NCBI RefSeq assembly: GCF_016405885.1
Contig: NZ_JAEKGC010000001.1
Coordinates: 62,001-126,000, forward strand
Origin: Arthrobacter sp. MSA 4-2
Lineage (GTDB): Bacteria; Actinomycetota; Actinomycetes; Actinomycetales; Micrococcaceae
Length of the DNA stretch: 64,000 bases
Direction: 5' to 3'
In this document: one piece after another, positions 1 to 64,000 of the stretch
How positions within the stretch are numbered: position 1 is the first letter of the stretch
Layout: each line of letters opens with the position of its first letter
Translations under genes and position numbers: made by a program
The notes under the pieces: generated by a model
Told to the model about the DNA's origin: nothing
The model's database searches: none
Seen by the model: the letters and a program-made list of their open reading frames with translations, nothing else

Positions 1-96
1 GCTCACCCTCTGAAGAGGTCTTCATCCATTCACGGAGCGACCTAATGTCCAGGTGCAATGAGGTCACGCTCTAGATCTCTGGTCCTCGACAAGAGC

Positions 97-429
97 CTAC
101 AGCTTGTCGATCCAGGTGTCCTCGTCGCGAAGGTCCCATGCGGAGGCCCCGGAAGTACTCAGTTTCGCATCGGACGTGGCCTTGATGCGTTCAATGATTC
201 GGCGAGCTTCATGCTCGAAAAGATCCCGCAACGAGGAAACATCTCGAATCACCGCGGACTGGACTATCTCCTTCCGCTGATCCTGGTCGTCGATTCCGGC
301 CGCCAAGAACTGGTCGCGAATGGCGCGCATCTGGTCATCCCTGATGGGCTTGTTCTCGGGCGGTGTAGGTGGCTGAGCGGCAGAGCCGAGGTCGAAAAGT
401 GAGTCTGTCACCATTCGAGGATAGGCCAC
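97..429 (-). CDS. Small hypothetical protein
   Basis: This encodes 110 residues, acidic and mostly helical. There is a Pro-rich stretch near residues 18-28, then a region around residues 33-85 with repeated Arg, Asp and Glu typical of short helical bundles. No catalytic motif, signal peptide or membrane segment is visible. The ATG at 429 is the only good start. The reading frame looks protein-like, unlike the opposing frame at 58-402, but I do not recognise a function. Its helical 'GI...R...V...SV..L...EA.R.IE' pattern is reminiscent of small actinobacterial phage or plasmid proteins, which is a weak impression only. It is transcribed away from the restriction-modification operon and may end an operon lying to the left of the window. 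Confidence 0.5.
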   Translation of the reverse strand: MAYPRMVTDSLFDLGSAAQPPTPPENKPIRDDQMRAIRDQFLAAGIDDQDQRKEIVQSAVIRDVSSLRDLFEHEARRIIERIKATSDAKLSTSGASAWDLRDEDTWIDKL

Positions 430-829
430 TGGCCTGCGACCGAAGGCGGCCCCGGATACAAATGCACCACCAGCTGGTTTCGGGAGTCACTCCCGAAAGG
501 CGGCAATCCCCGACGATCGCTGCAACTGTCGTCTAGTCATGCGTCAGCCGGGCGCATTGGTATGGCGGCACCACGCCCACCCAGTCGTATGCGGCGGCGC
601 CAGCTGAAACAACCTCTTGGTCCTACTCTACTGCATCGGTACGGCGCACTTCTCGGCGAGCAGTCTCAGCGAGGCTGGTTGAGGTTCGCTCCACAGTAGA
701 GTGGCATACGAGTTAGGCCGAGCGTCATACTTCGTCGGTGATGGCTGTGAGACTGAGCCGATACGGTGTCACACCTCCGTCCGGAGAGTGTCGCACCGGC
801 TTTGATGAAAGACTTCGAGGATTTGATTT
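430..829. other. Non-coding divergent region upstream of the RM operon
   Basis: This is about 400 bases between the leftward small gene and hsdM, with no convincing coding frame. The long leftward frame over 725-1888 is an antisense shadow of hsdM. A Shine-Dalgarno GAGGA at 817-821 lies 8 bases before the hsdM ATG at 830. Promoters for both directions must lie here, but I cannot pick a clear -35/-10 pair. Confidence 0.5.
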
Positions 830-2329
830 ATGAGTGCGCGTATTTCCCTGCCCGAACTGGAACAGTACCTTGCTAAGGCTGCGGACATTCTCCGCGGCAG
901 CATCGACCAGGCCGATTTCAAGGCATACATTTTCCCACTGATGTTCTTCAAACGAATCAGTGACGTCTACTTGGAAGAGTTCGCTGAGGCGCTGGAGGAG
1001 TCTGGCGGCGACCACGAGTTCGCGGCCTTCGCCGAAAATCACCGCTTTGCCATCCCTGGTGGCAACCTGTGGGATGACGTGCGCGGCCACACCGAGAATA
1101 TCGGCGGTGCCCTCCAGACGGCGTTCCGCGAGATCGAGAAGGCCAACCCTGAGACGCTCTACGGCATCTTCGGCAACGCCAATTGGACCAACAAGGACAA
1201 GCTGCCTGACCGCAAGCTTGCCGACCTGGTCGAGCACTTCTCGAGCAAGGCGCTCTCCAACGCCAACGTGGCGCCGGATGTGTTCGGTAACGCGTATGAA
1301 TACCTCATCAAGCGCTTCGCTGACCAGTCGAACAAAAAGGCTGGCGAGTACTACACCCCACGCTCGGTCGTAGGTCTGCTCATCAACATCCTCGATCCGA
1401 TCGAGGGTGAAAGCGTTTATGACCCGGCTTGCGGCACCGGCGGGATGCTGATCGAGGTCATCGAGCATGTAAAGGCTGCCGGAGGGAGCCCCAAGACTTT
1501 GTGGGGCAAGCTCTACGGCCAGGAGAAGGTGCTCGCTACCTCTGCCATCGCGCGCATGAACCTGCTGTTGCACGGCGTCGAGGACTTCAAGGTTGTGCGC
1601 GAAGACACGCTGCGCGACCCCGCCTTCTACACGGGGAACCGCCTCGCGCAGTTCGACTGCGTTGTAGCTAACCCGCCATTCTCGTTGAAGAACTGGGGCG
1701 ATGCCGAGTGGGGATCCGACAAGTGGGGCCGCAATGCCCTCGGTGGCGTCCCGCCGAAGGGGTACGCCGACTGGGCGTGGGTGCAGCACATGCTCACCTC
1801 CGCAAGGCCCAAGACCGGTCGTGTCGCGGTCGTTCTGCCCCAGGGCGCACTCTTCCGTCAGGGTGCGGAGGCAAGAATCCGTACTCACATCCTGAAATCC
1901 GGTGTAGTCGACGCCGTAATCGGACTTGCCCCCAACCTGTTCTACGGCACCGGCCTGGCCGCTTGCGTCCTGGTTCTACGACACCAGAAGCGCCGCGACA
2001 AGCAGGGCAAGGTTCTCTTCATCAATGGCGAGAGCTTGCTCAAGAAGGGGCGCAACCAGAACACATTGGAGCCCGAGCACGCTAAGCAGCTGCTTGATGC
2101 CTACGAGAGGTACGGCGACATTGACGGCTTCTCACGCGTCGTCGAGTTAGACGAAATAGCCGGCAATGGCTTCAACCTGAACATCCCACTCTATGTGGCC
2201 CCCGCCGACGCCGGTGAGAAGCTGACGGTCGAGCAAGCGCGCGCGGGCCTCGAAGCTGCCCACGCGAGAGCCACGGAAACTCGCTCGGCCCTAGAGGCAG
2301 AGCTGGCGAAGTGGGGGCTGTCGGCATGA
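830..2329 (+). CDS. hsdM: Type I restriction-modification methyltransferase subunit HsdM (first copy)
   Basis: This 499-residue subunit should transfer a methyl group from S-adenosylmethionine to adenine N6 at the site chosen by HsdS. It has the usual HsdM layout: an N-terminal helical domain (about 1-165, including 'YIFPLMFFKRISDVY'), then the Rossmann-fold N6-methylase domain. The latter shows the EYYTPR motif just before it, motif I DPACGTGGM at 198-206 and the catalytic NPPF at 281-284. Length is normal for the family. The ATG at 830 has GAGGA 8 bases upstream. The stop overlaps the next start as ATGA, so translation is coupled to a second, divergent HsdM. Function is secure; the unusual point is that it does not act alone in this operon. 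Confidence 0.96.
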   Translation: MSARISLPELEQYLAKAADILRGSIDQADFKAYIFPLMFFKRISDVYLEEFAEALEESGGDHEFAAFAENHRFAIPGGNLWDDVRGHTENIGGALQTAFREIEKANPETLYGIFGNANWTNKDKLPDRKLADLVEHFSSKALSNANVAPDVFGNAYEYLIKRFADQSNKKAGEYYTPRSVVGLLINILDPIEGESVYDPACGTGGMLIEVIEHVKAAGGSPKTLWGKLYGQEKVLATSAIARMNLLLHGVEDFKVVREDTLRDPAFYTGNRLAQFDCVVANPPFSLKNWGDAEWGSDKWGRNALGGVPPKGYADWAWVQHMLTSARPKTGRVAVVLPQGALFRQGAEARIRTHILKSGVVDAVIGLAPNLFYGTGLAACVLVLRHQKRRDKQGKVLFINGESLLKKGRNQNTLEPEHAKQLLDAYERYGDIDGFSRVVELDEIAGNGFNLNIPLYVAPADAGEKLTVEQARAGLEAAHARATETRSALEAELAKWGLSA

Positions 2330-3819
2330 GTACGCGAATTACGCAGCGCGAGCTGGAATCATACCTGTGGAGCGCCGCCGTCGTCCTGCGCGGCCTCATC
2401 GACGCCGGCGACTACAAGCAGTACATTTTCCCGCTGGTCTTTATGAAGCGGATCTCCGACGTCTACGACGAGGAGCACCTCGCCGCGATGGAGGTGTACG
2501 GTGACGAGAACCTGGCTGACCTCCCGGAGAATCATCGTTTTGTCATTCCCGACAACTGTCATTGGGATGATATCCGGTCTGTCACCAGTGACATCGGCAG
2601 TACGGTCCTTAAAGCCATGCGAGCGATCGAGTCAGCGAACCCTGATACCCTCCCGGGCGTTTTTGGCGACGGCGACTGGGGCAATAAGAACCTTCTGCCT
2701 GACTCGACGCTAAATGACCTGATCGAACATTTCTCGACCAAGACGCTGTCGATAGCGAATTTGCCCGAGGACGAACTCGGCAACGGGTATGAGTTTCTGA
2801 TCAAAAAATTCGCTGACGACTCCGGCCATACTGCGCAGGAGTTTTATACCAACCGCACCCTCGTGCATTTGATGACGCTTATGTTGGAGCCTCAACCGGG
2901 GGAATCCATATATGACCCCACTTGCGGCACCGGAGGTATGCTCATCTCCACCGCCGCCGAGGTGAAACGTCAAGGCAAGGAGTGGCGCAACCTACGCCTC
3001 TACGGTCAGGAACTCAACTACGGGACGTCGGCCATCGCGCGGATGAACTTGTTCCTGCATGGTGTTACCGACGGTCACATCGCCCACGGTGATACTTTGT
3101 CGCGGCCGGCATTCCATAGCGCCAAGGGACAATTGCAGACTTTCGACGTCGTGTTGGCTAATCCGCCCTACTCCATCAAGGCGTGGAACCGGGACGCCTT
3201 CACCAACGACCCCTATGGGCGCAACCTGTGGGGGGTACCGCCACAGGGTCGCGCAGACTACGCCTTTTTCCAGCACATCGCCAAGAGCCTCGACCCCAAG
3301 ACGGGACGAGCAGCGATCCTGTTCCCGCACGGCGTGCTCTTTCGCCGAGAGGAAGCTGCCCTGCGTGAGGCGCTTCTGAAGTCAGACCTGGTTGAATGCG
3401 TCCTTGGGCTCGGCGCAGGTTTGTTCTACAACTCACCGATGGAAGCGGTCGTCATCACGCTGCGCGCCAACAAGCGTGCCGAGCACAAAGGCAAGGTGCT
3501 GTTTATCAACGCGATCAACGAAGTCACCCGGGAGCAGGCTCAGTCGTTCCTGCACGAGTCCCACCAGATTAGGATCCTTGACTCTTACCGCGCCTTCAAT
3601 GACATCAACCAGTTTGCGGCCGTAGCGACTCTCGATGAGATCGCCAGAAAAGGATTCAGTCTCGCAATCCCTCTCTATGTCGCCGGTGTGAAGGCCGCTC
3701 GTTCTATGGATCGGGTCGACGTTGTTGAAACGCTTGCGGCGTTGAGAGTTGCGGCTGCCGAATCCGAAGCCGCGGTCGTTGACGTTCTCGCGCGGCTGAG
3801 GACGGAGGTGTCGACATGA
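2326..3819 (+). CDS. hsdM: Type I restriction-modification methyltransferase subunit HsdM (second copy)
   Basis: This is a second complete HsdM of 497 residues, collinear with its neighbour from the N-terminus (both have YIFPL.F.KRISDVY and ENHRF.IP) but clearly divergent. It keeps motif I as DPTCGTGGM (197-205) and the catalytic NPPY (279-282), so it should be active. The conserved YTPR element upstream of motif I is YTNR here, and Ala of motif I is Thr. I chose the ATG at 2326, which overlaps the previous stop as ATGA, over the GTG at 2311 inside hsdM1. Its own stop overlaps hsdS as ATGA. The pair may form a heterodimeric M1-M2-S methylase, each subunit handling one half-site; that is inference. 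Confidence 0.94.
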   Translation: MSTRITQRELESYLWSAAVVLRGLIDAGDYKQYIFPLVFMKRISDVYDEEHLAAMEVYGDENLADLPENHRFVIPDNCHWDDIRSVTSDIGSTVLKAMRAIESANPDTLPGVFGDGDWGNKNLLPDSTLNDLIEHFSTKTLSIANLPEDELGNGYEFLIKKFADDSGHTAQEFYTNRTLVHLMTLMLEPQPGESIYDPTCGTGGMLISTAAEVKRQGKEWRNLRLYGQELNYGTSAIARMNLFLHGVTDGHIAHGDTLSRPAFHSAKGQLQTFDVVLANPPYSIKAWNRDAFTNDPYGRNLWGVPPQGRADYAFFQHIAKSLDPKTGRAAILFPHGVLFRREEAALREALLKSDLVECVLGLGAGLFYNSPMEAVVITLRANKRAEHKGKVLFINAINEVTREQAQSFLHESHQIRILDSYRAFNDINQFAAVATLDEIARKGFSLAIPLYVAGVKAARSMDRVDVVETLAALRVAAAESEAAVVDVLARLRTEVST

Positions 3820-4985
3820 GCCTCGAGTTGGACCGATCCACGTGGAAACGCGTCGCTTTCGGTGACGTCATTGACAGCATTACCGAGCGCGTCGATAACC
3901 CATCGGAAGCCGGGGTTGAGCGATACGTCGGCTTGGAGCACCTGGATCCGGGCGTCATGACAGTTCAGAGGTGGGACTCTCCTGACAAAGTGGAGGCTCA
4001 GAAGCTGCGATTCGCTTCTCGCGACGTGATTTTCGGGCGTCGCCGTGCCTATCAAAGGAAGGTTGCTATGGCCGAGTTTGAGGGCATTTGCTCGGCGCAC
4101 GCGCTCGTCCTTCGAGCCCGGTCTAACTATGTCGACCCCGCATTCCTCCCTGTGTTTCTCTCCAGTGACTACTTCCTCGACCGTGCCATCGAGATTTCTG
4201 TCGGATCATTGTCTCCGACGATCAATTGGCGGGATCTGAAGGTGCAGGAGTTCGACCTCCCGCCCCTCGACCAGCAGAGGCGCATCGCCGATCTCTTCTG
4301 GGCCATCGAAGGCCATCGGTTGGCTCTTCGATCGGCTCAAGAGTCGGCTCGATCACTACTCAGCCACATTCGAGCGGCGATGTTTACGGTCAGAACAGAC
4401 GAAACACGCGCTAATGAGCTATTTCACATAACTATCGGTCGCCAGCGGTCCCCGAAACACGAAAATGGGGATTACATGGTTCCGTATTTGCGGTCGGCGA
4501 ACGTGACCGCCCAAGGCATCGGTGTAGGCGACGTGAAGTCGATGAATTTCACGCCCAAGGAGCAGGAGAAGTTTGCGCTGAAGGCCGGGGATGTGCTCGT
4601 GTCCGAAGCGAGTGCCAGTGCACTTTCCGTCGGTATGCCTGCCGTCTGGCGTGAGGAGATAGCTGGTGTGGTTTGTTTTCAGAACACCCTTCTGCGCTAT
4701 CGCGCCATTGAAGGAGTCTCCGTTCCTGCTTTCGTAGAACACTATTGCCATTGGGCATTTGAAACCGGTGGTTTCCTGTCAGCAGCGTCCGGAACAAACA
4801 TCCGCCACATCGGCGTCGGTGGTGCAACTTCAATGAAGCTGGGCCGATCGACAATCGCCGAACAGCGAGCGTTCGTTCACCAAGCGTCGGCCGTGAATGC
4901 CGCGATCGAAGCGTTGAATAGCGAGCAAAGGACACTGAAAGAGTTGGTGATCGGACTGAGTGACGAAATCTTTGGAGGCAGCTGA
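3816..4985 (+). CDS. hsdS: Type I restriction-modification specificity subunit HsdS
   Basis: This 389-residue DNA-recognition subunit binds the bipartite target and scaffolds the methylase and motor subunits. It has the two-repeat HsdS architecture. Target recognition domain 1 spans about 5-165 and ends in a conserved segment 'LPPLDQQRRIADLFWAIEG', followed by a helical spacer. Domain 2 spans about 205-350, and a second helical conserved segment containing 'AEQRAFVHQASAVNAAIEAL' closes the protein. The two halves end in similar helical elements, as expected for HsdS. The start overlaps the hsdM2 stop (ATGA), and the stop overlaps the hsdR start by one base (TGATG). The target sequence cannot be predicted from sequence alone. 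Confidence 0.93.
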   Translation: MSLELDRSTWKRVAFGDVIDSITERVDNPSEAGVERYVGLEHLDPGVMTVQRWDSPDKVEAQKLRFASRDVIFGRRRAYQRKVAMAEFEGICSAHALVLRARSNYVDPAFLPVFLSSDYFLDRAIEISVGSLSPTINWRDLKVQEFDLPPLDQQRRIADLFWAIEGHRLALRSAQESARSLLSHIRAAMFTVRTDETRANELFHITIGRQRSPKHENGDYMVPYLRSANVTAQGIGVGDVKSMNFTPKEQEKFALKAGDVLVSEASASALSVGMPAVWREEIAGVVCFQNTLLRYRAIEGVSVPAFVEHYCHWAFETGGFLSAASGTNIRHIGVGGATSMKLGRSTIAEQRAFVHQASAVNAAIEALNSEQRTLKELVIGLSDEIFGGS

Positions 4986-7921
4986 TGACTCAATTCAACG
5001 AGGCCAACTCGGTTCGGGACTTCGTCCGGGACCTCGTGAAATCGATCGACGCCCAGTGTCTGGCAGGGAACCAGCTCCCGCGGCGGACGGACGAGGTGAT
5101 GCTGGAAGGTCCGGTCAAGGCCGCGCTCGTCCGACTGAACCCGGAAATTGCTGTCGACCCGAACAAGGCCGACGAAGTCATCTACAACCTCCGTGCGATC
5201 CTGATAGCCGCCCGCACCAGCCCGCATCCCGTCGTAGCCAATGAGGAGTTCATGGCGTGGCTGACCGGACAGAAGTCGATGCCCTTCGGGCCAAATGGTG
5301 AACATACGACCGTTAGGTTGATTAACTTCGACAACCTCGAAGATGACTCATCGAACCAGTGGTGTATATCGACCGAAGTCACGTTCAAACAGGGGCGGGT
5401 GGAGAAGCGATTCGACCTCGTGCTGTGGTGCAACGGTTTCCCTCTTGTCGTGGGTGAGGCCAAGACGCCGGTTCGATCCGCGTACACGTGGATCGACGGT
5501 GCTGCCCAAATCCATGATGACTACGAGCAGAGCGTGCCGCAGTTCTTCGTGCCGAATGTGTTCTCCTTCGCCACCGAAGGCAAAGACCTCCGTTACGGCA
5601 CGGTTGGGATGCCGGTGGAGCTGTGGGGCCCTTGGCGCGAGGAGACGACCAACGAGGATGCTCCAGCCAAGATTGGTCTGGTCGCCGTCAAGGAGGCCGT
5701 CCGCGGCGTCCTCAAGCCGGCGGCTGTCCTCGAGTTCCTGCGGTTCTTCACGATTTACGCCACGGACAAAAAGCACCGCAAAATCAAGATCATCGCGCGG
5801 TTTCAACAGTTCCAGGGAACAAATCTGATCGTCGAGCGGGTCCTGCTCGGCAAGACCAAGCAGGGCTTGATTTGGCACTTCCAAGGCTCGGGTAAGTCGC
5901 TGCTCATGGTGTTTACGGCACTCAAGTTGCGAGCGATGGCCGAGCTGACAAACCCCACGATTCTGATCGTGGTCGACCGTATCGACCTCGACACGCAGAT
6001 CACCGGCACCTTCAACGCTTCCGACGTACCCGGTTTGGTGTCAACGGATTCACGCGCCCAACTGCAAACCCTGCTGAGCCAGGGGGCGCGGAAGGTCATC
6101 ATCACCACGATCCATAAATTCGGTGAGGCGCCCGGTGTGCTCGACGCCCGCGACAACATCATCGCAATGGTCGACGAAGCGCACCGGTCCCAAGAGGGAG
6201 ACTACGGACAGAAGATGCGCGAGGCTCTGCCCAACGCATTCTTGTTCGGTCTAACCGGCACCCCGATCAACAAGCGGGATCGCAACACCTTCATGTGGTT
6301 CGGCTCGCCGGATGACGAGGGCGGCTACCTCTCGCGGTACTCGTTCCAGGACTCGATCCGAGACGGAGCTACGCTGCCGCTGCACTTCGAGCCTCGTTTG
6401 TCCGAACTTCACATCGACCAGGAGTCGATCGACGCGGCCTTCGACGAGCTCGCCACGAATGAGCGCCTGACGGAAAGCGAGAAGATCACTCTGTCGAAGA
6501 AGGCGGCCTCAATCGAGGTGCTGATTAAAACGCCGTCGCGAATCTCAAAAATCGCCGCCGACATTGCCGGGCACTTCAAGTCGAAGGTCGAACCTGAGGC
6601 CTTCAAAGCGCAGGTCGTGGCCTACGACAAAGCATCCTGCGTTGCGTACAAGTCGGAGCTGGACAAGCACCTTGGCTCCGAAGCGTCCACTATTGTGATG
6701 TCGAAGTCCCGGGGCGACTCGCCTGACTGGGCGCAGTGGACTCCCGGTGCGGAGGCACTTGCGCAGATCGTCGCGCGATTCAACGATCCGGCAGATCCAC
6801 TCAAGATCATCATCGTCACCGCGAAGCTGCTCACCGGATTTGATGCTCCGATCTTGTACTGCCAGTACCTCGACAGACCGCTCAAGGAGCACACGCTCCT
6901 CCAGGCCATCACCCGCACCAACCGCGTCTATCCGCCGAACAAGACTCATGGCCTGATTGTGGATTACCTTGGCATCTTCGACGACGTTGCCAGGTCGCTG
7001 GCCTTCGACGAAAAATCCGTGCAGCAGGTGATCTCCAATATCGAGGAACTTAAGGGACAAATTGGTCCCGCCCTCGCGGCTGCGCTTTTGTTTTTTCCTG
7101 GCGTTGACCGAACCGTTGGTGGCTACGAGGGCCTTGTACAGGCGCAGTCGGCGATCGCAAACGACGCGACCAAGGACGCTTTCGGGATGGCCTACAGCGT
7201 CGTGTCCCAGCTTTGGGAAGCGGTCAGCCCGGACCCCATGCTATCGCCGTATCGCGACGATTACCGCTGGCTCACTGACGTGTACGAGTCGGTGCGACCG
7301 TCCGACATCACTGGCCGCCTAGTGTGGCATGCTCTCGGCGCCAAGACCATTGACCTGATCAATGAGCACGTGCAGGTCGAGATCCCACAGGGTGAGGAAA
7401 CGATCATCCTCGATTCCCAGACGATCGAAGATCTCATGACAGGAAAGCGGAACGACGTTCCGCGGGAAGAAATTGAAAGACAGATCACGGCTCGTATCGC
7501 GCGCCACCTCAACAATCCAGTCTTCATCGAGCTTGGTCAGCGGCTCAACGCCCTGCGGGAGAGGTACGCCGATATCCAGCAGTCCAGCCTCGACTTCCTG
7601 CGTGATCTGCTTGAGTTGGCTCGGGACACGGTTGCCGCCGAGAAAGTAGCCGACGACGTGCCTCGCGAAGAGCAGGGCATAGCCGCACTTACAGAACTCT
7701 TCGGTGCCCTCAGGGGTGAGGAGACTCCGATCATTGTCGAGAACGTCGTCAGTCGCATCGATGAGGTGGTCCGCGGTGTGCGCTTCGACGGTTGGCAGTC
7801 GACGATCCGCGGCGACCAGGAGGTCCGGCAGGCTCTCCGCCGGACACTCTACGTCCAGTTCAAAATCCGCGACAACGATGTTTTCGAAAAGGCCCTCGGC
7901 TATGTGCGCGAGTACTACTAA
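4985..7921 (+). CDS. hsdR: Type I restriction endonuclease subunit HsdR
   Basis: This 978-residue motor and nuclease subunit translocates DNA at unmethylated sites and cuts it. The N-terminal PD-(D/E)XK nuclease shows Asp143 in FDLVLW and the E-x-K pair in GEAKTP (158-160). The SF2 motor shows Walker A FQGSGKS (299-305), the DEAH box (397-400), the motif III-like LTGTP, and a motif VI-like LQAITRTNR. A helical C-terminal domain for docking to the methylase follows. Length is typical. The ATG overlaps the hsdS stop by one base, completing a fully coupled four-gene operon. It converges on the leftward helicase gene with about 180 bases between stops. Confidence 0.95.
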   Translation: MTQFNEANSVRDFVRDLVKSIDAQCLAGNQLPRRTDEVMLEGPVKAALVRLNPEIAVDPNKADEVIYNLRAILIAARTSPHPVVANEEFMAWLTGQKSMPFGPNGEHTTVRLINFDNLEDDSSNQWCISTEVTFKQGRVEKRFDLVLWCNGFPLVVGEAKTPVRSAYTWIDGAAQIHDDYEQSVPQFFVPNVFSFATEGKDLRYGTVGMPVELWGPWREETTNEDAPAKIGLVAVKEAVRGVLKPAAVLEFLRFFTIYATDKKHRKIKIIARFQQFQGTNLIVERVLLGKTKQGLIWHFQGSGKSLLMVFTALKLRAMAELTNPTILIVVDRIDLDTQITGTFNASDVPGLVSTDSRAQLQTLLSQGARKVIITTIHKFGEAPGVLDARDNIIAMVDEAHRSQEGDYGQKMREALPNAFLFGLTGTPINKRDRNTFMWFGSPDDEGGYLSRYSFQDSIRDGATLPLHFEPRLSELHIDQESIDAAFDELATNERLTESEKITLSKKAASIEVLIKTPSRISKIAADIAGHFKSKVEPEAFKAQVVAYDKASCVAYKSELDKHLGSEASTIVMSKSRGDSPDWAQWTPGAEALAQIVARFNDPADPLKIIIVTAKLLTGFDAPILYCQYLDRPLKEHTLLQAITRTNRVYPPNKTHGLIVDYLGIFDDVARSLAFDEKSVQQVISNIEELKGQIGPALAAALLFFPGVDRTVGGYEGLVQAQSAIANDATKDAFGMAYSVVSQLWEAVSPDPMLSPYRDDYRWLTDVYESVRPSDITGRLVWHALGAKTIDLINEHVQVEIPQGEETIILDSQTIEDLMTGKRNDVPREEIERQITARIARHLNNPVFIELGQRLNALRERYADIQQSSLDFLRDLLELARDTVAAEKVADDVPREEQGIAALTELFGALRGEETPIIVENVVSRIDEVVRGVRFDGWQSTIRGDQEVRQALRRTLYVQFKIRDNDVFEKALGYVREYY

Positions 7922-8016
7922 CGCGCATCCAACAGCTCGCTCACTCGAACAATTGTCAGTTCCCGCGCTGGTCGACAGCCGGATCCTCGAAAGTGCAGAC
8001 GGCACATCTTCGGGGC

Positions 8017-8048
8017 AGGTGTCCGCATCAACGTTAGGTAGGACACCT
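8017..8048. terminator. Possible stem-loop between convergent hsdR and helicase genes
   Basis: AGGTGTCC (8017-8024) and GGACACCT (8041-8048) form an 8-bp stem with a 16-base loop. It lies between two converging genes, but has no T-run and a long loop, so it is only a possible terminator. Confidence 0.3.
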
Positions 8049-8100
8049 CTGGTTCAGAAGGACCCACCACCTTACAGCCGGCGGTAGTGCAATGTATGCC

Positions 8101-11100
8101 TTACGGGCGCAGATCTAACGGCTTGTAGGCCTGCCCGTCTTTCATCAATCCCAAAAGGTCATCCTGCCGCGCTTGCCCAAGTGTCAGCCGGTACAGAGCA
8201 AGCTTGGATAGCATCCGCTGGGTTCGCGAAACATCTCGACTGAGCGGGTGGTCGAGCAATCTCCGTTCGATCTTGTGCTCTCCTCGATGAATCCAGTGGG
8301 GAGCAAACTCATTCGCCTCATCCGTGGGAAGGGCACTCACATGGTCTGAGGCGGTTTGAAAGAGGCACTGCCAAGGGTCCGTTACTCCAGGCTTCAGGGC
8401 AGCCGGCCCGTGGAGATTGGCAACGTTCTTTCGCACCGCATGTCCCAGATACCTGTGCACCCGGCCCTCCCGCTGTTCGAAGTCAACGGGGTTGCTGGGC
8501 ACGTTCCAGTGGATTACGGAGTGTGCCCACCAGTGAAAGTCGATACCTTCCTGACCAACTGAGGTGGATGCCAGGACGAAGGGCCAGAACGGGCTGTTAA
8601 AGGCCCTGCGGACGTCGGGCATGCGGTTGCTCTCGCCGTCGTCGGTCTTGACATTGCTATACCGCACGGCGAAACGGACGCCCATCCGAAGATCCTCAGA
8701 CGACTTAGATCTGTCCGGATGCTTGGCAAGCATCTGTGCGGGTTTGAGGGACAAGGAGCGTCGTATGTCGTCCGCCAGGTCCCACAGCTGCTCTGAAGTC
8801 ATGACGCCCGGGCCCTGCTGGCTGCGGAGCTGGAAGACGTACTCATCCAGGACTGCTTGCAGGTTACCTGCTTCGCAATACCGGAGGACCTTCTGCCAGT
8901 AGTCGTCTCCCGGGTAGAGCTTGTCCAGCAGTTCCGTGGCATCAAGTCGGTTGAATAGCGTTCGGAGGCCGGTAGCTGCGAAAACGGACGCCTTCCAGAG
9001 CTCGGTTCCGTCGAGGTCGTCGGGGGTGACGCGTTTCATGGAACGGTAAAGGCAGTTGGCAGGCGAATTGACGATCAGATCTTCAATGCCGTCCTCCCAT
9101 CCAGTTAATTCGCCGGAAGTACCCTGCAGCATCCGGTCAATGTGAGCCAAGTAGAGCCCCGCCTCGGGTCCTCCGTCATGATCGGAATCGCCCGCGTCGG
9201 TGGCTCTGCCGAGTTGCTGGGTGAACTCATCGAGTCGCCACAGTTCGCCTCTTGCCAGATCGGGGTCGTTGTTCCAGCCCGCCGGGAGTGCGCCAGGGAA
9301 AGAGAAATAGGAAGCCCAGACGCCGAGGCGACTGGCAGCGCCGACAGGTACGCCGTCCACCTTCGCTCGGGCGGCAGCTGCAGCGGCGTCCCGAACAACG
9401 GCGCCCGGCACTGGCGATCCACTCATCGAGGCATGCTCCAGTGGATCACCCACCATTGCCAGGCCAGCATGCGGGATGAACAGGGCCAAGGTGGACATAG
9501 CTTGCGGTTCACCGTCCCGCACTCGAAAGCGCAGCCGTCCGCGAAAGCGTTTGCGCGCCTCCGCAGTGTTTTCTCCGTGCAACGGAGATTCTTCCAACAC
9601 CTGCCGCTCGGCGTCGTAGGAGAGCAAGGTGCTGATCGCCGTAGGTGCGGCGTTCCATGCCGAAAAAATCAACTGCTTGGTGACTTCCGGGCCGACCTCA
9701 CTGTAAACACCGGTCGGCTCGATATAAGGGAGGGAGGGCGGAATCCAAAGCAGCTTCCACCAGCCTTGATCAATGGTGTGCTCGCGGACTGCCCGGTACT
9801 TCGCGTTGTCGGTGTCGATGGCACCGTATCGGCGATAAGTGTCGGGGTCGATAGTCGCCAGAGTTGGAAGGATGGGGTCGATCGACCTGCGGTCGCACTG
9901 GATTTTTCCGTCCAGCATTCTCCCGACCTTGTAATCGGTCAGGAAGTGCGCGAAAAACGGTACGGACTTCCAATACTCCATTGAGCTGCCTGCGTGAGCG
10001 GCACGAAACAGGGTGGATAGGGAACGGTAGCTGATCAGGTCGCCCGCACGGACATCAACCGGTGCCATGTCGATGACCGACAGCATGTCGTCTTTTCCGA
10101 GCTGTGGACGCTCGGTGCGGCTCATGAACAGTTTGAGGTCGTTCTCAATGTGACGTGTCAGGGTGCTGTCGGGAGCTTGGTTCACAAGCTGGTGTCTACG
10201 CTTGTCCAGATTGCCTTCAAGGCGCGAAATGTACTCCATGCTGTCTTCACTCAGGAACCGCATCAGCTGTCGGAAATCCGCTGCATGGTCATCCCCGTCA
10301 GCTTCTACAGCGGCGGTATGCGCCTTGTACGGAGTGGCGGAAAGGAGGATTAGCTTGGCGCCCTTGTAATTGAGGAACTGCCGCGCCAGCTCGGCCGAAG
10401 AATCCTCTTCGTCCTGCACCGTGCCGGGGGAGTAAAGCAGATCCCGGAAACGCTGAAACTCGTCCAGAATGATGAGGTCCGGCTCTAGACAGTCTAGACC
10501 TGCCTGTGCTAGGTCTCCTCGAAGCCCGCTGATGATCTCGCTCATGCGGGGACGGACTGTCTCCGTCCCGTCCCGGAGTGATTGACGCAGTGCTTTCCGG
10601 AAGGCCGCCAGGTTGCCGCTCTTCCGTGCCAGAGTGTGAAATCGTCTCCGCACGGAGGGTACGAAGCCGTCCGGGAACTGTTCGTGCATGTACCGGACGC
10701 GCCTGGCGAAACCTGGGCCGGAGGCGGTCGCGCGGAGAAGCTCCACGGCGTCCTGATGCTGCTCCTCGTCGATGACGCCCAGCTGCGTCAAGAAACGGAA
10801 AAGTACGGCCCGTTCCTTGGCCTGTCCGGTGGCACCGCCGACGTTGAACGAAGTTCCGGGCGTCAACGAGATGAAGTTGACCCGTTTCCGGGTTCCGGGC
10901 GCGGCCGGAGCATTGAGCTTGGTCAACTCGGTGGGAAGGAGCGTTAGCCTGCCGGACTCAATGATGTCCGTTTGCCCGGTAACGTTCAGCCGCCCGAGGT
11001 TCTGTTTGGCCAGATCGGCGTTTGAGCATACGTACACGATGTCAATACGGCTCACGCCGGAGTTGGGCCGGTCGAGTCGTTCGATGGCTTTCGCTATAAC

Positions 11101-11259
11101 TCCGCGGGCCACCATGCTTTTGCCAAGCCCCGTTTCATCGGCGACCAGGAAGCGGTCCGCTGGTTGCTCGTCCAAATAGAGGCGCTTGAAGACGTGTTCT
11201 ACTGTCCGGCGTTGAAAGCCGCGGAGGCCGTCGAGGGCGGGCGCTGCATCAAACCCCAT
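8101..11259 (-). CDS. SF2 helicase of a DUF6361-PLD-helicase defence-type cassette
   Basis: This 1052-residue superfamily 2 helicase has Walker A DETGLGKS (41-48), a DEFQ box (266-269), LLSATPY (306-311), and a C-terminal helicase half near 905-960 with STSVGQEGIDFHWW and the arginine-finger-like QREGRVHRYLG. There is a long insert between the two RecA lobes and a C-terminal tail ending in PLDLRP. The order resembles the SNF2/DISARM DrmD-type helicases of defence loci, but I see no DISARM methylase, drmA or drmB nearby. The start overlaps the upstream PLD gene by 11 bases, so it is the last gene of a coupled three-gene unit. Helicase activity is secure; a role in phage or plasmid defence is inference from context. 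Confidence 0.9.
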   Translation of the reverse strand: MGFDAAPALDGLRGFQRRTVEHVFKRLYLDEQPADRFLVADETGLGKSMVARGVIAKAIERLDRPNSGVSRIDIVYVCSNADLAKQNLGRLNVTGQTDIIESGRLTLLPTELTKLNAPAAPGTRKRVNFISLTPGTSFNVGGATGQAKERAVLFRFLTQLGVIDEEQHQDAVELLRATASGPGFARRVRYMHEQFPDGFVPSVRRRFHTLARKSGNLAAFRKALRQSLRDGTETVRPRMSEIISGLRGDLAQAGLDCLEPDLIILDEFQRFRDLLYSPGTVQDEEDSSAELARQFLNYKGAKLILLSATPYKAHTAAVEADGDDHAADFRQLMRFLSEDSMEYISRLEGNLDKRRHQLVNQAPDSTLTRHIENDLKLFMSRTERPQLGKDDMLSVIDMAPVDVRAGDLISYRSLSTLFRAAHAGSSMEYWKSVPFFAHFLTDYKVGRMLDGKIQCDRRSIDPILPTLATIDPDTYRRYGAIDTDNAKYRAVREHTIDQGWWKLLWIPPSLPYIEPTGVYSEVGPEVTKQLIFSAWNAAPTAISTLLSYDAERQVLEESPLHGENTAEARKRFRGRLRFRVRDGEPQAMSTLALFIPHAGLAMVGDPLEHASMSGSPVPGAVVRDAAAAAARAKVDGVPVGAASRLGVWASYFSFPGALPAGWNNDPDLARGELWRLDEFTQQLGRATDAGDSDHDGGPEAGLYLAHIDRMLQGTSGELTGWEDGIEDLIVNSPANCLYRSMKRVTPDDLDGTELWKASVFAATGLRTLFNRLDATELLDKLYPGDDYWQKVLRYCEAGNLQAVLDEYVFQLRSQQGPGVMTSEQLWDLADDIRRSLSLKPAQMLAKHPDRSKSSEDLRMGVRFAVRYSNVKTDDGESNRMPDVRRAFNSPFWPFVLASTSVGQEGIDFHWWAHSVIHWNVPSNPVDFEQREGRVHRYLGHAVRKNVANLHGPAALKPGVTDPWQCLFQTASDHVSALPTDEANEFAPHWIHRGEHKIERRLLDHPLSRDVSRTQRMLSKLALYRLTLGQARQDDLLGLMKDGQAYKPLDLRP

Positions 11260-13126
11260 GAATGTCTCCTACCTTCAATGCCTCGGTGGCGGCTGTCCAC
11301 AGCGCGTGCAGCCGTTGCACTTCCGGATCGTCGCCGCTCAGGGAGAGCAACCTGTCGATAACGACTTCCAATTCGGGGAAGATCGACCGGGCGTCGGGAC
11401 CCGCCATAGCTCCCACAATCGCCTCAAAGAGACCCGCGCTGGATCCGTCACCGAACCCCGAGCCCGCGAACCAGCCGGTGCCGGTACCCAAAGCCGGCAG
11501 GGCGTCCTCCGGGATGAGAAATAGAAGGAGGAATTGCCGAAGCTTTTGTGGATCGTCCAGCTGTCGGGCCACGATCTCGTCCAACCTCCCTGGGGGATCG
11601 GTACGGAGGCTGCCTTGAATCACCGTGCTCTTGGATAACCCAGCCCTCGGGTCCTCCAACGTCAGCACTAGAAAAGGAGTCACATCTGCGAGTGGGATGG
11701 CGTGGAACACGTGAAGATGCTGAACCTCGGCAGGCTCGACAACGCTCAGTTGGGGAATGGAGAGGAGCCGAATTTTTGCGGTGAACTCCGGTTTGGGCGA
11801 CCAACCATGTTCAACCGACACCGTGAACGCTCGCTCGATGGCATCGTCGGGTACTGCGTCAAGGACGAACTGTTGGGCCGCCGCGTCCCGGAGCGCGTTT
11901 TCCAGTTTCAATGCGGCCTCATCATCCTCTGATCTAGCCTCGCCTCCGCTGCCCAGATAGTCGGTGAACGGGACGTCCTTGAGGCTTTCCTTAATCCGCT
12001 TCACTCCAAGGCGCTTCTGGGCTCCTCGCATTTCAAGCAGGAACTCCACATTCCGGGTGAAGCCCGCCTCGGTGGCATTGGCTGAACCGAGGAGTGCATA
12101 AGTGAAGTGGTCGTAGTCGCAGAAATAGGCCTTAGCGTGCAACCCGGTGAGGTCGTTAGCCAGAAGCTGGTTTCCCGATTCGTCATTGCCAATCAGTCCT
12201 GATTCCGCCGACTCGGGAATGCCAAGCTCGTCAAAGGCCTTGAAGGAAGTTCGATCGTCTCCGACCGTCTCTCTCGAGAGAAGGTCCACCTGATCGCCGC
12301 GTGAATAGATGGCCAGATTTTGGGTCCATTTGTCCTGCAGCCTGCCAATCAACGTGTCATCGAGGAAGGGTGATACGACCAGTTTCTCCCGGCCGAGGAA
12401 AGCGGCGTCCCCGGTCTTCTTATTGAGCGCAATGAAGTTCTCTGGATCCCGGAGGTGCGCGACGATGGAGCCTTGTTCAAAGTTCTCGCCCGTACCCATC
12501 GGCCGGAATGCCAAGTGGTGTATATCCTCGGGCAGGTCCCACCGAACCGAGGCCAGGCGGGAGGCAAGCCCGCCTACTCGAGCCAGTCTCTCTTCGTCGG
12601 GAGTCACTGTGCACAGGTCAGGAAGGCCAGCAATGAATCGCGCCAATGGCCCGCTATCCGGACCGACGAGACCGGCGTCCTCGACTGGTTCACCGTCCAG
12701 CCGGACGAGGAGGTCCCAACTGGCATCGGCGGTAAGATTCCGGCTGCTGCATAGGAAGCGGTAGCGGCGCTCCGTATCGTTCTCGAATTCGAGGAGCCAG
12801 ATTTTTGGATGGAAAAGGCCGCGCTTGACGCTGACTTGGTGAACCATGGGCTCTAGGAGCGCGAGTAGGTCGGACGCATCCGCGGGTGCCTTGATATGGC
12901 CCGCCTGGCAAAAGATGTCCACACGGTCGGAGACCTTCCGAAGCGCGCTGAGGACCGCCACCGGATTCGTGAATTCCTCCCCTGAACCGGATACGAAGCT
13001 CAATGGGACTGAAAGAGCACTCGTCATGTCCAAGGTAAAGGTGGTTCCGACGGCATGGGAAAGCCGGAACCCGGCGGGCGGTCGCAGTTGTTGCGTGAGT
13101 GCTTGCCTGTTCGCTGCCTCAAGCAT
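11249..13126 (-). CDS. Phospholipase D-superfamily protein (dual HxK motifs), probable nuclease
   Basis: This 625-residue protein has two PLD-type half-sites. The first has HPK at 106-108 followed by SSRN (127-130); the second has HAK at 330-332 followed by GSANATEAGF (347-356). Such paired HxK...N motifs form one active site and, in bacterial defence and repair proteins, usually belong to nucleases rather than lipases. No signal peptide or membrane segment is present, so it should be cytoplasmic. About 200 C-terminal residues follow without a recognised motif. It overlaps the DUF6361 gene upstream by 8 bases and the helicase downstream by 11, so the three proteins are probably made in fixed ratio and may form a complex. 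A motif-level nuclease call is reasonable; its substrate is unknown. Confidence 0.85.
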   Translation of the reverse strand: MLEAANRQALTQQLRPPAGFRLSHAVGTTFTLDMTSALSVPLSFVSGSGEEFTNPVAVLSALRKVSDRVDIFCQAGHIKAPADASDLLALLEPMVHQVSVKRGLFHPKIWLLEFENDTERRYRFLCSSRNLTADASWDLLVRLDGEPVEDAGLVGPDSGPLARFIAGLPDLCTVTPDEERLARVGGLASRLASVRWDLPEDIHHLAFRPMGTGENFEQGSIVAHLRDPENFIALNKKTGDAAFLGREKLVVSPFLDDTLIGRLQDKWTQNLAIYSRGDQVDLLSRETVGDDRTSFKAFDELGIPESAESGLIGNDESGNQLLANDLTGLHAKAYFCDYDHFTYALLGSANATEAGFTRNVEFLLEMRGAQKRLGVKRIKESLKDVPFTDYLGSGGEARSEDDEAALKLENALRDAAAQQFVLDAVPDDAIERAFTVSVEHGWSPKPEFTAKIRLLSIPQLSVVEPAEVQHLHVFHAIPLADVTPFLVLTLEDPRAGLSKSTVIQGSLRTDPPGRLDEIVARQLDDPQKLRQFLLLFLIPEDALPALGTGTGWFAGSGFGDGSSAGLFEAIVGAMAGPDARSIFPELEVVIDRLLSLSGDDPEVQRLHALWTAATEALKVGDIHGV

Positions 13127-14327
13127 GCGATTGCTCTTCCCTCATCAGGCCTGCTTGGATGTCCAGGACGTTCCGGCGCACCTGCGACCAGCGGAACGTC
13201 AAGGCGGCCACCCGGGAAGGTGGCTGCCAGACGCGAAGCCGGCGTTCATTGCGGAACCGTGAGTTGGATTTCTTCATGCGTTTCTCCCGGATCTCGACAG
13301 CTGCACGAAAGCGTCCGTTGTCGATCAATCTGCTGGGGCTCACGGCGGCCTCATACATGGTCTTTGTGAAGTCGGCGGTATTGCTGTTGATCCCGCGGTT
13401 GAGCGATTTGGCACGGTCGATGAAACGGTCGATATCCCATCCCATGAGGAGATCAAGCTTGCTGGTCCGCTCGTCTTCCCATTCCTCAAGCAGTTTCTCG
13501 GTGGATTCCAGACTTTCCCTGCCCGTCGAGAACGCCGAGGCTGAGGCCTCAGCCAGCAACTGTTGATAAAGGATGCTGGCGCCGTGGTGAATGAAGGAGA
13601 ATGCCTCAGCATCTTCAAGCCATTGAGCGGGCTCGCCGTCGGCGCTGCGGCACACCGGTTCCAGCCAGGGTGCCCAGAGATCGGCGGCGGGGGCGACGTC
13701 AGATCCTGCGAGGTGAGCCAGCATAGTCCCGTTGCACGTGGTGAGGATGCGCTCCTGAAGCCAACGGGCCTCTCCCTGTGAGAGCTTCAGTCCACACACT
13801 TCCGTTTGCGGAAATCCCTCAGGAGGCAGTGGCAGAGTCTGGTTCCAGACCGCGAAGGAGTCATCGCCTTCTTCCGGTGGGGGCGTATTCGAGCACATCA
13901 GCTGGGTTACGGCCGCGCGGTCAGTTTCGGGATGGACGATCCCGTAGCGTCTTAGAGCCGTCCAGTAGGCAGCAGATGGAAGTTGCATAACGTTCCTGCC
14001 TGCATCGCTGCCGATGAAACTCTTTTCGCCGATCTCCTTGAGCCGGCCGATGAGCTGCCGCTCCGATTCCTCGGCCCGCTTGCGCAGGTCATCCGGATCT
14101 TTCGTGCTTTCGCGGGAAGAGAGATAGGCCCACGGCACAAGCAGCAGATAACGCGCGCCTAGGTGCAGGACCGAGGTGCCGGGAAACAAACTGTTACTGA
14201 TCGCATCGCGCAACTGACCCATACCGAGGTCATCAGTGGTTTCCGGCGTGCCGAATAATTTCACCAGCTCACGCATTCTCGAGTTTTCCTCGGTGGATGC
14301 ATCGAGCCAGGAAATAGTTGACGCCAC
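13119..14327 (-). CDS. DUF6361 family protein
   Basis: This 402-residue protein opens with 'TISWLDASTEENSRM' and later 'LFPGTSVLHLGARYLLLVPW', the signature start I associate with the DUF6361 family. That family has no defined biochemical role and is repeatedly found beside PLD-like proteins and helicases. There is no catalytic motif that I can point to, no signal peptide, and the C-terminal third is rich in Arg and Lys (nucleic acid binding is possible). It is the first gene of the coupled triad, with its stop 8 bases inside the PLD gene. It starts opposite a BRCT gene across a 161-base gap, which must carry a divergent promoter. Confidence 0.85.
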   Translation of the reverse strand: MASTISWLDASTEENSRMRELVKLFGTPETTDDLGMGQLRDAISNSLFPGTSVLHLGARYLLLVPWAYLSSRESTKDPDDLRKRAEESERQLIGRLKEIGEKSFIGSDAGRNVMQLPSAAYWTALRRYGIVHPETDRAAVTQLMCSNTPPPEEGDDSFAVWNQTLPLPPEGFPQTEVCGLKLSQGEARWLQERILTTCNGTMLAHLAGSDVAPAADLWAPWLEPVCRSADGEPAQWLEDAEAFSFIHHGASILYQQLLAEASASAFSTGRESLESTEKLLEEWEDERTSKLDLLMGWDIDRFIDRAKSLNRGINSNTADFTKTMYEAAVSPSRLIDNGRFRAAVEIREKRMKKSNSRFRNERRLRVWQPPSRVAALTFRWSQVRRNVLDIQAGLMREEQSHA

Positions 14328-14488
14328 CAGTAGACCTTACGCGTAGAAGTTAGATGAGCACAGCATGTTCCTGCCCCCAAGTCTGACATCAATCATTCAG
14401 TAGCGTGCCAGACCTTGCCTTATTCTGACGGTTGGTACTGACGTTATCGTCGATCGACTTATTCACTTGAGAAGACAGGCTTGTCGAA
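14328..14488. promoter_or_regulatory. Divergent promoter region, DUF6361 triad and BRCT gene
   Basis: These 161 bases separate the leftward DUF6361 start from the rightward BRCT start and are locally more AT-rich than their surroundings. Both transcripts should begin here. I could not fix a -35/-10 pair or an operator by eye. Confidence 0.45.
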
Positions 14489-14848
14489 ATGGGCAGAAGG
14501 GCTTGCGTGGGAGCCGACCATTCCCTTGAGGGGCATACGGTTGCGCTGACAGGAAAGGTAAGCGTTAGGGGTGAGCGTCTTTTCCGTCCGGAACTTATTG
14601 AGATCCTGCTGCATCGGAATGCCACCTATAAGGACGACGTTTCGCGTAAGGTCTCGCTGCTCGTCCATGGAGATTTGTCGAGCCAGCACGTAGTGAACGA
14701 GTGGGAGCAGCATAGCCAGAAGTTGGAGCAGGTAAAGCACGAAGCAGCCCGCGGCCACCATATTTGCGTCATCACCTCGCGGGGGCTCACTTCCCTGATG
14801 GCAGGTGAACCAGCGGAGTGTCGCCTATGGCGTTACCTGCACCGCTAG
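14489..14848 (+). CDS. Stand-alone BRCT-domain protein
   Basis: These 119 residues are almost entirely one BRCT-like domain. A beta strand (HTVALTGKV) carries the T-G of the phosphate pocket. It is followed by a helix ending in a residue pattern for 'pair of strands' (RKVSLLVHGD) and 'K...EAARGHHICVITSRGLTSLM'. This matches the ligase/PolX-type BRCT layout of strand, helix, 'vs.k...LV.g', 'K...A...gi.vi....l'. BRCT domains bind DNA ends or phosphoprotein partners. It lies on the opposite strand inside the leftward nuclease-helicase series and has its own terminator, so it is separately transcribed. Start choice is open: ATG 14489 or a GTG a few codons later. Domain call by motif only. Confidence 0.75.
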   Translation: MGRRACVGADHSLEGHTVALTGKVSVRGERLFRPELIEILLHRNATYKDDVSRKVSLLVHGDLSSQHVVNEWEQHSQKLEQVKHEAARGHHICVITSRGLTSLMAGEPAECRLWRYLHR

Positions 14849-14868
14849 TGGATGCAATCCACTAGCGG
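14842..14868. terminator. Perfect 12-bp hairpin at the BRCT stop codon
   Basis: CCGCTAGTGGAT (14842-14853) and ATCCACTAGCGG (14857-14868) form a perfect 12-bp stem with a 3-base loop. The BRCT stop codon TAG (14846-14848) is inside the left arm. The hairpin sits between the converging BRCT and 14896-15543 genes and could stop transcription from both sides, although a T-run is absent. Confidence 0.65.
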
Positions 14869-14895
14869 CCAGCTGCAGTGTCTTGACGCAGAAGG

Positions 14896-15543
14896 TCATT
14901 GAGCGCCTCCACATAATCTGCCTTCGACGTGCCGCCTGAGCGAGGCTGGGCTGATCACCGAAGTCCCGCTAATGAGGGAAGCAAGGCTCGTCCCGTCCAC
15001 GGTGTCGAACACCGAAAGACGAGCCAAGCGGAGGGACGAACTCGACAACGCTGCAGCATCCTTCATCGAGTCATAGAGTGCGCGTTGCTTCCAGCGTGGC
15101 GAGCCTCCGCCCTCAAATGAGCGCGGTTCAGCGGCTGGACCGAACATCCGCTCGCAGGAGGGATTCGTCCACCGTTTTCCCCAACTGCCGGCGCCGAGGC
15201 AGACAGCTTCTTGATTTAGGGATTGCTGCTGGTAGTCCGCCCGCCAAGGCAGGTCCACTGTCCAGTCTGCCCCCAGTGTCTCGGTACGGTAGCGGTTGAA
15301 GTGCAGCTCCTCGTCAAGCTCGACTACCAAACCGCCTGCAAAGGCGAGATCCCAAGCGCCCGGACGCAAAGACGGAGTAGGGTTCGAGCCTCCAAACGTG
15401 CGGTACGTGTGGAGGACGCTCTGTGCAAGGTTTCCCTGGATATCAGCCAGCCGCGGGGGCGCCGGGACGGCGGCTGCCGGCCGAAAGCCTGCTTCCTCCA
15501 AGAGTGTCCTTAGTGCGGTAGCACGTTGTCCAGTTCTGACCAT
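14896..15543 (-). CDS. Small protein with restriction-endonuclease-like core (DUF7255-like)
   Basis: This 215-residue protein has a central motif around 62-85 in which Asp65 (GAWDLAF) is followed by 'LVVELDEELHFNRY'. The spacing of an Asp in a strand, a glycine-rich turn, then E-x-D-E with a following HF is like the PD-(D/E)XK/DUF559 pattern, where a comparable strand reads V-E-x-D-G. I associate it with the uncharacterised DUF7255 group, but the family name is not certain. The C-terminal half is Ser/Leu-rich and helical with no motif. It lies 55 bases after the UvrD-like start region's gene end and on the same strand, so it is probably co-transcribed with the AddAB-like pair. Nuclease activity is inference. 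Confidence 0.6.
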   Translation of the reverse strand: MVRTGQRATALRTLLEEAGFRPAAAVPAPPRLADIQGNLAQSVLHTYRTFGGSNPTPSLRPGAWDLAFAGGLVVELDEELHFNRYRTETLGADWTVDLPWRADYQQQSLNQEAVCLGAGSWGKRWTNPSCERMFGPAAEPRSFEGGGSPRWKQRALYDSMKDAAALSSSSLRLARLSVFDTVDGTSLASLISGTSVISPASLRRHVEGRLCGGAQ

Positions 15544-15598
15544 GATGCGATTCGCCTTTCAGTGAGAGCTTAGGACTCGCAAATTGCTGCAACGTCTG

Positions 15599-18500
15599 TC
15601 ATGCGACTTTGTACACCTTCCCCAGCGCGGGCAGATGAATCAGGATCTCGATAACCGGCTTTCCGGTGACCGCCAGAATCGCTTGGCGATACGTGTCCAT
15701 TTGCCCGAGGTAGTGGTCCCTGATGTGACCAGCCGGATCCTGCCCCGGGTAGCTCTTGTGATCGATCAGCACATAACCCGCGGGGATCTCCAGCAGGAGG
15801 TCGATCCACCCTTCCATCACCTGGTCCTGCTCATTCCGCCACGCGATGGGTGCTTCCCGGTACTGGACTGCATTGGGGTAGGAAGCCGAAAGGAAATCGG
15901 CCAGCCGTTCGCCGGCTACCAGGAGAACATCGGCACTGACGAGGTCGCCCACCCGCCACCGGTCGACGATCTGCTTCGCAAGTCCCAGCTGGTCACTCTG
16001 CGCCAAGGCGCCGTACTCGGTACCGAGGAACGCATGAATCGCCGAGCCCACCGCATCCCAGCCTCGATCACCATGGGGAATCAGCCGGTTACCAAGATCG
16101 GCATGCTCGCTCACGGTTTCCAGCTGCGAGCCTGCCTGTTGCTTGCTTGCCTGGATCCGGGCAGACGGATACTCCACCAAGGTCCGGGGGACGACGACGT
16201 CAGTGTATTGAGCACCCAAAGCTCCCGGATTGAGGGCGGCCTCCTGATCAGCGGTATAGGTGTACACGTCAGCGGGCATCGGTTCAGCAGTGCCCGCAAT
16301 GGAGATCAATCCTTCACTTCCCTCACCGGACCACGACACCAGGCTTTTGATCCCTAGATCATTCAAGCCTGCAGGTGCGGGCCCTTTCGCAGTGAGAATC
16401 GTTGTCGAGACCGACCGGGTCATCCCGACGTACAGCAGCCGTGCCGCGTTGCGGCGCTCACGCGCCTCGTTCCGAGCCAGGACGTCCGAACTCTTCGCCG
16501 CAGTGTCCAAGGGGGAACCCCCGTAGGGGAACGGCGACGGCCAGAACCGGATCCACCGGCCGGCAAGGGGATTACTGAGGTCGAAGTCGTCATCGCTCTC
16601 CACCGCTGTACCGAAGGCCCGGGCTCCGACCTCCCGGTCGAGGCTTTCCATCACCACGACCGGCCACTCGAGACCTTTCGCTTTGTGATAGGTCAGCACG
16701 TTGACGACGTCGTCCCCGGAGTTCTCCGCTCCCATGGCGTCTGCGTCAGCAAGGAAGCGAAGACTGCCGCGCAGGGTCCCGGGTGTCCGCAACGCCTTGG
16801 ACGCCTCGTAGTAGTTGTTGAGCTCCGCGCGCACGGCGTCGAGGTTGCGCAGGCGCGTCTCCGGCACGGACCAGGCCTTGATCAGCTGCGGAAGGTTGAG
16901 TGAGCTCACCACTCCCTCGAAGACCTCGGTGGGTGTCGCGCGGCTGGCCCGGCTTCTCAGCGAGGTGAGTGCCGCGCAGACCGGGTCCGCGGCCCAGCCG
17001 GCCAGCGTCTCGGACGGTTCGGCCGACCCGAGCAATTCCTGCTGCCAGCTCTGGTGGCTTCCATGGTCGGGGTGCAGGGCGACGATCTCGGTCAATGCCA
17101 CGGTGTCCCATGCATCGGCGACGAAGGCCATCGCCGCACGGGCGAGCTGCACCTCCCGTGCACTCATCAGCGGTTGACTATTGAGGCTCGCCCGGACCCC
17201 GAGTGCGGCGAGGGAGGCAGCGATCGTCTCAGCCTCCTTGTTCGTTCGGGTGAGCACGGCGACGTCGGACGGTTTCAGTTCCCGCCGCGTCAACAGGTCG
17301 GCCACACCGGCGGCCGTCGCCGCAAGGCGGTCCCCGTCCTTGCCTGCCGGTCGGTTCCAGACCTCCAGAGAGCCCGCCGGCCAGCCGGCATGGTCAGGGG
17401 TGATCGTCAGCGTTACTGTCGCTGGATCCATTCCCGCCGACTCGAACACCGGAACGAAGACGGCGTTGGAGAGGTCGATGACGGACTGCCGCGACCGCCA
17501 CGAATATTTCAGCTGGCGCTTCTCCGTTACATGGGCAACGACGGCGTTCATCAGCTCGGGGTCGGTCTCCCGGAACGCGTAGATTGCCTGTTTCGGGTCC
17601 CCGACCCACACTGCCTGTTCAACGAGCCCGCTGAGCTGCAGGAACAGCTCGAGCTGCAGGGGGCTGGTGTCCTGAAATTCGTCGACGACGAGGAACCGCA
17701 CCCGTTGGGCGAAGGAGCTGCGGAAGGCCTCGTTGTCGCGCACCAGTTTCAGGGCGAGCGTTTCCTGGTCAATGAAGTCGATCACTCCGTGCAGTCGTTT
17801 GAACTCGGCGAAGGCGTCCATGCATTCGGCCGCGCAGGCGTAGACGAGCCGGATGAACTGTTCGACGTCGTCGTGAAATGCCGGATTGGAGAGCAGCCCC
17901 TCCTTGAACGCCGTCACCGGGCCCTCAAAGATCCGCTTGATCGGTGCTGAGGCCCCCGATGGAACAACACCGCGCCACTGCTCCCACGAAATGTCCTCCA
18001 CCGAGGTCAGGGCGGTGATGCGGTCGACAATAGTGGGGAAGTTGTTGGTGAAGCTCGCGGCCGTCGTATTGACCGACTTCCCGTTCGAATCGACGCTGCT
18101 GCGGGCCACCGCTTGGAGGTCGGGAAGGCACTGGCGGAACTGGTGAAGCCAGCTGGGCCGGTCGTCGGTGTCAGCCCGACGCTCCAGCAGGGATTGATAG
18201 CCCAACCAGGACCGCTCGGCACACCCTGCGAGGTCCCGCGGCGCGAGGAGGTTGTTGCGGGCGGCGTCGCAGATGCTGCGCACCAGGGACGCCCATTCGT
18301 TGTCCTCCGCCATGCTCATCCGGCGTGCGATCGGAAGAATACGGTCGGAGTATTCGGCCAGGACACTGTCGGTGGCGAGGTGGAAAATGCCGTCCTGCTC
18401 ACCCTCGGCAATCGGTTCGAGCGCGGGGGAGAGGCCGGCGTCGATCGCATATTCGGTCAGCAGACGGCTGCAGACGCTGTTGACGGTTCCAATGAGGCTC

Positions 18501-18745
18501 ACCGACAACTGCTGTGCGGCGTCCTTCAGCTGCTGCGTGTCCTGAGTGCCCTTAGGTGCGTCGAGCAACCTGGCCGCGATGCGCTCCTTCAGTTCACCGG
18601 CAGCCTTCTTGGTGAACGTCGTCGCCATGACACCCGACGCCGGTACACCCGCCGCGATCTGGTCGGCAATGACGTTGGTCAGGTAGTGCGTCTTGCCAGT
18701 GCCGGCGCTCGCCGAGACCATCCGGACGTTTCCTAGCTCATTCAT
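15599..18745 (-). CDS. UvrD/AddA-like ATP-dependent helicase-nuclease
   Basis: This 1048-residue SF1 helicase with a C-terminal nuclease module resembles AddA/RecB. Visible motifs are Walker A SAGTGKT (13-19), TTFTKKAA motif Ia, VVDEFQDTS (about 352), the motif III-like GDPKQAIYAFR, a late 'LTYHKAKGLEWPVV' motif V, and ARLLYVGMTRS motif VI. Near the C-terminus, G-W-I-D...LIDHKSYPG matches the RecB-type PD-(D/E)XK core. I start it at the ATG (18745-18743) that overlaps the upstream stop as ATGA; the in-frame start at 18796 would overlap further and has no reason to be used. It should work with the AddB-like partner as a DNA end-processing complex. Confidence 0.9.
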   Translation of the reverse strand: MNELGNVRMVSASAGTGKTHYLTNVIADQIAAGVPASGVMATTFTKKAAGELKERIAARLLDAPKGTQDTQQLKDAAQQLSVSLIGTVNSVCSRLLTEYAIDAGLSPALEPIAEGEQDGIFHLATDSVLAEYSDRILPIARRMSMAEDNEWASLVRSICDAARNNLLAPRDLAGCAERSWLGYQSLLERRADTDDRPSWLHQFRQCLPDLQAVARSSVDSNGKSVNTTAASFTNNFPTIVDRITALTSVEDISWEQWRGVVPSGASAPIKRIFEGPVTAFKEGLLSNPAFHDDVEQFIRLVYACAAECMDAFAEFKRLHGVIDFIDQETLALKLVRDNEAFRSSFAQRVRFLVVDEFQDTSPLQLELFLQLSGLVEQAVWVGDPKQAIYAFRETDPELMNAVVAHVTEKRQLKYSWRSRQSVIDLSNAVFVPVFESAGMDPATVTLTITPDHAGWPAGSLEVWNRPAGKDGDRLAATAAGVADLLTRRELKPSDVAVLTRTNKEAETIAASLAALGVRASLNSQPLMSAREVQLARAAMAFVADAWDTVALTEIVALHPDHGSHQSWQQELLGSAEPSETLAGWAADPVCAALTSLRSRASRATPTEVFEGVVSSLNLPQLIKAWSVPETRLRNLDAVRAELNNYYEASKALRTPGTLRGSLRFLADADAMGAENSGDDVVNVLTYHKAKGLEWPVVVMESLDREVGARAFGTAVESDDDFDLSNPLAGRWIRFWPSPFPYGGSPLDTAAKSSDVLARNEARERRNAARLLYVGMTRSVSTTILTAKGPAPAGLNDLGIKSLVSWSGEGSEGLISIAGTAEPMPADVYTYTADQEAALNPGALGAQYTDVVVPRTLVEYPSARIQASKQQAGSQLETVSEHADLGNRLIPHGDRGWDAVGSAIHAFLGTEYGALAQSDQLGLAKQIVDRWRVGDLVSADVLLVAGERLADFLSASYPNAVQYREAPIAWRNEQDQVMEGWIDLLLEIPAGYVLIDHKSYPGQDPAGHIRDHYLGQMDTYRQAILAVTGKPVIEILIHLPALGKVYKVA

Positions 18746-21396
18746 GAGAAGTCCCCCTTCAATCCACAGAGCCTGCTGAAGTTGCAGAAAGTACACGGCG
18801 GTTTGGCATAGAACCGGCCGGCCGCCGCTGCCAGCTCCTCACCGGACGGCCCACCTTCAGCCACCCGCCCCGCCTCGACCAGCGGATCCGCCGTAACACG
18901 CCCGTTGAGGACCTCCTCGACTGAAAACTCCGCTGCCTTCACGGCCTTGTTCCACAGAGTCTCCGGGTCCTGCTCACTGATGAGCTGATTGCCGAAGGCC
19001 GGATTGGTCGATGCGAACGTCCCCTGCTTGAGAAGGTAGTAGGCCGCCGGGGCGGCCTGAGCACCCTCCTCTTGGAGCGACCACTGATAGAGCGCGAGCT
19101 GGAGTGCCTTGCCCTCCCGGACCTCGGACACCCGGTATTTGTCCCTGTTGCTCCACTTGAGATCGATCACCACTGGCCGCCCGGCGTCGTCAATTCCGAC
19201 GACGTCGACCGAGCCCTTCACCGGCAAGGTGACAGGTTCCCCGCCCACCATAAGGTCGAGGTCCTTCTCGAAGGGATGCTCCACCGACTCAATGGAGATT
19301 CCGGCGGCGCTAAGGGTCGAGAAGAACTTCATGACCGAGTCGAGCACAATCGTCCGGATGTTCTTGAGCCGTGCACTGTTGCCCGGCAGCAGGAATTCCG
19401 AGGCGAAGTGAGGCAGCAGTGCCTCCAACTTCGCTTCGATCTCCTCGGGCGTCGGCACTGCCCGGTGCGCGGAGGAGAGATCATGCTGGAGTTCCTCAAC
19501 TAGCTTGTGGACGAAAGTGCCGATCATCTTGTTGCCGCTTGGAGCACTTTCTGCATCCGCCGGCCGGATTTTCGCCTTCTTGTCGAGCACCCATGCCAGG
19601 GAACAGCCCAAGAGATTGCCCAGCTGGCTGAAGGACAGGGAAACAGGCAGAAAGTCCGGGCGGCGGCCGACGCCGAACGAAGCCGGTGGCGCGGTGATGG
19701 GCCGCCGGGGAACAGGAACCAAGGCTGCTGAACGGCACGCAAGGTGCCAGCGGCTGTCTTGGATGGTCTCGTCAGTGGAGACGGTCACTGCGGCAACCCG
19801 TGCTCGCAACAATTCCGCCGTACCCGACGGCCCGGCTTTCGCTGGCTGCGCCGCCACGAGGGCCTCAAGCAGGGGGTTCCCCTCCAACCGCTCACCGTCG
19901 AGCTGTGCTGTTGTGACGATGAGCAGGTTTCGGCAGCGCTGACTCGCTGCAAGTGTCTGAGACACCTGCAGTGCGGCCATGCTTTCGGGGGTGGGCAGCT
20001 GTACGCCAACAGCAGCAAGGGCGGCCATGTCCTGAGCGTCCCAACGGCGGGCCCGTGGGCTGGATGCGGACTGGAAACCCCACCACAGCACGTCGTCGAC
20101 GTCGTCCATCAACTCGGACAGGTGATTGAGCCGGAGCCAGGGTGAGGCCTCGGCGGGGGCAAGCGGGCTCGAACTTTCGGCCATCACCGAGGAGATGATG
20201 CGGCGCAGGTCGGTGCGCGAGACGGCAGGGAGTCCCGAGATGAGGGACAGGAGGGTCTGCAGCTGCGCCGCCGTCGACTTCAGTTCCTCGTCATGTGCCG
20301 CGAGGGCGCCCAGGCGCCTTGCAAGCCATGCTGCCTTGGCGGCAAGTTGCGCACCGGTCACTCCGCTCTCCTCAAGCAGGAGCGCACTTGAGAAGAGACT
20401 GTCGAGCTCCGCGGCGATTGCGGGTCCCCGTTCCAGATCCGCCGCAATGTTCTCGAGGGCTTGCTTCCAGGCAGGCCCTCCGGTCCCGGGCTCCGCCTTG
20501 AGTGCGCCAAGGAGTTCCCGGGCGGCGCGCCCGCGCACGGGACCGACCGGCAGCGAGAGGAACTCACCTAGGAGCTGGACGTTGACGGGACCCCAAATCA
20601 CTTCCATGAAAAGCGGGATGATTTGATCCTGCGCTCTCCACCGGGACTTGGCGCCGACGCCGAGACGGGGGAGATCATGGGTACCGAGATAGTGGTCAAG
20701 CACGGACGTCGGGTGGGAGGTCACCACGGCAGTGCTGGGCAACAGCCCGGCATTATTGGGTGAGTTGGAGGCGAGCCACCCAGCACTATGCTCTGCAGCT
20801 TCCCATTCCGTCTCTGCCTGCAGGACGGTGATCCGCGGCCATGCATCCGCAGCGACGCCAGGCTCCAGAACGAGGGTTCCACGGGCTTCCAACCTGTCCA
20901 GAATGCGCTGCCAAATCTCGGGGAAGGACTCGCGCGGATGTTGCAGGAGGATCGTTGAGATACCAAGTGCCAAGGGAGAGTCGAGGGCGCTGACGAGATC
21001 AGCGATATCGTCGGCGAGTGCAGGGGAGAGAGGTAGCCCAATGTGCTCCAGCGCAGACAGGGTGCGGAGGAGCTCCGAGGTGGCCCCTGCGGGAAGCTGG
21101 CCATCCCACCCGTTGGCAATGAGATCGTCGCGTGCGTCGAGGAGTTCGTGGGCGGTTGACCACGGGTCGACCGAAAAAGAATGGTGGAACCAAGCATCGG
21201 CCTGGTCAAGCTCCTGCAACCGGGCAGTGTATTGATTGACGCGGTCGGTGTGTGAGACTTCCGGGCGGGTGATGCCTAGGCGGGTCTGGAGGAGTCCAGT
21301 GAATCCGAGGGGACCCACGCGGACGGCGTTCAGCCCGGGATTGTTGAAGGCCCACGGTGCGCGGTCCAAAAACCAGCCGAACTCTACTTGCATCAT
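18742..21396 (-). CDS. AddB-like PD-(D/E)XK nuclease with Cys cluster
   Basis: This 884-residue protein has an AddB-like layout. A large N-terminal region without a Walker A motif (an inactive helicase-like scaffold) precedes a C-terminal RecB-type nuclease. Here 'SLSFSQLGNLLGC' (about 585-600) opens the nuclease domain with the first Cys of an iron-sulphur staple. G-S-V-D...VIDLKWS (about 742) gives the D...D-x-K active site. PCTFCNFSRLCG at the extreme C-terminus supplies the other three Cys. The start is one of two consecutive ATGs at 21396. The stop overlaps the UvrD-like start by 4 bases, so the two are coupled like addB-addA. This is not the AdnAB pair usual in actinobacteria, which has two UvrD-like subunits. 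Confidence 0.85.
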   Translation of the reverse strand: MMQVEFGWFLDRAPWAFNNPGLNAVRVGPLGFTGLLQTRLGITRPEVSHTDRVNQYTARLQELDQADAWFHHSFSVDPWSTAHELLDARDDLIANGWDGQLPAGATSELLRTLSALEHIGLPLSPALADDIADLVSALDSPLALGISTILLQHPRESFPEIWQRILDRLEARGTLVLEPGVAADAWPRITVLQAETEWEAAEHSAGWLASNSPNNAGLLPSTAVVTSHPTSVLDHYLGTHDLPRLGVGAKSRWRAQDQIIPLFMEVIWGPVNVQLLGEFLSLPVGPVRGRAARELLGALKAEPGTGGPAWKQALENIAADLERGPAIAAELDSLFSSALLLEESGVTGAQLAAKAAWLARRLGALAAHDEELKSTAAQLQTLLSLISGLPAVSRTDLRRIISSVMAESSSPLAPAEASPWLRLNHLSELMDDVDDVLWWGFQSASSPRARRWDAQDMAALAAVGVQLPTPESMAALQVSQTLAASQRCRNLLIVTTAQLDGERLEGNPLLEALVAAQPAKAGPSGTAELLRARVAAVTVSTDETIQDSRWHLACRSAALVPVPRRPITAPPASFGVGRRPDFLPVSLSFSQLGNLLGCSLAWVLDKKAKIRPADAESAPSGNKMIGTFVHKLVEELQHDLSSAHRAVPTPEEIEAKLEALLPHFASEFLLPGNSARLKNIRTIVLDSVMKFFSTLSAAGISIESVEHPFEKDLDLMVGGEPVTLPVKGSVDVVGIDDAGRPVVIDLKWSNRDKYRVSEVREGKALQLALYQWSLQEEGAQAAPAAYYLLKQGTFASTNPAFGNQLISEQDPETLWNKAVKAAEFSVEEVLNGRVTADPLVEAGRVAEGGPSGEELAAAAGRFYAKPPCTFCNFSRLCGLKGDFS

Positions 21397-21935
21397 TTCC
21401 CCTTGTGATGATTCGGCGTTTCCGCATCCTTGCGGAATCGAAGGTAGTGCTGGTGGAACACGCAGGGTGAGTCCCGTGCGTTGGCGAGGTTATTCGGCGT
21501 TCAGGATGGCGGGAGTGTGCGCAAAGTTGGCTCAAGGCGAGCTTGGTGGGCTGGGCCCGCGTAAAGCAACAACTATCGCACGCGCATTGATTCTCCCTGC
21601 ATGCCATTTGGCGAGATCACATCTTCACCGCTATTCGCAGGTTAGCAAGGTGCACTGACAATTTATCCGCTCGGCCAAGTGGGTCTCCTCCGGAGTCATA
21701 CGAAATGAACATCCGAGGTTTGAATTCCTCAGCGTACTGACCGAACAGCTGCCCCAACTTTCGATCGCTTGGAAGCACGCCAGCGACCACACCGCAATAC
21801 TTTCGACGGTATGATTTGTTTGATTTTGGTTAGTTCTTTTGGGGAGACCACTGGCTTCGGATACTTCGAGAGCGAGCGACATGCCTAGCGACGATCACCA
21901 AATGCATGTCACCCGATGCTTTAGAAGGAGTTCCC
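21397..21935. other. Intergenic region, divergent promoters
   Basis: About 540 bases lie between the leftward AddB-like start and the rightward zinc-ribbon gene. The short frames here (for example 21631-21882 leftward) have no protein-like features. The stretch near 21795-21845 is notably AT-rich for this genome and is the likeliest promoter area for the rightward gene. A strong ribosome site AGAAGGAG (21923-21930) precedes the ATG at 21936. Confidence 0.5.
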
Positions 21936-22619
21936 ATGCCCGAATCCCGTCCGATTGACACCGGCGCTGAGCCGTTCACCGAAGACGTCGTGCAAGTTGA
22001 TGCCAAGCAACTGCCTCAGCCTGTTAAGGTTTGCCGGAAGTGCAGCGTTCAGAGCGAAACCAGCGGGGACTTTTGCCCGAACTGCGGCACATCGTTTCTA
22101 GTGCGGACACGGCGCCTCCGACTAAGCAAGCGTATGGTCATCATCCTCGCCGCCATTCTTGTGGTTCTAGCCGCTGGTTCCGCGGTGGCTTTGAGCGTGC
22201 AGCATGCCAATCAAGTTGCTGCTGAGGAGGAAAGAGCAGCAGCGGTGGCGGCCGAGAAGAAGGAACGGGAGGACGCGGCCCAAGCTGAGGCGGAGCGTGA
22301 AGAAGCTGAGAGGAAGGCGGCCGAAGAGGCTGACGATATGGAGCGGGCAATGCGGCTGCTCACAGTCACGAGTCTCGAAGAGTCGGTGCTGAAGGACGCG
22401 AAGGAGCGGGTCGACAAAGGTGTCCTTAAAGGTCCGATCCTTCGCGCTTCCTGCACACCATTGGGCGGGGGCTCCACCGACGACCTGACAGCGATTACAG
22501 GAACTTTCGATTGTATCGCTGTGAATGAGGAGCACGACGACGGTTCTGCGTCGGGCTACGGGTTTTCCGCGACAGTCAATTGGGACGAAGGAAGCTACTC
22601 CTGGAACCTGGGCAACTAA
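21936..22619 (+). CDS. Zinc-ribbon, single-pass membrane protein with coiled coil
   Basis: This 227-residue protein has four parts. A short acidic N-terminus precedes a zinc ribbon (CRKC ... CPNC, residues about 32-51). One membrane helix follows (MVIILAAILVVLAAGSAVAL, about 67-86), then an Ala/Glu/Lys coiled coil of about 55 residues. A small C-terminal domain of about 80 residues contains two Cys. The zinc ribbon would be cytoplasmic and the coiled coil external. ATG 21936 has AGAAGGAG five bases upstream; a longer frame from 21906 lacks this. No enzymatic motif is seen. The arrangement resembles actinobacterial envelope or secretion-linked zinc-ribbon proteins of unknown role. It may share a transcript with the next two genes. 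Confidence 0.7.
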   Translation: MPESRPIDTGAEPFTEDVVQVDAKQLPQPVKVCRKCSVQSETSGDFCPNCGTSFLVRTRRLRLSKRMVIILAAILVVLAAGSAVALSVQHANQVAAEEERAAAVAAEKKEREDAAQAEAEREEAERKAAEEADDMERAMRLLTVTSLEESVLKDAKERVDKGVLKGPILRASCTPLGGGSTDDLTAITGTFDCIAVNEEHDDGSASGYGFSATVNWDEGSYSWNLGN

Positions 22620-22666
22620 AATAACACTGCGAAATCGGGATCTAATCGCTTCTAAGAGATGGGCTT

Positions 22667-23644
22667 ATGAGCACCTTTAGGCGTCGTGGGCACTACAGGC
22701 GCGGCCCAAATGGGCAGCGCGTATGGGTTTCCAGTCATGAAGTGATGAGGTCCGGGGGTTCGAGCGCCAGCTATAGTCCACCTCCACCGCAGCGCATCTT
22801 CTACGCTCCGCGGGCCACAAAATCTGATGACGCAGTTCGGAACACAGGGCCTATGCGACCAAGACCTTGGAAGTCGAGGTTGGGAATCTGGGCAGAAACG
22901 AATGCGGTCTGTCCCCTCTGCGGTGCCGCTGTTTACTTCTATGCGAACGAGTACGGCAGCCGGGTCTATTTCGACGAAGTCGGGCCGCCCTGGCCAAAGC
23001 ATCCTTGTCTGCTTGACACTATTGTCCCGGGTAGTCGTCATATGGTTACCCCTGAATTCGACGAGGCTGAACTGCGACGTGCCAATCGCCGACCAACTCG
23101 CTCATTGAGCGACGGTGATGAATCTCGGATCGAAGCGTTCGTGGCCACGCGTTCTTGGCCGGACAAGGGACGCACCTCGATCCTCGTTCGATATCCCGGC
23201 GCCGACCATGACTCCGAGATCTGGGTGATCTCGCAAGGCCTCATCTTCGAACCAGGACAGATTCCGTTCAAAGAGGATGGCCAGCGGTTGTCATACGTGA
23301 ATATGCGGCGTCTTCAGGTATTGACCCCCCCGATCGTAATTCGCAAGCTCCCCGCATCTTCCGGGTCCACCCCGTCTTCCGGGCCCGCCCCGTCTTCCGG
23401 GCCCACCCCGTCTTCCGGGCCCGCCCCGTCTTCCGGGCCCACCCCGTCTTCCGGGCCCACCCCGTCTTCGGAGTCAGCCTCAACTCCCGTGCCCGATCCC
23501 GTCCGCGAGAATGAGGCTCCGCCGCCGAGTCCGTCCCGGCCCACGAGCGACTCTGCGACCGCCCTTGGCGGCTGCTTGACGCTTCTCCTAATGGGCTTGC
23601 TGCTCGGAGCCTCGTTCGCCGTGGCTCTCTGGGCCATCTTGTGA
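22667..23644 (+). CDS. Zinc-binding-type protein with Pro/Ser repeats and C-terminal membrane anchor
   Basis: This 325-residue protein has a basic N-terminus (RRRGHYRRGPNGQRVWV) typical of small actinobacterial zinc-linked proteins, then CPLCGAAV and a later HPC that could complete a metal site. A compact region of about 100 residues follows. Next is a low-complexity Pro-Ser-Gly stretch built on an 18-base tandem repeat (about residues 230-270), and finally a C-terminal hydrophobic segment (GGCLTLLLMGLLLGASFAVALW) that should be a tail anchor. I do not recognise a family. It lies 47 bases after the zinc-ribbon membrane gene and may be co-expressed. The repeats suggest a variable-length spacer between the folded domain and the membrane. 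Confidence 0.65.
   Translation: MSTFRRRGHYRRGPNGQRVWVSSHEVMRSGGSSASYSPPPPQRIFYAPRATKSDDAVRNTGPMRPRPWKSRLGIWAETNAVCPLCGAAVYFYANEYGSRVYFDEVGPPWPKHPCLLDTIVPGSRHMVTPEFDEAELRRANRRPTRSLSDGDESRIEAFVATRSWPDKGRTSILVRYPGADHDSEIWVISQGLIFEPGQIPFKEDGQRLSYVNMRRLQVLTPPIVIRKLPASSGSTPSSGPAPSSGPTPSSGPAPSSGPTPSSGPTPSSESASTPVPDPVRENEAPPPSPSRPTSDSATALGGCLTLLLMGLLLGASFAVALWAIL
23357..23464 (+). repeat. Six tandem 18-bp repeats inside the preceding coding frame
   Basis: Six consecutive units of the type TCTTCCGGGCCCGCCCCG run from 23357, differing only at a T/C and an A/G position. Being 18 bases long, each adds exactly six residues (Ser-Ser-Gly-Pro-Ala/Thr-Pro), so copy number can vary without breaking the frame. 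A partial, diverged seventh unit follows. Confidence 0.9.
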
Positions 23645-23901
23645 CACGCCGCCTGACGGCAGTCGACTGCTGTGGGGCGGCCCATACCGGGTGGAGCAGG
23701 AACGCATCCCCCTCCACGTCGCGCATGGGTATGTCTCGAGAATGGACTACGCAATTGGCAACCTGTAATGAAGGTTCAGGTCGTCGCAGCTCGACTGCCA
23801 ATAAGCGTGTTGCCGTTCATGCAGAACCGCATGGCTATTCTTAGCGAGCAGCCCCACCAACTTAACCTCAGCTCACACGAGCAGCGAGAAATGGAGTCTC
23901 C

Positions 23902-25701
23902 TTGTCGAACCAACCTCTTCTGCTGTTCCTGCATGGCGTCGGGGATGGTGATCCAGAAGACATCTGGAGCAGTCGGCTTACAGACACCCTCGTTCACCTG
24001 GGCTATCCCTCTCTGAGTAAGGAACGAGTATTAGCGCCGAAGTACGCGCACCTACTCAGGGGTTCGGACGATAACCGACCCCTGCCGAAGGTGACAATCA
24101 AGGAGCCTTCCCGCGATGCAGCTAAGCAGAGCCGTCGTGAATTCGAGCGTCGAACTGGTGCTATCGAGTTTAGGCTGGGACAGCATGACCGGGGCCGTGG
24201 TCGATTCGCTGGCGACGCCGTCGTCAACTTCGCCGTCGGACTCCCTCCCTTCATTCAAGCGCGCAACTACATCGGTAATGTCCAGATTCGTGCTCAGGTG
24301 CTGAACCGCATCCTCGAGCAGCTTCCTCAGTCCGGTGACCTCGTGATCGTCGGACACAGCCTCGGATCTGTTATCGCAGCCGATCTCGTACGTCGGCTGC
24401 CGATTGGCCTCAAAGTCACCGGGATGGTGACTATTGGAAGTCCACTCGCCAACGGCAGCTTCGACGTTGACAAACTCAAGGAGACGCTCAAGGAGCCGCC
24501 GACGAACCTGGTTTGGTGGGTTAATTTCTGGAATGGTCATGACCCCGTCGCTGCCCACCGGGGAGTTTCCTCCGTATTTCCGTGGATGCTCGACTTCCGG
24601 ATTCGGACGAAGGTGAGTCCCAGGGTTCACGCGGCTCAGGAGTACTTGGCTGATGAAGCCGTGGGCGAAGCCATCGGTTTCGCTCTTTTCGGGTCTCGAT
24701 CTCGTGAAGTAGCCGAAATCGACCAAGACCCAGATCTTCCTCTCGATGCCGCCGAGTTGTTTGCCCTTCTGGCGCTGAGATATGCCCATCTCATGAAGAC
24801 CAGACTGTCGGGTGATCAACTCGACCGTTTTTCCGGAGCGCTTCGACAGGTGCAGGCAGATGTAGTCGGTGAACTCCAACAACGAAATCTCGCGGAGGGC
24901 AGGGCTACGCCCTCAACGGTTGCACGCCTCGCTTTTGACGTGTCTGATTCTCATGCGAAAGTGCCAGAGCCACTTCCAAGCCGCCATTTTTCGAAGGATG
25001 AGGCAGTGGTCCTGCTGACCGTCCTCGCGGCGGAAAATGTCATCAAGCCTTTCGAAATTTCACTGTCCAAGGAATTTTGGAGAGGCACGATGAAGGATCT
25101 CGCTGCCGAAATGGGGCTTGGAAGTCAGTATGGCGCCGATGTGTTCACAGCGGCAAAACTTGCACAAGAGGCGTTGACTGCGGGTGGTGTGAATTGGATC
25201 AAGTGGGGCGCGATGGGCGCGGGAGCGGCAGCAATCGTAGTGGCAACAGGAGGACTTGCACTCGCAGCCGGCGCCGGGCTGGCGGGGGCTGCTGTCATCA
25301 CCAGTGCATTGGCGAGCTTCGGGCCCGGGGGAATGATCGGAGGGCTGATAACAGCGGGCACATTGGTCACAGCCGGTGGCGGGGGGATCGCCTACAGCCT
25401 TGCCAGCACTGGGACGACCGCCGAGACTCTGGAAGCGGTCGTCGAGCGCCGGTTAGCTGCTGCAATCCTTCGACGACTTCAGCTCCTCGAGCCCGACCCA
25501 TCTCTGTGGAGGATTCTGGTTGAGACGGAGATCGAGGTGCGTCGGAAGTATGCGCGGCTCGACGAATTCTCGGATGAAGCGGCGGCTGCGCTCAAAGAGT
25601 TGAAGCGGAAGATCGACGCGCTGGATCGGGCGCTCAGGTACCTCCGGGACAACGGTCTCGAACCGAGCGCGCCTGAAGAGACACAGGGTCCGACGCAGTG
25701 A
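23902..25701 (+). CDS. Alpha/beta hydrolase (lipase-like) with glycine-rich membrane segment
   Basis: This 599-residue protein starts with LLFLHGVGDG, an oxyanion-hole type strand, and has the nucleophile elbow GHSLGS with Ser153. Together these are typical of lipase/esterase-type alpha/beta hydrolases of the DUF676 kind. A middle region of about 200 residues is helical. Residues about 434-500 are very rich in Gly and Ala and hydrophobic, compatible with membrane insertion, and a charged coiled-coil-like tail follows. I use the TTG at 23902, which has GGAG 5 bases upstream. A lipase joined to a membrane-active segment inside a defence island could be an abortive-infection effector; that is inference. 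A housekeeping hydrolase cannot be excluded. Confidence 0.75.
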   Translation: MSNQPLLLFLHGVGDGDPEDIWSSRLTDTLVHLGYPSLSKERVLAPKYAHLLRGSDDNRPLPKVTIKEPSRDAAKQSRREFERRTGAIEFRLGQHDRGRGRFAGDAVVNFAVGLPPFIQARNYIGNVQIRAQVLNRILEQLPQSGDLVIVGHSLGSVIAADLVRRLPIGLKVTGMVTIGSPLANGSFDVDKLKETLKEPPTNLVWWVNFWNGHDPVAAHRGVSSVFPWMLDFRIRTKVSPRVHAAQEYLADEAVGEAIGFALFGSRSREVAEIDQDPDLPLDAAELFALLALRYAHLMKTRLSGDQLDRFSGALRQVQADVVGELQQRNLAEGRATPSTVARLAFDVSDSHAKVPEPLPSRHFSKDEAVVLLTVLAAENVIKPFEISLSKEFWRGTMKDLAAEMGLGSQYGADVFTAAKLAQEALTAGGVNWIKWGAMGAGAAAIVVATGGLALAAGAGLAGAAVITSALASFGPGGMIGGLITAGTLVTAGGGGIAYSLASTGTTAETLEAVVERRLAAAILRRLQLLEPDPSLWRILVETEIEVRRKYARLDEFSDEAAAALKELKRKIDALDRALRYLRDNGLEPSAPEETQGPTQ

Positions 25702-25802
25702 CCTTGCGTTCTATGAGGACGTCGTCGTGCCACTGCTCATTCGCCGTTCGCCTAAGCCATGAGCCACGACTTACGCCGTACCGAGACTTCACTCTGACGG
25801 TG

Positions 25803-25877
25803 ATCACGGCCGCAGATCGAGCGGCCCGGTCTCGTTGGCATCCTTGATCAGGCCCAGCAGATCATCCGGTCGAGCCT
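25803..25877 (-). pseudogene. Remnant of a second copy of the triad helicase (C-terminal end only)
   Basis: Read on the minus strand, this stretch encodes about 24 residues and a stop that align without gaps to the C-terminus of the helicase at 8101-11259. Both contain QAR, then DDLLGL, then KD, and end in PLDLRP followed directly by the stop. I count 17 of 24 residues identical. Upstream of about 25877 the similarity ends, so only the tail remains. It is a truncated paralogue, not a live gene, and shows that a related cassette once ended here. Confidence 0.8.
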
Positions 25878-25960
25878 GACTTGCGTCCGGTTCAATGAGT
25901 TCGGGGCGCTCGCTGAACTCTCAGTACTCTCTCTATCGCAACTATCGAAAAGAGCCACAC

Positions 25961-26653
25961 ATGAGCTACCCCGCAATCCTCGATGCCGACCATGTTGCCG
26001 AAGCAGCTGCCTTGGTGCGCCGTTACTACCTCCCACTGGGGGGAAACACCAACCCCCGCACCGGGACGCGCTTCGATGATTGGGCAGGAGGCGGGGACCA
26101 TCCTAGCGTCGCCGATCGCATCACGGCTGACGACCTCGTGGCGGTGTCGTTTCTCTCGGTCGACATCAAGGGACGTGCAGCGATTGGTCTGCTCGAAAAA
26201 CACGCAAAAGAGATCAATGAATTGCTTCAACAGATTCCGGTCGACCTTGACCTGTGGGATGCAGACATCGATGCACTCAATTCTCCGGATAGCCCGGCAT
26301 CCCAGTTGTGGCATGTACTCCGAGGCGGGAAGTACGGCAGGTGGGGAATCGGTCCGACGAGGGCAAGCAAGATCATGGCCCGCAAGCGGCCCCGGCTTAT
26401 TCCTATCTACGACTCGGTTGTGCGGCCGCTGATGGGTCTCGACCATTCCGGCGGGCAGTGGACGACCTGGCATGCCGCGCTCAATGATGAGTCCGGTCTG
26501 CCTGCACGTCTTGAGGTTATCCGGCGTGCAGCGGAGGCGCCGGCAAACATTTCGGCGCTGAGGGTCATGGATATCGTGTTGTGGATGCACGGGATCGAAC
26601 TCGGACTCGAACCGGTTAACGATGACGACGACGTCGTTGGGGCCGAGAACTAA
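25961..26653 (+). CDS. DUF6308 family protein
   Basis: This 230-residue protein begins MSYPAILDADHV and contains 'GTRFDDWAGGGDHPSVADR' followed by 'TADDLVAVSFLSV', the pattern I associate with the DUF6308 family. A later section 'WGIGPTRASKIMARKRPRLIPIYDSVV' resembles a helix-hairpin-helix-type DNA-binding segment with a following Asp, as in some DNA glycosylase-like folds. No function is established. I prefer ATG 25961 over the in-frame start at 25895, because the upstream part runs into the helicase remnant. It is followed after 2 bases by a PD-(D/E)XK nuclease gene, so the two are an operon and probably partners. Confidence 0.75.
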   Translation: MSYPAILDADHVAEAAALVRRYYLPLGGNTNPRTGTRFDDWAGGGDHPSVADRITADDLVAVSFLSVDIKGRAAIGLLEKHAKEINELLQQIPVDLDLWDADIDALNSPDSPASQLWHVLRGGKYGRWGIGPTRASKIMARKRPRLIPIYDSVVRPLMGLDHSGGQWTTWHAALNDESGLPARLEVIRRAAEAPANISALRVMDIVLWMHGIELGLEPVNDDDDVVGAEN

Positions 26654-26655
26654 CC

Positions 26656-27735
26656 ATGGCTGGCATTCTTACCCGGCCACACGGCGGCAGCTGGCTCGAG
26701 CCGAAGGAGTCCGTCTACGCAAGGGAAGCCGATCTTCAACAGATTCTCGCCGAGCACCCAAGTCTCATCCCCGGCGTCGGCGACGATGGGGTTGCATGCA
26801 AAGAGTTCCAGTCCGGTGTTGGTCCGGCAGACCTGATCGTTGTTGATCAGGCTGGCGGTCTCACTATCGTCGAATGCAAACTCGCGTCGAACCGGCAGGT
26901 GCGCCGGGAGATCATTGGGCAGATGTTTGACTATGCATCCGCCTTTTGGCGGATGTCGATGGACGAGTTCGAGGAACGCTGGTTCAAACGCACGGGTAAG
27001 AGCCTCACCGACAGCATGGTGTCCGTGGAACCTGGCTTCGCCACTGCCGTTGCGGCGAACCTTGCAGAGGGACGGTTCAATATCGTCTTGGCAGTGGATG
27101 CTATCAATTCGGATCTGAAGCGAATTGTCGAGTACCTCAACGCAACGTCAGGGCCGGCAACCTCCGTTATTGCCGTTGAGTACAAGCGGATGATCACTGA
27201 GCACACCGAAATCCTTTTGCCAATGACCTACGGCGAGGAGCTGGCCGGCGCGAAAGCAGCCGACTCTGAGCGGTCCCGGGCACGTTGGACGGAAGTCGAG
27301 TGCCGTTCGTGGATTGCTGCCAAGGATCCGGCGAACTTGGCCAAGTTTGACTTCCTGCTGGAGGAGGCACGACGCCATGACATACCGTTCGTGGGCTCGG
27401 CAAAACGGGCGAAAAGCATCCCAGCCGGATCCCTTCAAATTGCATTGGATGACACCGGCAGGACCGGGTCCGTGTACGTCTACCACTACGCGACGGGCTC
27501 GACCTCCATTGAATTGAGCCTCACACGGGTGCCGAAAGTGGCACCTTCTGAGGACAACCTCAAACGGCTCGAAGACTTCCTGCAGCGCCTGTCGGACATC
27601 GAGGAGTTTCAGGCCGCGGCGGCGGCTCTAAGAGAGTCGCAGTGCAAGCGTCGACCGAACGTTCCGCTTGCCGACATTTCCGCCGATTCACTACAGGAGC
27701 TCGTCTCTGTCCTCGCCGCGCTGAGGTCCGCCTAG
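26656..27735 (+). CDS. PD-(D/E)XK endonuclease-like protein
   Basis: This 359-residue protein has a clear N-terminal nuclease core. Asp59 in PADLIVVD and the E-C-K triad at 73-75 (TIVECKLASN) are followed by a helix with 'REIIGQMFDYAS', the NucS/DUF91-like arrangement. The rest (about 130-359) is mixed alpha/beta with 'NIVLAVDAI' and a C-terminal helical region, possibly for target recognition. It is coupled to the DUF6308 gene with a 2-base spacing. The ATG at 26656 is the only reasonable start. Activity on DNA is likely by motif; whether it acts in repair or defence is not shown. Confidence 0.8.
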   Translation: MAGILTRPHGGSWLEPKESVYAREADLQQILAEHPSLIPGVGDDGVACKEFQSGVGPADLIVVDQAGGLTIVECKLASNRQVRREIIGQMFDYASAFWRMSMDEFEERWFKRTGKSLTDSMVSVEPGFATAVAANLAEGRFNIVLAVDAINSDLKRIVEYLNATSGPATSVIAVEYKRMITEHTEILLPMTYGEELAGAKAADSERSRARWTEVECRSWIAAKDPANLAKFDFLLEEARRHDIPFVGSAKRAKSIPAGSLQIALDDTGRTGSVYVYHYATGSTSIELSLTRVPKVAPSEDNLKRLEDFLQRLSDIEEFQAAAAALRESQCKRRPNVPLADISADSLQELVSVLAALRSA

Positions 27736-27827
27736 GAGATTGTTTGTGCACGGAGTCCTGGGACTCAACCGCCCGACAAGGAGGGCTGGAACGAGCGCCA
27801 GTTGGGTGATCGGCTCAATGTTCCTGG

Positions 27828-29507
27828 CTACCCCACCATCGGCTTCCAATGTTGTGCGCTCGACAACACCCGCGCAAGTTCTGGACCGCCGGCTTTCCTC
27901 AACAGTGCTGAGTCTCCGACGACGACGAGCAAGCTCCGTGCGCGTGACAGCCCGACGTACAACTGCTCCGGTGCTCGGTCCAGTTCCTTGAAGCCATCCA
28001 CGCACAGAATGATGACTGAGCGCTCAAGGCCCTTGAATCCCAGCACGTGGCCGTAGAACTCGGCTTCATCCTTATGGAACTCGCGCCAATAGTCGGCTGT
28101 TGTCCCGTGATCGAAGTGCCGCTGATGTTCGGGATGGCGATGCTTGGTGGTCAGAAGTGCGATCTGATTATTCGCCCACCCTTCATCGATCAGTGCATCC
28201 ACGCAATCACCCGCAACATCGAGTGCCTCCTCCGACGAACACTCCACGCGCCGGACGGGAAGTCCGGTGCTGCCCCGAGGCCTGAAGTGTTCTCCCGCGA
28301 AGGCTTGAAAAGTCTCGGCGATTCTTCTAGTGTTCCGCAGGTTTTCGTCGACATGAATGGGCACAAGGTTGGCGCCCAGCCCAAGTCCCGCACTCGCAAG
28401 CTGGCCATCCCAACGACGGTAGACGTTCTGCTGATCGTCCATGAAGGCGAACACTTCACCGGCTGCGGGGTCCTTCATACAGTTCAACAGTGCGTCCCAC
28501 CAAAGGGGTGCGAAGTCCTGCGCCTCGTCCACGACAACGGCATCCAGCTTGTCCCCGGGGGGCATCTCGGCCGCAACTGCTTTGAGGAGAGCTGGCATCT
28601 CTTCATCGAAGTAGGTCTGGCCCATGCCGTCTGGTACCCCAAGGCGCCGGGCGTACTCGTGAAACTCTCCGGTGAAGACCGGTCGGGCCTGCCGCCAGCT
28701 GTCTAACTGATCCTGCAGGTACAACCCAAGCCCCTTGTTGTAGCAGAAAAGGCCAACTCGTTTGCCTTCCCTGGCGAGACGGCGGGCCTTCTCGACCGCC
28801 ATCCAGGTCTTGCCGCTGCCGGCACCACCGACAAAACGTATTCGGGGCAGACTCCGGGTTGCAGCAAGGAGAACGGCCTGTCGTTCAGTCAGATGATCCT
28901 GAGCATCCTCCGCTTCCTTGTGACCGATGGCGGGACCGGCGTCGGGTTCAAGCCGCCCGGATAGCTTGTCCACCATGCGGTTCATGAAGGGCACGGCTAG
29001 CGTGTTAGCGCCGCCTCCCTCCTTCTCAATCGCACTGCGGATCAAAGGCGCCGGTGCGGCCAGATCATCTTGGTCGAGAATCAGGGTGCGTGTGCAACCT
29101 GCCATCTCCCAGGTGGGAGGCACCGGCGTGTATGGCAGACACACCATGTAGGCGAACCTGCTGGAGAGCCGTGTACCAAGCTGTTGCTCCATCCATGACC
29201 GAAACGCGTGCATCGAGCCCTGCGATTGGGCGACCGGGCTCTGGATCGCGTGACGACCCTCTTTACCCGTCTGGTACCACTGGCCGTCCTCGATGCTGAT
29301 GCGGCCGCCCTTCACTTCGATGGCGGCCAAACCTACCCCGGGCCAAAACACCAGAAGATCGATTTCATGTTCGGCCCGTCCGTGCCGCACCAGGACAGAG
29401 TGCGCCAGTACAGCATCGTCCGGCAAACTTCTCCGGAGTTTGTCCCACACCACTCTTTCGGCTGATTGATGATCACCGAATTCAGGCTGCTCTGGAATGC
29501 AGCGCAT
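27828..29507 (-). CDS. NERD-domain UvrD-like helicase
   Basis: This 559-residue protein joins an N-terminal NERD nuclease-related domain to an SF1 helicase. NERD: Asp50 (EIDLLVF) with E-V-K at 64-66 (AIEVKGG). Helicase: Walker A GGAGSGKT (227-234), VVDEAQDF with DEAQ at 327-330, and motif V/VI 'FKGLERSVIIL ... YVGLSRARSLL' near 490-530. It converges on the nuclease gene ending at 27735, with 92 bases between. NERD-UvrD proteins occur in many defence islands and on plasmids. No partner gene is on the same strand, so it looks stand-alone. Confidence 0.9.
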   Translation of the reverse strand: MRCIPEQPEFGDHQSAERVVWDKLRRSLPDDAVLAHSVLVRHGRAEHEIDLLVFWPGVGLAAIEVKGGRISIEDGQWYQTGKEGRHAIQSPVAQSQGSMHAFRSWMEQQLGTRLSSRFAYMVCLPYTPVPPTWEMAGCTRTLILDQDDLAAPAPLIRSAIEKEGGGANTLAVPFMNRMVDKLSGRLEPDAGPAIGHKEAEDAQDHLTERQAVLLAATRSLPRIRFVGGAGSGKTWMAVEKARRLAREGKRVGLFCYNKGLGLYLQDQLDSWRQARPVFTGEFHEYARRLGVPDGMGQTYFDEEMPALLKAVAAEMPPGDKLDAVVVDEAQDFAPLWWDALLNCMKDPAAGEVFAFMDDQQNVYRRWDGQLASAGLGLGANLVPIHVDENLRNTRRIAETFQAFAGEHFRPRGSTGLPVRRVECSSEEALDVAGDCVDALIDEGWANNQIALLTTKHRHPEHQRHFDHGTTADYWREFHKDEAEFYGHVLGFKGLERSVIILCVDGFKELDRAPEQLYVGLSRARSLLVVVGDSALLRKAGGPELARVLSSAQHWKPMVG

Positions 29508-29796
29508 AATCCACCTCTCGCAGGTCCCCGGCAGCTATCCTCGCACGGCGCATGCTCGTTTCCCGTCTTCTACGTCGCGTGCTCGGGAATGTGTGTAACC
29601 GCTTCTCGAGTTCGACTGACGATCACTGCCTGTTCTTGTCGAAGCTATGGAACGGGAAGAACTTGCAATATGAATGTCGCGGCTACGACATTCGGTCAGT
29701 AGATACTCGGACCCTATGGTCCGAATGCTCGCATCACGCCATAGTTCCCTTTGGGGCCCGCGCAGAAGCGTCAGTTCAATCGATTAGCCTGGACGA
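29508..29796. other. Intergenic divergent promoter region
   Basis: This is 289 bases between the leftward NERD helicase and the rightward PLD-helicase. Several short frames cross it but none has protein-like features. It should hold promoters for both genes; no clear element could be assigned. The downstream GTG start at 29797 has only a weak GGA-type ribosome site. Confidence 0.45.
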
Positions 29797-32700
29797 GTGA
29801 ATGAACTAAATGGGGGAGTGGCCGCCGGGAAGCTGCCGGAGGGTCTTTATGAATCGCTGGTGACCGAGCTACTCGCTACCCGGCTGGCAGGGTCGCCCGA
29901 GTTGGAACCGCGAATCGACAGTGTCGACGCTGACGATGCGGTCGAACTCATGTCCCGGCACATCGAGAGGGCCGTCCGGACTGAACTCCAGGCGGCGAGA
30001 CCCGAGGACCGCGTCGGCTTGGCGAACAGGATTCTGCACTCGCTCGAGGCAGGTGACCGGATCGAGGACGGCCCCCAGCAACTCCGCTCCCTGTGCGTCC
30101 CGGACACCCTCAAGCGCCGGAACCTGCGCCGTCCCACCACCGCCCTCTCGGACTCGGCACTCCTGACAAACGGCAAGGACGACCCCAATCTCGCGGCGGA
30201 ACTCCGCACCGAAATGGAGTCGTCGAACACCGTGGACCTCCTCTGTGCCTTCGTCCGATGGACCGGCCTCCGGCTCCTCCAACCCGCCCTCGATCAGCTC
30301 CGGGAACGGGGAGTTCCTCTGCGGGTGATCACCACGACCTATATGGGTGCGACCGAACGCCGCGCCATTGACGAGCTCGTCACAAGGTACGGCGCCGAGG
30401 TGAAGATCAGCTACGAATCGCAGGCCACTCGGCTGCACGCCAAGGCCTGGCTGTTCCGCCGAAACTCGGGATTCGACACCGCCTACGTCGGAAGCTCCAA
30501 CCTCAGCCAGGCGGCACTGCTCGACGGGTTGGAATGGAACGTCAGGCTCAGCTCGGTCGGCACACCTGCGCTGCTCAAGAAGTTCGAGGTCACCTTCGAC
30601 AGTTACTGGGAGCAGCGTGCATTCCAGAGCTACGACCCGGAACGCGACGGCGAGAAGCTCGACGCGGCCCTGGAACGCAACGGAGGCCGCCGCACCGCCG
30701 CCCCGGACGCCGCCACCGGCCTGGAAGTTCAGCCCTACCTCCACCAGGAGGAAATGCTCGAAGACCTGGAAGCGGAGCGGCTCAAGGGCTTCAACCGAAA
30801 CCTTGTGGTTGCCGCTACAGGGACCGGAAAGACGGTCATTGCCGCACTGGACTACAAGCGTCTCTCCGAGGCCGCCGGCCGCGGCTTGAAGCTGCTGTTC
30901 GTGGCGCATCGCCAGGAAATCCTCAGGCAGTCGATGCGAACCTACCGCGACGTGATGAAGGACGGAACCTTTGGCGAGCTCTACGTTGGTGAGCACAAGC
31001 CCCAGCAGTGGAAGCACGTCTTCGCCTCCGTACAATCCCTCGCATCTTCAGGAGTTCAGCAGTTTGCGCCGGACTATTTCGACGTCGTCGTCATCGATGA
31101 GTTCCACCATGCGATGGCGCCCACCTACCGGCAGGTGCTTGACCACCTTCACCCGCAGCAGCTCCTCGGGCTGACGGCAACGCCCGAACGCGGTGACGGC
31201 GTCGACGTCGCGAAGCAGTTCTTTGACGGACGCACCGCCAGCGAGCTTCGACTCTGGGACGCCCTCGACGCGGACCTACTGGTGCCGTTTCACTACTTCG
31301 GTGTCTCCGACGACGTCGACCTGAGTCAGTTGGAGTGGAAGCGCGGCAATTACGACACGGCGCAGCTCGACCGCCTGTACACCGGCAATGACGCCCGCGC
31401 GGCGAAGGTTATCCGGGAGCTGCGGGACAAGGTCACTGCCACGGATCAGATGCGCGCACTCGGTTTCTGCGTCTCCGTGCAACATGCGCGCTACATGGCC
31501 GAGGTATTCAACCGGGCGGGAATTCCTTCCGTTGCAATCGACGGCGGGACCAACGACGTCGAACGCGCCGCGGCCCTGAGACGGCTCCGCGAACGGGCAA
31601 TCAACTGCATCTTCACCGTGGACCTCTTCAACGAAGGGCTGGACCTTCCGCAGGTGGATACCGTGCTGATGCTGCGCCCGACGCAGAGCGCTACAGTTTT
31701 CCTTCAGCAGTTGGGCCGGGGGCTCCGGCGGGCGGAAGGAAAATCCGTTTTGACCGTCATGGACTTCATCGGTCAGCAGCGGCGTGAGTTCCGATTCGAT
31801 CTGCGGTACCGGGCGCTGACTGGATACGGGCGCAAAGAACTCCAGAAGGCCGTCGAGAAGGAGTTTCCATTCCTGCCGTCCGGATCGCAGATCGTGCTCG
31901 ACCGGGTGGCCCAGAAGGTCGTCCTGGACAACATCAAGGCGCAGTTGCGCTTCAACCGGGCTCAGCTCGTGCGTGACATCGCCTCCTACGGTCGGACCGA
32001 GCTGGCGGACTACCTGGACCAGTCCGGCAATGACGTGAAGACCATCTACCGGTCGACGAAAGATTCCTGGACGGGATATCTGCGCCAGGTGGGTTTGATC
32101 GAGGGGTACTCGCCGGCCGAGGCAGCCTTGAGTGGCCGGATCTTCGAGCTGTCGGATGCCGCAGAGAAGAAGCTGCTCGGACGGATGGCTGCGCTTATCC
32201 ATGTTGACGATCCGGAGCGCGCGGACGCATACGTCATGCTCGTTGACAGGAACGCTCCGCGTTACGCCGATCTTGGACCTCGCGAGCAGAGCTTCGCCCG
32301 GATGCTCTTCTACACGCTGTGGGACGACGGCGGAGGATTCGCCTCGTACGACGCCGGCCTTGACCACCTGCGGAGTTACGAATTCGTGTGCAGCGAGATC
32401 CGCCAGGTGGTCAGGCTTGGAGTCGCCGCGTCAAAGCATGCGGGCAAAGGGCTCGGGGCTGGCCTGCAACACATCCCACTCCTGTCGCATGCGACCTATC
32501 GTCGTGAGGAGATCCTCGCGGCGCTGGAGTATGGGTCGCTGGAACTCGGAAAGAATGTGCAGCATCGGGAAGGCGTGGCTTGGTGTTCGGCGACCTCGAC
32601 GGATGCGTTCTTCGTGACGCTCAATAAGGACGACAGGAACCACTCGGCGACGACCATGTACCGGGACTACGCCATCAGTCCGGAGTTGTTCCATTGGGAG

Positions 32701-32952
32701 TCGCAGAATGCGACTTCGCCGGGAAGTCCGACGGGCAGGCGGTACCTGGATCGGGCCGCCCACGGGTCCAGCATCGTGCTGTTTACCCGGGATGCCGCCG
32801 AGGACGAGACCGGCATGACGGTCCCTTACACGTGCCTGGGGCAGGTTGACTACGTGCAGCATCAGGGGGAGAAGCCGATCGCCATCACCTGGAAGCTGCA
32901 TCGGCCGATGCCTGGGGACGTCTATTCAGTTGCGGCGGCTGTTGCCCAGTAA
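29797..32952 (+). CDS. PLD-SF2 helicase-DUF3427 protein
   Basis: This 1051-residue three-part protein starts with a phospholipase D-like nuclease half-site (HAK at 214-216, GSSNLSQAAL near 232-241). The SF2 helicase follows, with Walker A TGTGKT (341-346), DEFH (434-437), LTATPERGD, and LGRGLRRAEGKSVLTVMDF for the arginine finger. A DUF3427-type C-terminal region (about 720-1051) closes the protein. The family is widespread in actinobacteria and often sits with restriction-like genes. Only one PLD half-site is present, so a dimer would be needed to form an active site. GTG 29797 is used. The downstream nuclease gene lies 134 bases on with no intervening terminator. Confidence 0.9.
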   Translation: MNELNGGVAAGKLPEGLYESLVTELLATRLAGSPELEPRIDSVDADDAVELMSRHIERAVRTELQAARPEDRVGLANRILHSLEAGDRIEDGPQQLRSLCVPDTLKRRNLRRPTTALSDSALLTNGKDDPNLAAELRTEMESSNTVDLLCAFVRWTGLRLLQPALDQLRERGVPLRVITTTYMGATERRAIDELVTRYGAEVKISYESQATRLHAKAWLFRRNSGFDTAYVGSSNLSQAALLDGLEWNVRLSSVGTPALLKKFEVTFDSYWEQRAFQSYDPERDGEKLDAALERNGGRRTAAPDAATGLEVQPYLHQEEMLEDLEAERLKGFNRNLVVAATGTGKTVIAALDYKRLSEAAGRGLKLLFVAHRQEILRQSMRTYRDVMKDGTFGELYVGEHKPQQWKHVFASVQSLASSGVQQFAPDYFDVVVIDEFHHAMAPTYRQVLDHLHPQQLLGLTATPERGDGVDVAKQFFDGRTASELRLWDALDADLLVPFHYFGVSDDVDLSQLEWKRGNYDTAQLDRLYTGNDARAAKVIRELRDKVTATDQMRALGFCVSVQHARYMAEVFNRAGIPSVAIDGGTNDVERAAALRRLRERAINCIFTVDLFNEGLDLPQVDTVLMLRPTQSATVFLQQLGRGLRRAEGKSVLTVMDFIGQQRREFRFDLRYRALTGYGRKELQKAVEKEFPFLPSGSQIVLDRVAQKVVLDNIKAQLRFNRAQLVRDIASYGRTELADYLDQSGNDVKTIYRSTKDSWTGYLRQVGLIEGYSPAEAALSGRIFELSDAAEKKLLGRMAALIHVDDPERADAYVMLVDRNAPRYADLGPREQSFARMLFYTLWDDGGGFASYDAGLDHLRSYEFVCSEIRQVVRLGVAASKHAGKGLGAGLQHIPLLSHATYRREEILAALEYGSLELGKNVQHREGVAWCSATSTDAFFVTLNKDDRNHSATTMYRDYAISPELFHWESQNATSPGSPTGRRYLDRAAHGSSIVLFTRDAAEDETGMTVPYTCLGQVDYVQHQGEKPIAITWKLHRPMPGDVYSVAAAVAQ

Positions 32953-33086
32953 CGCCCACCGCCTCGCCTGCTTGCTTGCTTGATGCGATCTGTCATGAAC
33001 GGTCGTTTGTGAGCTTCGGGGAGGGGCGATGGCGCCGATCGCCGATTGCCTCCGCAGACCGGCACGCTATTGAGGAAGGATTGAAA

Positions 33087-33827
33087 ATGGAACCGGATGC
33101 CCTGCCGTCCTCGATGATTGCGAGGCTCCTCGAGGAGATCTCGTGGGAAAAAGCGGTGAAGTACCGCATGGGTGGGCGGGGGATGGAGAACGTCCTGACC
33201 GCGGAAGTGCTCGGCGGCCTCGACCTGTTGCCTCGGGATCACTTTTTCGGTGAGGTGATCCGTGCGAGCAGTGGCGCTGCAGGCGCACGCTCTCGTCTCG
33301 CGCTGCAGGCAGAGTCGGCCGAGATGTCCCTGCTGTCCGGCGACCTGCACGTGAACCCGGCACAAGCAATCTCGACCCGATTCGTGGTGCAACCCGATGC
33401 GCTCATCACCACGCCGGACGTGTTTGCCCTCGTGGAAGCGAAGAGAATCCGAACCAGCGCCTTCCAACAGGAGCAACTGGCCCGTGAACTCCTTGCTGTG
33501 ATCACGAACTCAAATGGACGCTCGCCCTTGCTTTTCCTCTTCGGCGTCGAGCCTCCGGTACGGGTGAAGGGTCTCGGGCATCTCACCGTAGCTGACGCTA
33601 TCGAGCGTCATTTGCCGGCTGTGCTCGAGCGTGCGGGCGATGTTGGACTCACGGTCGATGACCTCATGTCCCGCCTCGACGACATCGTCTGCTGGATATC
33701 CTGGGATTGCATCGAGTCCACCCTCCGATCACAGCTTGAGCAGTTCACGGCAGCTGATTCTAGCGTCGATGCAAGCATCCGGCGTATGGGTACTCAAGTC
33801 CTGACTGCGATCGATTGGCACTCCTAG
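33087..33827 (+). CDS. PD-(D/E)XK nuclease-like protein, partner of the DUF3427 helicase
   Basis: This 246-residue protein has the core Asp104 (VQPDALITT) ... Glu117-x-Lys119 (LVEAKRIR) followed by a helix with 'QQEQLARELL'. That is the order and spacing of a PD-(D/E)XK active site with its trailing Gln helix. I start at ATG 33087, which has an AGGAAGGA-type ribosome site just upstream; the frame from 32976 would add 37 residues without support. It follows the PLD-helicase-DUF3427 gene on the same strand, and a strong terminator lies after both, so they are probably one operon. Function in that system is inferred. Confidence 0.7.
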   Translation: MEPDALPSSMIARLLEEISWEKAVKYRMGGRGMENVLTAEVLGGLDLLPRDHFFGEVIRASSGAAGARSRLALQAESAEMSLLSGDLHVNPAQAISTRFVVQPDALITTPDVFALVEAKRIRTSAFQQEQLARELLAVITNSNGRSPLLFLFGVEPPVRVKGLGHLTVADAIERHLPAVLERAGDVGLTVDDLMSRLDDIVCWISWDCIESTLRSQLEQFTAADSSVDASIRRMGTQVLTAIDWHS

Positions 33828-33846
33828 GTCCTACTTCGTTCATGAG

Positions 33847-33887
33847 GAAGCCGCACCTCCCGCTTCGCTGGCGGGAGGTGCGGCTTC
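33847..33887. terminator. Strong bidirectional terminator hairpin
   Basis: A 17-bp perfect stem lies between 33847-33863 and 33871-33887, with a 7-base loop (TTCGCTG). It sits between the rightward nuclease gene and the leftward ScyD/ScyE-like gene, so it can serve both. Confidence 0.85.
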
Positions 33888-33902
33888 ATCGTTGAGCTAG
33901 CG

Positions 33903-35042
33903 TCAGCCGCCGTACACCAACCCGTACCTCACCAACATGCCGTTCGGCGGAGCATCCGGCGCCGGCAGCACGTTCGTCGTCGCGAGGAGGCCCTTCGCGT
34001 CCACCTCGACGTCCGCAGGCAGCACTTCCTGGGTGAACAGCACGGCCTTGGTCGTTCCGGCGGGCACCACCGAGATGCGGTTAGCCATCAGCTCGGCGAT
34101 GAAGAGGTTGCCCTTGTCGTCGAACGCCAGGCCGGTCGGCGTGTGGAGGCCAACGATCACCGATGCCCCGTTACCGGTCGCCGGGTCGATCTTGAGGACC
34201 GACCCTGCCATCTCACCCTCGGGCACGCCCGGAAGCGACGAAACGTACAGGTAGCCGTCCTTTCCGACCTCGATGTCCGTCGGCACCGGCTCCGAGTTGT
34301 AGGTCTTTCCAATGGTGCAGGCCGGCAGCCCGAACTCGGCGGCATCCGCTGCCGTGAGAACCGTCGGAACGGGCCCGATGAGCGAAATGAACCGAACCGC
34401 CCCCGTCGCCAAGTCGACAGCGAAGATCGCGTTCGCGCCTGCGTCCGCAACGAACAGTGTGTGCCCGGTGGGATCCAGCGCCGTCGCGTACGGATGCGAA
34501 TACACCTCGCCGCCGTGCGGTCCCGCATAGGGAGCGATCGGCGGCGGCAGCTGGTCCAGGCACGACTGCGGGGTGTTCCGCAGCCCGTACTCGGATTTCG
34601 CGTCGAAATTGTTGGCGGTCTCAAACGCGGCGAGATCGGCGAGCACCGTAACGGCACCATTCCGGAGCACGCTGACGTTGGCGACCAGCGGCCGTGTCTC
34701 GCCCGGACCGCCCACACTCTCGGTGAAGTACGTGTCCGGCCCGTGCGTGGTGACGCCGCCCACTTCGATATTGGGGCGCTCCACCAGGTTCGTGACGACG
34801 CCATTGCCGTCGACGCTGCTCAGCAGCCCGGCGAAGTTCTGGGTGACGTAGGTCGACTGCCCGGGTCCGGCGGCGACACGCAGGGGGCCGACCAGGGAAT
34901 TCGCAAGCTCCGTCTGCTCGCCGGGCGAAACGGCCCCTCCGCCGTGATGCTGGACCTCGACCGCGCCGGCAGCAATGCCGGTTCCGGTGAGGGCGACGGT
35001 TAATAGTGTGGTGCTGAAAAGACGCGCAGTATTACCCTTCAT
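33903..35042 (-). CDS. Secreted ScyD/ScyE-family beta-propeller protein
   Basis: These 379 residues begin with a classic signal peptide (MKGNTARLFSTTLLTVALTG, then Ala-rich). The rest consists of repeated propeller blades, such as 'VPTDIEVGKDGYLYVSSLPG', 'HTPTGLAFDDKGNLFIAEL' and 'HPYATALDPTGHTLFVADAG'. Such proteins are exported and of unknown enzymatic role in most bacteria; in cyanobacteria the ScyD/ScyE names come from a scytonemin cluster, which is not present here. I start at ATG 35042 (ribosome site TGAGGA upstream); the 35141 start would hide the signal peptide. It looks like chromosome cargo rather than defence. Confidence 0.85.
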   Translation of the reverse strand: MKGNTARLFSTTLLTVALTGTGIAAGAVEVQHHGGGAVSPGEQTELANSLVGPLRVAAGPGQSTYVTQNFAGLLSSVDGNGVVTNLVERPNIEVGGVTTHGPDTYFTESVGGPGETRPLVANVSVLRNGAVTVLADLAAFETANNFDAKSEYGLRNTPQSCLDQLPPPIAPYAGPHGGEVYSHPYATALDPTGHTLFVADAGANAIFAVDLATGAVRFISLIGPVPTVLTAADAAEFGLPACTIGKTYNSEPVPTDIEVGKDGYLYVSSLPGVPEGEMAGSVLKIDPATGNGASVIVGLHTPTGLAFDDKGNLFIAELMANRISVVPAGTTKAVLFTQEVLPADVEVDAKGLLATTNVLPAPDAPPNGMLVRYGLVYGG

Positions 35043-35326
35043 GGGATCAATCCTCAGGTTTTGCGGGTGATCAAGACGCGGTAAAGCGGTCCCAGCAACC
35101 GAGCAGTGGGGTTCCCACTGGCGCACTGCTACCCCGGTCATCAGCCGGAAGGGCGGCGTCGTTTTATGCTATGACGGCCCTGATCGACTGTCCACGGTAT
35201 TACTGCGGTGTGATTCACGCTGCTTGGCATTCTGTCCGACTGCTAGGTCCGGCTGCTATTTCGGTTACAAAAATCTTTGCGGTGGCGACAGGAACAATAG
35301 TGGGTGCGCCGACCTACAGTGAGCGC

Positions 35327-35581
35327 ATGGAAACGGCCAAGGAAACAACCAGCGCTCCGCGGGCCCGACGACGACGCCTGTGCCCGGTCTGCCGGTCCGG
35401 GGCGTGGCGCATCGCCTACGGGATGATCCTGCCCGATCAGCAGGCCACAATGCCCAACACCGTGTTCGCCGGCTGCTGCATCCAGATGCGTGAGCGCCGG
35501 AACCCGAAGACAGGGGAGCGCGAACTGGGAACGCCGGCCTGGCAGTGCCAGAACCCGGACTGCGGGCACGAGTGGTGGTGA
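35327..35581 (+). CDS. Small zinc-ribbon-type protein
   Basis: This 84-residue protein has CPVC near residue 20, a Cys-Cys pair near 55, and CQNPDCGHEWW at the C-terminus, so four or more Cys could bind zinc in a ribbon. The N-terminus is Arg-rich (ARRRRLCP). ATG 35327 is preferred to the in-frame start at 35171, which lies upstream of a region without protein-like character. Nothing more can be said about function. It converges on the damaged HNH gene with 60 bases between stop codons. Confidence 0.55.
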   Translation: METAKETTSAPRARRRRLCPVCRSGAWRIAYGMILPDQQATMPNTVFAGCCIQMRERRNPKTGERELGTPAWQCQNPDCGHEWW

Positions 35582-35641
35582 CACGGGGCCGACCAGCGCG
35601 AAGCGTTTACGCGCTGGACCAAGCGCATCGCCTGAGCAGGG

Positions 35642-36984
35642 TCAGCTGTCGCAGCCCCAGCCGTCGCCGTCACGGTCGAGATGGGGTCCGTAGCCGGGAG
35701 TGCTGATGGAAATGGGCGCCATGCCGGCGGCACGCACTGCAGCGCAGTTCGGGTAGTACGGTCCGGTGCCGGAGCGGGCACGACTGGCGCAGGCGCGACG
35801 GGAGCCGGTGCGGGGGCAGGGGCTGCAGGAACCGGCTCAGGTTGTGCCGGAACGGGGGCCGGCTCGACGACGACGGGAGGCTGCTGGTTCGTCGGAGCGT
35901 CCATGGCACCGCAGGATCCGAGGATGGACACCATGGCGTCGTGCTCTGCCTGGGTAACCCACAGCCCGTAAGTCGCCTTCACCGAGATCTGGGTCGCGAC
36001 GTAGGTGCAGCGGAAGGCCTTGTTGGGTGGCAGCCAGGTGGCGGCGTCGCCGTCGCCCTTCTGCTGGTTGGTCGGGCCGTCCGTCGCCTGCAGGTTCAGC
36101 GGGTCGTTTGCGAAGGCCATGCGCTGCTCGGGGCTCAGCTGCTGCGCACCCTTCTGCCACGCGTCCGAGAGTGCCACCACGTGGTCGATCTGCACGGCCG
36201 AGCTGGTGGCCTGACCGCGGATGAAACGGATGGTGGTCGCGGTGTACGGGTCGTCGAGCACACCGGAGGCCACCTTGCAGGGCACGCTGTTGGCGAAGAC
36301 GATGTCATAGAGCAGCAGCTTCAGGATGTCGTTCCGGGTGTCGCAGCCGTTGCGGTCGACGTCGGCCCAGGCTATACCGAACTGGTCCCGGTCGTAGCCG
36401 GTCTTCGGTGTCCGTCCCTTGATGGCCAGCGTCTCCAGCAGTGCGAGGGCCTTGGTGCCGGCGGCTGGCTGGCTCTGCGGGGCGACGGTCCCCTGCACGG
36501 TGACGGCAGGCACCTCGTCGGTATCGAGAGGGGCGACGTCCGGCGTCGGGGTCGGGGTGGGCGCTGGCGCCTTGGTGGTGCTCGGCCGGGGAGTGGGCGT
36601 GGGGGACGGCGACGGCGTCTCCGCGGGTGCGCTGGCCGCCGCCTTGTCGGCCGCTGCCGTCCTTTCGGGAGCCTCGGCCGGTGCATTGATCAGGAAACCA
36701 GCGACGAGGGCCACCACGCTGATGCCGATGGTGATGCCGGCGGCCCGGCGGTCCGGCAGGCGCAGCCAGGACGGCTTCGCGGAGACCAGCGTGTAGAGGC
36801 CGGTGACGAGGAAGACCAGAGCGCCAAAGCCGAGGACACCGCCGCGGAAGTTGCTCGATTCGGCGATGACGATGGAGAGGATCAGGAGCCCGACGACGAT
36901 CCAGGTGGATCAATCGATCCTGCGCCGTTGCGGCCCTTCGGACAATGGCTTTGAGGCAGGGCTGTGCCCGGAAGGTTTGCGCAT
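35642..36984 (-). pseudogene. Disrupted membrane-anchored HNH endonuclease with C-terminal Excalibur domain
   Basis: Read from ATG 36984, this would be a membrane protein whose N-terminal hydrophobic segments (IVVGLLILSIVIAES ... VLGFGALVFLVTG ... ITIGISVVALVAGFLI) lead into a Pro/Thr linker. An HNH/DUF1524-type nuclease (IDHVVALSDAW ... NDPLNLQATDG ... NQQKGDGDAATWLPP) and a second Pro/Ala linker follow. Two lesions break it. An in-frame TGA lies at 36910-36912, after 24 codons. A one-base shift in the second linker, between about 35765 and 35836, leaves the Excalibur domain (YYPNCAAV ... HLDRDGDGWGCDS, stop 35642) in a different frame. A start at 36717 could still make a soluble HNH protein. 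Sequencing error in GC-rich repeats cannot be excluded. Confidence 0.75.
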
Positions 36985-37159
36985 TAGATTGTCCCCCAGC
37001 TGAAAAGCGAATGTTGTGCGCTGGTCATCCTACAGCCGTCACGGCCGTTTGCTCTCTTTCGGATTCGGGCTGACGGGATCGAGTTTATTGCTTTGTCAGT
37101 TCGCCACGCTAGTCTTCGCTAGACGTCATCTATTCATCCGATACCTAAGAGGAAAAATA

Positions 37160-37872
37160 ATGGGCAATGAAGCGGTTGTTACGGACATGCAGAAGCTGAT
37201 AGCCGCTGAGAATTGTCGCCACCACCACGCTCTGCCCGCTGGGCTCATCTATCGCTCTGCGTATTGGACGCCACCTATTCCATCGGAGTGAGGTACAACG
37301 CCGTGGTCGTTCCGGTTGTCCGGCGCTACGCCCTCTCACAGAATTTGGACCAAGTTCTCATTGAAGGAGATTCACTTCAGCGTCCAATCAGTCCGCGTGA
37401 TGACGAGCAACCTCTCAAGGATTTCGTATCGTCCATAGAACATCTTTCTGATGATCAATTCGCTGGGCTGTTGGGGAGCCGACACAGGACTTCGTCTCGT
37501 GGGGGAATCCTCAAGAGCGCAGCCGTCCGCCAGATAGCCCAAATTCTTGTCGCTGAAGGCATCCAAACCTTGGAAGATGTGAGCATGCTCCTCAAGGACG
37601 TTGAGCGAACGTCATCGGTTGAAGCTCGCTTGAACAAGGTGCGGGGCAGCGGAACCCAGGGCATCCGAACGGGCTATCTGTGGATGCTCGCTGGTGACGA
37701 CTTTCAAGTGAAGCCGGACCGGCATGTTTTGAAATGGATGGGTCACGTCCTGGGGCGCCGCATATCGGTGGTTGAGGCTCGATCCCTGTTGGCGGTCGTG
37801 GCGACGCAGCTGGACATCACTCCCTGGTCGATTGATCACGCCATTTGGAAGAAAATGTCCAGACGCGGCTGA
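37160..37872 (+). pseudogene. Frameshifted gene of unknown function, possible helix-hairpin-helix fold
   Basis: A frame starts at ATG 37160 (ribosome site AGAGG) and reads MGNEAVVTDMQKLIAAENC, then continues to 'ALPAGLIYRS' before ending at 37291. The rest of the protein, 'LCVLDATYSIGVRYNAVV' to 37872, is in another frame that has no good start of its own (TTG 37213). The two pieces fit one protein of about 235 residues if one base is gained or lost near 37250-37265. The C-terminal half ('KVRGSGTQGIRTGYLWML ... KPDRHVLKWMGHVLGRR ... DHAIWKK') resembles DNA-glycosylase-like helix-hairpin-helix proteins. This is a broken gene or a sequencing error; a real restart from TTG is possible. Confidence 0.55.
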
Positions 37873-37954
37873 TGCCGACCGAAACGCTAACCCTTATCCC
37901 TCACTCCAACCGAATCGAAAGCATCGATGCGGCGCAGAAACGAAAGACCCACAC

Positions 37955-38890
37955 GTGAGTAAAAAACGCGAGACGAGAAAGCTGTACCAAAGCCCGCCTA
38001 ATTGGCCCACCCCGCCTCCCGGATGGGTGCCACCGCCGGGTTGGAAGCCAGACCCTGCATGGGGGCCGCCTCCAGAGGGTCATCAATTTTGGGTCGATGA
38101 CCCTTCTTACAATGGTGGCGATTCACGCGGACGTCGCGGCACTTCCTGGCTTGCCGTCACAGCGTTGATCCTCGCGATTATCTCGGTGCTGCTGTGCTGG
38201 GTTCCGATAGTGAACAATCTAGTCTTCATTCTCGGTCTCCTAGCGCTGGGGCTCGGTATCGCTGCTGTGGTGAGTGCCTTCCGCTCCCGGCCCGGGTCCA
38301 AGGGGATGGCGGTCACCGCGACCTGCCTGAGTGTCCTCTCCTTGATCGGGGTCCTCGGCACGCAGGCGTTCTATGGTTCGATGTTCGACACCACATCTCC
38401 AAGGGCCGAGCCATCGAACGTCGCGACTGGTGGCGGATCGGATCCAAAATCTTCAGCTGCCGAAGAAGCCCCGTCGGACGTCGCGGCCATTGGCGAGAAG
38501 CGGGAAGTCTCGGATTACGATGTCTCTGTCACCGGAGTTAACCTCAACGCCGCAGAGCCCATCCTGGCGGCAAATTCATTTAACGAGCCGGCCACTGGCC
38601 AGTATGTGCTCGTCGACCTCACAGTGCAGTATCTGGGCACTGAGGAAGCAAACCCGTGGCTTGATCTCAACGTAACCTTCGTCGGATCAGATGCTCGGCA
38701 ATATGACGCATCTAGCTGTGACGCTGTCCCGCCACTTCCGGCATCCGACGTTCCGACATTGGAGAACACGGGCACCGCTTCATACCAGGTGTGCATGGAC
38801 GTTCCCCCAGAAGCGATCCCGGAGGGGAAGCTTTTCGTGGAGCGGTCCTTGAGCCTCAATGACGCGCGCGTCTATTGGGCTATCAACTGA
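37955..38890 (+). CDS. Membrane protein with Pro-Gly-Trp N-terminus and DUF4352-like domain
   Basis: This 311-residue protein has an N-terminal cytoplasmic segment with PPGW repeats (PPPGWVPPPGWKPDPAW) as in many actinobacterial tail proteins. Two membrane helices follow (about 62-80 and 85-105), with a third hydrophobic stretch (about 118-135). The external C-terminal domain of about 170 residues contains 'GQYVLVDLTVQYLGTEEANPW' and 'FVGSDARQYDASSCD', the pattern of DUF4352/telokin-like domains that bind small molecules or partners. GTG 37955 is chosen because the longer frame from 37772 overlaps the preceding gene. No link to defence is visible, and its partner is unknown. Confidence 0.75.
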   Translation: MSKKRETRKLYQSPPNWPTPPPGWVPPPGWKPDPAWGPPPEGHQFWVDDPSYNGGDSRGRRGTSWLAVTALILAIISVLLCWVPIVNNLVFILGLLALGLGIAAVVSAFRSRPGSKGMAVTATCLSVLSLIGVLGTQAFYGSMFDTTSPRAEPSNVATGGGSDPKSSAAEEAPSDVAAIGEKREVSDYDVSVTGVNLNAAEPILAANSFNEPATGQYVLVDLTVQYLGTEEANPWLDLNVTFVGSDARQYDASSCDAVPPLPASDVPTLENTGTASYQVCMDVPPEAIPEGKLFVERSLSLNDARVYWAIN

Positions 38891-38987
38891 TGTGGACGTG
38901 CGGGGCTGAGGCTGGCCTCCCGCATTCCGTCGAAATGGCTGTACGGTCCGCTATGGTTGCACCATTCATTTCAATGCAGGGGGATTA

Positions 38988-40085
38988 GTGGAGTTTGCAG
39001 AACGTTTGACCGCATTGGCCGCGAAGGTGCGGCAGCAGAGGTCTCAGATCGAAACAGAAGAAGCGACGAAGAACGCGTTCATTATGCCGTTCATCTCGAC
39101 CATCCTCGGATATGACGTCTTCAACCCACTCGAGGTGGTGCCCGAGTTCACTGCCGACGTCGGCGTGAAAAAGGGTGAAAAGATCGACTACGCGATCATG
39201 CACGGCGGGACGGTGCAGATCCTCATCGAGTGCAAGAAGTCCAAGGAACCACTCAAAATCGAGCACGCATCTCAGCTCTACCGCTACTTCGCCGTGACCA
39301 ACGCCCGGATTGCGATCCTTACCAATGGCGAGGTGTACGAGTTCTTCACCGATCTGGATGCGCCGAACCGGATGGATGCAAAGCCATTCCTCGTGCTGGA
39401 CCTGAACGACATTGACGAGACGCTGATACCGGAGCTGATGAAGCTCACCAAGGAGATCTTCGATCTTGATTCGATCATCAATGCAGCCGGTGAATTGAAG
39501 TACATCGGCCAGATCAAGCGGACGCTCGCGGGTCAGTTCAAAGAACCGGACAGCGAATGGATCAAGTTCCTGGCCACGCGGGTCTACGACGGTCCGTACA
39601 CCCAGAAGGTCCGCGATCAGTTCACCGGTCTCGTGACCAAGGCGACGAAGCAGTTCCTTAACGAGCAGGTTAACGACCGCCTTAAGACGGCTCTCGGTGC
39701 CCCGAACTTTCCAATGGCCAGTGACTCGGTCATCGCGGCCACCGTCACCAGCGAGCAGGTGGTCGAGGATGACCTTATCGACACCGGCGTGGAAACCACC
39801 CTCGAGGAGCTCGAGGGCTACCAGATCGTCCGGGCCATTGTCTGCAATGAGGTGAAGCCCGCACGGGTGGTGCAGCGCGACGCGAAGTCCTACTTCGCCG
39901 TCCTGCTGGATGACAACAACCGGAAGCCAATCGCCCGGCTGCATTTCAACCGGGTGCAGAAGTACCTCGGCGTCTTCGACGACCAGAAAGTGGAGCAGCG
40001 GGTGCCGATCAGCTCGCTCGACGAGATCTACGAGCACGCAGATACCCTGCGCTCCAGCGTCAGGGCGTATTTGGCAACTGGCTAA
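38988..40085 (+). CDS. HSDR_N-type restriction endonuclease domain protein
   Basis: This 365-residue protein has 'ATKNAFIMPFISTILGYDVF', then Asp67 (KIDYAI), and E-C-K at 81-83 (ILIECKKS) followed by 'HASQLYRYFAVTNARIAILTNG'. These are the conserved steps of the type I HsdR N-terminal nuclease family. No helicase motor follows; the C-terminal half is a helical region plus a small beta domain ('VVQRDAKSYFAVLLDDNN'). Similar stand-alone proteins are annotated as type I restriction endonucleases or prophage proteins and may be orphan nucleases. GTG 38988 has a G-rich ribosome site (GGGGG) upstream. Its 3' end overlaps the opposing gene by 26 bases. Confidence 0.8.
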   Translation: MEFAERLTALAAKVRQQRSQIETEEATKNAFIMPFISTILGYDVFNPLEVVPEFTADVGVKKGEKIDYAIMHGGTVQILIECKKSKEPLKIEHASQLYRYFAVTNARIAILTNGEVYEFFTDLDAPNRMDAKPFLVLDLNDIDETLIPELMKLTKEIFDLDSIINAAGELKYIGQIKRTLAGQFKEPDSEWIKFLATRVYDGPYTQKVRDQFTGLVTKATKQFLNEQVNDRLKTALGAPNFPMASDSVIAATVTSEQVVEDDLIDTGVETTLEELEGYQIVRAIVCNEVKPARVVQRDAKSYFAVLLDDNNRKPIARLHFNRVQKYLGVFDDQKVEQRVPISSLDEIYEHADTLRSSVRAYLATG

Positions 40086-41346
40086 TTGCTGCTTGCTCCT
40101 CGGGCGCCTCGAGTTCCTTCGAGTCGCCGGCCTTGTTCCGCTTAGGCCACTTTGGTCTGCTGAACTCTATTTCCCGCAGTTTCTGTACCTGGGGCTTCGC
40201 TCTGGTCACGGCCCCAGGTACGGAACTCGCTGCGGTGCCCAGTACCTGCCGGGTTTGGCTCGTAAGGTCGCTGAGCGACTTGCGCCAGGTCTCCCGCTCC
40301 ACATCGCCGTACACGAGACCTTCGAGGCCGTAGATTGTCGCGAATTGCGCCACGGCCTGCTGAATATTCTCAACCGCGTTCAATGTCGCCGCGCTTCGGA
40401 GCGGATTGACGACCCGCGTGAAGTCGTTGATTTTTGCTGTCGCGCTGACTGCATCGTTCAACTTCTGCAGCCGAAGCGCGGCGAGTTCCTGGCGACGTCC
40501 TGCTGCCCGCTCCACAGCCGCGACATGATGCTCAAGGTCCTCCGGTTCAGATTTCCCTACGTGCGCAATTTCGAGCGCGTCGAGTCTCGTCTGATTCGCG
40601 TGGCATGCAGCGAGTAGGACAAGCCACGAGCGGAGTTCGGAGCCGCTTGCATGCTTTATCGCATCAGATTTTTCCGCAGCAGTTCCGGTGGAAAGGGAAT
40701 CGGCGATGACGTCCAACTGGTTCAGTGCGTAAGAGGTCGACTGGGCGAGCGCGGTGCTGTGGCCGGAGACCTGAGTCCATGTCGTCTCACTGATGCGGCC
40801 GCTCTCCTCGTAAAGCGCGTACGCCTTATCGAGAACCAACGTGACTCCTTGAACGTCTCCGAGCGCCTGCGCTCTGTTGTCCGAAAGGAGCCGGTCGAGC
40901 TTGATGTCCATGGCCTCCACGAGCTGCTCGAGGTCGGCCAGGGCAGCCTTCAGAGCGGCGGCGGCGCTCAGCGTCGCCATATTTGAGGCAACCATCGGAT
41001 TCATCTTCGTGGGCTCGAACTGCGCGTGGGCGGCGATGCGCCCTTTCGCTCCCCGGACGACTCCCGCAAGCGGGCCGTCGCCGTCGGGATTGAACTTCTT
41101 CAATTTGTCGAAGAGCTCAGCGGACTCGGCCGTCAGGGTGAAGGTCTTGCCCGCCATTGAGGAACTGACCGCTGCGATGCCGCTGACGGCTGCCACGGCG
41201 TCAAGGGTCGCTTTTTTCGCTGTCGCGCCCAACTCTGGATTGACGGCCAGCTCCTGCATGAACTTCTGCACGAGGTCGGAATTTCCGACGATTGCCGCTT
41301 CCTTGCCCGAGACGAATATGCCGAGCTCCTGGGTTTGTTCTTCCAT
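40060..41346 (-). CDS. Helical hypothetical protein
   Basis: This 428-residue protein is almost all helical, Ala-rich, with long amphipathic segments and no Cys-rich, membrane or catalytic motif. A run around 'LEQLVEAMDIKLDRLLSDN' and 'ERAAGRRQELAALRLQKLND' could form coiled coils. I start at ATG 41346 (MEEQTQELGIF). The longer frame from 41532 begins in a remnant of a different gene (see 41427-41505) and should not be used. Function is unknown. Its stop lies 26 bases inside the convergent HSDR_N gene, so antisense interference between the two is possible. Confidence 0.7.
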   Translation of the reverse strand: MEEQTQELGIFVSGKEAAIVGNSDLVQKFMQELAVNPELGATAKKATLDAVAAVSGIAAVSSSMAGKTFTLTAESAELFDKLKKFNPDGDGPLAGVVRGAKGRIAAHAQFEPTKMNPMVASNMATLSAAAALKAALADLEQLVEAMDIKLDRLLSDNRAQALGDVQGVTLVLDKAYALYEESGRISETTWTQVSGHSTALAQSTSYALNQLDVIADSLSTGTAAEKSDAIKHASGSELRSWLVLLAACHANQTRLDALEIAHVGKSEPEDLEHHVAAVERAAGRRQELAALRLQKLNDAVSATAKINDFTRVVNPLRSAATLNAVENIQQAVAQFATIYGLEGLVYGDVERETWRKSLSDLTSQTRQVLGTAASSVPGAVTRAKPQVQKLREIEFSRPKWPKRNKAGDSKELEAPEEQAAISQLPNTP

Positions 41347-41426
41347 CTGCCAATTGAAACAGGCAGAGAGTATTCCGGTGTGAAGCAACGCCTGGCATTC
41401 CTTGACGCTTGGTGAACCGGTACCCC

Positions 41427-41505
41427 AGGTCAAGATGTCCTTGGTGCTGCAGCGCCCATGGGCCAGCGCCCCGAACACCGTGATCTGGCCCGCGCTGCAG
41501 CAGGT
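41427..41505 (-). pseudogene. Remnant of an ABC-2 permease 3' end
   Basis: This 79-base stretch is about 80 per cent identical to the last 78 bases of the intact ABC permease gene at 57895-58779. Both encode a C-terminus with VFGA.A.GR.STKDILT. In the remnant the stop codon position reads TGG instead of TGA, and a one-base gap shifts the frame near the upstream end. Only the tail is present. It marks a junction at the right edge of the island, where a related exporter gene once stood. Confidence 0.75.
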
Positions 41506-41690
41506 CACCGCACAGCTGCGGGCGACAACCACCGTCGCCGCTGGGGGAAGACCATAGGTATTTTCTCTAGGGGGACCCGCCCTAGGTCCAGTATCCTGAA
41601 GGGACGTTTCTTCCGCGTTCTAGACCGCGGTTCCGGTTCGCCGGCAGAAGGAACTTCCATGCATCTGATGCGGGAACGAAGGTTCGACAT

Positions 41691-42767
41691 ATGAGTCCCC
41701 ACCGATTGAAGGCGGCGTTGCTGGCCGTGGTCGTGGTAGGTGCGTCAGCGACCGCATTCACCTTCAGCGCGAGCGGTGACACCGGCTGCGCTGCGACGGG
41801 CAGCCGTGCCACCAGCGTCTTCCGGGTTGATTCGTTCACAGCGGGCAATTCGGATGCGGTTCAGGCGGCAATCGATGCCGCAACCGCCCAGGGTGGCGGG
41901 ATCGTGCAGCTGTCCGCTGGACAGTTCGACATCGACCGGCCGCTATGGCTCAAGGACAACGTCGCGCTGAGGGGCTCGGGTCCAGATACCGTTCTAAAGG
42001 CTTCTGCCCGCTTCCTGGACACCAAAGGACCCCACGGCGGACACCCCCTCGTCACGACTGAGGGAGCAGAAAACGTTACGATCGCCGACCTGACGGCCGA
42101 TCAAAGCGGTGAAATCTTCGACGGCAACGTCGAGGGCAGGCTCAATGAATACCTCATTGACGTGCGGCATACCGACAACGCCGTCGTCGACGGGGTCGCG
42201 ACCAGAAACCCTTTCACCTACTCAATAGCAGTGGTGGGCAGCCTCAACTTCTGTGTGCGGGACAGTTCAACGGTGGCGGACTCATCCGGCCGATATGACC
42301 AGCTGGACGGGATCCACATCACGGACTCCCACTCAGGCGCCGTGATCGGCAACCGCGTCGATCAAGGACAAGGCGAGGACGGCGATGATGGCTTGGTTGC
42401 CCAAACGATAGGCGCGGAGGTCTACGACGTCGTCTACCGGGGCAACGACGTGCGCGGCGGATCGCACGGCGCCGGGATGCAACTCGCTGTATCCGGCCAT
42501 GAAATCCACGACATCACCATAGAAGGTAACCGGTTCTGGGGTTCACCCTCCGGGATCCGAACGGGCTATTACAACGGCGCCACGCAGGCAGTGCACGATA
42601 TCGCCATGCTCGGGAACACCTTCTTCGACAACGAGGGAACCTCGATCAACTTCAAGGGCGACCTCGAGAATATTCGGGTGGAGGGCAGTACCATCTGCCG
42701 CAGCGGGGAAATCAAGGTAGCCGACGGCGCAGGAAACTCAGTGGAGAGCAGCAGGACACACTGCTGA
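41691..42767 (+). CDS. Secreted right-handed beta-helix protein (pectate lyase-superfamily fold)
   Basis: This 358-residue protein has an N-terminal signal peptide (LKAALLAVVVVGASATAFTF). A parallel beta-helix follows, beginning 'SDAVQAAIDAATAQGGGIVQLSAGQFDI', the typical opening of pectate-lyase-3-type folds. Its rungs include 'VTIADLTADQSGEIFDG', 'GIHITDSHSGAVIGNRV' and 'IHDITIEGNRFWG'. Two Cys near the C-terminus may form a disulfide. Exported proteins of this type bind or cut polysaccharides, and the neighbours are polysaccharide genes, so it may trim the exported polymer. The catalytic residues cannot be named from sequence. ATG 41691 has a CGAAGG-type ribosome site. It converges on the flippase-glycosyltransferase gene after 26 bases. 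Confidence 0.8.
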   Translation: MSPHRLKAALLAVVVVGASATAFTFSASGDTGCAATGSRATSVFRVDSFTAGNSDAVQAAIDAATAQGGGIVQLSAGQFDIDRPLWLKDNVALRGSGPDTVLKASARFLDTKGPHGGHPLVTTEGAENVTIADLTADQSGEIFDGNVEGRLNEYLIDVRHTDNAVVDGVATRNPFTYSIAVVGSLNFCVRDSSTVADSSGRYDQLDGIHITDSHSGAVIGNRVDQGQGEDGDDGLVAQTIGAEVYDVVYRGNDVRGGSHGAGMQLAVSGHEIHDITIEGNRFWGSPSGIRTGYYNGATQAVHDIAMLGNTFFDNEGTSINFKGDLENIRVEGSTICRSGEIKVADGAGNSVESSRTHC

Positions 42768-42793
42768 GGGATGCTCCTCGAGGCACTGTCCCG

Positions 42794-45700
42794 CTACGGA
42801 CCCGTCCCATAGGTGGTAGGAGTCCCCACTCTATCCCGCACACCCCGGATCAATGCCTCGTCCCCCACGCGCCAGATGGTCGTGGCGCCATTGGTGAGGC
42901 CCCGCTGCTGGAAGACAGGCGTGGCGTTGGCCTCAAGCCACTTGTGCATGGCGGGCTGCATATATCCATAACCCTGGCTGGTCGGAAGCGACTGGGTCAG
43001 GATGAAGTCGACGCCGTTTTCCTGCATCAGGGCTGTTGACGGCCAAATGCCGAAGCGCGGGTCGTTCGAGAAGGCAAGTTCGCCGGTGTCGTTGGTAACG
43101 CTCACTTTTGCATCTGCCGGCAGGTTCTGACTCACCCAGCGTTTCGCCTGCACGAAACCATTGTCAGTCGAGGTCTCCAACCGGAGCCCAAGGATCGCGG
43201 TGAGCAGCACGAATACGGCACCGGCGGCAACAATCGGGCGGCGGAACCTGGTCCATCGTTCCACAACCTCCACCCCCAGCAGCACCGCACCCAGTCCTGC
43301 AAGAATCATCACTCCGTAGCCGTACTGCTCTTCGAAGGTGCCGAACAGGGCGCTGAAGACGCCGTAAGCTCCGAGCGACAGGCCCATCAGGCCGATCAAA
43401 CGGCGTGCCGGGCGGAGACTGAAACACAGAAATGCTCCGGCCACAGGGCACAACCCCAACAGCAGGTAGCTCGTACCAAAATGACCGGCGTTGTCGATAA
43501 GTCTTTCCAATATGTTGGGGGCTCCCTCGGCGGTGAAGCCCGTGAACTTATCCAAACCGATAAGACGCCGAAACCCGCCCTCCTTCGCCTGTATCCAGAC
43601 CGGCAGCATTCCTTCGGACACAACCATCGTCATGTAAACCGTGTACGGCGCGGCCATGCCCACCAGAAGGATGGCCGCGTCGTGCGCCTTAATGGTTTGG
43701 CGCCATATCACTCCGGCAAGAACGGGCGCCACGGTACACAGCACGAAGAAGTCCTTGGTCACGATTGCGAGGCCGAACGCCAGGCCGGCACAAAGCAGCA
43801 GTGGACGGCGCGTGCTGGACCTGCGGGACTTGAGTATCGACACCACAATGGCGAGTCCCACGATCACCGCGGCCATCGCCAGGGTCTCCAGAAACACGCG
43901 GCTGTTATTGCGAAGTACGAACGGTTCGAAGATCAGGAGCCCCGCCGTCACCCAGGCTGCGCCTCTGGTCCCTACCGCTTGAACTATAAGAAATGCCACC
44001 CCCACAGTCAGCGCGCCGAGGACGGCGTTCACCCAGCGGAGTTGCATCACCATTTCCACTGAGTCGCCGGTCAGCCCGAAGAGGTTGATGACACCGGCTT
44101 CCAGCACGAAGAAACCGGGCGGATGAAGGAAGAACGGGCCATCCGGAAGCCGGGGGAATGAACCCCCTGAGACGATCGATTGCCCAAGCTGGGCATAGAG
44201 CATCTCATCGACCCACAGTTCGAAGGCATGGAGGAGTCCTATTGCGCGCACCGCAAGAGCCAGCGCGAAACAGTAGAGGAAAGGGCCCAGGGTGTTCATG
44301 AAACGTCGTCCCGCCGGAACTGCGGCCTCCGAGCCCTGTCTCGGAACGGTTTCTGCTGTGGAACCCGCCGCCGCCCGACCACTTGGGTCCACAAGCTGCC
44401 GGGCAAGCCGAGGCGTTTCGGCACGTTGCCAAATCCGCATTTGTAGGCCACGTACCAGTTCCAAGGTGCTTCCCATCTTTCGCTGAGCAAGGACGGTGAG
44501 TCCGGCGACTAAAACGACCAGCGCCCAGATCGAGGGTTGCTGTCCTGCGAGTACCAATACCAGGGCGAAGCCGAGAGCAGCCACGAAGCCCCTTACGGCC
44601 ATCCGCCCCGAATGCGGCGGAAGAAGCGGGAGCGCGATCACCGCGGAAATGCAGGCTGCTGCCACCGCACCGAAGGCACATCCGATCGCGATACCCGGTA
44701 CCCCTCCCCACTCCCAGCCCAGGAACAGGCCGCCTGGAATCAGTGCCGATGCGGTGAGCAACCCAAGCTGGCAACGTCGGTAGGCGCGCAACGCCAGAAG
44801 GATCGTGGCGAGAACCGTAAGCGTGGCATAGCCCAATCCTGAGAGTGCGAGCCAGGGGAGCAGGGCGAACGAGGAGCCGTACTCGTCCGGCAGGATAAGG
44901 GCCACCAGCGCGTGTGGAACTGTGGTGATGACAGCCCATGCGAGAAGTGCCAGCCGGCCGAAGGTACGCAGGGACTCCATGAGTACAGAAGCCACCTCTA
45001 CGCCCGGCCGCCTCAGGAGCGGAAACGCCATGATGACCGTTCCCGCTGCGACGTATACCGGGGCCTTGCCTATGGAGGCCAGAGCCTGGAAACCTGCGGC
45101 CGCCGTCGAGCCGCCGTCGAGGAACGCCACAAGCACCACATCGATCCCTGCAAGGACCGACATGACGCACAGAGTGACCGCTATACCGGCGGTTTCAACC
45201 CATCGCCATTTCTGGCGAAGCACGTGCGGACGCCAGGTGAGATCCCGGAAGAAGGACCTGGGCGTCACCAGAAGCGCCAACCCGCCCATCGCGAAGCCCA
45301 AGACAGCGCCCGCAGCGCCCCATGCGAAGAACACGACGAGGACAGAGAAAATCAGTCTGATCAGGACCTCACCAACGGACTTGATCAAGTACCGCATGAA
45401 GCGTAATTCGCCCTGGAACCACCCGGTCGGCGCCGCTCCCAGGAACAGGACAAGCGCGGAGAGAGCGACGATTGCGGCCATCTTGAGAGACCCAAGGCCC
45501 GCGGTGATGACCCCTGTCACCAAGGCGGCGGCCAACCCAACCAGCACCGAAATCATTGCGGAGAACGCCATGGCTTCGCGCCGCTGCTCTGAACCCTGCG
45601 GATGGGCGATCACCGCATGGCACAAAGGTAATGGAACCAAAGCAGATGCAACGATTCCTGCCATGCCGAGCATCACCTTAGCGGCGGCGAACCGGCTGAA

Positions 45701-45886
45701 ATCGGCGGGCTCCAGGGCGTAGACCATGAGCAGTGTGACAGCGTAGCTGTGCACCCCTACGACGCCCGCACCGACCGACAAAAGCACACCATGACGGGCA
45801 ACACTCGCGCCCTCGAAGGACGCGTGCGAAATGTCAGCGAGAGGACCCAGGCCAGCGTGAAGCGCGGGGGTGGGACCGAGCGTCAC
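42794..45886 (-). CDS. Fusion of a polysaccharide flippase and a GT39-type glycosyltransferase
   Basis: This protein of about 1030 residues has two multi-pass membrane halves. Residues 1 to about 440 look like a Wzx/MATE-type lipid-linked polysaccharide flippase (12 or so hydrophobic segments). After a linker of about 60 residues (rich in Arg, Ala and Gly) the second half is an ArnT/PMT-type GT39 transferase, with ELWVDEMLYAQ near residue 560 giving the catalytic Asp-Glu, and about ten membrane helices. I start at GTG 45886, which has GAGGGGG just upstream; the in-frame ATG at 45988 adds 34 residues with no membrane character. A single chain that flips and then modifies the lipid-linked glycan would couple the two steps. 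Confidence 0.8.
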   Translation of the reverse strand: MTLGPTPALHAGLGPLADISHASFEGASVARHGVLLSVGAGVVGVHSYAVTLLMVYALEPADFSRFAAAKVMLGMAGIVASALVPLPLCHAVIAHPQGSEQRREAMAFSAMISVLVGLAAALVTGVITAGLGSLKMAAIVALSALVLFLGAAPTGWFQGELRFMRYLIKSVGEVLIRLIFSVLVVFFAWGAAGAVLGFAMGGLALLVTPRSFFRDLTWRPHVLRQKWRWVETAGIAVTLCVMSVLAGIDVVLVAFLDGGSTAAAGFQALASIGKAPVYVAAGTVIMAFPLLRRPGVEVASVLMESLRTFGRLALLAWAVITTVPHALVALILPDEYGSSFALLPWLALSGLGYATLTVLATILLALRAYRRCQLGLLTASALIPGGLFLGWEWGGVPGIAIGCAFGAVAAACISAVIALPLLPPHSGRMAVRGFVAALGFALVLVLAGQQPSIWALVVLVAGLTVLAQRKMGSTLELVRGLQMRIWQRAETPRLARQLVDPSGRAAAGSTAETVPRQGSEAAVPAGRRFMNTLGPFLYCFALALAVRAIGLLHAFELWVDEMLYAQLGQSIVSGGSFPRLPDGPFFLHPPGFFVLEAGVINLFGLTGDSVEMVMQLRWVNAVLGALTVGVAFLIVQAVGTRGAAWVTAGLLIFEPFVLRNNSRVFLETLAMAAVIVGLAIVVSILKSRRSSTRRPLLLCAGLAFGLAIVTKDFFVLCTVAPVLAGVIWRQTIKAHDAAILLVGMAAPYTVYMTMVVSEGMLPVWIQAKEGGFRRLIGLDKFTGFTAEGAPNILERLIDNAGHFGTSYLLLGLCPVAGAFLCFSLRPARRLIGLMGLSLGAYGVFSALFGTFEEQYGYGVMILAGLGAVLLGVEVVERWTRFRRPIVAAGAVFVLLTAILGLRLETSTDNGFVQAKRWVSQNLPADAKVSVTNDTGELAFSNDPRFGIWPSTALMQENGVDFILTQSLPTSQGYGYMQPAMHKWLEANATPVFQQRGLTNGATTIWRVGDEALIRGVRDRVGTPTTYGTGP

Positions 45887-46044
45887 GAATTCCCCCTCAA
45901 CGGGACTCTCATGCAGGACAGGACACCAGCCTACGGGCAGGCTTAGGAGTGGGCACCTGTCTCGACTACTCGCTTCCAGCCGCGGCAACTACGTAGGAAA
46001 TCCAGTTCAAGAAGGCGTCCGCGGAACCCGCCCTGCAGTCCGTA

Positions 46045-47103
46045 ATGGCACATATACTGGGGCCGCTGGCCAGTTCGCGGGCAGTGTCCTGTGAGTCCCT
46101 GAACCAAGCCAACGGTAGGACAAATAACTTGGACTTCTTTGCATCTGACGCCTTTCTGACCGCCCTGGCCCGGGATTACCACCGGGCTCGAATGTTCGAG
46201 TTCAAGAGGTATGAAGTGCAGGGCCGGCAGGTGCGGCTGGCGGAGGTCAACGGAGGCAGAGTCCTGACAACGGGCCCGTTCTTCGATTACGTCAAACCCT
46301 TGCACCCGGACGGCCCGCCCCAGAGGACCCTCAATTTTCTTCCGAAGCTTGTGACGTCCGTGATCGCGCTTGATGATGAGGATCCTGCAGCATCGGTTCC
46401 CCCAACTACCCTGGAACCGGCGCCCCTCATTGTGTGGGGTGCGTTCGGCACCTGGGAGGACTATCTCGCCCTGCTGGGGAGGCGCAGTAAGACGCTGCTG
46501 TATAACAGGCAACGGAAGCTCAGGAGAATGCTTAGGGAGCAGGGAGAGCCGGTTTTCGCCTTCGATGATCCCGAACCCGAGGCACTGGACCTTTGCGTCA
46601 AGTGGAAGATTCAGCAGTACGAAGGCGGCCACGAAACCCTTGAAGATCCGGCCGCGATTGCCATGCTGAGGGGCCTGTTCGAGGATGGGCACCTGATCCT
46701 GTCGACCTTGCGGGTAGCGGACAAATATGTCGCGGTGCAGGCCGGATTCGTGTGGCAGGGAGAATACCTGTACCTCATCCCTGCCTATGACCCTGAGTTC
46801 GCACGGCACGGAGTCGGTAGGGAACTGCTGCTGTGCACGCTGGAGCATAGCTTCCGTCAGGGCCACAAGAGCTTCGATCTGCTGCAGGGCGCGGAGCCGT
46901 ACAAGTGGAACTTCGCCACCCATGTTCAGCTCATTGAGAGCCTCGGACAACCGCCATTGGGTCGCCGCGCGCGTGCTGCTGCGGAGCGGGTAATCAAGAG
47001 GCGCCTGCTTGCCGTATCCCCGCAGCTCTTCTATCGCGCTAAACAGTTTTTCCTCTCGGGACGCCGGCGCGTGAAGGAAACGACGAACAGATTCCGGGGG
47101 TGA
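46045..47103 (+). CDS. CelD/BcsL-like GNAT acetyltransferase
   Basis: This 352-residue protein has the layout of CelD-type acetyltransferases: an N-terminal FemABX-like half and a C-terminal GNAT half. The basic segment 'SKTLLYNRQRKLRRMLRE' around 150-170, followed by a DUF-like helical linker, is the usual landmark. 'YLIPAYDPEFARHGVGRELL' about residue 250 is the acetyl-CoA strand-helix (RHGVGREL). The enzyme probably acetylates a sugar or lipid-linked precursor in the polysaccharide locus. Start: ATG 46045 or, with a better ribosome site (GGTAGGAC), TTG 46129. It shares the short divergent gap with the flippase gene. Confidence 0.75.
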   Translation: MAHILGPLASSRAVSCESLNQANGRTNNLDFFASDAFLTALARDYHRARMFEFKRYEVQGRQVRLAEVNGGRVLTTGPFFDYVKPLHPDGPPQRTLNFLPKLVTSVIALDDEDPAASVPPTTLEPAPLIVWGAFGTWEDYLALLGRRSKTLLYNRQRKLRRMLREQGEPVFAFDDPEPEALDLCVKWKIQQYEGGHETLEDPAAIAMLRGLFEDGHLILSTLRVADKYVAVQAGFVWQGEYLYLIPAYDPEFARHGVGRELLLCTLEHSFRQGHKSFDLLQGAEPYKWNFATHVQLIESLGQPPLGRRARAAAERVIKRRLLAVSPQLFYRAKQFFLSGRRRVKETTNRFRG

Positions 47104-47167
47104 AAAAACACTTCACGGGCCGCTTCAACAGCGTTCCCGCCTGTTGGTCCAACGAGCCCCATCCCGC

Positions 47168-47956
47168 CTAGGAGTAGTAGGTCTCCGGGACCGGAGGGAT
47201 TCGTCCGTCGGGGAACAGCGCGTCTGCCTGGGTGGCGTACTGACGAACACGCCGGTGTTTGGCCTCGAGATCACCGCTCCACTCCCACCCGGTGAGGTGC
47301 CGACTCCTGAGGAACGCGTCGTCGGGCTGCTGGTTCTGGTTGTAGGGGAAATCGGAGTAGAAGACCGTCCGCTCAGCTGAACTTTCGCCGACCGATCGGG
47401 TAATCAGGTGGTCGACATGCCTCCCAATTCCTACGGGGCAGAACACGAGCCCGGTCGCCTGCTCATCGATCTCCTCCGCCACCGTGTCCCGCAGCTCTTC
47501 GATCAGACCGGTATCGCCCCTCGAAACCCGTCCAAGCGCGATGTCGAATCGATAGGTCGGATAGCGGTGAACAAGTTCGGGGAGGGTCCTGCCCAGGACG
47601 GAGCTGCCGGGAATGGTTTTTCGTCGCCTTCGGAACAGTGCATCCGTCGCCCCGAGATGCCGGAACCGTACGCCAAGCCCCTCGAGAACGGCGGCGTCCT
47701 CCTTCTTGCGTTCCTCAAAGAGGGAACCGGCATCCTGCACAGAACACTGCCGCAGGAACGACCGTGCCGCCCGGGTGTGCGGGGTGGGACTGCATTCAGT
47801 GAAGATGGTCAGTACTTCGATGTCGCGCCTGCCTGCCTCCGACGCGATGAGGGAACCACAGGAGAGCACCGCATCATCAAGATGTGGCGATAAGAAGAGC
47901 CACGGTTCATCAGTGGTGCGGGATTGGGCGAGGCGCGACGGCGGCGCGGCCGTCAC
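47168..47956 (-). CDS. PIG-L family N-acetylglucosamine deacetylase-like protein
   Basis: This 262-residue protein begins its PIG-L/LmbE fold with PHLDDAVLSCG (24-34), whose His and two Asp bind zinc, and has the second metal site H-V-D-H near residue 178 (GRHVDHLI). Family members remove the acetyl group from GlcNAc-containing sugars or lipids (as in MshB or LmbE). Here the target is likely a polysaccharide intermediate. The gene is the last of a leftward four-gene operon, and its ATG overlaps the upstream GT4 stop as ATGA. No signal peptide is present, so it is cytoplasmic. Confidence 0.88.
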   Translation of the reverse strand: MTAAPPSRLAQSRTTDEPWLFLSPHLDDAVLSCGSLIASEAGRRDIEVLTIFTECSPTPHTRAARSFLRQCSVQDAGSLFEERKKEDAAVLEGLGVRFRHLGATDALFRRRRKTIPGSSVLGRTLPELVHRYPTYRFDIALGRVSRGDTGLIEELRDTVAEEIDEQATGLVFCPVGIGRHVDHLITRSVGESSAERTVFYSDFPYNQNQQPDDAFLRSRHLTGWEWSGDLEAKHRRVRQYATQADALFPDGRIPPVPETYYS

Positions 47957-49149
47957 CTGCCGCTCCCTGCGCGTTGGGGAGAGGCCACAGGCTGGGGTAA
48001 TGCCGAGTAGTAGGCCTCCAGTTGGCTTGAGGCAAGAGCATCCCAGTCGAACCCCATCGCGAACCTTCGACCTGCCGCCCCTGCAGCGGCAAGGACCTCG
48101 GGGTCGTTATACCGGGTGACGATTTCGTCAGCCAACGCTTCGACGTCGAAGGGAGGGACCACCCAGCCGCAACCCGGCGGCACCACTTCCCGCAGGCAGG
48201 GTATGTCGAAGGCGATGACCGGCGTACCCGATGCGAGGGCTTCCACGGCGACCAGGCCGAACGTTTCGGCCCGTGAAGGGATGACCACAAGCCGGCCCGC
48301 GGCCAGCGTCTCGAACTTTTCCTGGCCGCCCACCCAGCCGACCAGACGGACCCGGTCTCCGAGATTCTGGGCCGCAACCTCTTGCCGGATCCGGTGCTCG
48401 TCCGGGCCGGTGCCGGCGATGATGAGTTCTCCATCAATCTGCTTCGAAGCCTGGGCCCATGCTTTTAGTAGCAGGTCGATGCCTTTGCCCGCAAACTCGA
48501 GTCGCCCAATGCAGACGACATCGGTGCCCAACCGGGGCAGCACATCGAAGGCGCGCCTGTCGATCCCGTTGCCGATTACCTCCACCGCGGCTCCGGGGTT
48601 CAGCCGTTTCACTTGATCAGCTGTGCCCTTGGATACTGCAATCAGGCGCCGGTGACTGCGGACCGCTGCCCATTCGATCCAGTGGAACGGGAGCTTGTAC
48701 TCGCGGAACTTCTCGCGGGCATGAAGCCACTGCACCATACCGATTGTCGGTTTTCCGGTCCAGAGCGGTGCGGCCATCGATGAGAAGGGAGCGAAGAAGT
48801 CCTCGACCACCAGGTCCACCAATGGCTGGCGCCTCCAGGTTTCCCACGGCAGCCGCAGGCAATATCCCAGCAGCCGGCCCAACCGCGTTCGTCCCTGCCC
48901 GAACCCGAGCGGAACGTACTCGACCCTGTCCTGAATGCGGGCCGTCCAGGACGGATACCGTGTAGTGAGGACCGTGACCGAATGCCCCAGAGCTGCGATG
49001 CGTTTGTTGATTTCATGGGTGCGAACCGAGCCCCCGCCGGCTCCGGGCATCAGCGGATCTTCGAATCCGAGGTGAAGAATCCGCAATCGCGGCCTGCTCC
49101 GCAGGGAGACGCCGCCGGTCTTCAGTCCGTTGTTACTGGTCTCATCCAT
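47953..49149 (-). CDS. Glycosyltransferase family 4
   Basis: This 398-residue retaining glycosyltransferase of GT-B fold has the N-terminal glycine-rich acceptor loop 'GAGGGSVRTHEINKRI' and the C-terminal nucleotide-sugar site 'PSRAETFGLVAVEALASGTPVIAFD', with the E-x7-E pair. It is followed by a PIG-L deacetylase and preceded 6 bases upstream by another GT4. It probably adds one sugar to the lipid-linked polymer; the donor cannot be read from sequence. Length is normal and no membrane helices are present. Confidence 0.88.
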   Translation of the reverse strand: MDETSNNGLKTGGVSLRSRPRLRILHLGFEDPLMPGAGGGSVRTHEINKRIAALGHSVTVLTTRYPSWTARIQDRVEYVPLGFGQGRTRLGRLLGYCLRLPWETWRRQPLVDLVVEDFFAPFSSMAAPLWTGKPTIGMVQWLHAREKFREYKLPFHWIEWAAVRSHRRLIAVSKGTADQVKRLNPGAAVEVIGNGIDRRAFDVLPRLGTDVVCIGRLEFAGKGIDLLLKAWAQASKQIDGELIIAGTGPDEHRIRQEVAAQNLGDRVRLVGWVGGQEKFETLAAGRLVVIPSRAETFGLVAVEALASGTPVIAFDIPCLREVVPPGCGWVVPPFDVEALADEIVTRYNDPEVLAAAGAAGRRFAMGFDWDALASSQLEAYYSALPQPVASPQRAGSGR

Positions 49150-49155
49150 TCCGAT

Positions 49156-50595
49156 TCACCTTCTCCAGAGGCCTTCAACGCTCAGTGCCCGTTCAGGGCC
49201 CGCAAGGAGGTCACTGCGGGTGGCCGGCCACAGCACAGCATCTTCAACGCCCAGGTGCTTCAGGGTGACCGATGCTTCGAACTCGTCGCGGCCCTTGAGG
49301 AGTGCAACGGTTGTACCTTCAATTTCAGCGAACTCGTCCGTGCCAGTGAGGAGGGCGGAAAGGTCCAATCCCTGCGGCAGATCGAACTGGGCAACGGTCG
49401 ACATGTCGCGGTGGACTTCCCTCCTGCTGCGGGCTCCGAGGCGCGGCGTCTCCAGGGATTCCTCCATCAACACGCCCGCCAAAAGGGCTGCGCTCCGGTC
49501 CCAATTGAAGCAGCGCGCCCACTGCTGGCAGGCCTGGGAGAGTGCTGACCGCGTTCCGGGGTCGGAAAGTTCGCCAAGCCGCTCAATCAGGGCAGCACCA
49601 AGCTCCTTGACCGAATCGACCAGCCAGCCGGTTTGTCCGTCCATAACGCTGTCGCGGATGCCTGGGGCCCGAAGGGCAATACACGGTACGCCCCAGGCTG
49701 CCGCCTCGATGATCGAACACCCCCACCCCTCGGCGTCGGAAGCGGACAAGGTCAACCAGGCACGGTTCAGCAAGGCATCCCTTACGGCGTCCGGCTGATA
49801 CCCGTGGAAGGTGAAGTTGGAATACATGCCCAGGTCCATGACGATCTGCTCAAGCCGGGCCCGCTCCGGTCCGTCCCCAACGATTTCCGCCCGGAGATTC
49901 GGGTACTGAGTTGCCGCTGCAGCGATCTGTCCGATGAGGATGTCGATCCTCTTGTGTGCCACCAGTCTGCTGACGATGGTGATTGTTGGGTCCGGGTCCC
50001 TCGGGCCGACGACGTTGGGCACCGTTCCGGTGCCGTTTGGAACGATGTGTATCGGCCCCTGATAGCCGAGATTCCGCAGTTCCATTCGGGTCGAGGGAGA
50101 GACCGCTGCGATTGCCCGGGGTCCATATATTCTTCGCGCAGCATTACCCTCCAAGTACCTGCCAAGGGCGGCAACCGGAGGGGAGAAGTGCGTACGGAAC
50201 TGCTTCTGATGAACGTGATGCACCACCTGCACCACAGGTGTTTTCCTTGTCACGAACAGCGGCGAGAAAAAAGGAATGCCGTTCTGGCAGTCCACCACTG
50301 CATCGATCTGAGGCCGGGTGCGAAGGAGACCCAGCGCCGCCTGCGGGTACAGGGTCAGCGCCCCGCCGCCTCGCACAATGTGGACACCGTCAATCGTATC
50401 TGCCGGGTCTTGATGGCTGTCCCTGCTGGTGTACCAGGTGACGTCAATGCCGGCATCCACCCAACGTTTCGAGATTTGGTGCATGTATTGTTCAGCACCG
50501 CCGGCCTGTGAATGCTCGATATCCCGCCAGTTCAGCACGAGTACTCGCTTGCCTTGGAAATACTTCATCGCGGAAGGGTTGAACGCCGGTGTCAT
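49156..50595 (-). CDS. Glycosyltransferase family 4 with C-terminal extension
   Basis: This 479-residue GT4 enzyme has 'VLVLNWRDIEHSQAGGAEQYMHQIS' at the N-terminus (glycine-rich acceptor loop) and a C-terminal donor site 'SASDAEGWGCSIIEAAAWGVPCIAL' containing the E-x7-E pair. It has an extra region of about 100 residues beyond the usual GT-B end (about 380-479), without an obvious motif, which may bind a partner or the polymer. The start is at 50595, overlapping the upstream GT2 stop by 4 bases. The longer size compared with its neighbour makes it worth checking whether the extension is conserved. Confidence 0.87.
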   Translation of the reverse strand: MTPAFNPSAMKYFQGKRVLVLNWRDIEHSQAGGAEQYMHQISKRWVDAGIDVTWYTSRDSHQDPADTIDGVHIVRGGGALTLYPQAALGLLRTRPQIDAVVDCQNGIPFFSPLFVTRKTPVVQVVHHVHQKQFRTHFSPPVAALGRYLEGNAARRIYGPRAIAAVSPSTRMELRNLGYQGPIHIVPNGTGTVPNVVGPRDPDPTITIVSRLVAHKRIDILIGQIAAAATQYPNLRAEIVGDGPERARLEQIVMDLGMYSNFTFHGYQPDAVRDALLNRAWLTLSASDAEGWGCSIIEAAAWGVPCIALRAPGIRDSVMDGQTGWLVDSVKELGAALIERLGELSDPGTRSALSQACQQWARCFNWDRSAALLAGVLMEESLETPRLGARSRREVHRDMSTVAQFDLPQGLDLSALLTGTDEFAEIEGTTVALLKGRDEFEASVTLKHLGVEDAVLWPATRSDLLAGPERALSVEGLWRR

Positions 50596-51389
50596 GGCAG
50601 CCTCTGCATCTGTGCGAGTGCGACAAAACTGGCTATTCCATCACGGACACAATGGAACGTCGAATTGGTGCCGTCGGTCCACGCCACAGGAATTTCGATG
50701 ATCCTTCCACCCTCGCGTTGAAGGCGGCGGAGCAGCTCAACATCGAAGGCGAATCCGGATGTCCTGGATTGAACCATGGCGCGGAGGATGGCCCCTCGCT
50801 CGAAGAACTTGAAGCCGCACTGTGTGTCCAAGACGCCCCGGACCATCGAACTTGTCACCACCCGGAAGGCGGCCCCGCCCAGCCTGCGACTGAACTGCTG
50901 GCGCTTGACGAAGGTCGATCCGGGCGAATGGCGTGATGCTATGACGGCGCTGGCACCCCGGGCGAGGTGCTCCATGGCGGCGGTGAGAGTTTCAAGGGGC
51001 GTGGCCATATCGGCATCAAAGAAGCCGGTATAGGTAGACGTTCCGCTCAGCAGGCCCCTCCTCACCGCGGCACCTTTGCCGGGGCGGGAACAACCGATGA
51101 GGGAAATTGGAACTTCAGAATTCGAAGTAGACATCCTGCGAACAATCTGCCCGGTGTCATCGGCGCTGCCATTGTCCACGACGACTATGCGCGAACTCCA
51201 GGTCTGCGTTCGAAGGAAGTCGACGGTGTAGCTGAGGGTTGACGGTAGGCGGCCGGCCTCGTTATAAGCAGGGATAATCACTTCCAGATCCACCGCGCCG
51301 CGCCTTCGCGACTTCGAGCCCTCTGATGAGAGCTGACCGCATCCGATTGTTGACAATTTTGGTTTTGCTAGACTATCGAGGGGTTCCAC
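50592..51389 (-). CDS. Glycosyltransferase family 2, dolichyl/polyprenyl-phosphate type
   Basis: This 265-residue GT2 protein has 'EVIIPAYNEAGRL' as the nucleotide-binding strand and DNGSADDT for the second Asp. FDADMATPLE provides the metal-binding D-x-D, and there is an RQQFSRR-type C-terminal segment. It resembles DPM/ALG5-like enzymes that load polyprenyl phosphate with a sugar, which would supply the GT39 half of the fusion protein. It opens the leftward operon. GTG 51389 has GAGGAA 8 bases upstream; a later GTG at 51293 is an alternative. Confidence 0.85.
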   Translation of the reverse strand: MEPLDSLAKPKLSTIGCGQLSSEGSKSRRRGAVDLEVIIPAYNEAGRLPSTLSYTVDFLRTQTWSSRIVVVDNGSADDTGQIVRRMSTSNSEVPISLIGCSRPGKGAAVRRGLLSGTSTYTGFFDADMATPLETLTAAMEHLARGASAVIASRHSPGSTFVKRQQFSRRLGGAAFRVVTSSMVRGVLDTQCGFKFFERGAILRAMVQSRTSGFAFDVELLRRLQREGGRIIEIPVAWTDGTNSTFHCVRDGIASFVALAQMQRLP

Positions 51390-51980
51390 CTAGATTTCCT
51401 CGTTGCTGGCTTCCAGAGACCAATATCGGTGCCCCAACGTGCTCCACCGTACGAGCCTGTTGCAAGACCGAACAACAATACGCATTACTCTAAAAACTGC
51501 CGCAGATACCTACCGCCCGCCCCGTTTTCGGCATGGCCGGTGCGGTGGAGGCCCTTGCCACCGACCGGAAGACGAGCTGCTGGGTCAGGGTTGAAGGCCG
51601 GTTTCACGGGTTTGGCGCTAATTCCCGGGCAGTTGGTGGCCGGGCGCCGCCCGATTTCGGGGGACTCCACTGCAAGTCCTGTCTGGTGGGCTGCCCGCCT
51701 CGGCGTCGGGTGGGTGATTCCGCCCCGGCGGGTCCGATCCTTCAGTTACTCCCGAGTAGGTTTCCGCCTGAACGAAAGGTGCGTACCGCGTTGCCGGTCA
51801 GGGCAATGATGGCTAGAATGCTGGCCCCCGCCAACCGCCACAAGTCGCCGCCGATCATGTTCCACCCTCAATAGCATCTGCCACGGTCGATGCACAGGGC
51901 GATCGCCCTTTCCCGCGCCCCGATACGGCCCGTTATCCTGAAGGCCCGGACGCAGCGTCGCGCCGGGTCGTCGCAGACAG
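51390..51980. other. Intergenic region between the GT operon and the regulator gene
   Basis: These 590 bases have no convincing gene. Several overlapping frames (for example 51429-51809) show no protein-like composition or family features. A TTGACA at about 51349-51354, just inside the GT2 start, followed by an AT-rich stretch could be a rightward promoter element. The leftward GT operon promoter must lie just beyond 51390. No repeat or RNA gene was seen. Confidence 0.5.
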
Positions 51981-53828
51981 GTGCCCCGCATGCAGCTCTC
52001 CACGCCGGATCGCCCCCAGCAGCCACCTGCCACCCCACGGTCTGAACTCGACCGCATGACCGAGCTGGCAGGAGACCTGGCCGGCCAGTTCGAGCTGGTC
52101 CCGCTGCTCGAACGCGTCCTCGGCCACGCCGTCGCGCTCCTCGGCTGCGAAAGCGGCTCCATTTCGATCGTCCATGAATCCGAGGGCTACTACCGCAAGG
52201 AGGTGGACCAGGGTGTTGGCTGCCTCGAAGGGCAGACTTTTCCGCTCACCGAGGGCCTTACCGGACAGATCGTGAAGCACCGCGGGACCGTGATCCTTGA
52301 CCGCTACGCCTCGGTCCCCACCGGCCACATCTCCCCAAGCGATCCACGCTGGGGTAGCGCCGTCATCGGCGTGCCCATTGCCTGGGACGGCGCCATCATC
52401 GGCACCTTCGCCATCTTCAGCAACGGACCGGACCGGAGCTTCACCGCCGCCGAAGCGTCTCTGGTGGAACTCTTCGCCAACCACGCCGCCATCGCGATCA
52501 TGAACTCCCGGCTCCACAACGCTGCAGCCGGCAGGGAACGCGAAGCGGCGGTTGCCGGGGAACGTGAGCGGGCGGTGCGCGATGTCCATGAGACCATCGG
52601 CCGGTCCCTCGGGTCCCTGCTGCTCCACCTCGACCGTGCGGACAAGGCCACCCCCGCCGGTTCGCCGGCAACCCAGCACATCGACTCCGCCCGCGTCCTG
52701 GCCCACGAAGCACTCTTCGACACCCGGCGCACGGTCCTCGGGCTCGGCCCCTCCAGCCTCGCCGGGAGGACCCTCGGGGAAGCCGTCCGCGGCGAACTGA
52801 AACGGGTCAAGGCCACCTCCTCCCTCGACGCCACGCTCTCGGTGGTCGGGGAACCCCACAGCCTCGCGCCCGAGGTGGCCCACCAGGTGTTCATGATCGT
52901 GCAGGAGGCCGTGAGCAACGTCGTGGCGCACGCCCACGCCACCACCTGCCGGGTGGGCCTGTTCTACAACGCCACCGGAATTGCCGCCGTCATCGAGGAC
53001 AACGGCCGCGGGTTCGACGCCGCCGCGAAGCACGGCACGGAGGGGGCGCCGTCGTCATCCGCCTGCCTGGGACTCCATGGAATGGCGGCCCGCGCCCACT
53101 ATCTGCGAGGTGATCTCTCCATCGACTCCACGCCGGGGTGGGGCACGAGCGTGCGCGCTGAGGTGCCATACTCCGCCAGCGGGGAAGTGTCCCGCGAGCG
53201 GTGGCAGGTGCTCGTTGCCTGTATCCAGCCGATCGTGCGTGCGGGCCTGGTGCGGCTGCTCGAGACCTCGGAACCGTCGGTGCAGGTGATGGGGGAGCCG
53301 GACAGCCTCGCGGACCTCGTGGAGTCGATCTCCCTGCTTCAGCCGGACATGATCGTGCTCGACTGGGTGCTCATGGAGCAGTACGCCGCCGCCCGGCGGA
53401 CGGGGTCGACAGAGGACCCCGTCGACCGGCCCGTGGTGGCCGTTGTCGATCACCCAACGCTTGACCAGCTGCGAGTTGCCGCGGCGTCGGGGGTGCGGGG
53501 ATTCCTCTCGAGGAGCTCGACACCGGCCGAAGTGGCCCGTGTGGTGGTCGCCGCGGCCCGTGGTGATGCCCTGCTTGACGGCGCCGTCTTTACCCGCTTC
53601 ACCGAAGCACACGAAAGTGCCGCTGAGAAGGAGGACGCCGGCGTCCGCCTGACAGCCCGCGAACTCGAGGTCCGCGATTTGCTGGGCGAAGGCCTGGCCG
53701 ATAAGCAGATCGCCTCCCGGCTCGCCATTTCGGTGAAGACGGTCGAGAAGCACGTGGGCGCGATGCTACGGAAGACCGGTGCCCGCAACCGCACCATGCT
53801 TGTAGGCCTGCAGCACCAGGGCCAGTAG
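51981..53828 (+). CDS. Single-chain GAF-histidine kinase-receiver-LuxR regulator
   Basis: This 615-residue protein joins five parts. A GAF sensor spans about 30-175. A HisKA_3 dimerisation helix follows, with His203 (RDVHETIG), then a HATPase near 290-395 with QEAVSNV, EDNGRGFD and GLHGMAARA. A receiver-like domain follows (405-520), and last a LuxR-type helix-turn-helix (about 545-612, 'LTARELEVRDLLGEG ... VKTVEKHVGAML'). The receiver keeps Asp461 (VLDW) but has ACI instead of the acidic pair at its start and Ser/Arg instead of the usual Lys, so normal phosphorylation is doubtful. The start may be GTG 51981 or ATG 51990. It is positioned to control the divergent genes at 54254 and 54434. Confidence 0.85.
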   Translation: MPRMQLSTPDRPQQPPATPRSELDRMTELAGDLAGQFELVPLLERVLGHAVALLGCESGSISIVHESEGYYRKEVDQGVGCLEGQTFPLTEGLTGQIVKHRGTVILDRYASVPTGHISPSDPRWGSAVIGVPIAWDGAIIGTFAIFSNGPDRSFTAAEASLVELFANHAAIAIMNSRLHNAAAGREREAAVAGERERAVRDVHETIGRSLGSLLLHLDRADKATPAGSPATQHIDSARVLAHEALFDTRRTVLGLGPSSLAGRTLGEAVRGELKRVKATSSLDATLSVVGEPHSLAPEVAHQVFMIVQEAVSNVVAHAHATTCRVGLFYNATGIAAVIEDNGRGFDAAAKHGTEGAPSSSACLGLHGMAARAHYLRGDLSIDSTPGWGTSVRAEVPYSASGEVSRERWQVLVACIQPIVRAGLVRLLETSEPSVQVMGEPDSLADLVESISLLQPDMIVLDWVLMEQYAAARRTGSTEDPVDRPVVAVVDHPTLDQLRVAAASGVRGFLSRSSTPAEVARVVVAAARGDALLDGAVFTRFTEAHESAAEKEDAGVRLTARELEVRDLLGEGLADKQIASRLAISVKTVEKHVGAMLRKTGARNRTMLVGLQHQGQ

Positions 53829-53834
53829 GACCCC

Positions 53835-54254
53835 TCAGAAGGCGGCGGCTCCCGCGGAGGCAACCTCCTGGTCCTGCTCGATGGTGCCGGTGGAGACGCC
53901 GATGGCTCCCATGATGCTGCCGTCGCGGACCAACGGGATGCCGCCGGGGAACACCGCCAGGCGGCCGCCGTGCGCATCGCTCAGTCCGTAAATAGGCCCG
54001 TCGGCGCGGGTGGCACCCTGCAGGTCACCGGTCTCGCACTGGAACGCGATCGACGTATACGCCTTATTGATGGCGATGGTGATGCTGCCGATGTTCGCGC
54101 CGTCCATCCGAACGTGCGCCTTGAGGTTCCCGCCGGCGTCGACGACGGCGATGTCCATCGGCTGGCCGATTTCGGTGGCTTTGGCCGCGGCGGCGTCGAT
54201 GACGCGCCGGGCTTCCTCGGCAGTGACGGTTTCGAGTACTGATCCTGTGGCCAT
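53835..54254 (-). CDS. GlcG/HbpS family protein
   Basis: These 139 residues are a complete GlcG/HbpS (DUF336) domain: 'AARRVIDAAAAKATEIG' type helix, then 'DIAVVDAGGNLKAHVRMDGA', and a glycine-rich tail 'GGIPLVRDGSIMGAIGVSTGT'. HbpS of Streptomyces is an extracytoplasmic haem-binding partner of a sensor kinase, while other members sit in glycolate or diol gene clusters with unknown roles. I start at ATG 54254 (GAAGGA upstream). No signal peptide is visible, so it should be cytoplasmic. The gene converges on the regulator (6-base gap) and diverges from the aldolase operon, so co-regulation with it is likely. Confidence 0.85.
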   Translation of the reverse strand: MATGSVLETVTAEEARRVIDAAAAKATEIGQPMDIAVVDAGGNLKAHVRMDGANIGSITIAINKAYTSIAFQCETGDLQGATRADGPIYGLSDAHGGRLAVFPGGIPLVRDGSIMGAIGVSTGTIEQDQEVASAGAAAF

Positions 54255-54433
54255 GGTGTCCTTCAATGTCGAAGTGGGGGTGGTGTGGCGGAACAGCCGC
54301 GCCCAACTCAACCATTGATGACTGCCGCTGGCGAGGTGGTGAAAACCCCCACAAACGGGGGAGGGGTAACCCCCATACCGGCCCGCGCAGCGCGGGCTTA
54401 CCGTGGGCAAGAGCCTAGCCAGGAGGATTTGCC
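54255..54433. promoter_or_regulatory. Divergent control region with palindromes
   Basis: 179 bases separate the HbpS-like and aldolase starts. CCCCC at 54346-54350 and GGGGG at 54357-54361 are inverted, GGGG-TAA-CCCC follows at about 54363-54373, and CCCGCG-CAG-CGCGGG occurs at 54382-54396. These inverted repeats are candidates for the operator of the adjacent LuxR-type regulator. The aldolase start has AGGAGGA just upstream. Confidence 0.55.
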
Positions 54434-55297
54434 GTGGGTGTTGTACCCCTGAAGGACATTGTTGGTCCGGCGTTCGAGCAGCGGTACGGAGTGCCCGCGA
54501 TCAACATCTTCAATGACCTGACCATGGAGGGAGTCCTCGCCGGTGCGGTCGACGCGAACTCGCCGGTGATCCTGCAGACGTCGGTGAAAACCGTGCGCAG
54601 CGTCGGGTCCCGGGTGCTCTTCGACATGTGGCAGTCCCTGACGCGCGGCATCGAAGTGCCCGTCACGCTGCACCTTGACCACTGTCCCGACCGCGCCGTG
54701 GTCACCGAATGCCTGAAGGCCGGCTGGAACTCGGTGCTGTTCGACGCGTCCGAGCTCCCCGTCGAGGAGAACCAGCGGCAGACCATCGAGGTCGTCGCGG
54801 AGGCCCGCAGCCACGGCGCCCAGGTGGAGGGGGAGATCGAGGCGATCACCGGCGTCGAGGACGACCACGGCTCCGACGAGGTCTCCAAGCAGCAGAGCCT
54901 CGACACGGCGCTCGCCTTCATCGACGCGACCGGAATCGACGTCTTTGCCCCGTCGATCGGGAATGCCCACGGCAGCTACAAGGCCGCACCCGTGCTCGAC
55001 GTCGAACGCGTCACCCAGATTGTGGAGGCCCGCAACCTTCCGATCGCGCTGCACGGCGGCAGCGGCCTGAGCAGCGAGCAATTCGCCGACCTCATCGGCC
55101 GCGGCTGCGCGAAGGTCAACATCTCCACCGCGCTCAAGGAAACGTTCATGCAGTCAAGCCTGGCTTTCCTGAAGCAGGCGGAGCAGAACAACAAGTGGGA
55201 TCCGCCGTCGCTCTTCAAGCACACGCGCGCCGACGTTCTCGCGATGGTCACGGACCTCTGCACGCAGTTCGGCAGCGCCGGCAAGGGAGGGCGCTGA
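54434..55297 (+). CDS. Class II (zinc-dependent) fructose-bisphosphate-type aldolase
   Basis: This 287-residue aldolase has the class II metal site HLDHCP (His80-Asp82-His83), and GNAHGSY and HGGSGL for the other histidine and the phosphate loop. It is of the GatY/KbaY/Fba type and cleaves a ketose bisphosphate or ketose 1-phosphate into dihydroxyacetone phosphate and an aldehyde; which one is not determined by sequence. GTG 54434 carries AGGAGGA. A HAD phosphatase gene begins 2 bases after the stop. The dihydroxyacetone-kinase-like genes downstream may phosphorylate the ketose it cleaves, which is inference. Confidence 0.9.
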   Translation: MGVVPLKDIVGPAFEQRYGVPAINIFNDLTMEGVLAGAVDANSPVILQTSVKTVRSVGSRVLFDMWQSLTRGIEVPVTLHLDHCPDRAVVTECLKAGWNSVLFDASELPVEENQRQTIEVVAEARSHGAQVEGEIEAITGVEDDHGSDEVSKQQSLDTALAFIDATGIDVFAPSIGNAHGSYKAAPVLDVERVTQIVEARNLPIALHGGSGLSSEQFADLIGRGCAKVNISTALKETFMQSSLAFLKQAEQNNKWDPPSLFKHTRADVLAMVTDLCTQFGSAGKGGR

Positions 55298-55299
55298 GC

Positions 55300-56118
55300 A
55301 TGCCCACGCTCATCTTCGACTGCGACGGCGTGCTCGCCGACACCGAACAGTACGGCCATCTGCCCGCCTTCAACCAGACCTTCTCCGATTTCCACGTCCC
55401 CGTGCAGTGGAGCGTGGAGGAGTACGCCGAGAAGGTGAAGATCGGCGGCGGCAAGGAGCGCATGCGCAGCATCCTCACCCCGGAGCTGACGCAGGAGCTG
55501 GGCCTGAAGGACGAGGCCGCCATCGACGCCGCGATCCTCGCCTGGCACAGGCGGAAGACCGAGGTCTACAAGGGGCTGGTGGAGAGCGGCGTCATGCCGG
55601 CCAGGCCGGGGATCGCCCGGATCGTGCGCGAGGCTTCCGACGCCGGCTGGACCCTCGCAGTCGCCTCCACCTCCGCCGAACCCGCCGTCCGTGCGGTCCT
55701 CACGCACGCCGTCGGGGACGACCTCGCCGCACGCTTCTCGGTGTTCGCCGGGGATGTGGTGCCTGCCAAGAAGCCCGCACCGGACATCTACCTCCTGGCG
55801 TTGCGGGAACTTGGCGTCTCCGACGCCGACGCCATCGTGGTGGAGGACAGCGGCAACGGGCTGCGCGCCGCCGTCGCCGCCGGACTCCGCACCGTGGTCA
55901 CCGTCAGCGGCTTCACCCGCGAGGAGGACTTCACCGGCGCATCGCTGGTGGTCAGCTCCCTCGGTGACGCGGACGGCGAGCAGGCAGAGGTTCTCGCCAA
56001 CCCGCACGGCACGGACGTTTCCGGCGTCGTCACCCTCGCCACGCTGAAGGACCTGCTGGCCCATCCCGGCCCCGGCGATACAAACTCCGCCCCAACCACC
56101 GATACGGAGGCACCATGA
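55300..56118 (+). CDS. HAD-superfamily hydrolase (CbbY-like phosphatase)
   Basis: This 272-residue protein is of the haloacid dehalogenase fold, with the nucleophile loop FDCDGVLADTE (Asp7, acid/base Asp9). Motif II TST, the lysine in 'PAKKPAPDIY' and the metal pair VVEDSGNG follow. An inserted cap of about 60 residues makes it a phosphatase for small sugar phosphates, like CbbY. ATG 55300 follows the aldolase stop by 2 bases. Its stop overlaps the DhaL start (ATGA). It could remove phosphate from a by-product or final sugar phosphate. Confidence 0.88.
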   Translation: MPTLIFDCDGVLADTEQYGHLPAFNQTFSDFHVPVQWSVEEYAEKVKIGGGKERMRSILTPELTQELGLKDEAAIDAAILAWHRRKTEVYKGLVESGVMPARPGIARIVREASDAGWTLAVASTSAEPAVRAVLTHAVGDDLAARFSVFAGDVVPAKKPAPDIYLLALRELGVSDADAIVVEDSGNGLRAAVAAGLRTVVTVSGFTREEDFTGASLVVSSLGDADGEQAEVLANPHGTDVSGVVTLATLKDLLAHPGPGDTNSAPTTDTEAP

Positions 56119-56747
56119 CAGCCACCCAGCTCGCCGACGTCGAATACGTTGTGCACACACTCGCGGCAACGGCGGTGGACAAGGAGAAGGAGTTCGGGGA
56201 CCTCGATGCAGTGGTCGGCGACGGCGACCTCGGCTACTCCCTGGCCCGAGGCTTCGAGAAGGTACTCACCGACTGGGAGTCGCTGAAGCGCGACGACGTC
56301 GCCACCTTCCTCCAGCAGATTGCGCTCGTGATCTCGAGCAGGATCGGCGGCACGTCGGGCCCGCTGTGGGGCACGGCGTTCCTGCGGGCCTCTGCGGTCG
56401 CGAAGACCGTGGACACCATCGACGGGACCGCCGTCGTCGCCATGCTGCGCGCTGCCACCGACGGCATTAAGGCACGTGGCAATGCCGACCTCGGTGACAA
56501 GACCCTGCTCGATGCACTCATTCCGGCTACCGACGAGCTCGAACGGCAGCTCACGGCAGGTGCTTCGCCGGAGGAGTGCCGGAAGGCCTTCGCGGCGAAG
56601 ACCCGCGAATGTGCCGACGGCACGTCGGTGCTTGAGGCGAAGCGGGGCCGCGCCAGCTACAGCGGGGAGCGCAGTATCGGTTCCCCGGACGCCGGCGCCG
56701 TCGCCGTGGCGATCATTATCGAGCGCATCGTGGCCGACTGGCCCTGA
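56115..56747 (+). CDS. dhaL: Dihydroxyacetone-kinase phosphoryl-transfer subunit DhaL
   Basis: This 210-residue protein has the DhaL nucleotide motif DAVVGDGDLG, with Asp31, Asp36 and Asp38 positioned as the magnesium-ADP ligands. The all-helical barrel is visible from the alternating hydrophobic pattern. In PTS-type systems ADP stays bound and phosphate comes from DhaM; in others ATP is used directly. No DhaM is in this window, so the donor is uncertain. It overlaps the HAD gene by 4 bases and precedes the DhaK gene by 41. Confidence 0.93.
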   Translation: MTATQLADVEYVVHTLAATAVDKEKEFGDLDAVVGDGDLGYSLARGFEKVLTDWESLKRDDVATFLQQIALVISSRIGGTSGPLWGTAFLRASAVAKTVDTIDGTAVVAMLRAATDGIKARGNADLGDKTLLDALIPATDELERQLTAGASPEECRKAFAAKTRECADGTSVLEAKRGRASYSGERSIGSPDAGAVAVAIIIERIVADWP

Positions 56748-56788
56748 GTTTCAGCTTTTCCATCCCAACACAACGACGTGGAGACCTT

Positions 56789-57784
56789 ATGAAAAAGTTC
56801 GTCAACGATCCGCAGCAGTTTGTCCCGGAGATGCTCGAGGGCCTGGCGCTCGCGAACCCGGACACCCTCAAGTACGTGCCCGAGTACAACCTCATCATGC
56901 GCGCCGACGGGCCGGACCAGGGCAAGGTGTCGATCGTGCAGGGCTCCGGGTCCGGGCATGAGCCGGCACACGTGATGATCGTGGGCAAGGGCATGCTCGA
57001 CGCCGCGTGCCCGGGCGATGTGTTCGCCGCACCGCCGTTCGACTACGTGTATGAGACGACTAAGCTGCTCGCGTCACCCAAGGGGGTGCTGCTGCTGGTC
57101 AACAACTACACCGGCGACAAGATGGTGTTCGAGATGGCGCAGGAGATGTCCTCGGCCGATGGTATCGAGGTGAAGACGCTGTTCATCAACGACGATGTCT
57201 CCGTCGAGGATTCCACCTACACCATCGGCCGCCGCGGGGTGGCGGGCAACTTCTTCGTGATCAAGGCCGTAGCCGCCGCCGCGGAGCGCGGGGCGGACCT
57301 CGACGAGGTCATCCGGATCGGCGAAAAGGTGAACTCGGTAACCCGCACCATGGGCGTTGCGCTCACCGCGTGCACCCCGCCGGCCAAGGGCAGCCCGCTG
57401 TTCGACCTGGGCGAGGACGAGATCGAGATGGGCGTTGGCATCCACGGCGAGCCCGGCCGGCGCCGGGCCAAGATGATGCCGGCGAATGAGATCGTCGAAG
57501 AAATCCTGGGTCCCGTGGTCAAGGATCTGCCCTTCGGCGACGGCGACCGGGTCGCGCTCATGGTCAACGGCCTCGGCGGGACCCCGATCAGCGAGCTGTA
57601 CCTGCTGTACGGGCAGGCGCACAAGCGCCTGGCCGAGCAGGGCATCAGCGTGGGCCGCAGCTATGTGGGAGAGTACTGCACGTCGCTGGACATGGCGGGT
57701 GCCTCGATCACCCTAGTGAAGCTCGATGAGGAGATTGAGTCGCTGCTGATGGATCCGGCGGAGATCCCGATCCGGGTGTTCTAG
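56789..57784 (+). CDS. dhaK: Dihydroxyacetone-kinase substrate subunit DhaK
   Basis: This 331-residue protein is a full DhaK with the phosphate-binding 'GSGSGHEPAH' and the covalent substrate His219 in GIHGEPGR, matching His218 of the E. coli enzyme. It should hold dihydroxyacetone or another short ketose as a hemiaminal while DhaL transfers the phosphate. Residues MGVGIHGEPG and MVNGLGGTP are conserved. The gene ends the operon and is followed by a strong terminator. A substrate such as erythrulose or a related ketose is also plausible, since such kinases share this family. Confidence 0.93.
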   Translation: MKKFVNDPQQFVPEMLEGLALANPDTLKYVPEYNLIMRADGPDQGKVSIVQGSGSGHEPAHVMIVGKGMLDAACPGDVFAAPPFDYVYETTKLLASPKGVLLLVNNYTGDKMVFEMAQEMSSADGIEVKTLFINDDVSVEDSTYTIGRRGVAGNFFVIKAVAAAAERGADLDEVIRIGEKVNSVTRTMGVALTACTPPAKGSPLFDLGEDEIEMGVGIHGEPGRRRAKMMPANEIVEEILGPVVKDLPFGDGDRVALMVNGLGGTPISELYLLYGQAHKRLAEQGISVGRSYVGEYCTSLDMAGASITLVKLDEEIESLLMDPAEIPIRVF

Positions 57785-57800
57785 GGGTTTGGTGCACGAC

Positions 57801-57834
57801 GGCGGGGCCGGCACAATGAGGTGCCAGCCCCGCC
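57801..57834. terminator. Strong hairpin terminator after dhaK
   Basis: A 14-bp stem with one mismatch lies between 57801-57814 (GGCGGGGCCGGCAC) and 57821-57834 (GTGCCAGCCCCGCC), with a 6-base loop and a short T-run (TTT) after it. It lies between converging dhaK and the ABC permease, so it can end transcription from both. Confidence 0.75.
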
Positions 57835-57885
57835 GTTTGGCGTGCACGGCACAATGAGGTGCCGGCCCCGCCGTTTGGCGTGCAC
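57810..57885. repeat. 38-bp tandem duplication over the terminator
   Basis: Two adjacent 38-base units at 57810-57847 and 57848-57885 differ at a single base (A or G). Each carries the right arm of the hairpin, so the second copy creates a second, partial hairpin. This looks like a recent local duplication. Confidence 0.9.
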
Positions 57886-57894
57886 GGCGGTGAA

Positions 57895-58779
57895 TCAGGT
57901 CAGGATGTCCTTGGTGCTGAAGCGTCCGTAGGCCATTGCCCCAAATACCGCGATGTAGCCCAGCTGCAGCAGGGCATTGTCGCCGAAGGACTGCCAGGCG
58001 ATCGGATCCCGCAGCAGGTCCCCGAATCCGAACCAGTAGTGAGTGAACAGCCACGGATGCATCCACTCGAGCTGCGGCAGTGCACCGAGGATCTGGGAGA
58101 CGGCAGCCAGGGCGGCGGTCGCCGCCATAGCGCCGACGGGAACTGAGGTGAGGGTGGAGATGAACAATCCGATTGCGCTCAAGCCCAGCAGGGAGACCGT
58201 CACATACAGGGCCAGCAGCAGCAGGCGCACCGCGTAGCCGCCGAAGCCCACGGTCGTGCCGGAGAGCAGTGCGACCGGGCCGATGGGAAACAGTGCGGCG
58301 CCGATCAGCGCACCCGTCGTCACCACCGTCAGCGTCCCGACAAGGCAGAACACCGCCGCCCCCGCGTACTTCACCAGCAGCAGCCGCACCCGTCCGGTCG
58401 GAGCCACCAGCAGATACCGCAGCGTGCCCAGGTTAGCCTCACCGGCGATGGTGTCCCCGGCGACCACTCCGATGGTCAGCGGCAGGAACAACGGGATCGA
58501 CACGGTCAGCGCCGTCAGTGAGACAAACAGGCCGTTCTGCGTGATGCTCGCCAGGAACGCCGGGCCGCGCCCGGGCTCGGGCCCCTCGGAGAGCCGCACC
58601 ACCACGGCGATGAGGATCGGGATCGCGGCGAGGGCGGCCAGCATGGCCCAGGTTCGACGGCGGCGGAACAGCACTGAGATTTCGGAACCCAGCAGGGACC
58701 GGCCGGCGAAGGGGCGGGCCCGTACGACGCCGTCGTTGCCGGGTGGGGGAGAGGGCACCGCTTCAGCCGGCAACGTCAA
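57895..58779 (-). CDS. ABC-2 type transporter permease
   Basis: This 294-residue integral membrane protein has about six hydrophobic segments ('TWAMLAALAAIPILIAVVVRL', 'LTVSIPLFLPLTIGVVAGD', 'VGTLTVVTTGALIGAALF', 'LLLLALYVTVSLLGLSAIGLF' and others), of the ABC-2/NatB type. The GEANLGTLRYLLVAPTGR stretch is the usual cytoplasmic loop between the first helices. It overlaps the upstream ATPase gene by 17 bases, so the two make one exporter, of unknown substrate. Its C-terminus (STKDILT) is also found in the remnant at 41427-41505. Confidence 0.9.
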   Translation of the reverse strand: MTLPAEAVPSPPPGNDGVVRARPFAGRSLLGSEISVLFRRRRTWAMLAALAAIPILIAVVVRLSEGPEPGRGPAFLASITQNGLFVSLTALTVSIPLFLPLTIGVVAGDTIAGEANLGTLRYLLVAPTGRVRLLLVKYAGAAVFCLVGTLTVVTTGALIGAALFPIGPVALLSGTTVGFGGYAVRLLLLALYVTVSLLGLSAIGLFISTLTSVPVGAMAATAALAAVSQILGALPQLEWMHPWLFTHYWFGFGDLLRDPIAWQSFGDNALLQLGYIAVFGAMAYGRFSTKDILT

Positions 58780-59716
58780 ACCCCTCTCCGGTGAGTGCGA
58801 CGAAGCGTTCCTCGAGGGAGGCTCCGCTCACGCTGAACCCGCGGACGCGGACGTCGGCCCTGACCAGCGCCGCATTCACTGTCTCCGGCTGTAGGCCGTT
58901 GAGGACGAGTTCGGCCGTCACGACGTCGTCCCGACCGCCGGTCTCCGGGCTCAGCCCGAAGGATTCGAGCACCCGGCGAGCCGCGCCCGGATCGGGGGTG
59001 AGGACCCGGACGTGGGCGGTGCCCTGCGCGCGGAGCTCGTCGAGGGTGCCCTGGGCGACGAGCCGCCCGGCGCTCATGACGGCGATCTGGTCGCACATCT
59101 GCTCCACCTCGGCCAGCAGGTGGCTTGAGACGAAGACGGTGGTGCCGCCGTCGGCCAGCGATCGGATGAGACTGCGGACCTCGCGGGTGCCCTGCGGGTC
59201 GAGCCCGTTGCTGGGCTCGTCGAGGATGAGCAGGTCGCGCGGGGTGAGCAGGGCGTTGGCGATGCCGAGGCGCTGCTTCATACCCAATGAGTAGGCGTGG
59301 GCACGTTTACGGGCCGCATGGCCGAGCCCGACCCGTTCCAGGGCGGCGTCGACGCGCTGATTCCGGGTGGCGCGCGAAGTGAGGAGGTCGGCGTCGTCGA
59401 ACCGCTGCAGGTTGGCCCGCCCGGAGAGGAACGGGTAGATGGCCGGACCCTCGACGAGGGCGCCGACGCGGGGCAGGACGTCGCGGGAGGACTCTGGCAT
59501 TGCGCCGCCCAGGAGCCGGATCTCCCCGCTCGAGGCGGCGGCGAGGCCTAGCAGCATGCGGATGGTGGTCGTCTTGCCGGACCCGTTGGGCCCGAGGAAG
59601 CCAAAGACGGACCCCCGCGGCACCTGAAGGTCGATGTCGTCCACGGCGCGCTGGTGGCCGAAGGTCTTGGTCAGCCCCCGGGTCTCGATGGCCAGCTCGG
59701 TGGCGGCCGCGGTCAC
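58763..59716 (-). CDS. ABC transporter ATP-binding protein
   Basis: This 317-residue ATPase has Walker A GPNGSGKTTT (42-51), the signature YSLGMKQRLG about 145, Walker B LLILDEPSNGLDP about 167, and a C-terminal extension of about 90 residues typical of DrrA/NatA-type exporters. It drives the permease encoded 3' to it, whose start it overlaps by 17 bases. A LolA-like secreted protein lies 61 bases upstream, and the three may be one operon. Substrates could be peptides, lipids or drugs. Confidence 0.93.
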   Translation of the reverse strand: MTAAATELAIETRGLTKTFGHQRAVDDIDLQVPRGSVFGFLGPNGSGKTTTIRMLLGLAAASSGEIRLLGGAMPESSRDVLPRVGALVEGPAIYPFLSGRANLQRFDDADLLTSRATRNQRVDAALERVGLGHAARKRAHAYSLGMKQRLGIANALLTPRDLLILDEPSNGLDPQGTREVRSLIRSLADGGTTVFVSSHLLAEVEQMCDQIAVMSAGRLVAQGTLDELRAQGTAHVRVLTPDPGAARRVLESFGLSPETGGRDDVVTAELVLNGLQPETVNAALVRADVRVRGFSVSGASLEERFVALTGEGFDVAG

Positions 59717-59777
59717 GGCCGCACCCCAGGGCAGGCCCGACGACGGTCGGTTGCCTGCCCCCGCGGCGCCCCCGGCG

Positions 59778-60860
59778 TCACTGCTGGGAGGCAGCGATCA
59801 GCTGGTCGGCACTGACGGCTCCGGCGAAGACGCGTCCGTCGTCGGCGATGAACACCGTGACGAGCGAGGTCTGCAGGACGCGTCCGCCGTCCACCTGGGT
59901 GAAGGCCTGCTGCAGCAGGGCCTGCGCCTCGGCGGCATCCTCGCCGTTGGGGGTGGCGGTAAATGCATCGGACGCGGAGCCGGCCGGCAGGGCGACGATT
60001 GAGCTCCAGCCCTCGCCGAGAACCCTCGGCTCGGTGCCGGGGTCCCGGTCGGGCATGTCGTGATCCCGGTGTTCCTTCACGGGCACCTCGGTCACGGTGG
60101 TGCCGGCCGGGGGAGTGAACTCGAAAAGGGTCGCAACGGGAGCGCTGAAGTCGATGCTGGAGAATGCAACCGAGAACGCGGGCTCGGACTGGCCCTGTGC
60201 GGCGATGATGAAGCTCAGGGGAACGCCGGTCTCGGAATCCACGGCGAGGGACACAGCGCCGACGAGGGTGTCGTCGGTGCTGGGTGTAAGCACAAGTTCG
60301 TAGGCGGTGCGGCCGGCCACCCGGGCGTTGTCGCCCACGGTGATTTCGGTTGAGGGGTCGATGGTGGAGAGGAACTTCTCGGCAATCTGACCCGGCGTGT
60401 AGGCCTCGCCCATCGGGGCCTCGGTGACTTCCGCCGGGCGGACCGCGTGGGCCGCCTCTTGCTCGCGGAAGTCGTAGTACCAGACCTCGTCGCCGTTCAG
60501 GGTGACGTTGCGCTCGCCGAGCCGGTCCTGCACCTGGACCCGCGCCTTGTCGGGGCCGTCGATGGAGACCTGGGCGGTGTGGTCCGCGGTGAGCAGTTCG
60601 AGGGCCGCGCCCGGGCCGTCGGTGCTTCCGCCGCCGGGGTCCATGGACTGCAGCTCCGGTAGGCCGAGCTCGGAGGACTGCTCAAGGGTGCCGGAGAAGG
60701 CGCTGTCTTTGCTGTCGGCGACCAGCTCCAGGAGCTCCTGGGCGGTCTTCGCCGGCAGCTTGGGACTCGCCTGCGCGAGGTTGGGCCCGACGACGGACGC
60801 CGCCACAATGACCGCCGGGACGATGCCGGCGGGAAGCCAACGCTGCCAGTTCTTTGCCAT
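59778..60860 (-). CDS. Secreted LolA-like protein (DUF2092-type)
   Basis: This 360-residue protein starts with an N-terminal signal anchor (LPAGIVPAVIVAASVVGP), then a LolA-like fold of repeated beta strands with 'ELLELVADSKDSAFSGTLEQ' and 'YYDFREQEAAHAV', as in DUF2092/LolA-like actinobacterial proteins. It probably binds a lipid or other hydrophobic ligand outside the membrane. It lies 61 bases upstream of the ABC ATPase gene on the same strand, so ligand delivery to or from that exporter is likely. ATG 60860 is the only good start. Confidence 0.8.
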   Translation of the reverse strand: MAKNWQRWLPAGIVPAVIVAASVVGPNLAQASPKLPAKTAQELLELVADSKDSAFSGTLEQSSELGLPELQSMDPGGGSTDGPGAALELLTADHTAQVSIDGPDKARVQVQDRLGERNVTLNGDEVWYYDFREQEAAHAVRPAEVTEAPMGEAYTPGQIAEKFLSTIDPSTEITVGDNARVAGRTAYELVLTPSTDDTLVGAVSLAVDSETGVPLSFIIAAQGQSEPAFSVAFSSIDFSAPVATLFEFTPPAGTTVTEVPVKEHRDHDMPDRDPGTEPRVLGEGWSSIVALPAGSASDAFTATPNGEDAAEAQALLQQAFTQVDGGRVLQTSLVTVFIADDGRVFAGAVSADQLIAASQQ

Positions 60861-61111
60861 GATCGTGCCTTCCGGGTGATTCCCTTACCCCCACGCTCTG
60901 TTAACGGTACTCCTGCTAGCTGGGAGGACGCCGTGCATTTCGGGGTGAAAGCAGTCCGGGCTGGACACGCCCGGACGGCGAAACCGTATGAGCGTCCCAG
61001 CCAGGGTGCTCCTACGGTTGTTTCGGGCGGTTTTCCTCCGGTCTGACGTTCCGCGCCGGCGATCTATGGTCCGGTGAAGGAACGGTCCTGTTCCTTACAT
61101 TGGGCAGGGCC
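60861..61111. other. Intergenic region upstream of the LolA-like gene
   Basis: These 251 bases separate the LolA-like start from the stop of the next leftward gene. They should hold the promoter of the exporter operon. No obvious hairpin, repeat or small gene was seen. Confidence 0.4.
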
Positions 61112-61876
61112 CTACCGGAAAACCGCTTTGGAGATGCGGGCGCGGAAAAATTCGCCGTCGTCGCTTCCCGGTGAGGTTCCCTTCCACCAGCCGGCCCGAA
61201 GGATTGAAGGAAGAGTGATGCCATCGAACTCCGCCTCCGCTTCGATCGACACGCCAAAGGGATACCGGCCCGGGGGAGACCCTCCCGGGGTGCCCCACCG
61301 CAGCATCGACACCTCGGTCAGCGCCCCGGCCGGATCGACCCGGAGCGTGACGTCCTCGGCTTCGCCGTCGATCACCCGGGTCATTACCGCCGTGTCGGGC
61401 GAGAGACCGGCGCTCCACGCGGCGCTGCGAAACGCCGTGGGGACGAGGACTCCCTCGCTCGCCAGGCGGCCCGCCGCGCTGCGGGTCACATCGTCGCCGC
61501 CCGCGGTCACCACCGGAAGGACTCCGAGCAGCCGCCACCGCATCCGGCCGGTGCCTTTACTGAAGCGGTCATAGCCTCGAACGGGAAGACCTCCGACGCG
61601 TGCTTCCGCGGCCCAGATGAAGCCCTTCTGCGGAGCGAGGATCTGGCGTGCCTGGAACGGCCGCCAGGAGGGCCCGAGTTTGATCTGCCCGGACATGGTG
61701 AGTTCCACCGAGGACCACAACGGGGTGCCAGGCCGGAGCGAGTGCACGAGCCACCGCTGCGCCGCGGCCGGCAGTCCCGCCGTCAGACCCGGCTCGTACA
61801 GCGGAGGGGACGACTCTCCGGCGCGGAGCCACGCCCATTCATCCCGGAGCGCCGCCGGCCTCAACACCCTCGTCAT
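61112..61876 (-). CDS. DUF6544 family protein
   Basis: This 254-residue protein matches the pattern I associate with DUF6544. A Trp-rich N-terminus is followed by 'LPAAAQRWLVHSLRPGTPLWSSVEL', 'MSGQIKLG.SWRPFQARQ' and 'RAGWWKGT..G.DDGEFFRARI'. No catalytic residues, signal peptide or membrane helix are obvious. Beta strands dominate the middle. The family has no known biochemical role. It lies alone on the leftward strand between the exporter operon and the rightward exonuclease gene. Confidence 0.75.
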   Translation of the reverse strand: MTRVLRPAALRDEWAWLRAGESSPPLYEPGLTAGLPAAAQRWLVHSLRPGTPLWSSVELTMSGQIKLGPSWRPFQARQILAPQKGFIWAAEARVGGLPVRGYDRFSKGTGRMRWRLLGVLPVVTAGGDDVTRSAAGRLASEGVLVPTAFRSAAWSAGLSPDTAVMTRVIDGEAEDVTLRVDPAGALTEVSMLRWGTPGGSPPGRYPFGVSIEAEAEFDGITLPSILRAGWWKGTSPGSDDGEFFRARISKAVFR

Positions 61877-62034
61877 CCTGTCCCCCCTCCACGGCGGCCT
61901 GTGTCGCCCCGGCTACTACGGTGCCACCGGGCCGACACCCCGCACAGGGGCAAAGGACCTCCGCTGGGACTCTGCGGGATAGGCTCTTCTGGGCTTCGCG
62001 TGGGGTCCCGTACGCAACCAGCTCAAGGGGACGA

Positions 62035-63141
62035 GTGCACAGCCTGAACTTCACGGCCATCGATTTTGAGACGGCCAACAGCAAACGCGGATCGGTGTGC
62101 GCCGTCGGGCTCACCAAGGTGCGGGCCGGAGTGGTCACCGAATCGCAGAGCTGGCTCATCCGGCCGCCCGCGGGAATCGACCACTTCGATGCGCGGAACA
62201 TCTCGGTGCATGGGGTCCGTCCGCAGGACGTACTCGGCGCGGACTCCTGGGGGACCTCCCTGCGGCGGATCCTTGCCTTCGCGGCAGGAGACCCCCTTGT
62301 CGCACACAACGCGTCGTTCGACCGTTCGGTGTTCCGGAACGCCTGCCTCGAATCCAACCTCGAGGTGCCCGAGGTCGAGTTCCGCTGCTCGCTCGAGCTG
62401 GCGCGGCGCCAGCTGGACCTCGAGGTTAACCGGCTACCGCAGGTCGCCGAGGCCCTGGGGTTGAGCAGCTTCCGCCACCACGACGCCGGCAGCGACGCCG
62501 AGACGTGCGCGAACGCCGTCCTGGCCATCGCCCGCAGGGACGGGCTCTCCACCCTCGAGCTGCTGTGGCCCGCCAAGCCGCCGAAATCCTCCGGCTCGCA
62601 CCGGTACCGGGGCGAGCCCGCGCTCGCAGATCTTCCGCAGCCCAATCCGTTGGCGGACCCCTCCCACCCGCTGTTCGGCCAGGTCGTCGTCTTCACCGGG
62701 GAGCTCCGCACCCTCGAGCGGCCGGAGGCCATGGCGCAGATTGCTCACCGCGGCGCGGCCAACGCCAAGAACATCACCAAAAAAACAACAATGCTTGTCA
62801 TCGGGCGGCAGGATCCGCACAGCACCCGCGTGGAAATCAGCACGGACAGCGGCAAGGAACGCAAGGCGCTGCAGTACGTCGAGGCGGGTCAGGCAATCCA
62901 AGCCGTCAGCGAAAATCAGCTGCTCGAATGGCTGGCACCTGCGGCCGGTGCGATCGGGGATCCCACCGAGAATTTGGTCCGTGCAGCCGCCCCTTCCCTT
63001 GAGGCGATCCCGGCTCTTGAGGCGCCCGCAGTGCGCCCGGCGGCGATCGAGGCGCCTGCGGCAGGTGCCAGTGGTGCGCCGTTGGAGCTCGTCGCAGCGG
63101 GCATCCTCAAGCTTCTGGGAAGCTTCCGCCGCTCTCGGTAG
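62035..63141 (+). CDS. DEDD 3'-5' exonuclease with C-terminal BRCT domain
   Basis: This 368-residue protein begins FTAIDFETAN (Asp and Glu of Exo I). It continues with 'VAHNASFDRSVFRNAC' (Exo II Asp) and 'HHDAGSDAETCANAVL' (Exo III His/Asp) for a DnaQ-like DEDDh exonuclease. After a linker, 'GQVVVFTGELRTLERPEAMAQIAHRGA' to 'KKTTMLVIGRQD ... GKERKALQYVEAGQAIQAVSENQLLEWL' is a BRCT domain (about 218-305). A low-complexity Ala-rich tail follows. GTG 62035 has AAGGGG upstream; the longer frame from 61921 overlaps the opposing gene region without signal. It is a known actinobacterial arrangement for repair. Confidence 0.9.
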   Translation: MHSLNFTAIDFETANSKRGSVCAVGLTKVRAGVVTESQSWLIRPPAGIDHFDARNISVHGVRPQDVLGADSWGTSLRRILAFAAGDPLVAHNASFDRSVFRNACLESNLEVPEVEFRCSLELARRQLDLEVNRLPQVAEALGLSSFRHHDAGSDAETCANAVLAIARRDGLSTLELLWPAKPPKSSGSHRYRGEPALADLPQPNPLADPSHPLFGQVVVFTGELRTLERPEAMAQIAHRGAANAKNITKKTTMLVIGRQDPHSTRVEISTDSGKERKALQYVEAGQAIQAVSENQLLEWLAPAAGAIGDPTENLVRAAAPSLEAIPALEAPAVRPAAIEAPAAGASGAPLELVAAGILKLLGSFRRSR

Positions 63142-63186
63142 GAGACGGCCACCGGGGTTCCGGAGACCTCGGCGCCCGGGGGAGCT

Positions 63187-63209
63187 GCCGGCCCGTCGAG
63201 GGGGCCGGC
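63187..63209. terminator. Hairpin between the exonuclease and DUF6194 genes
   Basis: GCCGGCCC (63187-63194) and GGGCCGGC (63202-63209) form an 8-bp perfect stem with a 7-base loop. It lies between two converging genes (stops at 63141 and 63219) and could serve both. No T-run is present. Confidence 0.5.
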
Positions 63210-63218
63210 GGGAAGCAC

Positions 63219-63692
63219 TCAGTGCCGCCGGTCGTAGCGCCGCACCGCGTTCTCCCGCGCGTGGAGCAGCAGGGACAGTGCCTTCTCGGCCGTTGCCTCG
63301 CCGGGGTTGAGGATGGACACCCACGCCTGGGAACCGTAGACGGGATGGGGCAGAATGCGGTCCACCTCGGTGAAGTCGAACTCGGACAGGTGCTCGGCGT
63401 GCTGATCGGCCGGGTGGCCCACCAGGTCCTCGTACATCGACTTTCCCACGAAGATATTGAGCCGGAAGATGCCGGGCCGGTTCAGGTCGGAGGCGGTGTC
63501 GAAGCCGGGGTAGTCGCTGACCACAATCGTCGCGAAGGGGTAGCGCCGGTACGTCGGAGCGCTGTCGTCGGGATCGTAGAAGATGAAGGTGTCGCCCCAC
63601 GCGGCCTCGGGCGCGCCGGACTCCTCTGTTGCGGTGTCCACCACGACGCCGGGCAGGTCCGAGACGAAGGCGATGATGTCGTTTTCATCCAC
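63219..63692 (-). CDS. DUF6194 family protein
   Basis: This 157-residue protein has 'DTFIFYDPDDSAPTYRRYPFATIV', 'PGIFRLNIFVGKSMYEDL' and 'DRILPHPVYGSQAWVSILNPGE', the sequence features I associate with DUF6194. It is a small cytoplasmic alpha/beta protein with no signal peptide, no membrane helix and no clear catalytic residues. The end is basic (RRYDRRH). Function is unknown, and the neighbours give no clue. Confidence 0.8.
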   Translation of the reverse strand: MDENDIIAFVSDLPGVVVDTATEESGAPEAAWGDTFIFYDPDDSAPTYRRYPFATIVVSDYPGFDTASDLNRPGIFRLNIFVGKSMYEDLVGHPADQHAEHLSEFDFTEVDRILPHPVYGSQAWVSILNPGEATAEKALSLLLHARENAVRRYDRRH

Positions 63693-63737
63693 CCGTGAAT
63701 GCTCTCAGGCGTCCGGGACTTGCGTAAAGGAGGGGGG

Positions 63738-63775
63738 CCGCCGCTTCACACCGCCGCTTCACACCGCCGCTTCAC
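63738..63775. repeat. 13-bp tandem repeat at the 3' end of the DeoR-type gene
   Basis: CCGCCGCTTCACA occurs twice in full and once with 12 of 13 bases. The stop codon of the leftward regulator (63759-63761) lies inside the middle copy. Since 13 is not a multiple of three, a change in copy number upstream of the stop would alter the last residues. Confidence 0.85.
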
Positions 63776-64000
63776 GACGAGGGTTGACGGTGATCACCGG
63801 TACCGGGAAATGCGAGGCGCGAATAGGATCGAGCAGGTTGTCAGTGATCCCGGCCGTGAACTGGTCGAGGTCGAACACCTTGAAGAGTGCCTCCCTGCCG
63901 AATTTCGAGCTGTCGGCGACGAAAAAGGCTTCCTTCGCAATGGACCGCATGGTCCGCTTCAGTTCGATCTCATAGCTGCTCGTGTTGAAAATGCCCTGCT
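63759..64000 (-). CDS. DeoR/GlpR-family regulator, C-terminal part (runs off the window)
   Basis: The 80 visible residues are the end of the DeoR-type sensor domain. They include 'SYEIELKRTMRSIAKEAFFVADSSKFG' and 'DLDQFTAGITDNLLDP', the conserved C-terminal pattern of this sugar-phosphate-binding repressor family. The helix-turn-helix and the start lie to the right of the window. The protein ends in VNPRREAAV, with the stop inside a 13-base tandem repeat. It is not adjacent to the aldolase/DhaKL operon, so a link to it is unproven. Confidence 0.85.
   Translation of the reverse strand, partial: QGIFNTSSYEIELKRTMRSIAKEAFFVADSSKFGREALFKVFDLDQFTAGITDNLLDPIRASHFPVPVITVNPRREAAV

Follow-up and report, generated by a model that had tools for sequence, protein, structure and literature searches.

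Azaca and an accessory AddAB-like helicase-nuclease pair as probable separate modules of a predicted defence island in Arthrobacter

The DNA analysed here (the window, 64,000 nucleotides from Arthrobacter sp. MSA 4-2) carries six minus-strand genes between positions 8101 and 21396, and the question raised by this locus is whether they form one composite defence system or separate modules that share an island. An initial annotation had favoured the composite, joining a triad of genes to a helicase-nuclease pair and a small sixth gene. The open reading frame list placed all six genes where they had been described, including the overlaps of 11 and 8 bases within the triad, which is contiguous on one strand in A-B-C order (Table 1). 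The proposal of a defence locus was likewise borne out. A type I restriction-modification (R-M) system is also present next to the six genes. With moderate confidence, we interpret the stretch as part of a defence island with two separate modules, Azaca and an AddAB-type pair that would act on linear foreign DNA.

Table 1. Positions of the six genes and of associated features in the window.
Feature	Position	Strand	Evidence or remark
ZacC, SF2 helicase of Azaca	8101..11259	-	PADLOC ZacC 1004.7 bits
ZacB, two-HxK PLD protein of Azaca	11249..13126	-	PADLOC ZacB 475.8 bits
ZacA, DUF6361 protein of Azaca	13119..14327	-	PADLOC ZacA 355.4 bits; Pfam DUF6361 134 bits
Perfect 12-bp hairpin	14842..14868	.	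Within the 568-bp DUF7255/ZacA gap
DUF7255 protein	14896..15543	-	Pfam 160.7 bits
AddA-like SF1 helicase with C-terminal RecB-family nuclease	15599..18745	-	Pfam UvrD-helicase and PDDEXK_1
AddB-like protein, RecB-family nuclease, without Walker A	18742..21396	-	Fe-S-type cysteines C598, C868, C871, C877
Type I R-M system (two HsdM, HsdS, HsdR)	830..7921	+	Adjoining the six genes
DUF6308 gene	25895..26653	+	Pfam 206.5 bits

From its sequence, the triad is predicted to be the known anti-phage system Azaca (ZacABC). The initial annotation had recognised no named system in these three genes; the PADLOC match, to a system named in the literature, settles the triad as known and rules out a new one. 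The earlier description of a dual-HxK PLD protein held: each of the other 14 rows of the ZacB alignment, representing 12 distinct loci, carries both H106-x-K and H330-x-K. In ZacC, Walker A and DEFQ are conserved among the relatives aligned. The window proteins are approximately 25–40% identical to the other Azaca proteins compared. Azaca is said to have been described by Millman et al. 2022. In the accessible portions of two later sources, Azaca is listed among defence systems with a PLD-like domain (PMC10952713) and its mechanism is given as unknown (PMC10482375).

The AddAB-like pair showed conserved active sites: the Walker A motif and the nuclease residues H, D, D, K and Q were found in all 29 AddA-like proteins aligned and the nuclease active-site residues in all 29 AddB-like proteins, none of which has a Walker A motif. 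Structure prediction for the AddB-like protein gave an inactive helicase fold joined to a RecB-family nuclease, which is the AddB/AdnA fold. The two genes adjoin each other in 20/20 order-level regions, in 30/30 named contigs (many from the same genomes) and in all 17 plasmid neighbourhoods examined out of 27 records. A correlation of AddA and AddB distances (r 0.98) was discarded as evidence for the pair because shared ancestry alone yields such a correlation. The alignment also showed that five AddB-like members from Brevibacterium, Dermabacter and Variovorax (L057, L058, L066, L064, L134) have lost all four Fe-S-type cysteines with their nuclease residues intact.

That the pair is additional to AdnAB, as had been suggested earlier, agrees with the position of the host AdnAB on another contig than the window and with the distribution of AdnAB in our order sample of 248 genomes. 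A host AdnAB subunit query matched 225 of these genomes, including all 20 with an AddB-like protein, which rules out the pair as an AdnAB replacement. In the window's own genome this query gave one match and left the pair unmatched at the cut-off; among the matches listed, the AdnAB-subunit match lies away from the pair in eight carriers. In the accessible text of a survey, AdnAB is described as exclusive to Actinobacteria (PMC6452273).

Beyond the 20 order genomes, the AddB-like protein was found in 5 of the 366 genomes of the phylum sample (at 1e-30) and in neither of two congeners. In Brachybacterium the pair is near-core, occurring in 13 of at least 15 genomes of the genus (genus names taken from the matching contigs). 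The AddB-like query matched 27 plasmid records, 26 of them over 80% of the query length. Pattern searches of viral contigs returned 30 matches, none confirmed as a relative by tblastn, and the one phage record matched was a faecal scaffold marked unverified and lacking annotation.

Neighbourhood analysis of 10 non-Brachybacterium loci (9 genomes, 75 neighbours) showed matches to 93 PADLOC families at 1e-15, with MzaA, PbeA, type II methyltransferases, ZacA, ZacB, DpdF and DrmD among the matches listed. At 10 Brachybacterium loci, the 75 of 81 neighbours compared matched no PADLOC family at 1e-15, and eight of ten neighbours fell into named housekeeping-type Pfam families (glutathione peroxidase, SPFH, sulfatase, transpeptidase, PfkB, aldo-keto reductase, LacI and MFS). 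On plasmids, defence genes (restriction, CBASS, Azaca, ThiF/Mov34/multiubiquitin, SIR2, AbiE) lie within approximately 10 kb of the pair in 12 of 17 neighbourhoods, according to a list compiled from product names after the names had been read; three others have toxin-antitoxin or WYL genes only and two have none. None of six control stretches placed arbitrarily on six of the same plasmids contained genes of this defence list, and one of them (L152) has unnamed nuclease and helicase genes. The 10 plasmid records outside this reading were repeats of species or strains already covered, an unannotated Sinorhizobium fredii record and a Methylocystis rosea fragment. This association of the pair with defence genes spans more than one phylum. 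Six of the 17 plasmid neighbourhoods contain ThiF or ubiquitin-like genes, which in L147, L148 and L149 lie just upstream of AddB, and a functional link of the ThiF/Mov34/multiubiquitin genes to the pair is possible. The plasmids with ThiF, Mov34 or multiubiquitin genes near the pair belong to Rhizobium, Bosea and Bradyrhizobium (L147, L148, L149, L136, L145, L151), and in L148 DUF6527 is found between the ThiF/ubiquitin-like gene and AddB.

AddAB enzymes enter DNA at an end, move by means of the AddA motor and cut both strands. By analogy, the pair would load on free double-stranded ends and travel along the DNA on its only active SF1 motor, that of AddA, while its two RecB-family nucleases cut both strands. 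The likely target would be linear foreign DNA, whether phage genomes on entry into the cell or ends created by Azaca and the adjoining restriction system, and the pair would work beside AdnAB and independently of it. The defence neighbourhoods, the patchy spread and the coexistence with AdnAB suggest degradation of linear DNA of foreign origin, or of ends left by adjoining nucleases; the end-degrading activity, the defence role and a possible handover from these nucleases are inferred. In the literature covered by our search, which lacked most subscription papers, the pair is nowhere described as belonging to defence, and we regard it as an accessory variant of AddAB with a credible predicted defence role.

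A broader reading, which we put forward tentatively, is that of a mobile 'immune AddAB', a two-subunit end-degrading helicase-nuclease that would by itself constitute a defence module in Actinomycetota, Pseudomonadota and Bacillota. It would operate beside DNA-opening (Azaca, restriction) or protein-tagging (ThiF/ubiquitin-like) systems, perhaps as a second RecBCD-type complex unaffected by phage inhibitors of the resident one, and in Brachybacterium would have become a fixed part of the chromosome. Complexes of the RecBCD type usually count as housekeeping enzymes, and an accessory AddAB-type pair, often plasmid-borne among defence genes, would place such a complex in the immune repertoire. 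The accessible part of a preprint proposes that antagonists of RecBCD, AddAB and AdnAB are common among phages (PMC12407980). The pair would allow a direct test of whether cells keep an end-degrading enzyme in reserve for phages that inhibit the main one.

The near-core, housekeeping-type setting in Brachybacterium counts against the defence reading and would suit a role in general repair. This can be interpreted as a second, general DNA-break repair complex, backing up AdnAB and merely riding in islands, with which both the AddB/AdnA fold of the predicted structure and the conserved Brachybacterium locus agree. However, an AdnAB subunit is already present in every carrier of the order sample, and outside Brachybacterium the pair is patchy, absent from both congeners, carried on plasmids of which many are conjugative, and located among defence genes, which makes the repair back-up rather unlikely.

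We consider a single composite system, in which Azaca would cut or unwind foreign DNA and the pair together with DUF7255 would resect the ends, very unlikely and mostly refuted. Strong ZacA matches were obtained in 12 of the 248 order genomes (14 at 0.001), and ZacA and AddB-like were found together in 4/248 order genomes and 1/366 phylum genomes. Azaca and the pair do lie close to each other in the window, in Brevibacterium and in Methylocystis parvus. Three of the four order genomes have both within 25 kb: that of the window, that of Brevibacterium aurantiacum (G156/L110), at a distance of 1.4 kb, and that of B. yomogidense (G170/L128), at approximately 6 kb; in the fourth (G244) they are 87 kb apart. 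In B. yomogidense, the AddB copy closest to Azaca is split over two reading frames, which weakens this instance, and this copy was omitted from the tree. ZacA occurs in 4 of 20 AddB-like carriers in comparison to 8 of 228 other order genomes (Fisher p 0.010, uncorrected for relatedness); for non-Brachybacterium carriers, a subset chosen afterwards, the values are 3/7 and 9/241 (Fisher p 0.003, likewise uncorrected). In the phylum sample ZacA was found in eight genomes (at 1e-20), with AddB-like only in that of the window. Plasmid records with ZacA numbered 34 or 45 in two queries in comparison to 27 with AddB-like, and the two shared records are both from M. parvus, where ZacA-ZacB-ZacC-small gene-AddB-AddA run on one strand and encode proteins 25–34% identical to those of the window.

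In the tree, three different clades hold the AddB-like proteins from the window, from B. aurantiacum and from M. parvus, so that Azaca and the pair have probably come to adjoin on more than one occasion, in differing orientations; this recurrence favours the composite, whereas the separation of Azaca and the pair in most genomes and plasmids and their variable order and orientation argue against it. Azaca is also not known to include the pair or DUF7255 among its defining genes. Within the window, the hairpin-containing gap separates the Azaca group from the AddB-AddA-DUF7255 group. The hairpin lies 27 nt after the DUF7255 stop, and a 70-nt stretch of the region folds at -30.7 kcal/mol (z -3.2), a stability equalled by 2 of 200 shuffles; the hairpin has no T tract and is absent from the terminator scan list, and we regard it as the probable end of the AddB-AddA-DUF7255 transcript. 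The DUF7255 protein bears only a weak resemblance to the endonuclease fold in structural comparison with restriction-fold nucleases and is not mentioned by name in the literature searched. It occurs in seven of 248 order genomes, two of which have AddB-like (12 kb apart in one of the two), which weakens its candidacy as a fixed partner; DUF7255 is tied to neither Azaca nor the pair. The pair is probably a separate defence module and not part of Azaca. The proximity seen in Brevibacterium and Methylocystis would be compatible with a facultative partnership, and given a co-occurrence above independent draws in the order sample, a functional link is possible. In G244 (L082), Azaca is 30–34% identical to that of the window and adjoins a type I R-M system with M and R subunits 83–85% and HsdS 35% identical to those of the window. 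In Methylocystis sp. MJC1, a protein labelled 'phospholipase D-like' and encoded upstream of the pair was a candidate ZacB remnant but gave no ZacB match.

The least probable reading, that the pair serves mobile elements and not the host, by aiding plasmids or islands when they conjugate, process ends or compete with one another, is in line with 17 of the 27 plasmid records being typed conjugative but appears highly improbable, given chromosome-sized contigs with the pair in several actinobacterial genomes (for example G011, G118, G146, G199, G222) and neighbours that are more often defence genes.

Apart from Azaca and the pair, an assortment of other genes was observed in the island. The two HsdM genes of the type I R-M system are adjacent. 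DUF6308 recurs near the pair in some Brevibacterium loci and directly follows an AddA-like gene in L110, L122 and L123; as a partner it was rejected, and it is probably a general defence-island gene, because 37 of the 43 order genomes with DUF6308 (among 248) have no AddB-like protein. A second AddA-like gene of B. aurantiacum (L058/L110, 13589-16312) matches residues 269-1064 only, has no adjoining AddB-like gene and is followed by DUF6308. Further along the window are a NERD-UvrD protein (27828-29507) and a PLD-ResIII-DUF3427 type IV-like enzyme (29797-32952); relatives of the former (69-71%) recur close to AddAB-like pairs in L050 and L099. The island extends rightward with a GmrSD C-terminal domain protein (35437-36717) and an HSDR_N-domain protein (38988-40085). 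A strong AT skew (up to 0.29) covers a 1064-aa open reading frame at 42794-45988 that has no Pfam match at 1e-5.

In comparison with known systems, the window triad agrees with Azaca in the nearly full-length match of all three proteins, in gene order and in overlapping genes, and no difference was found. The pair resembles Bacillus-type AddAB in its two subunits, one SF1 motor, two RecB-family nucleases, AddB fold and Fe-S-type cysteines retained in the window AddB-like protein. It differs in that the AddA-like protein scores 172 bits against NCBIfam addA_Gpos (cut-off 707.65), a PDB search with the AddB-like profile gave no chain at 0.01, AddB-like lacks Walker A, the host already has AdnAB and the cysteines are absent from the aligned Brevibacterium, Dermabacter and Variovorax members. 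AdnAB has motor domains in both subunits, unlike the pair. With Gabija (GajAB) the pair shares a UvrD-type helicase and has a generic PADLOC GajB match (120 bits), but the helicase partner here has a RecB-family nuclease and Pfam matched PDDEXK_1 only, with no OLD/TOPRIM. UvrD-Cas4 fusion proteins of defence loci, as described in the accessible part of PMC5704561, likewise fuse an SF1 helicase with a nuclease of the RecB/Cas4 type and occur close to restriction and WYL genes, whereas the AddAB-type pair of the window has two subunits, one of them AddB-like.
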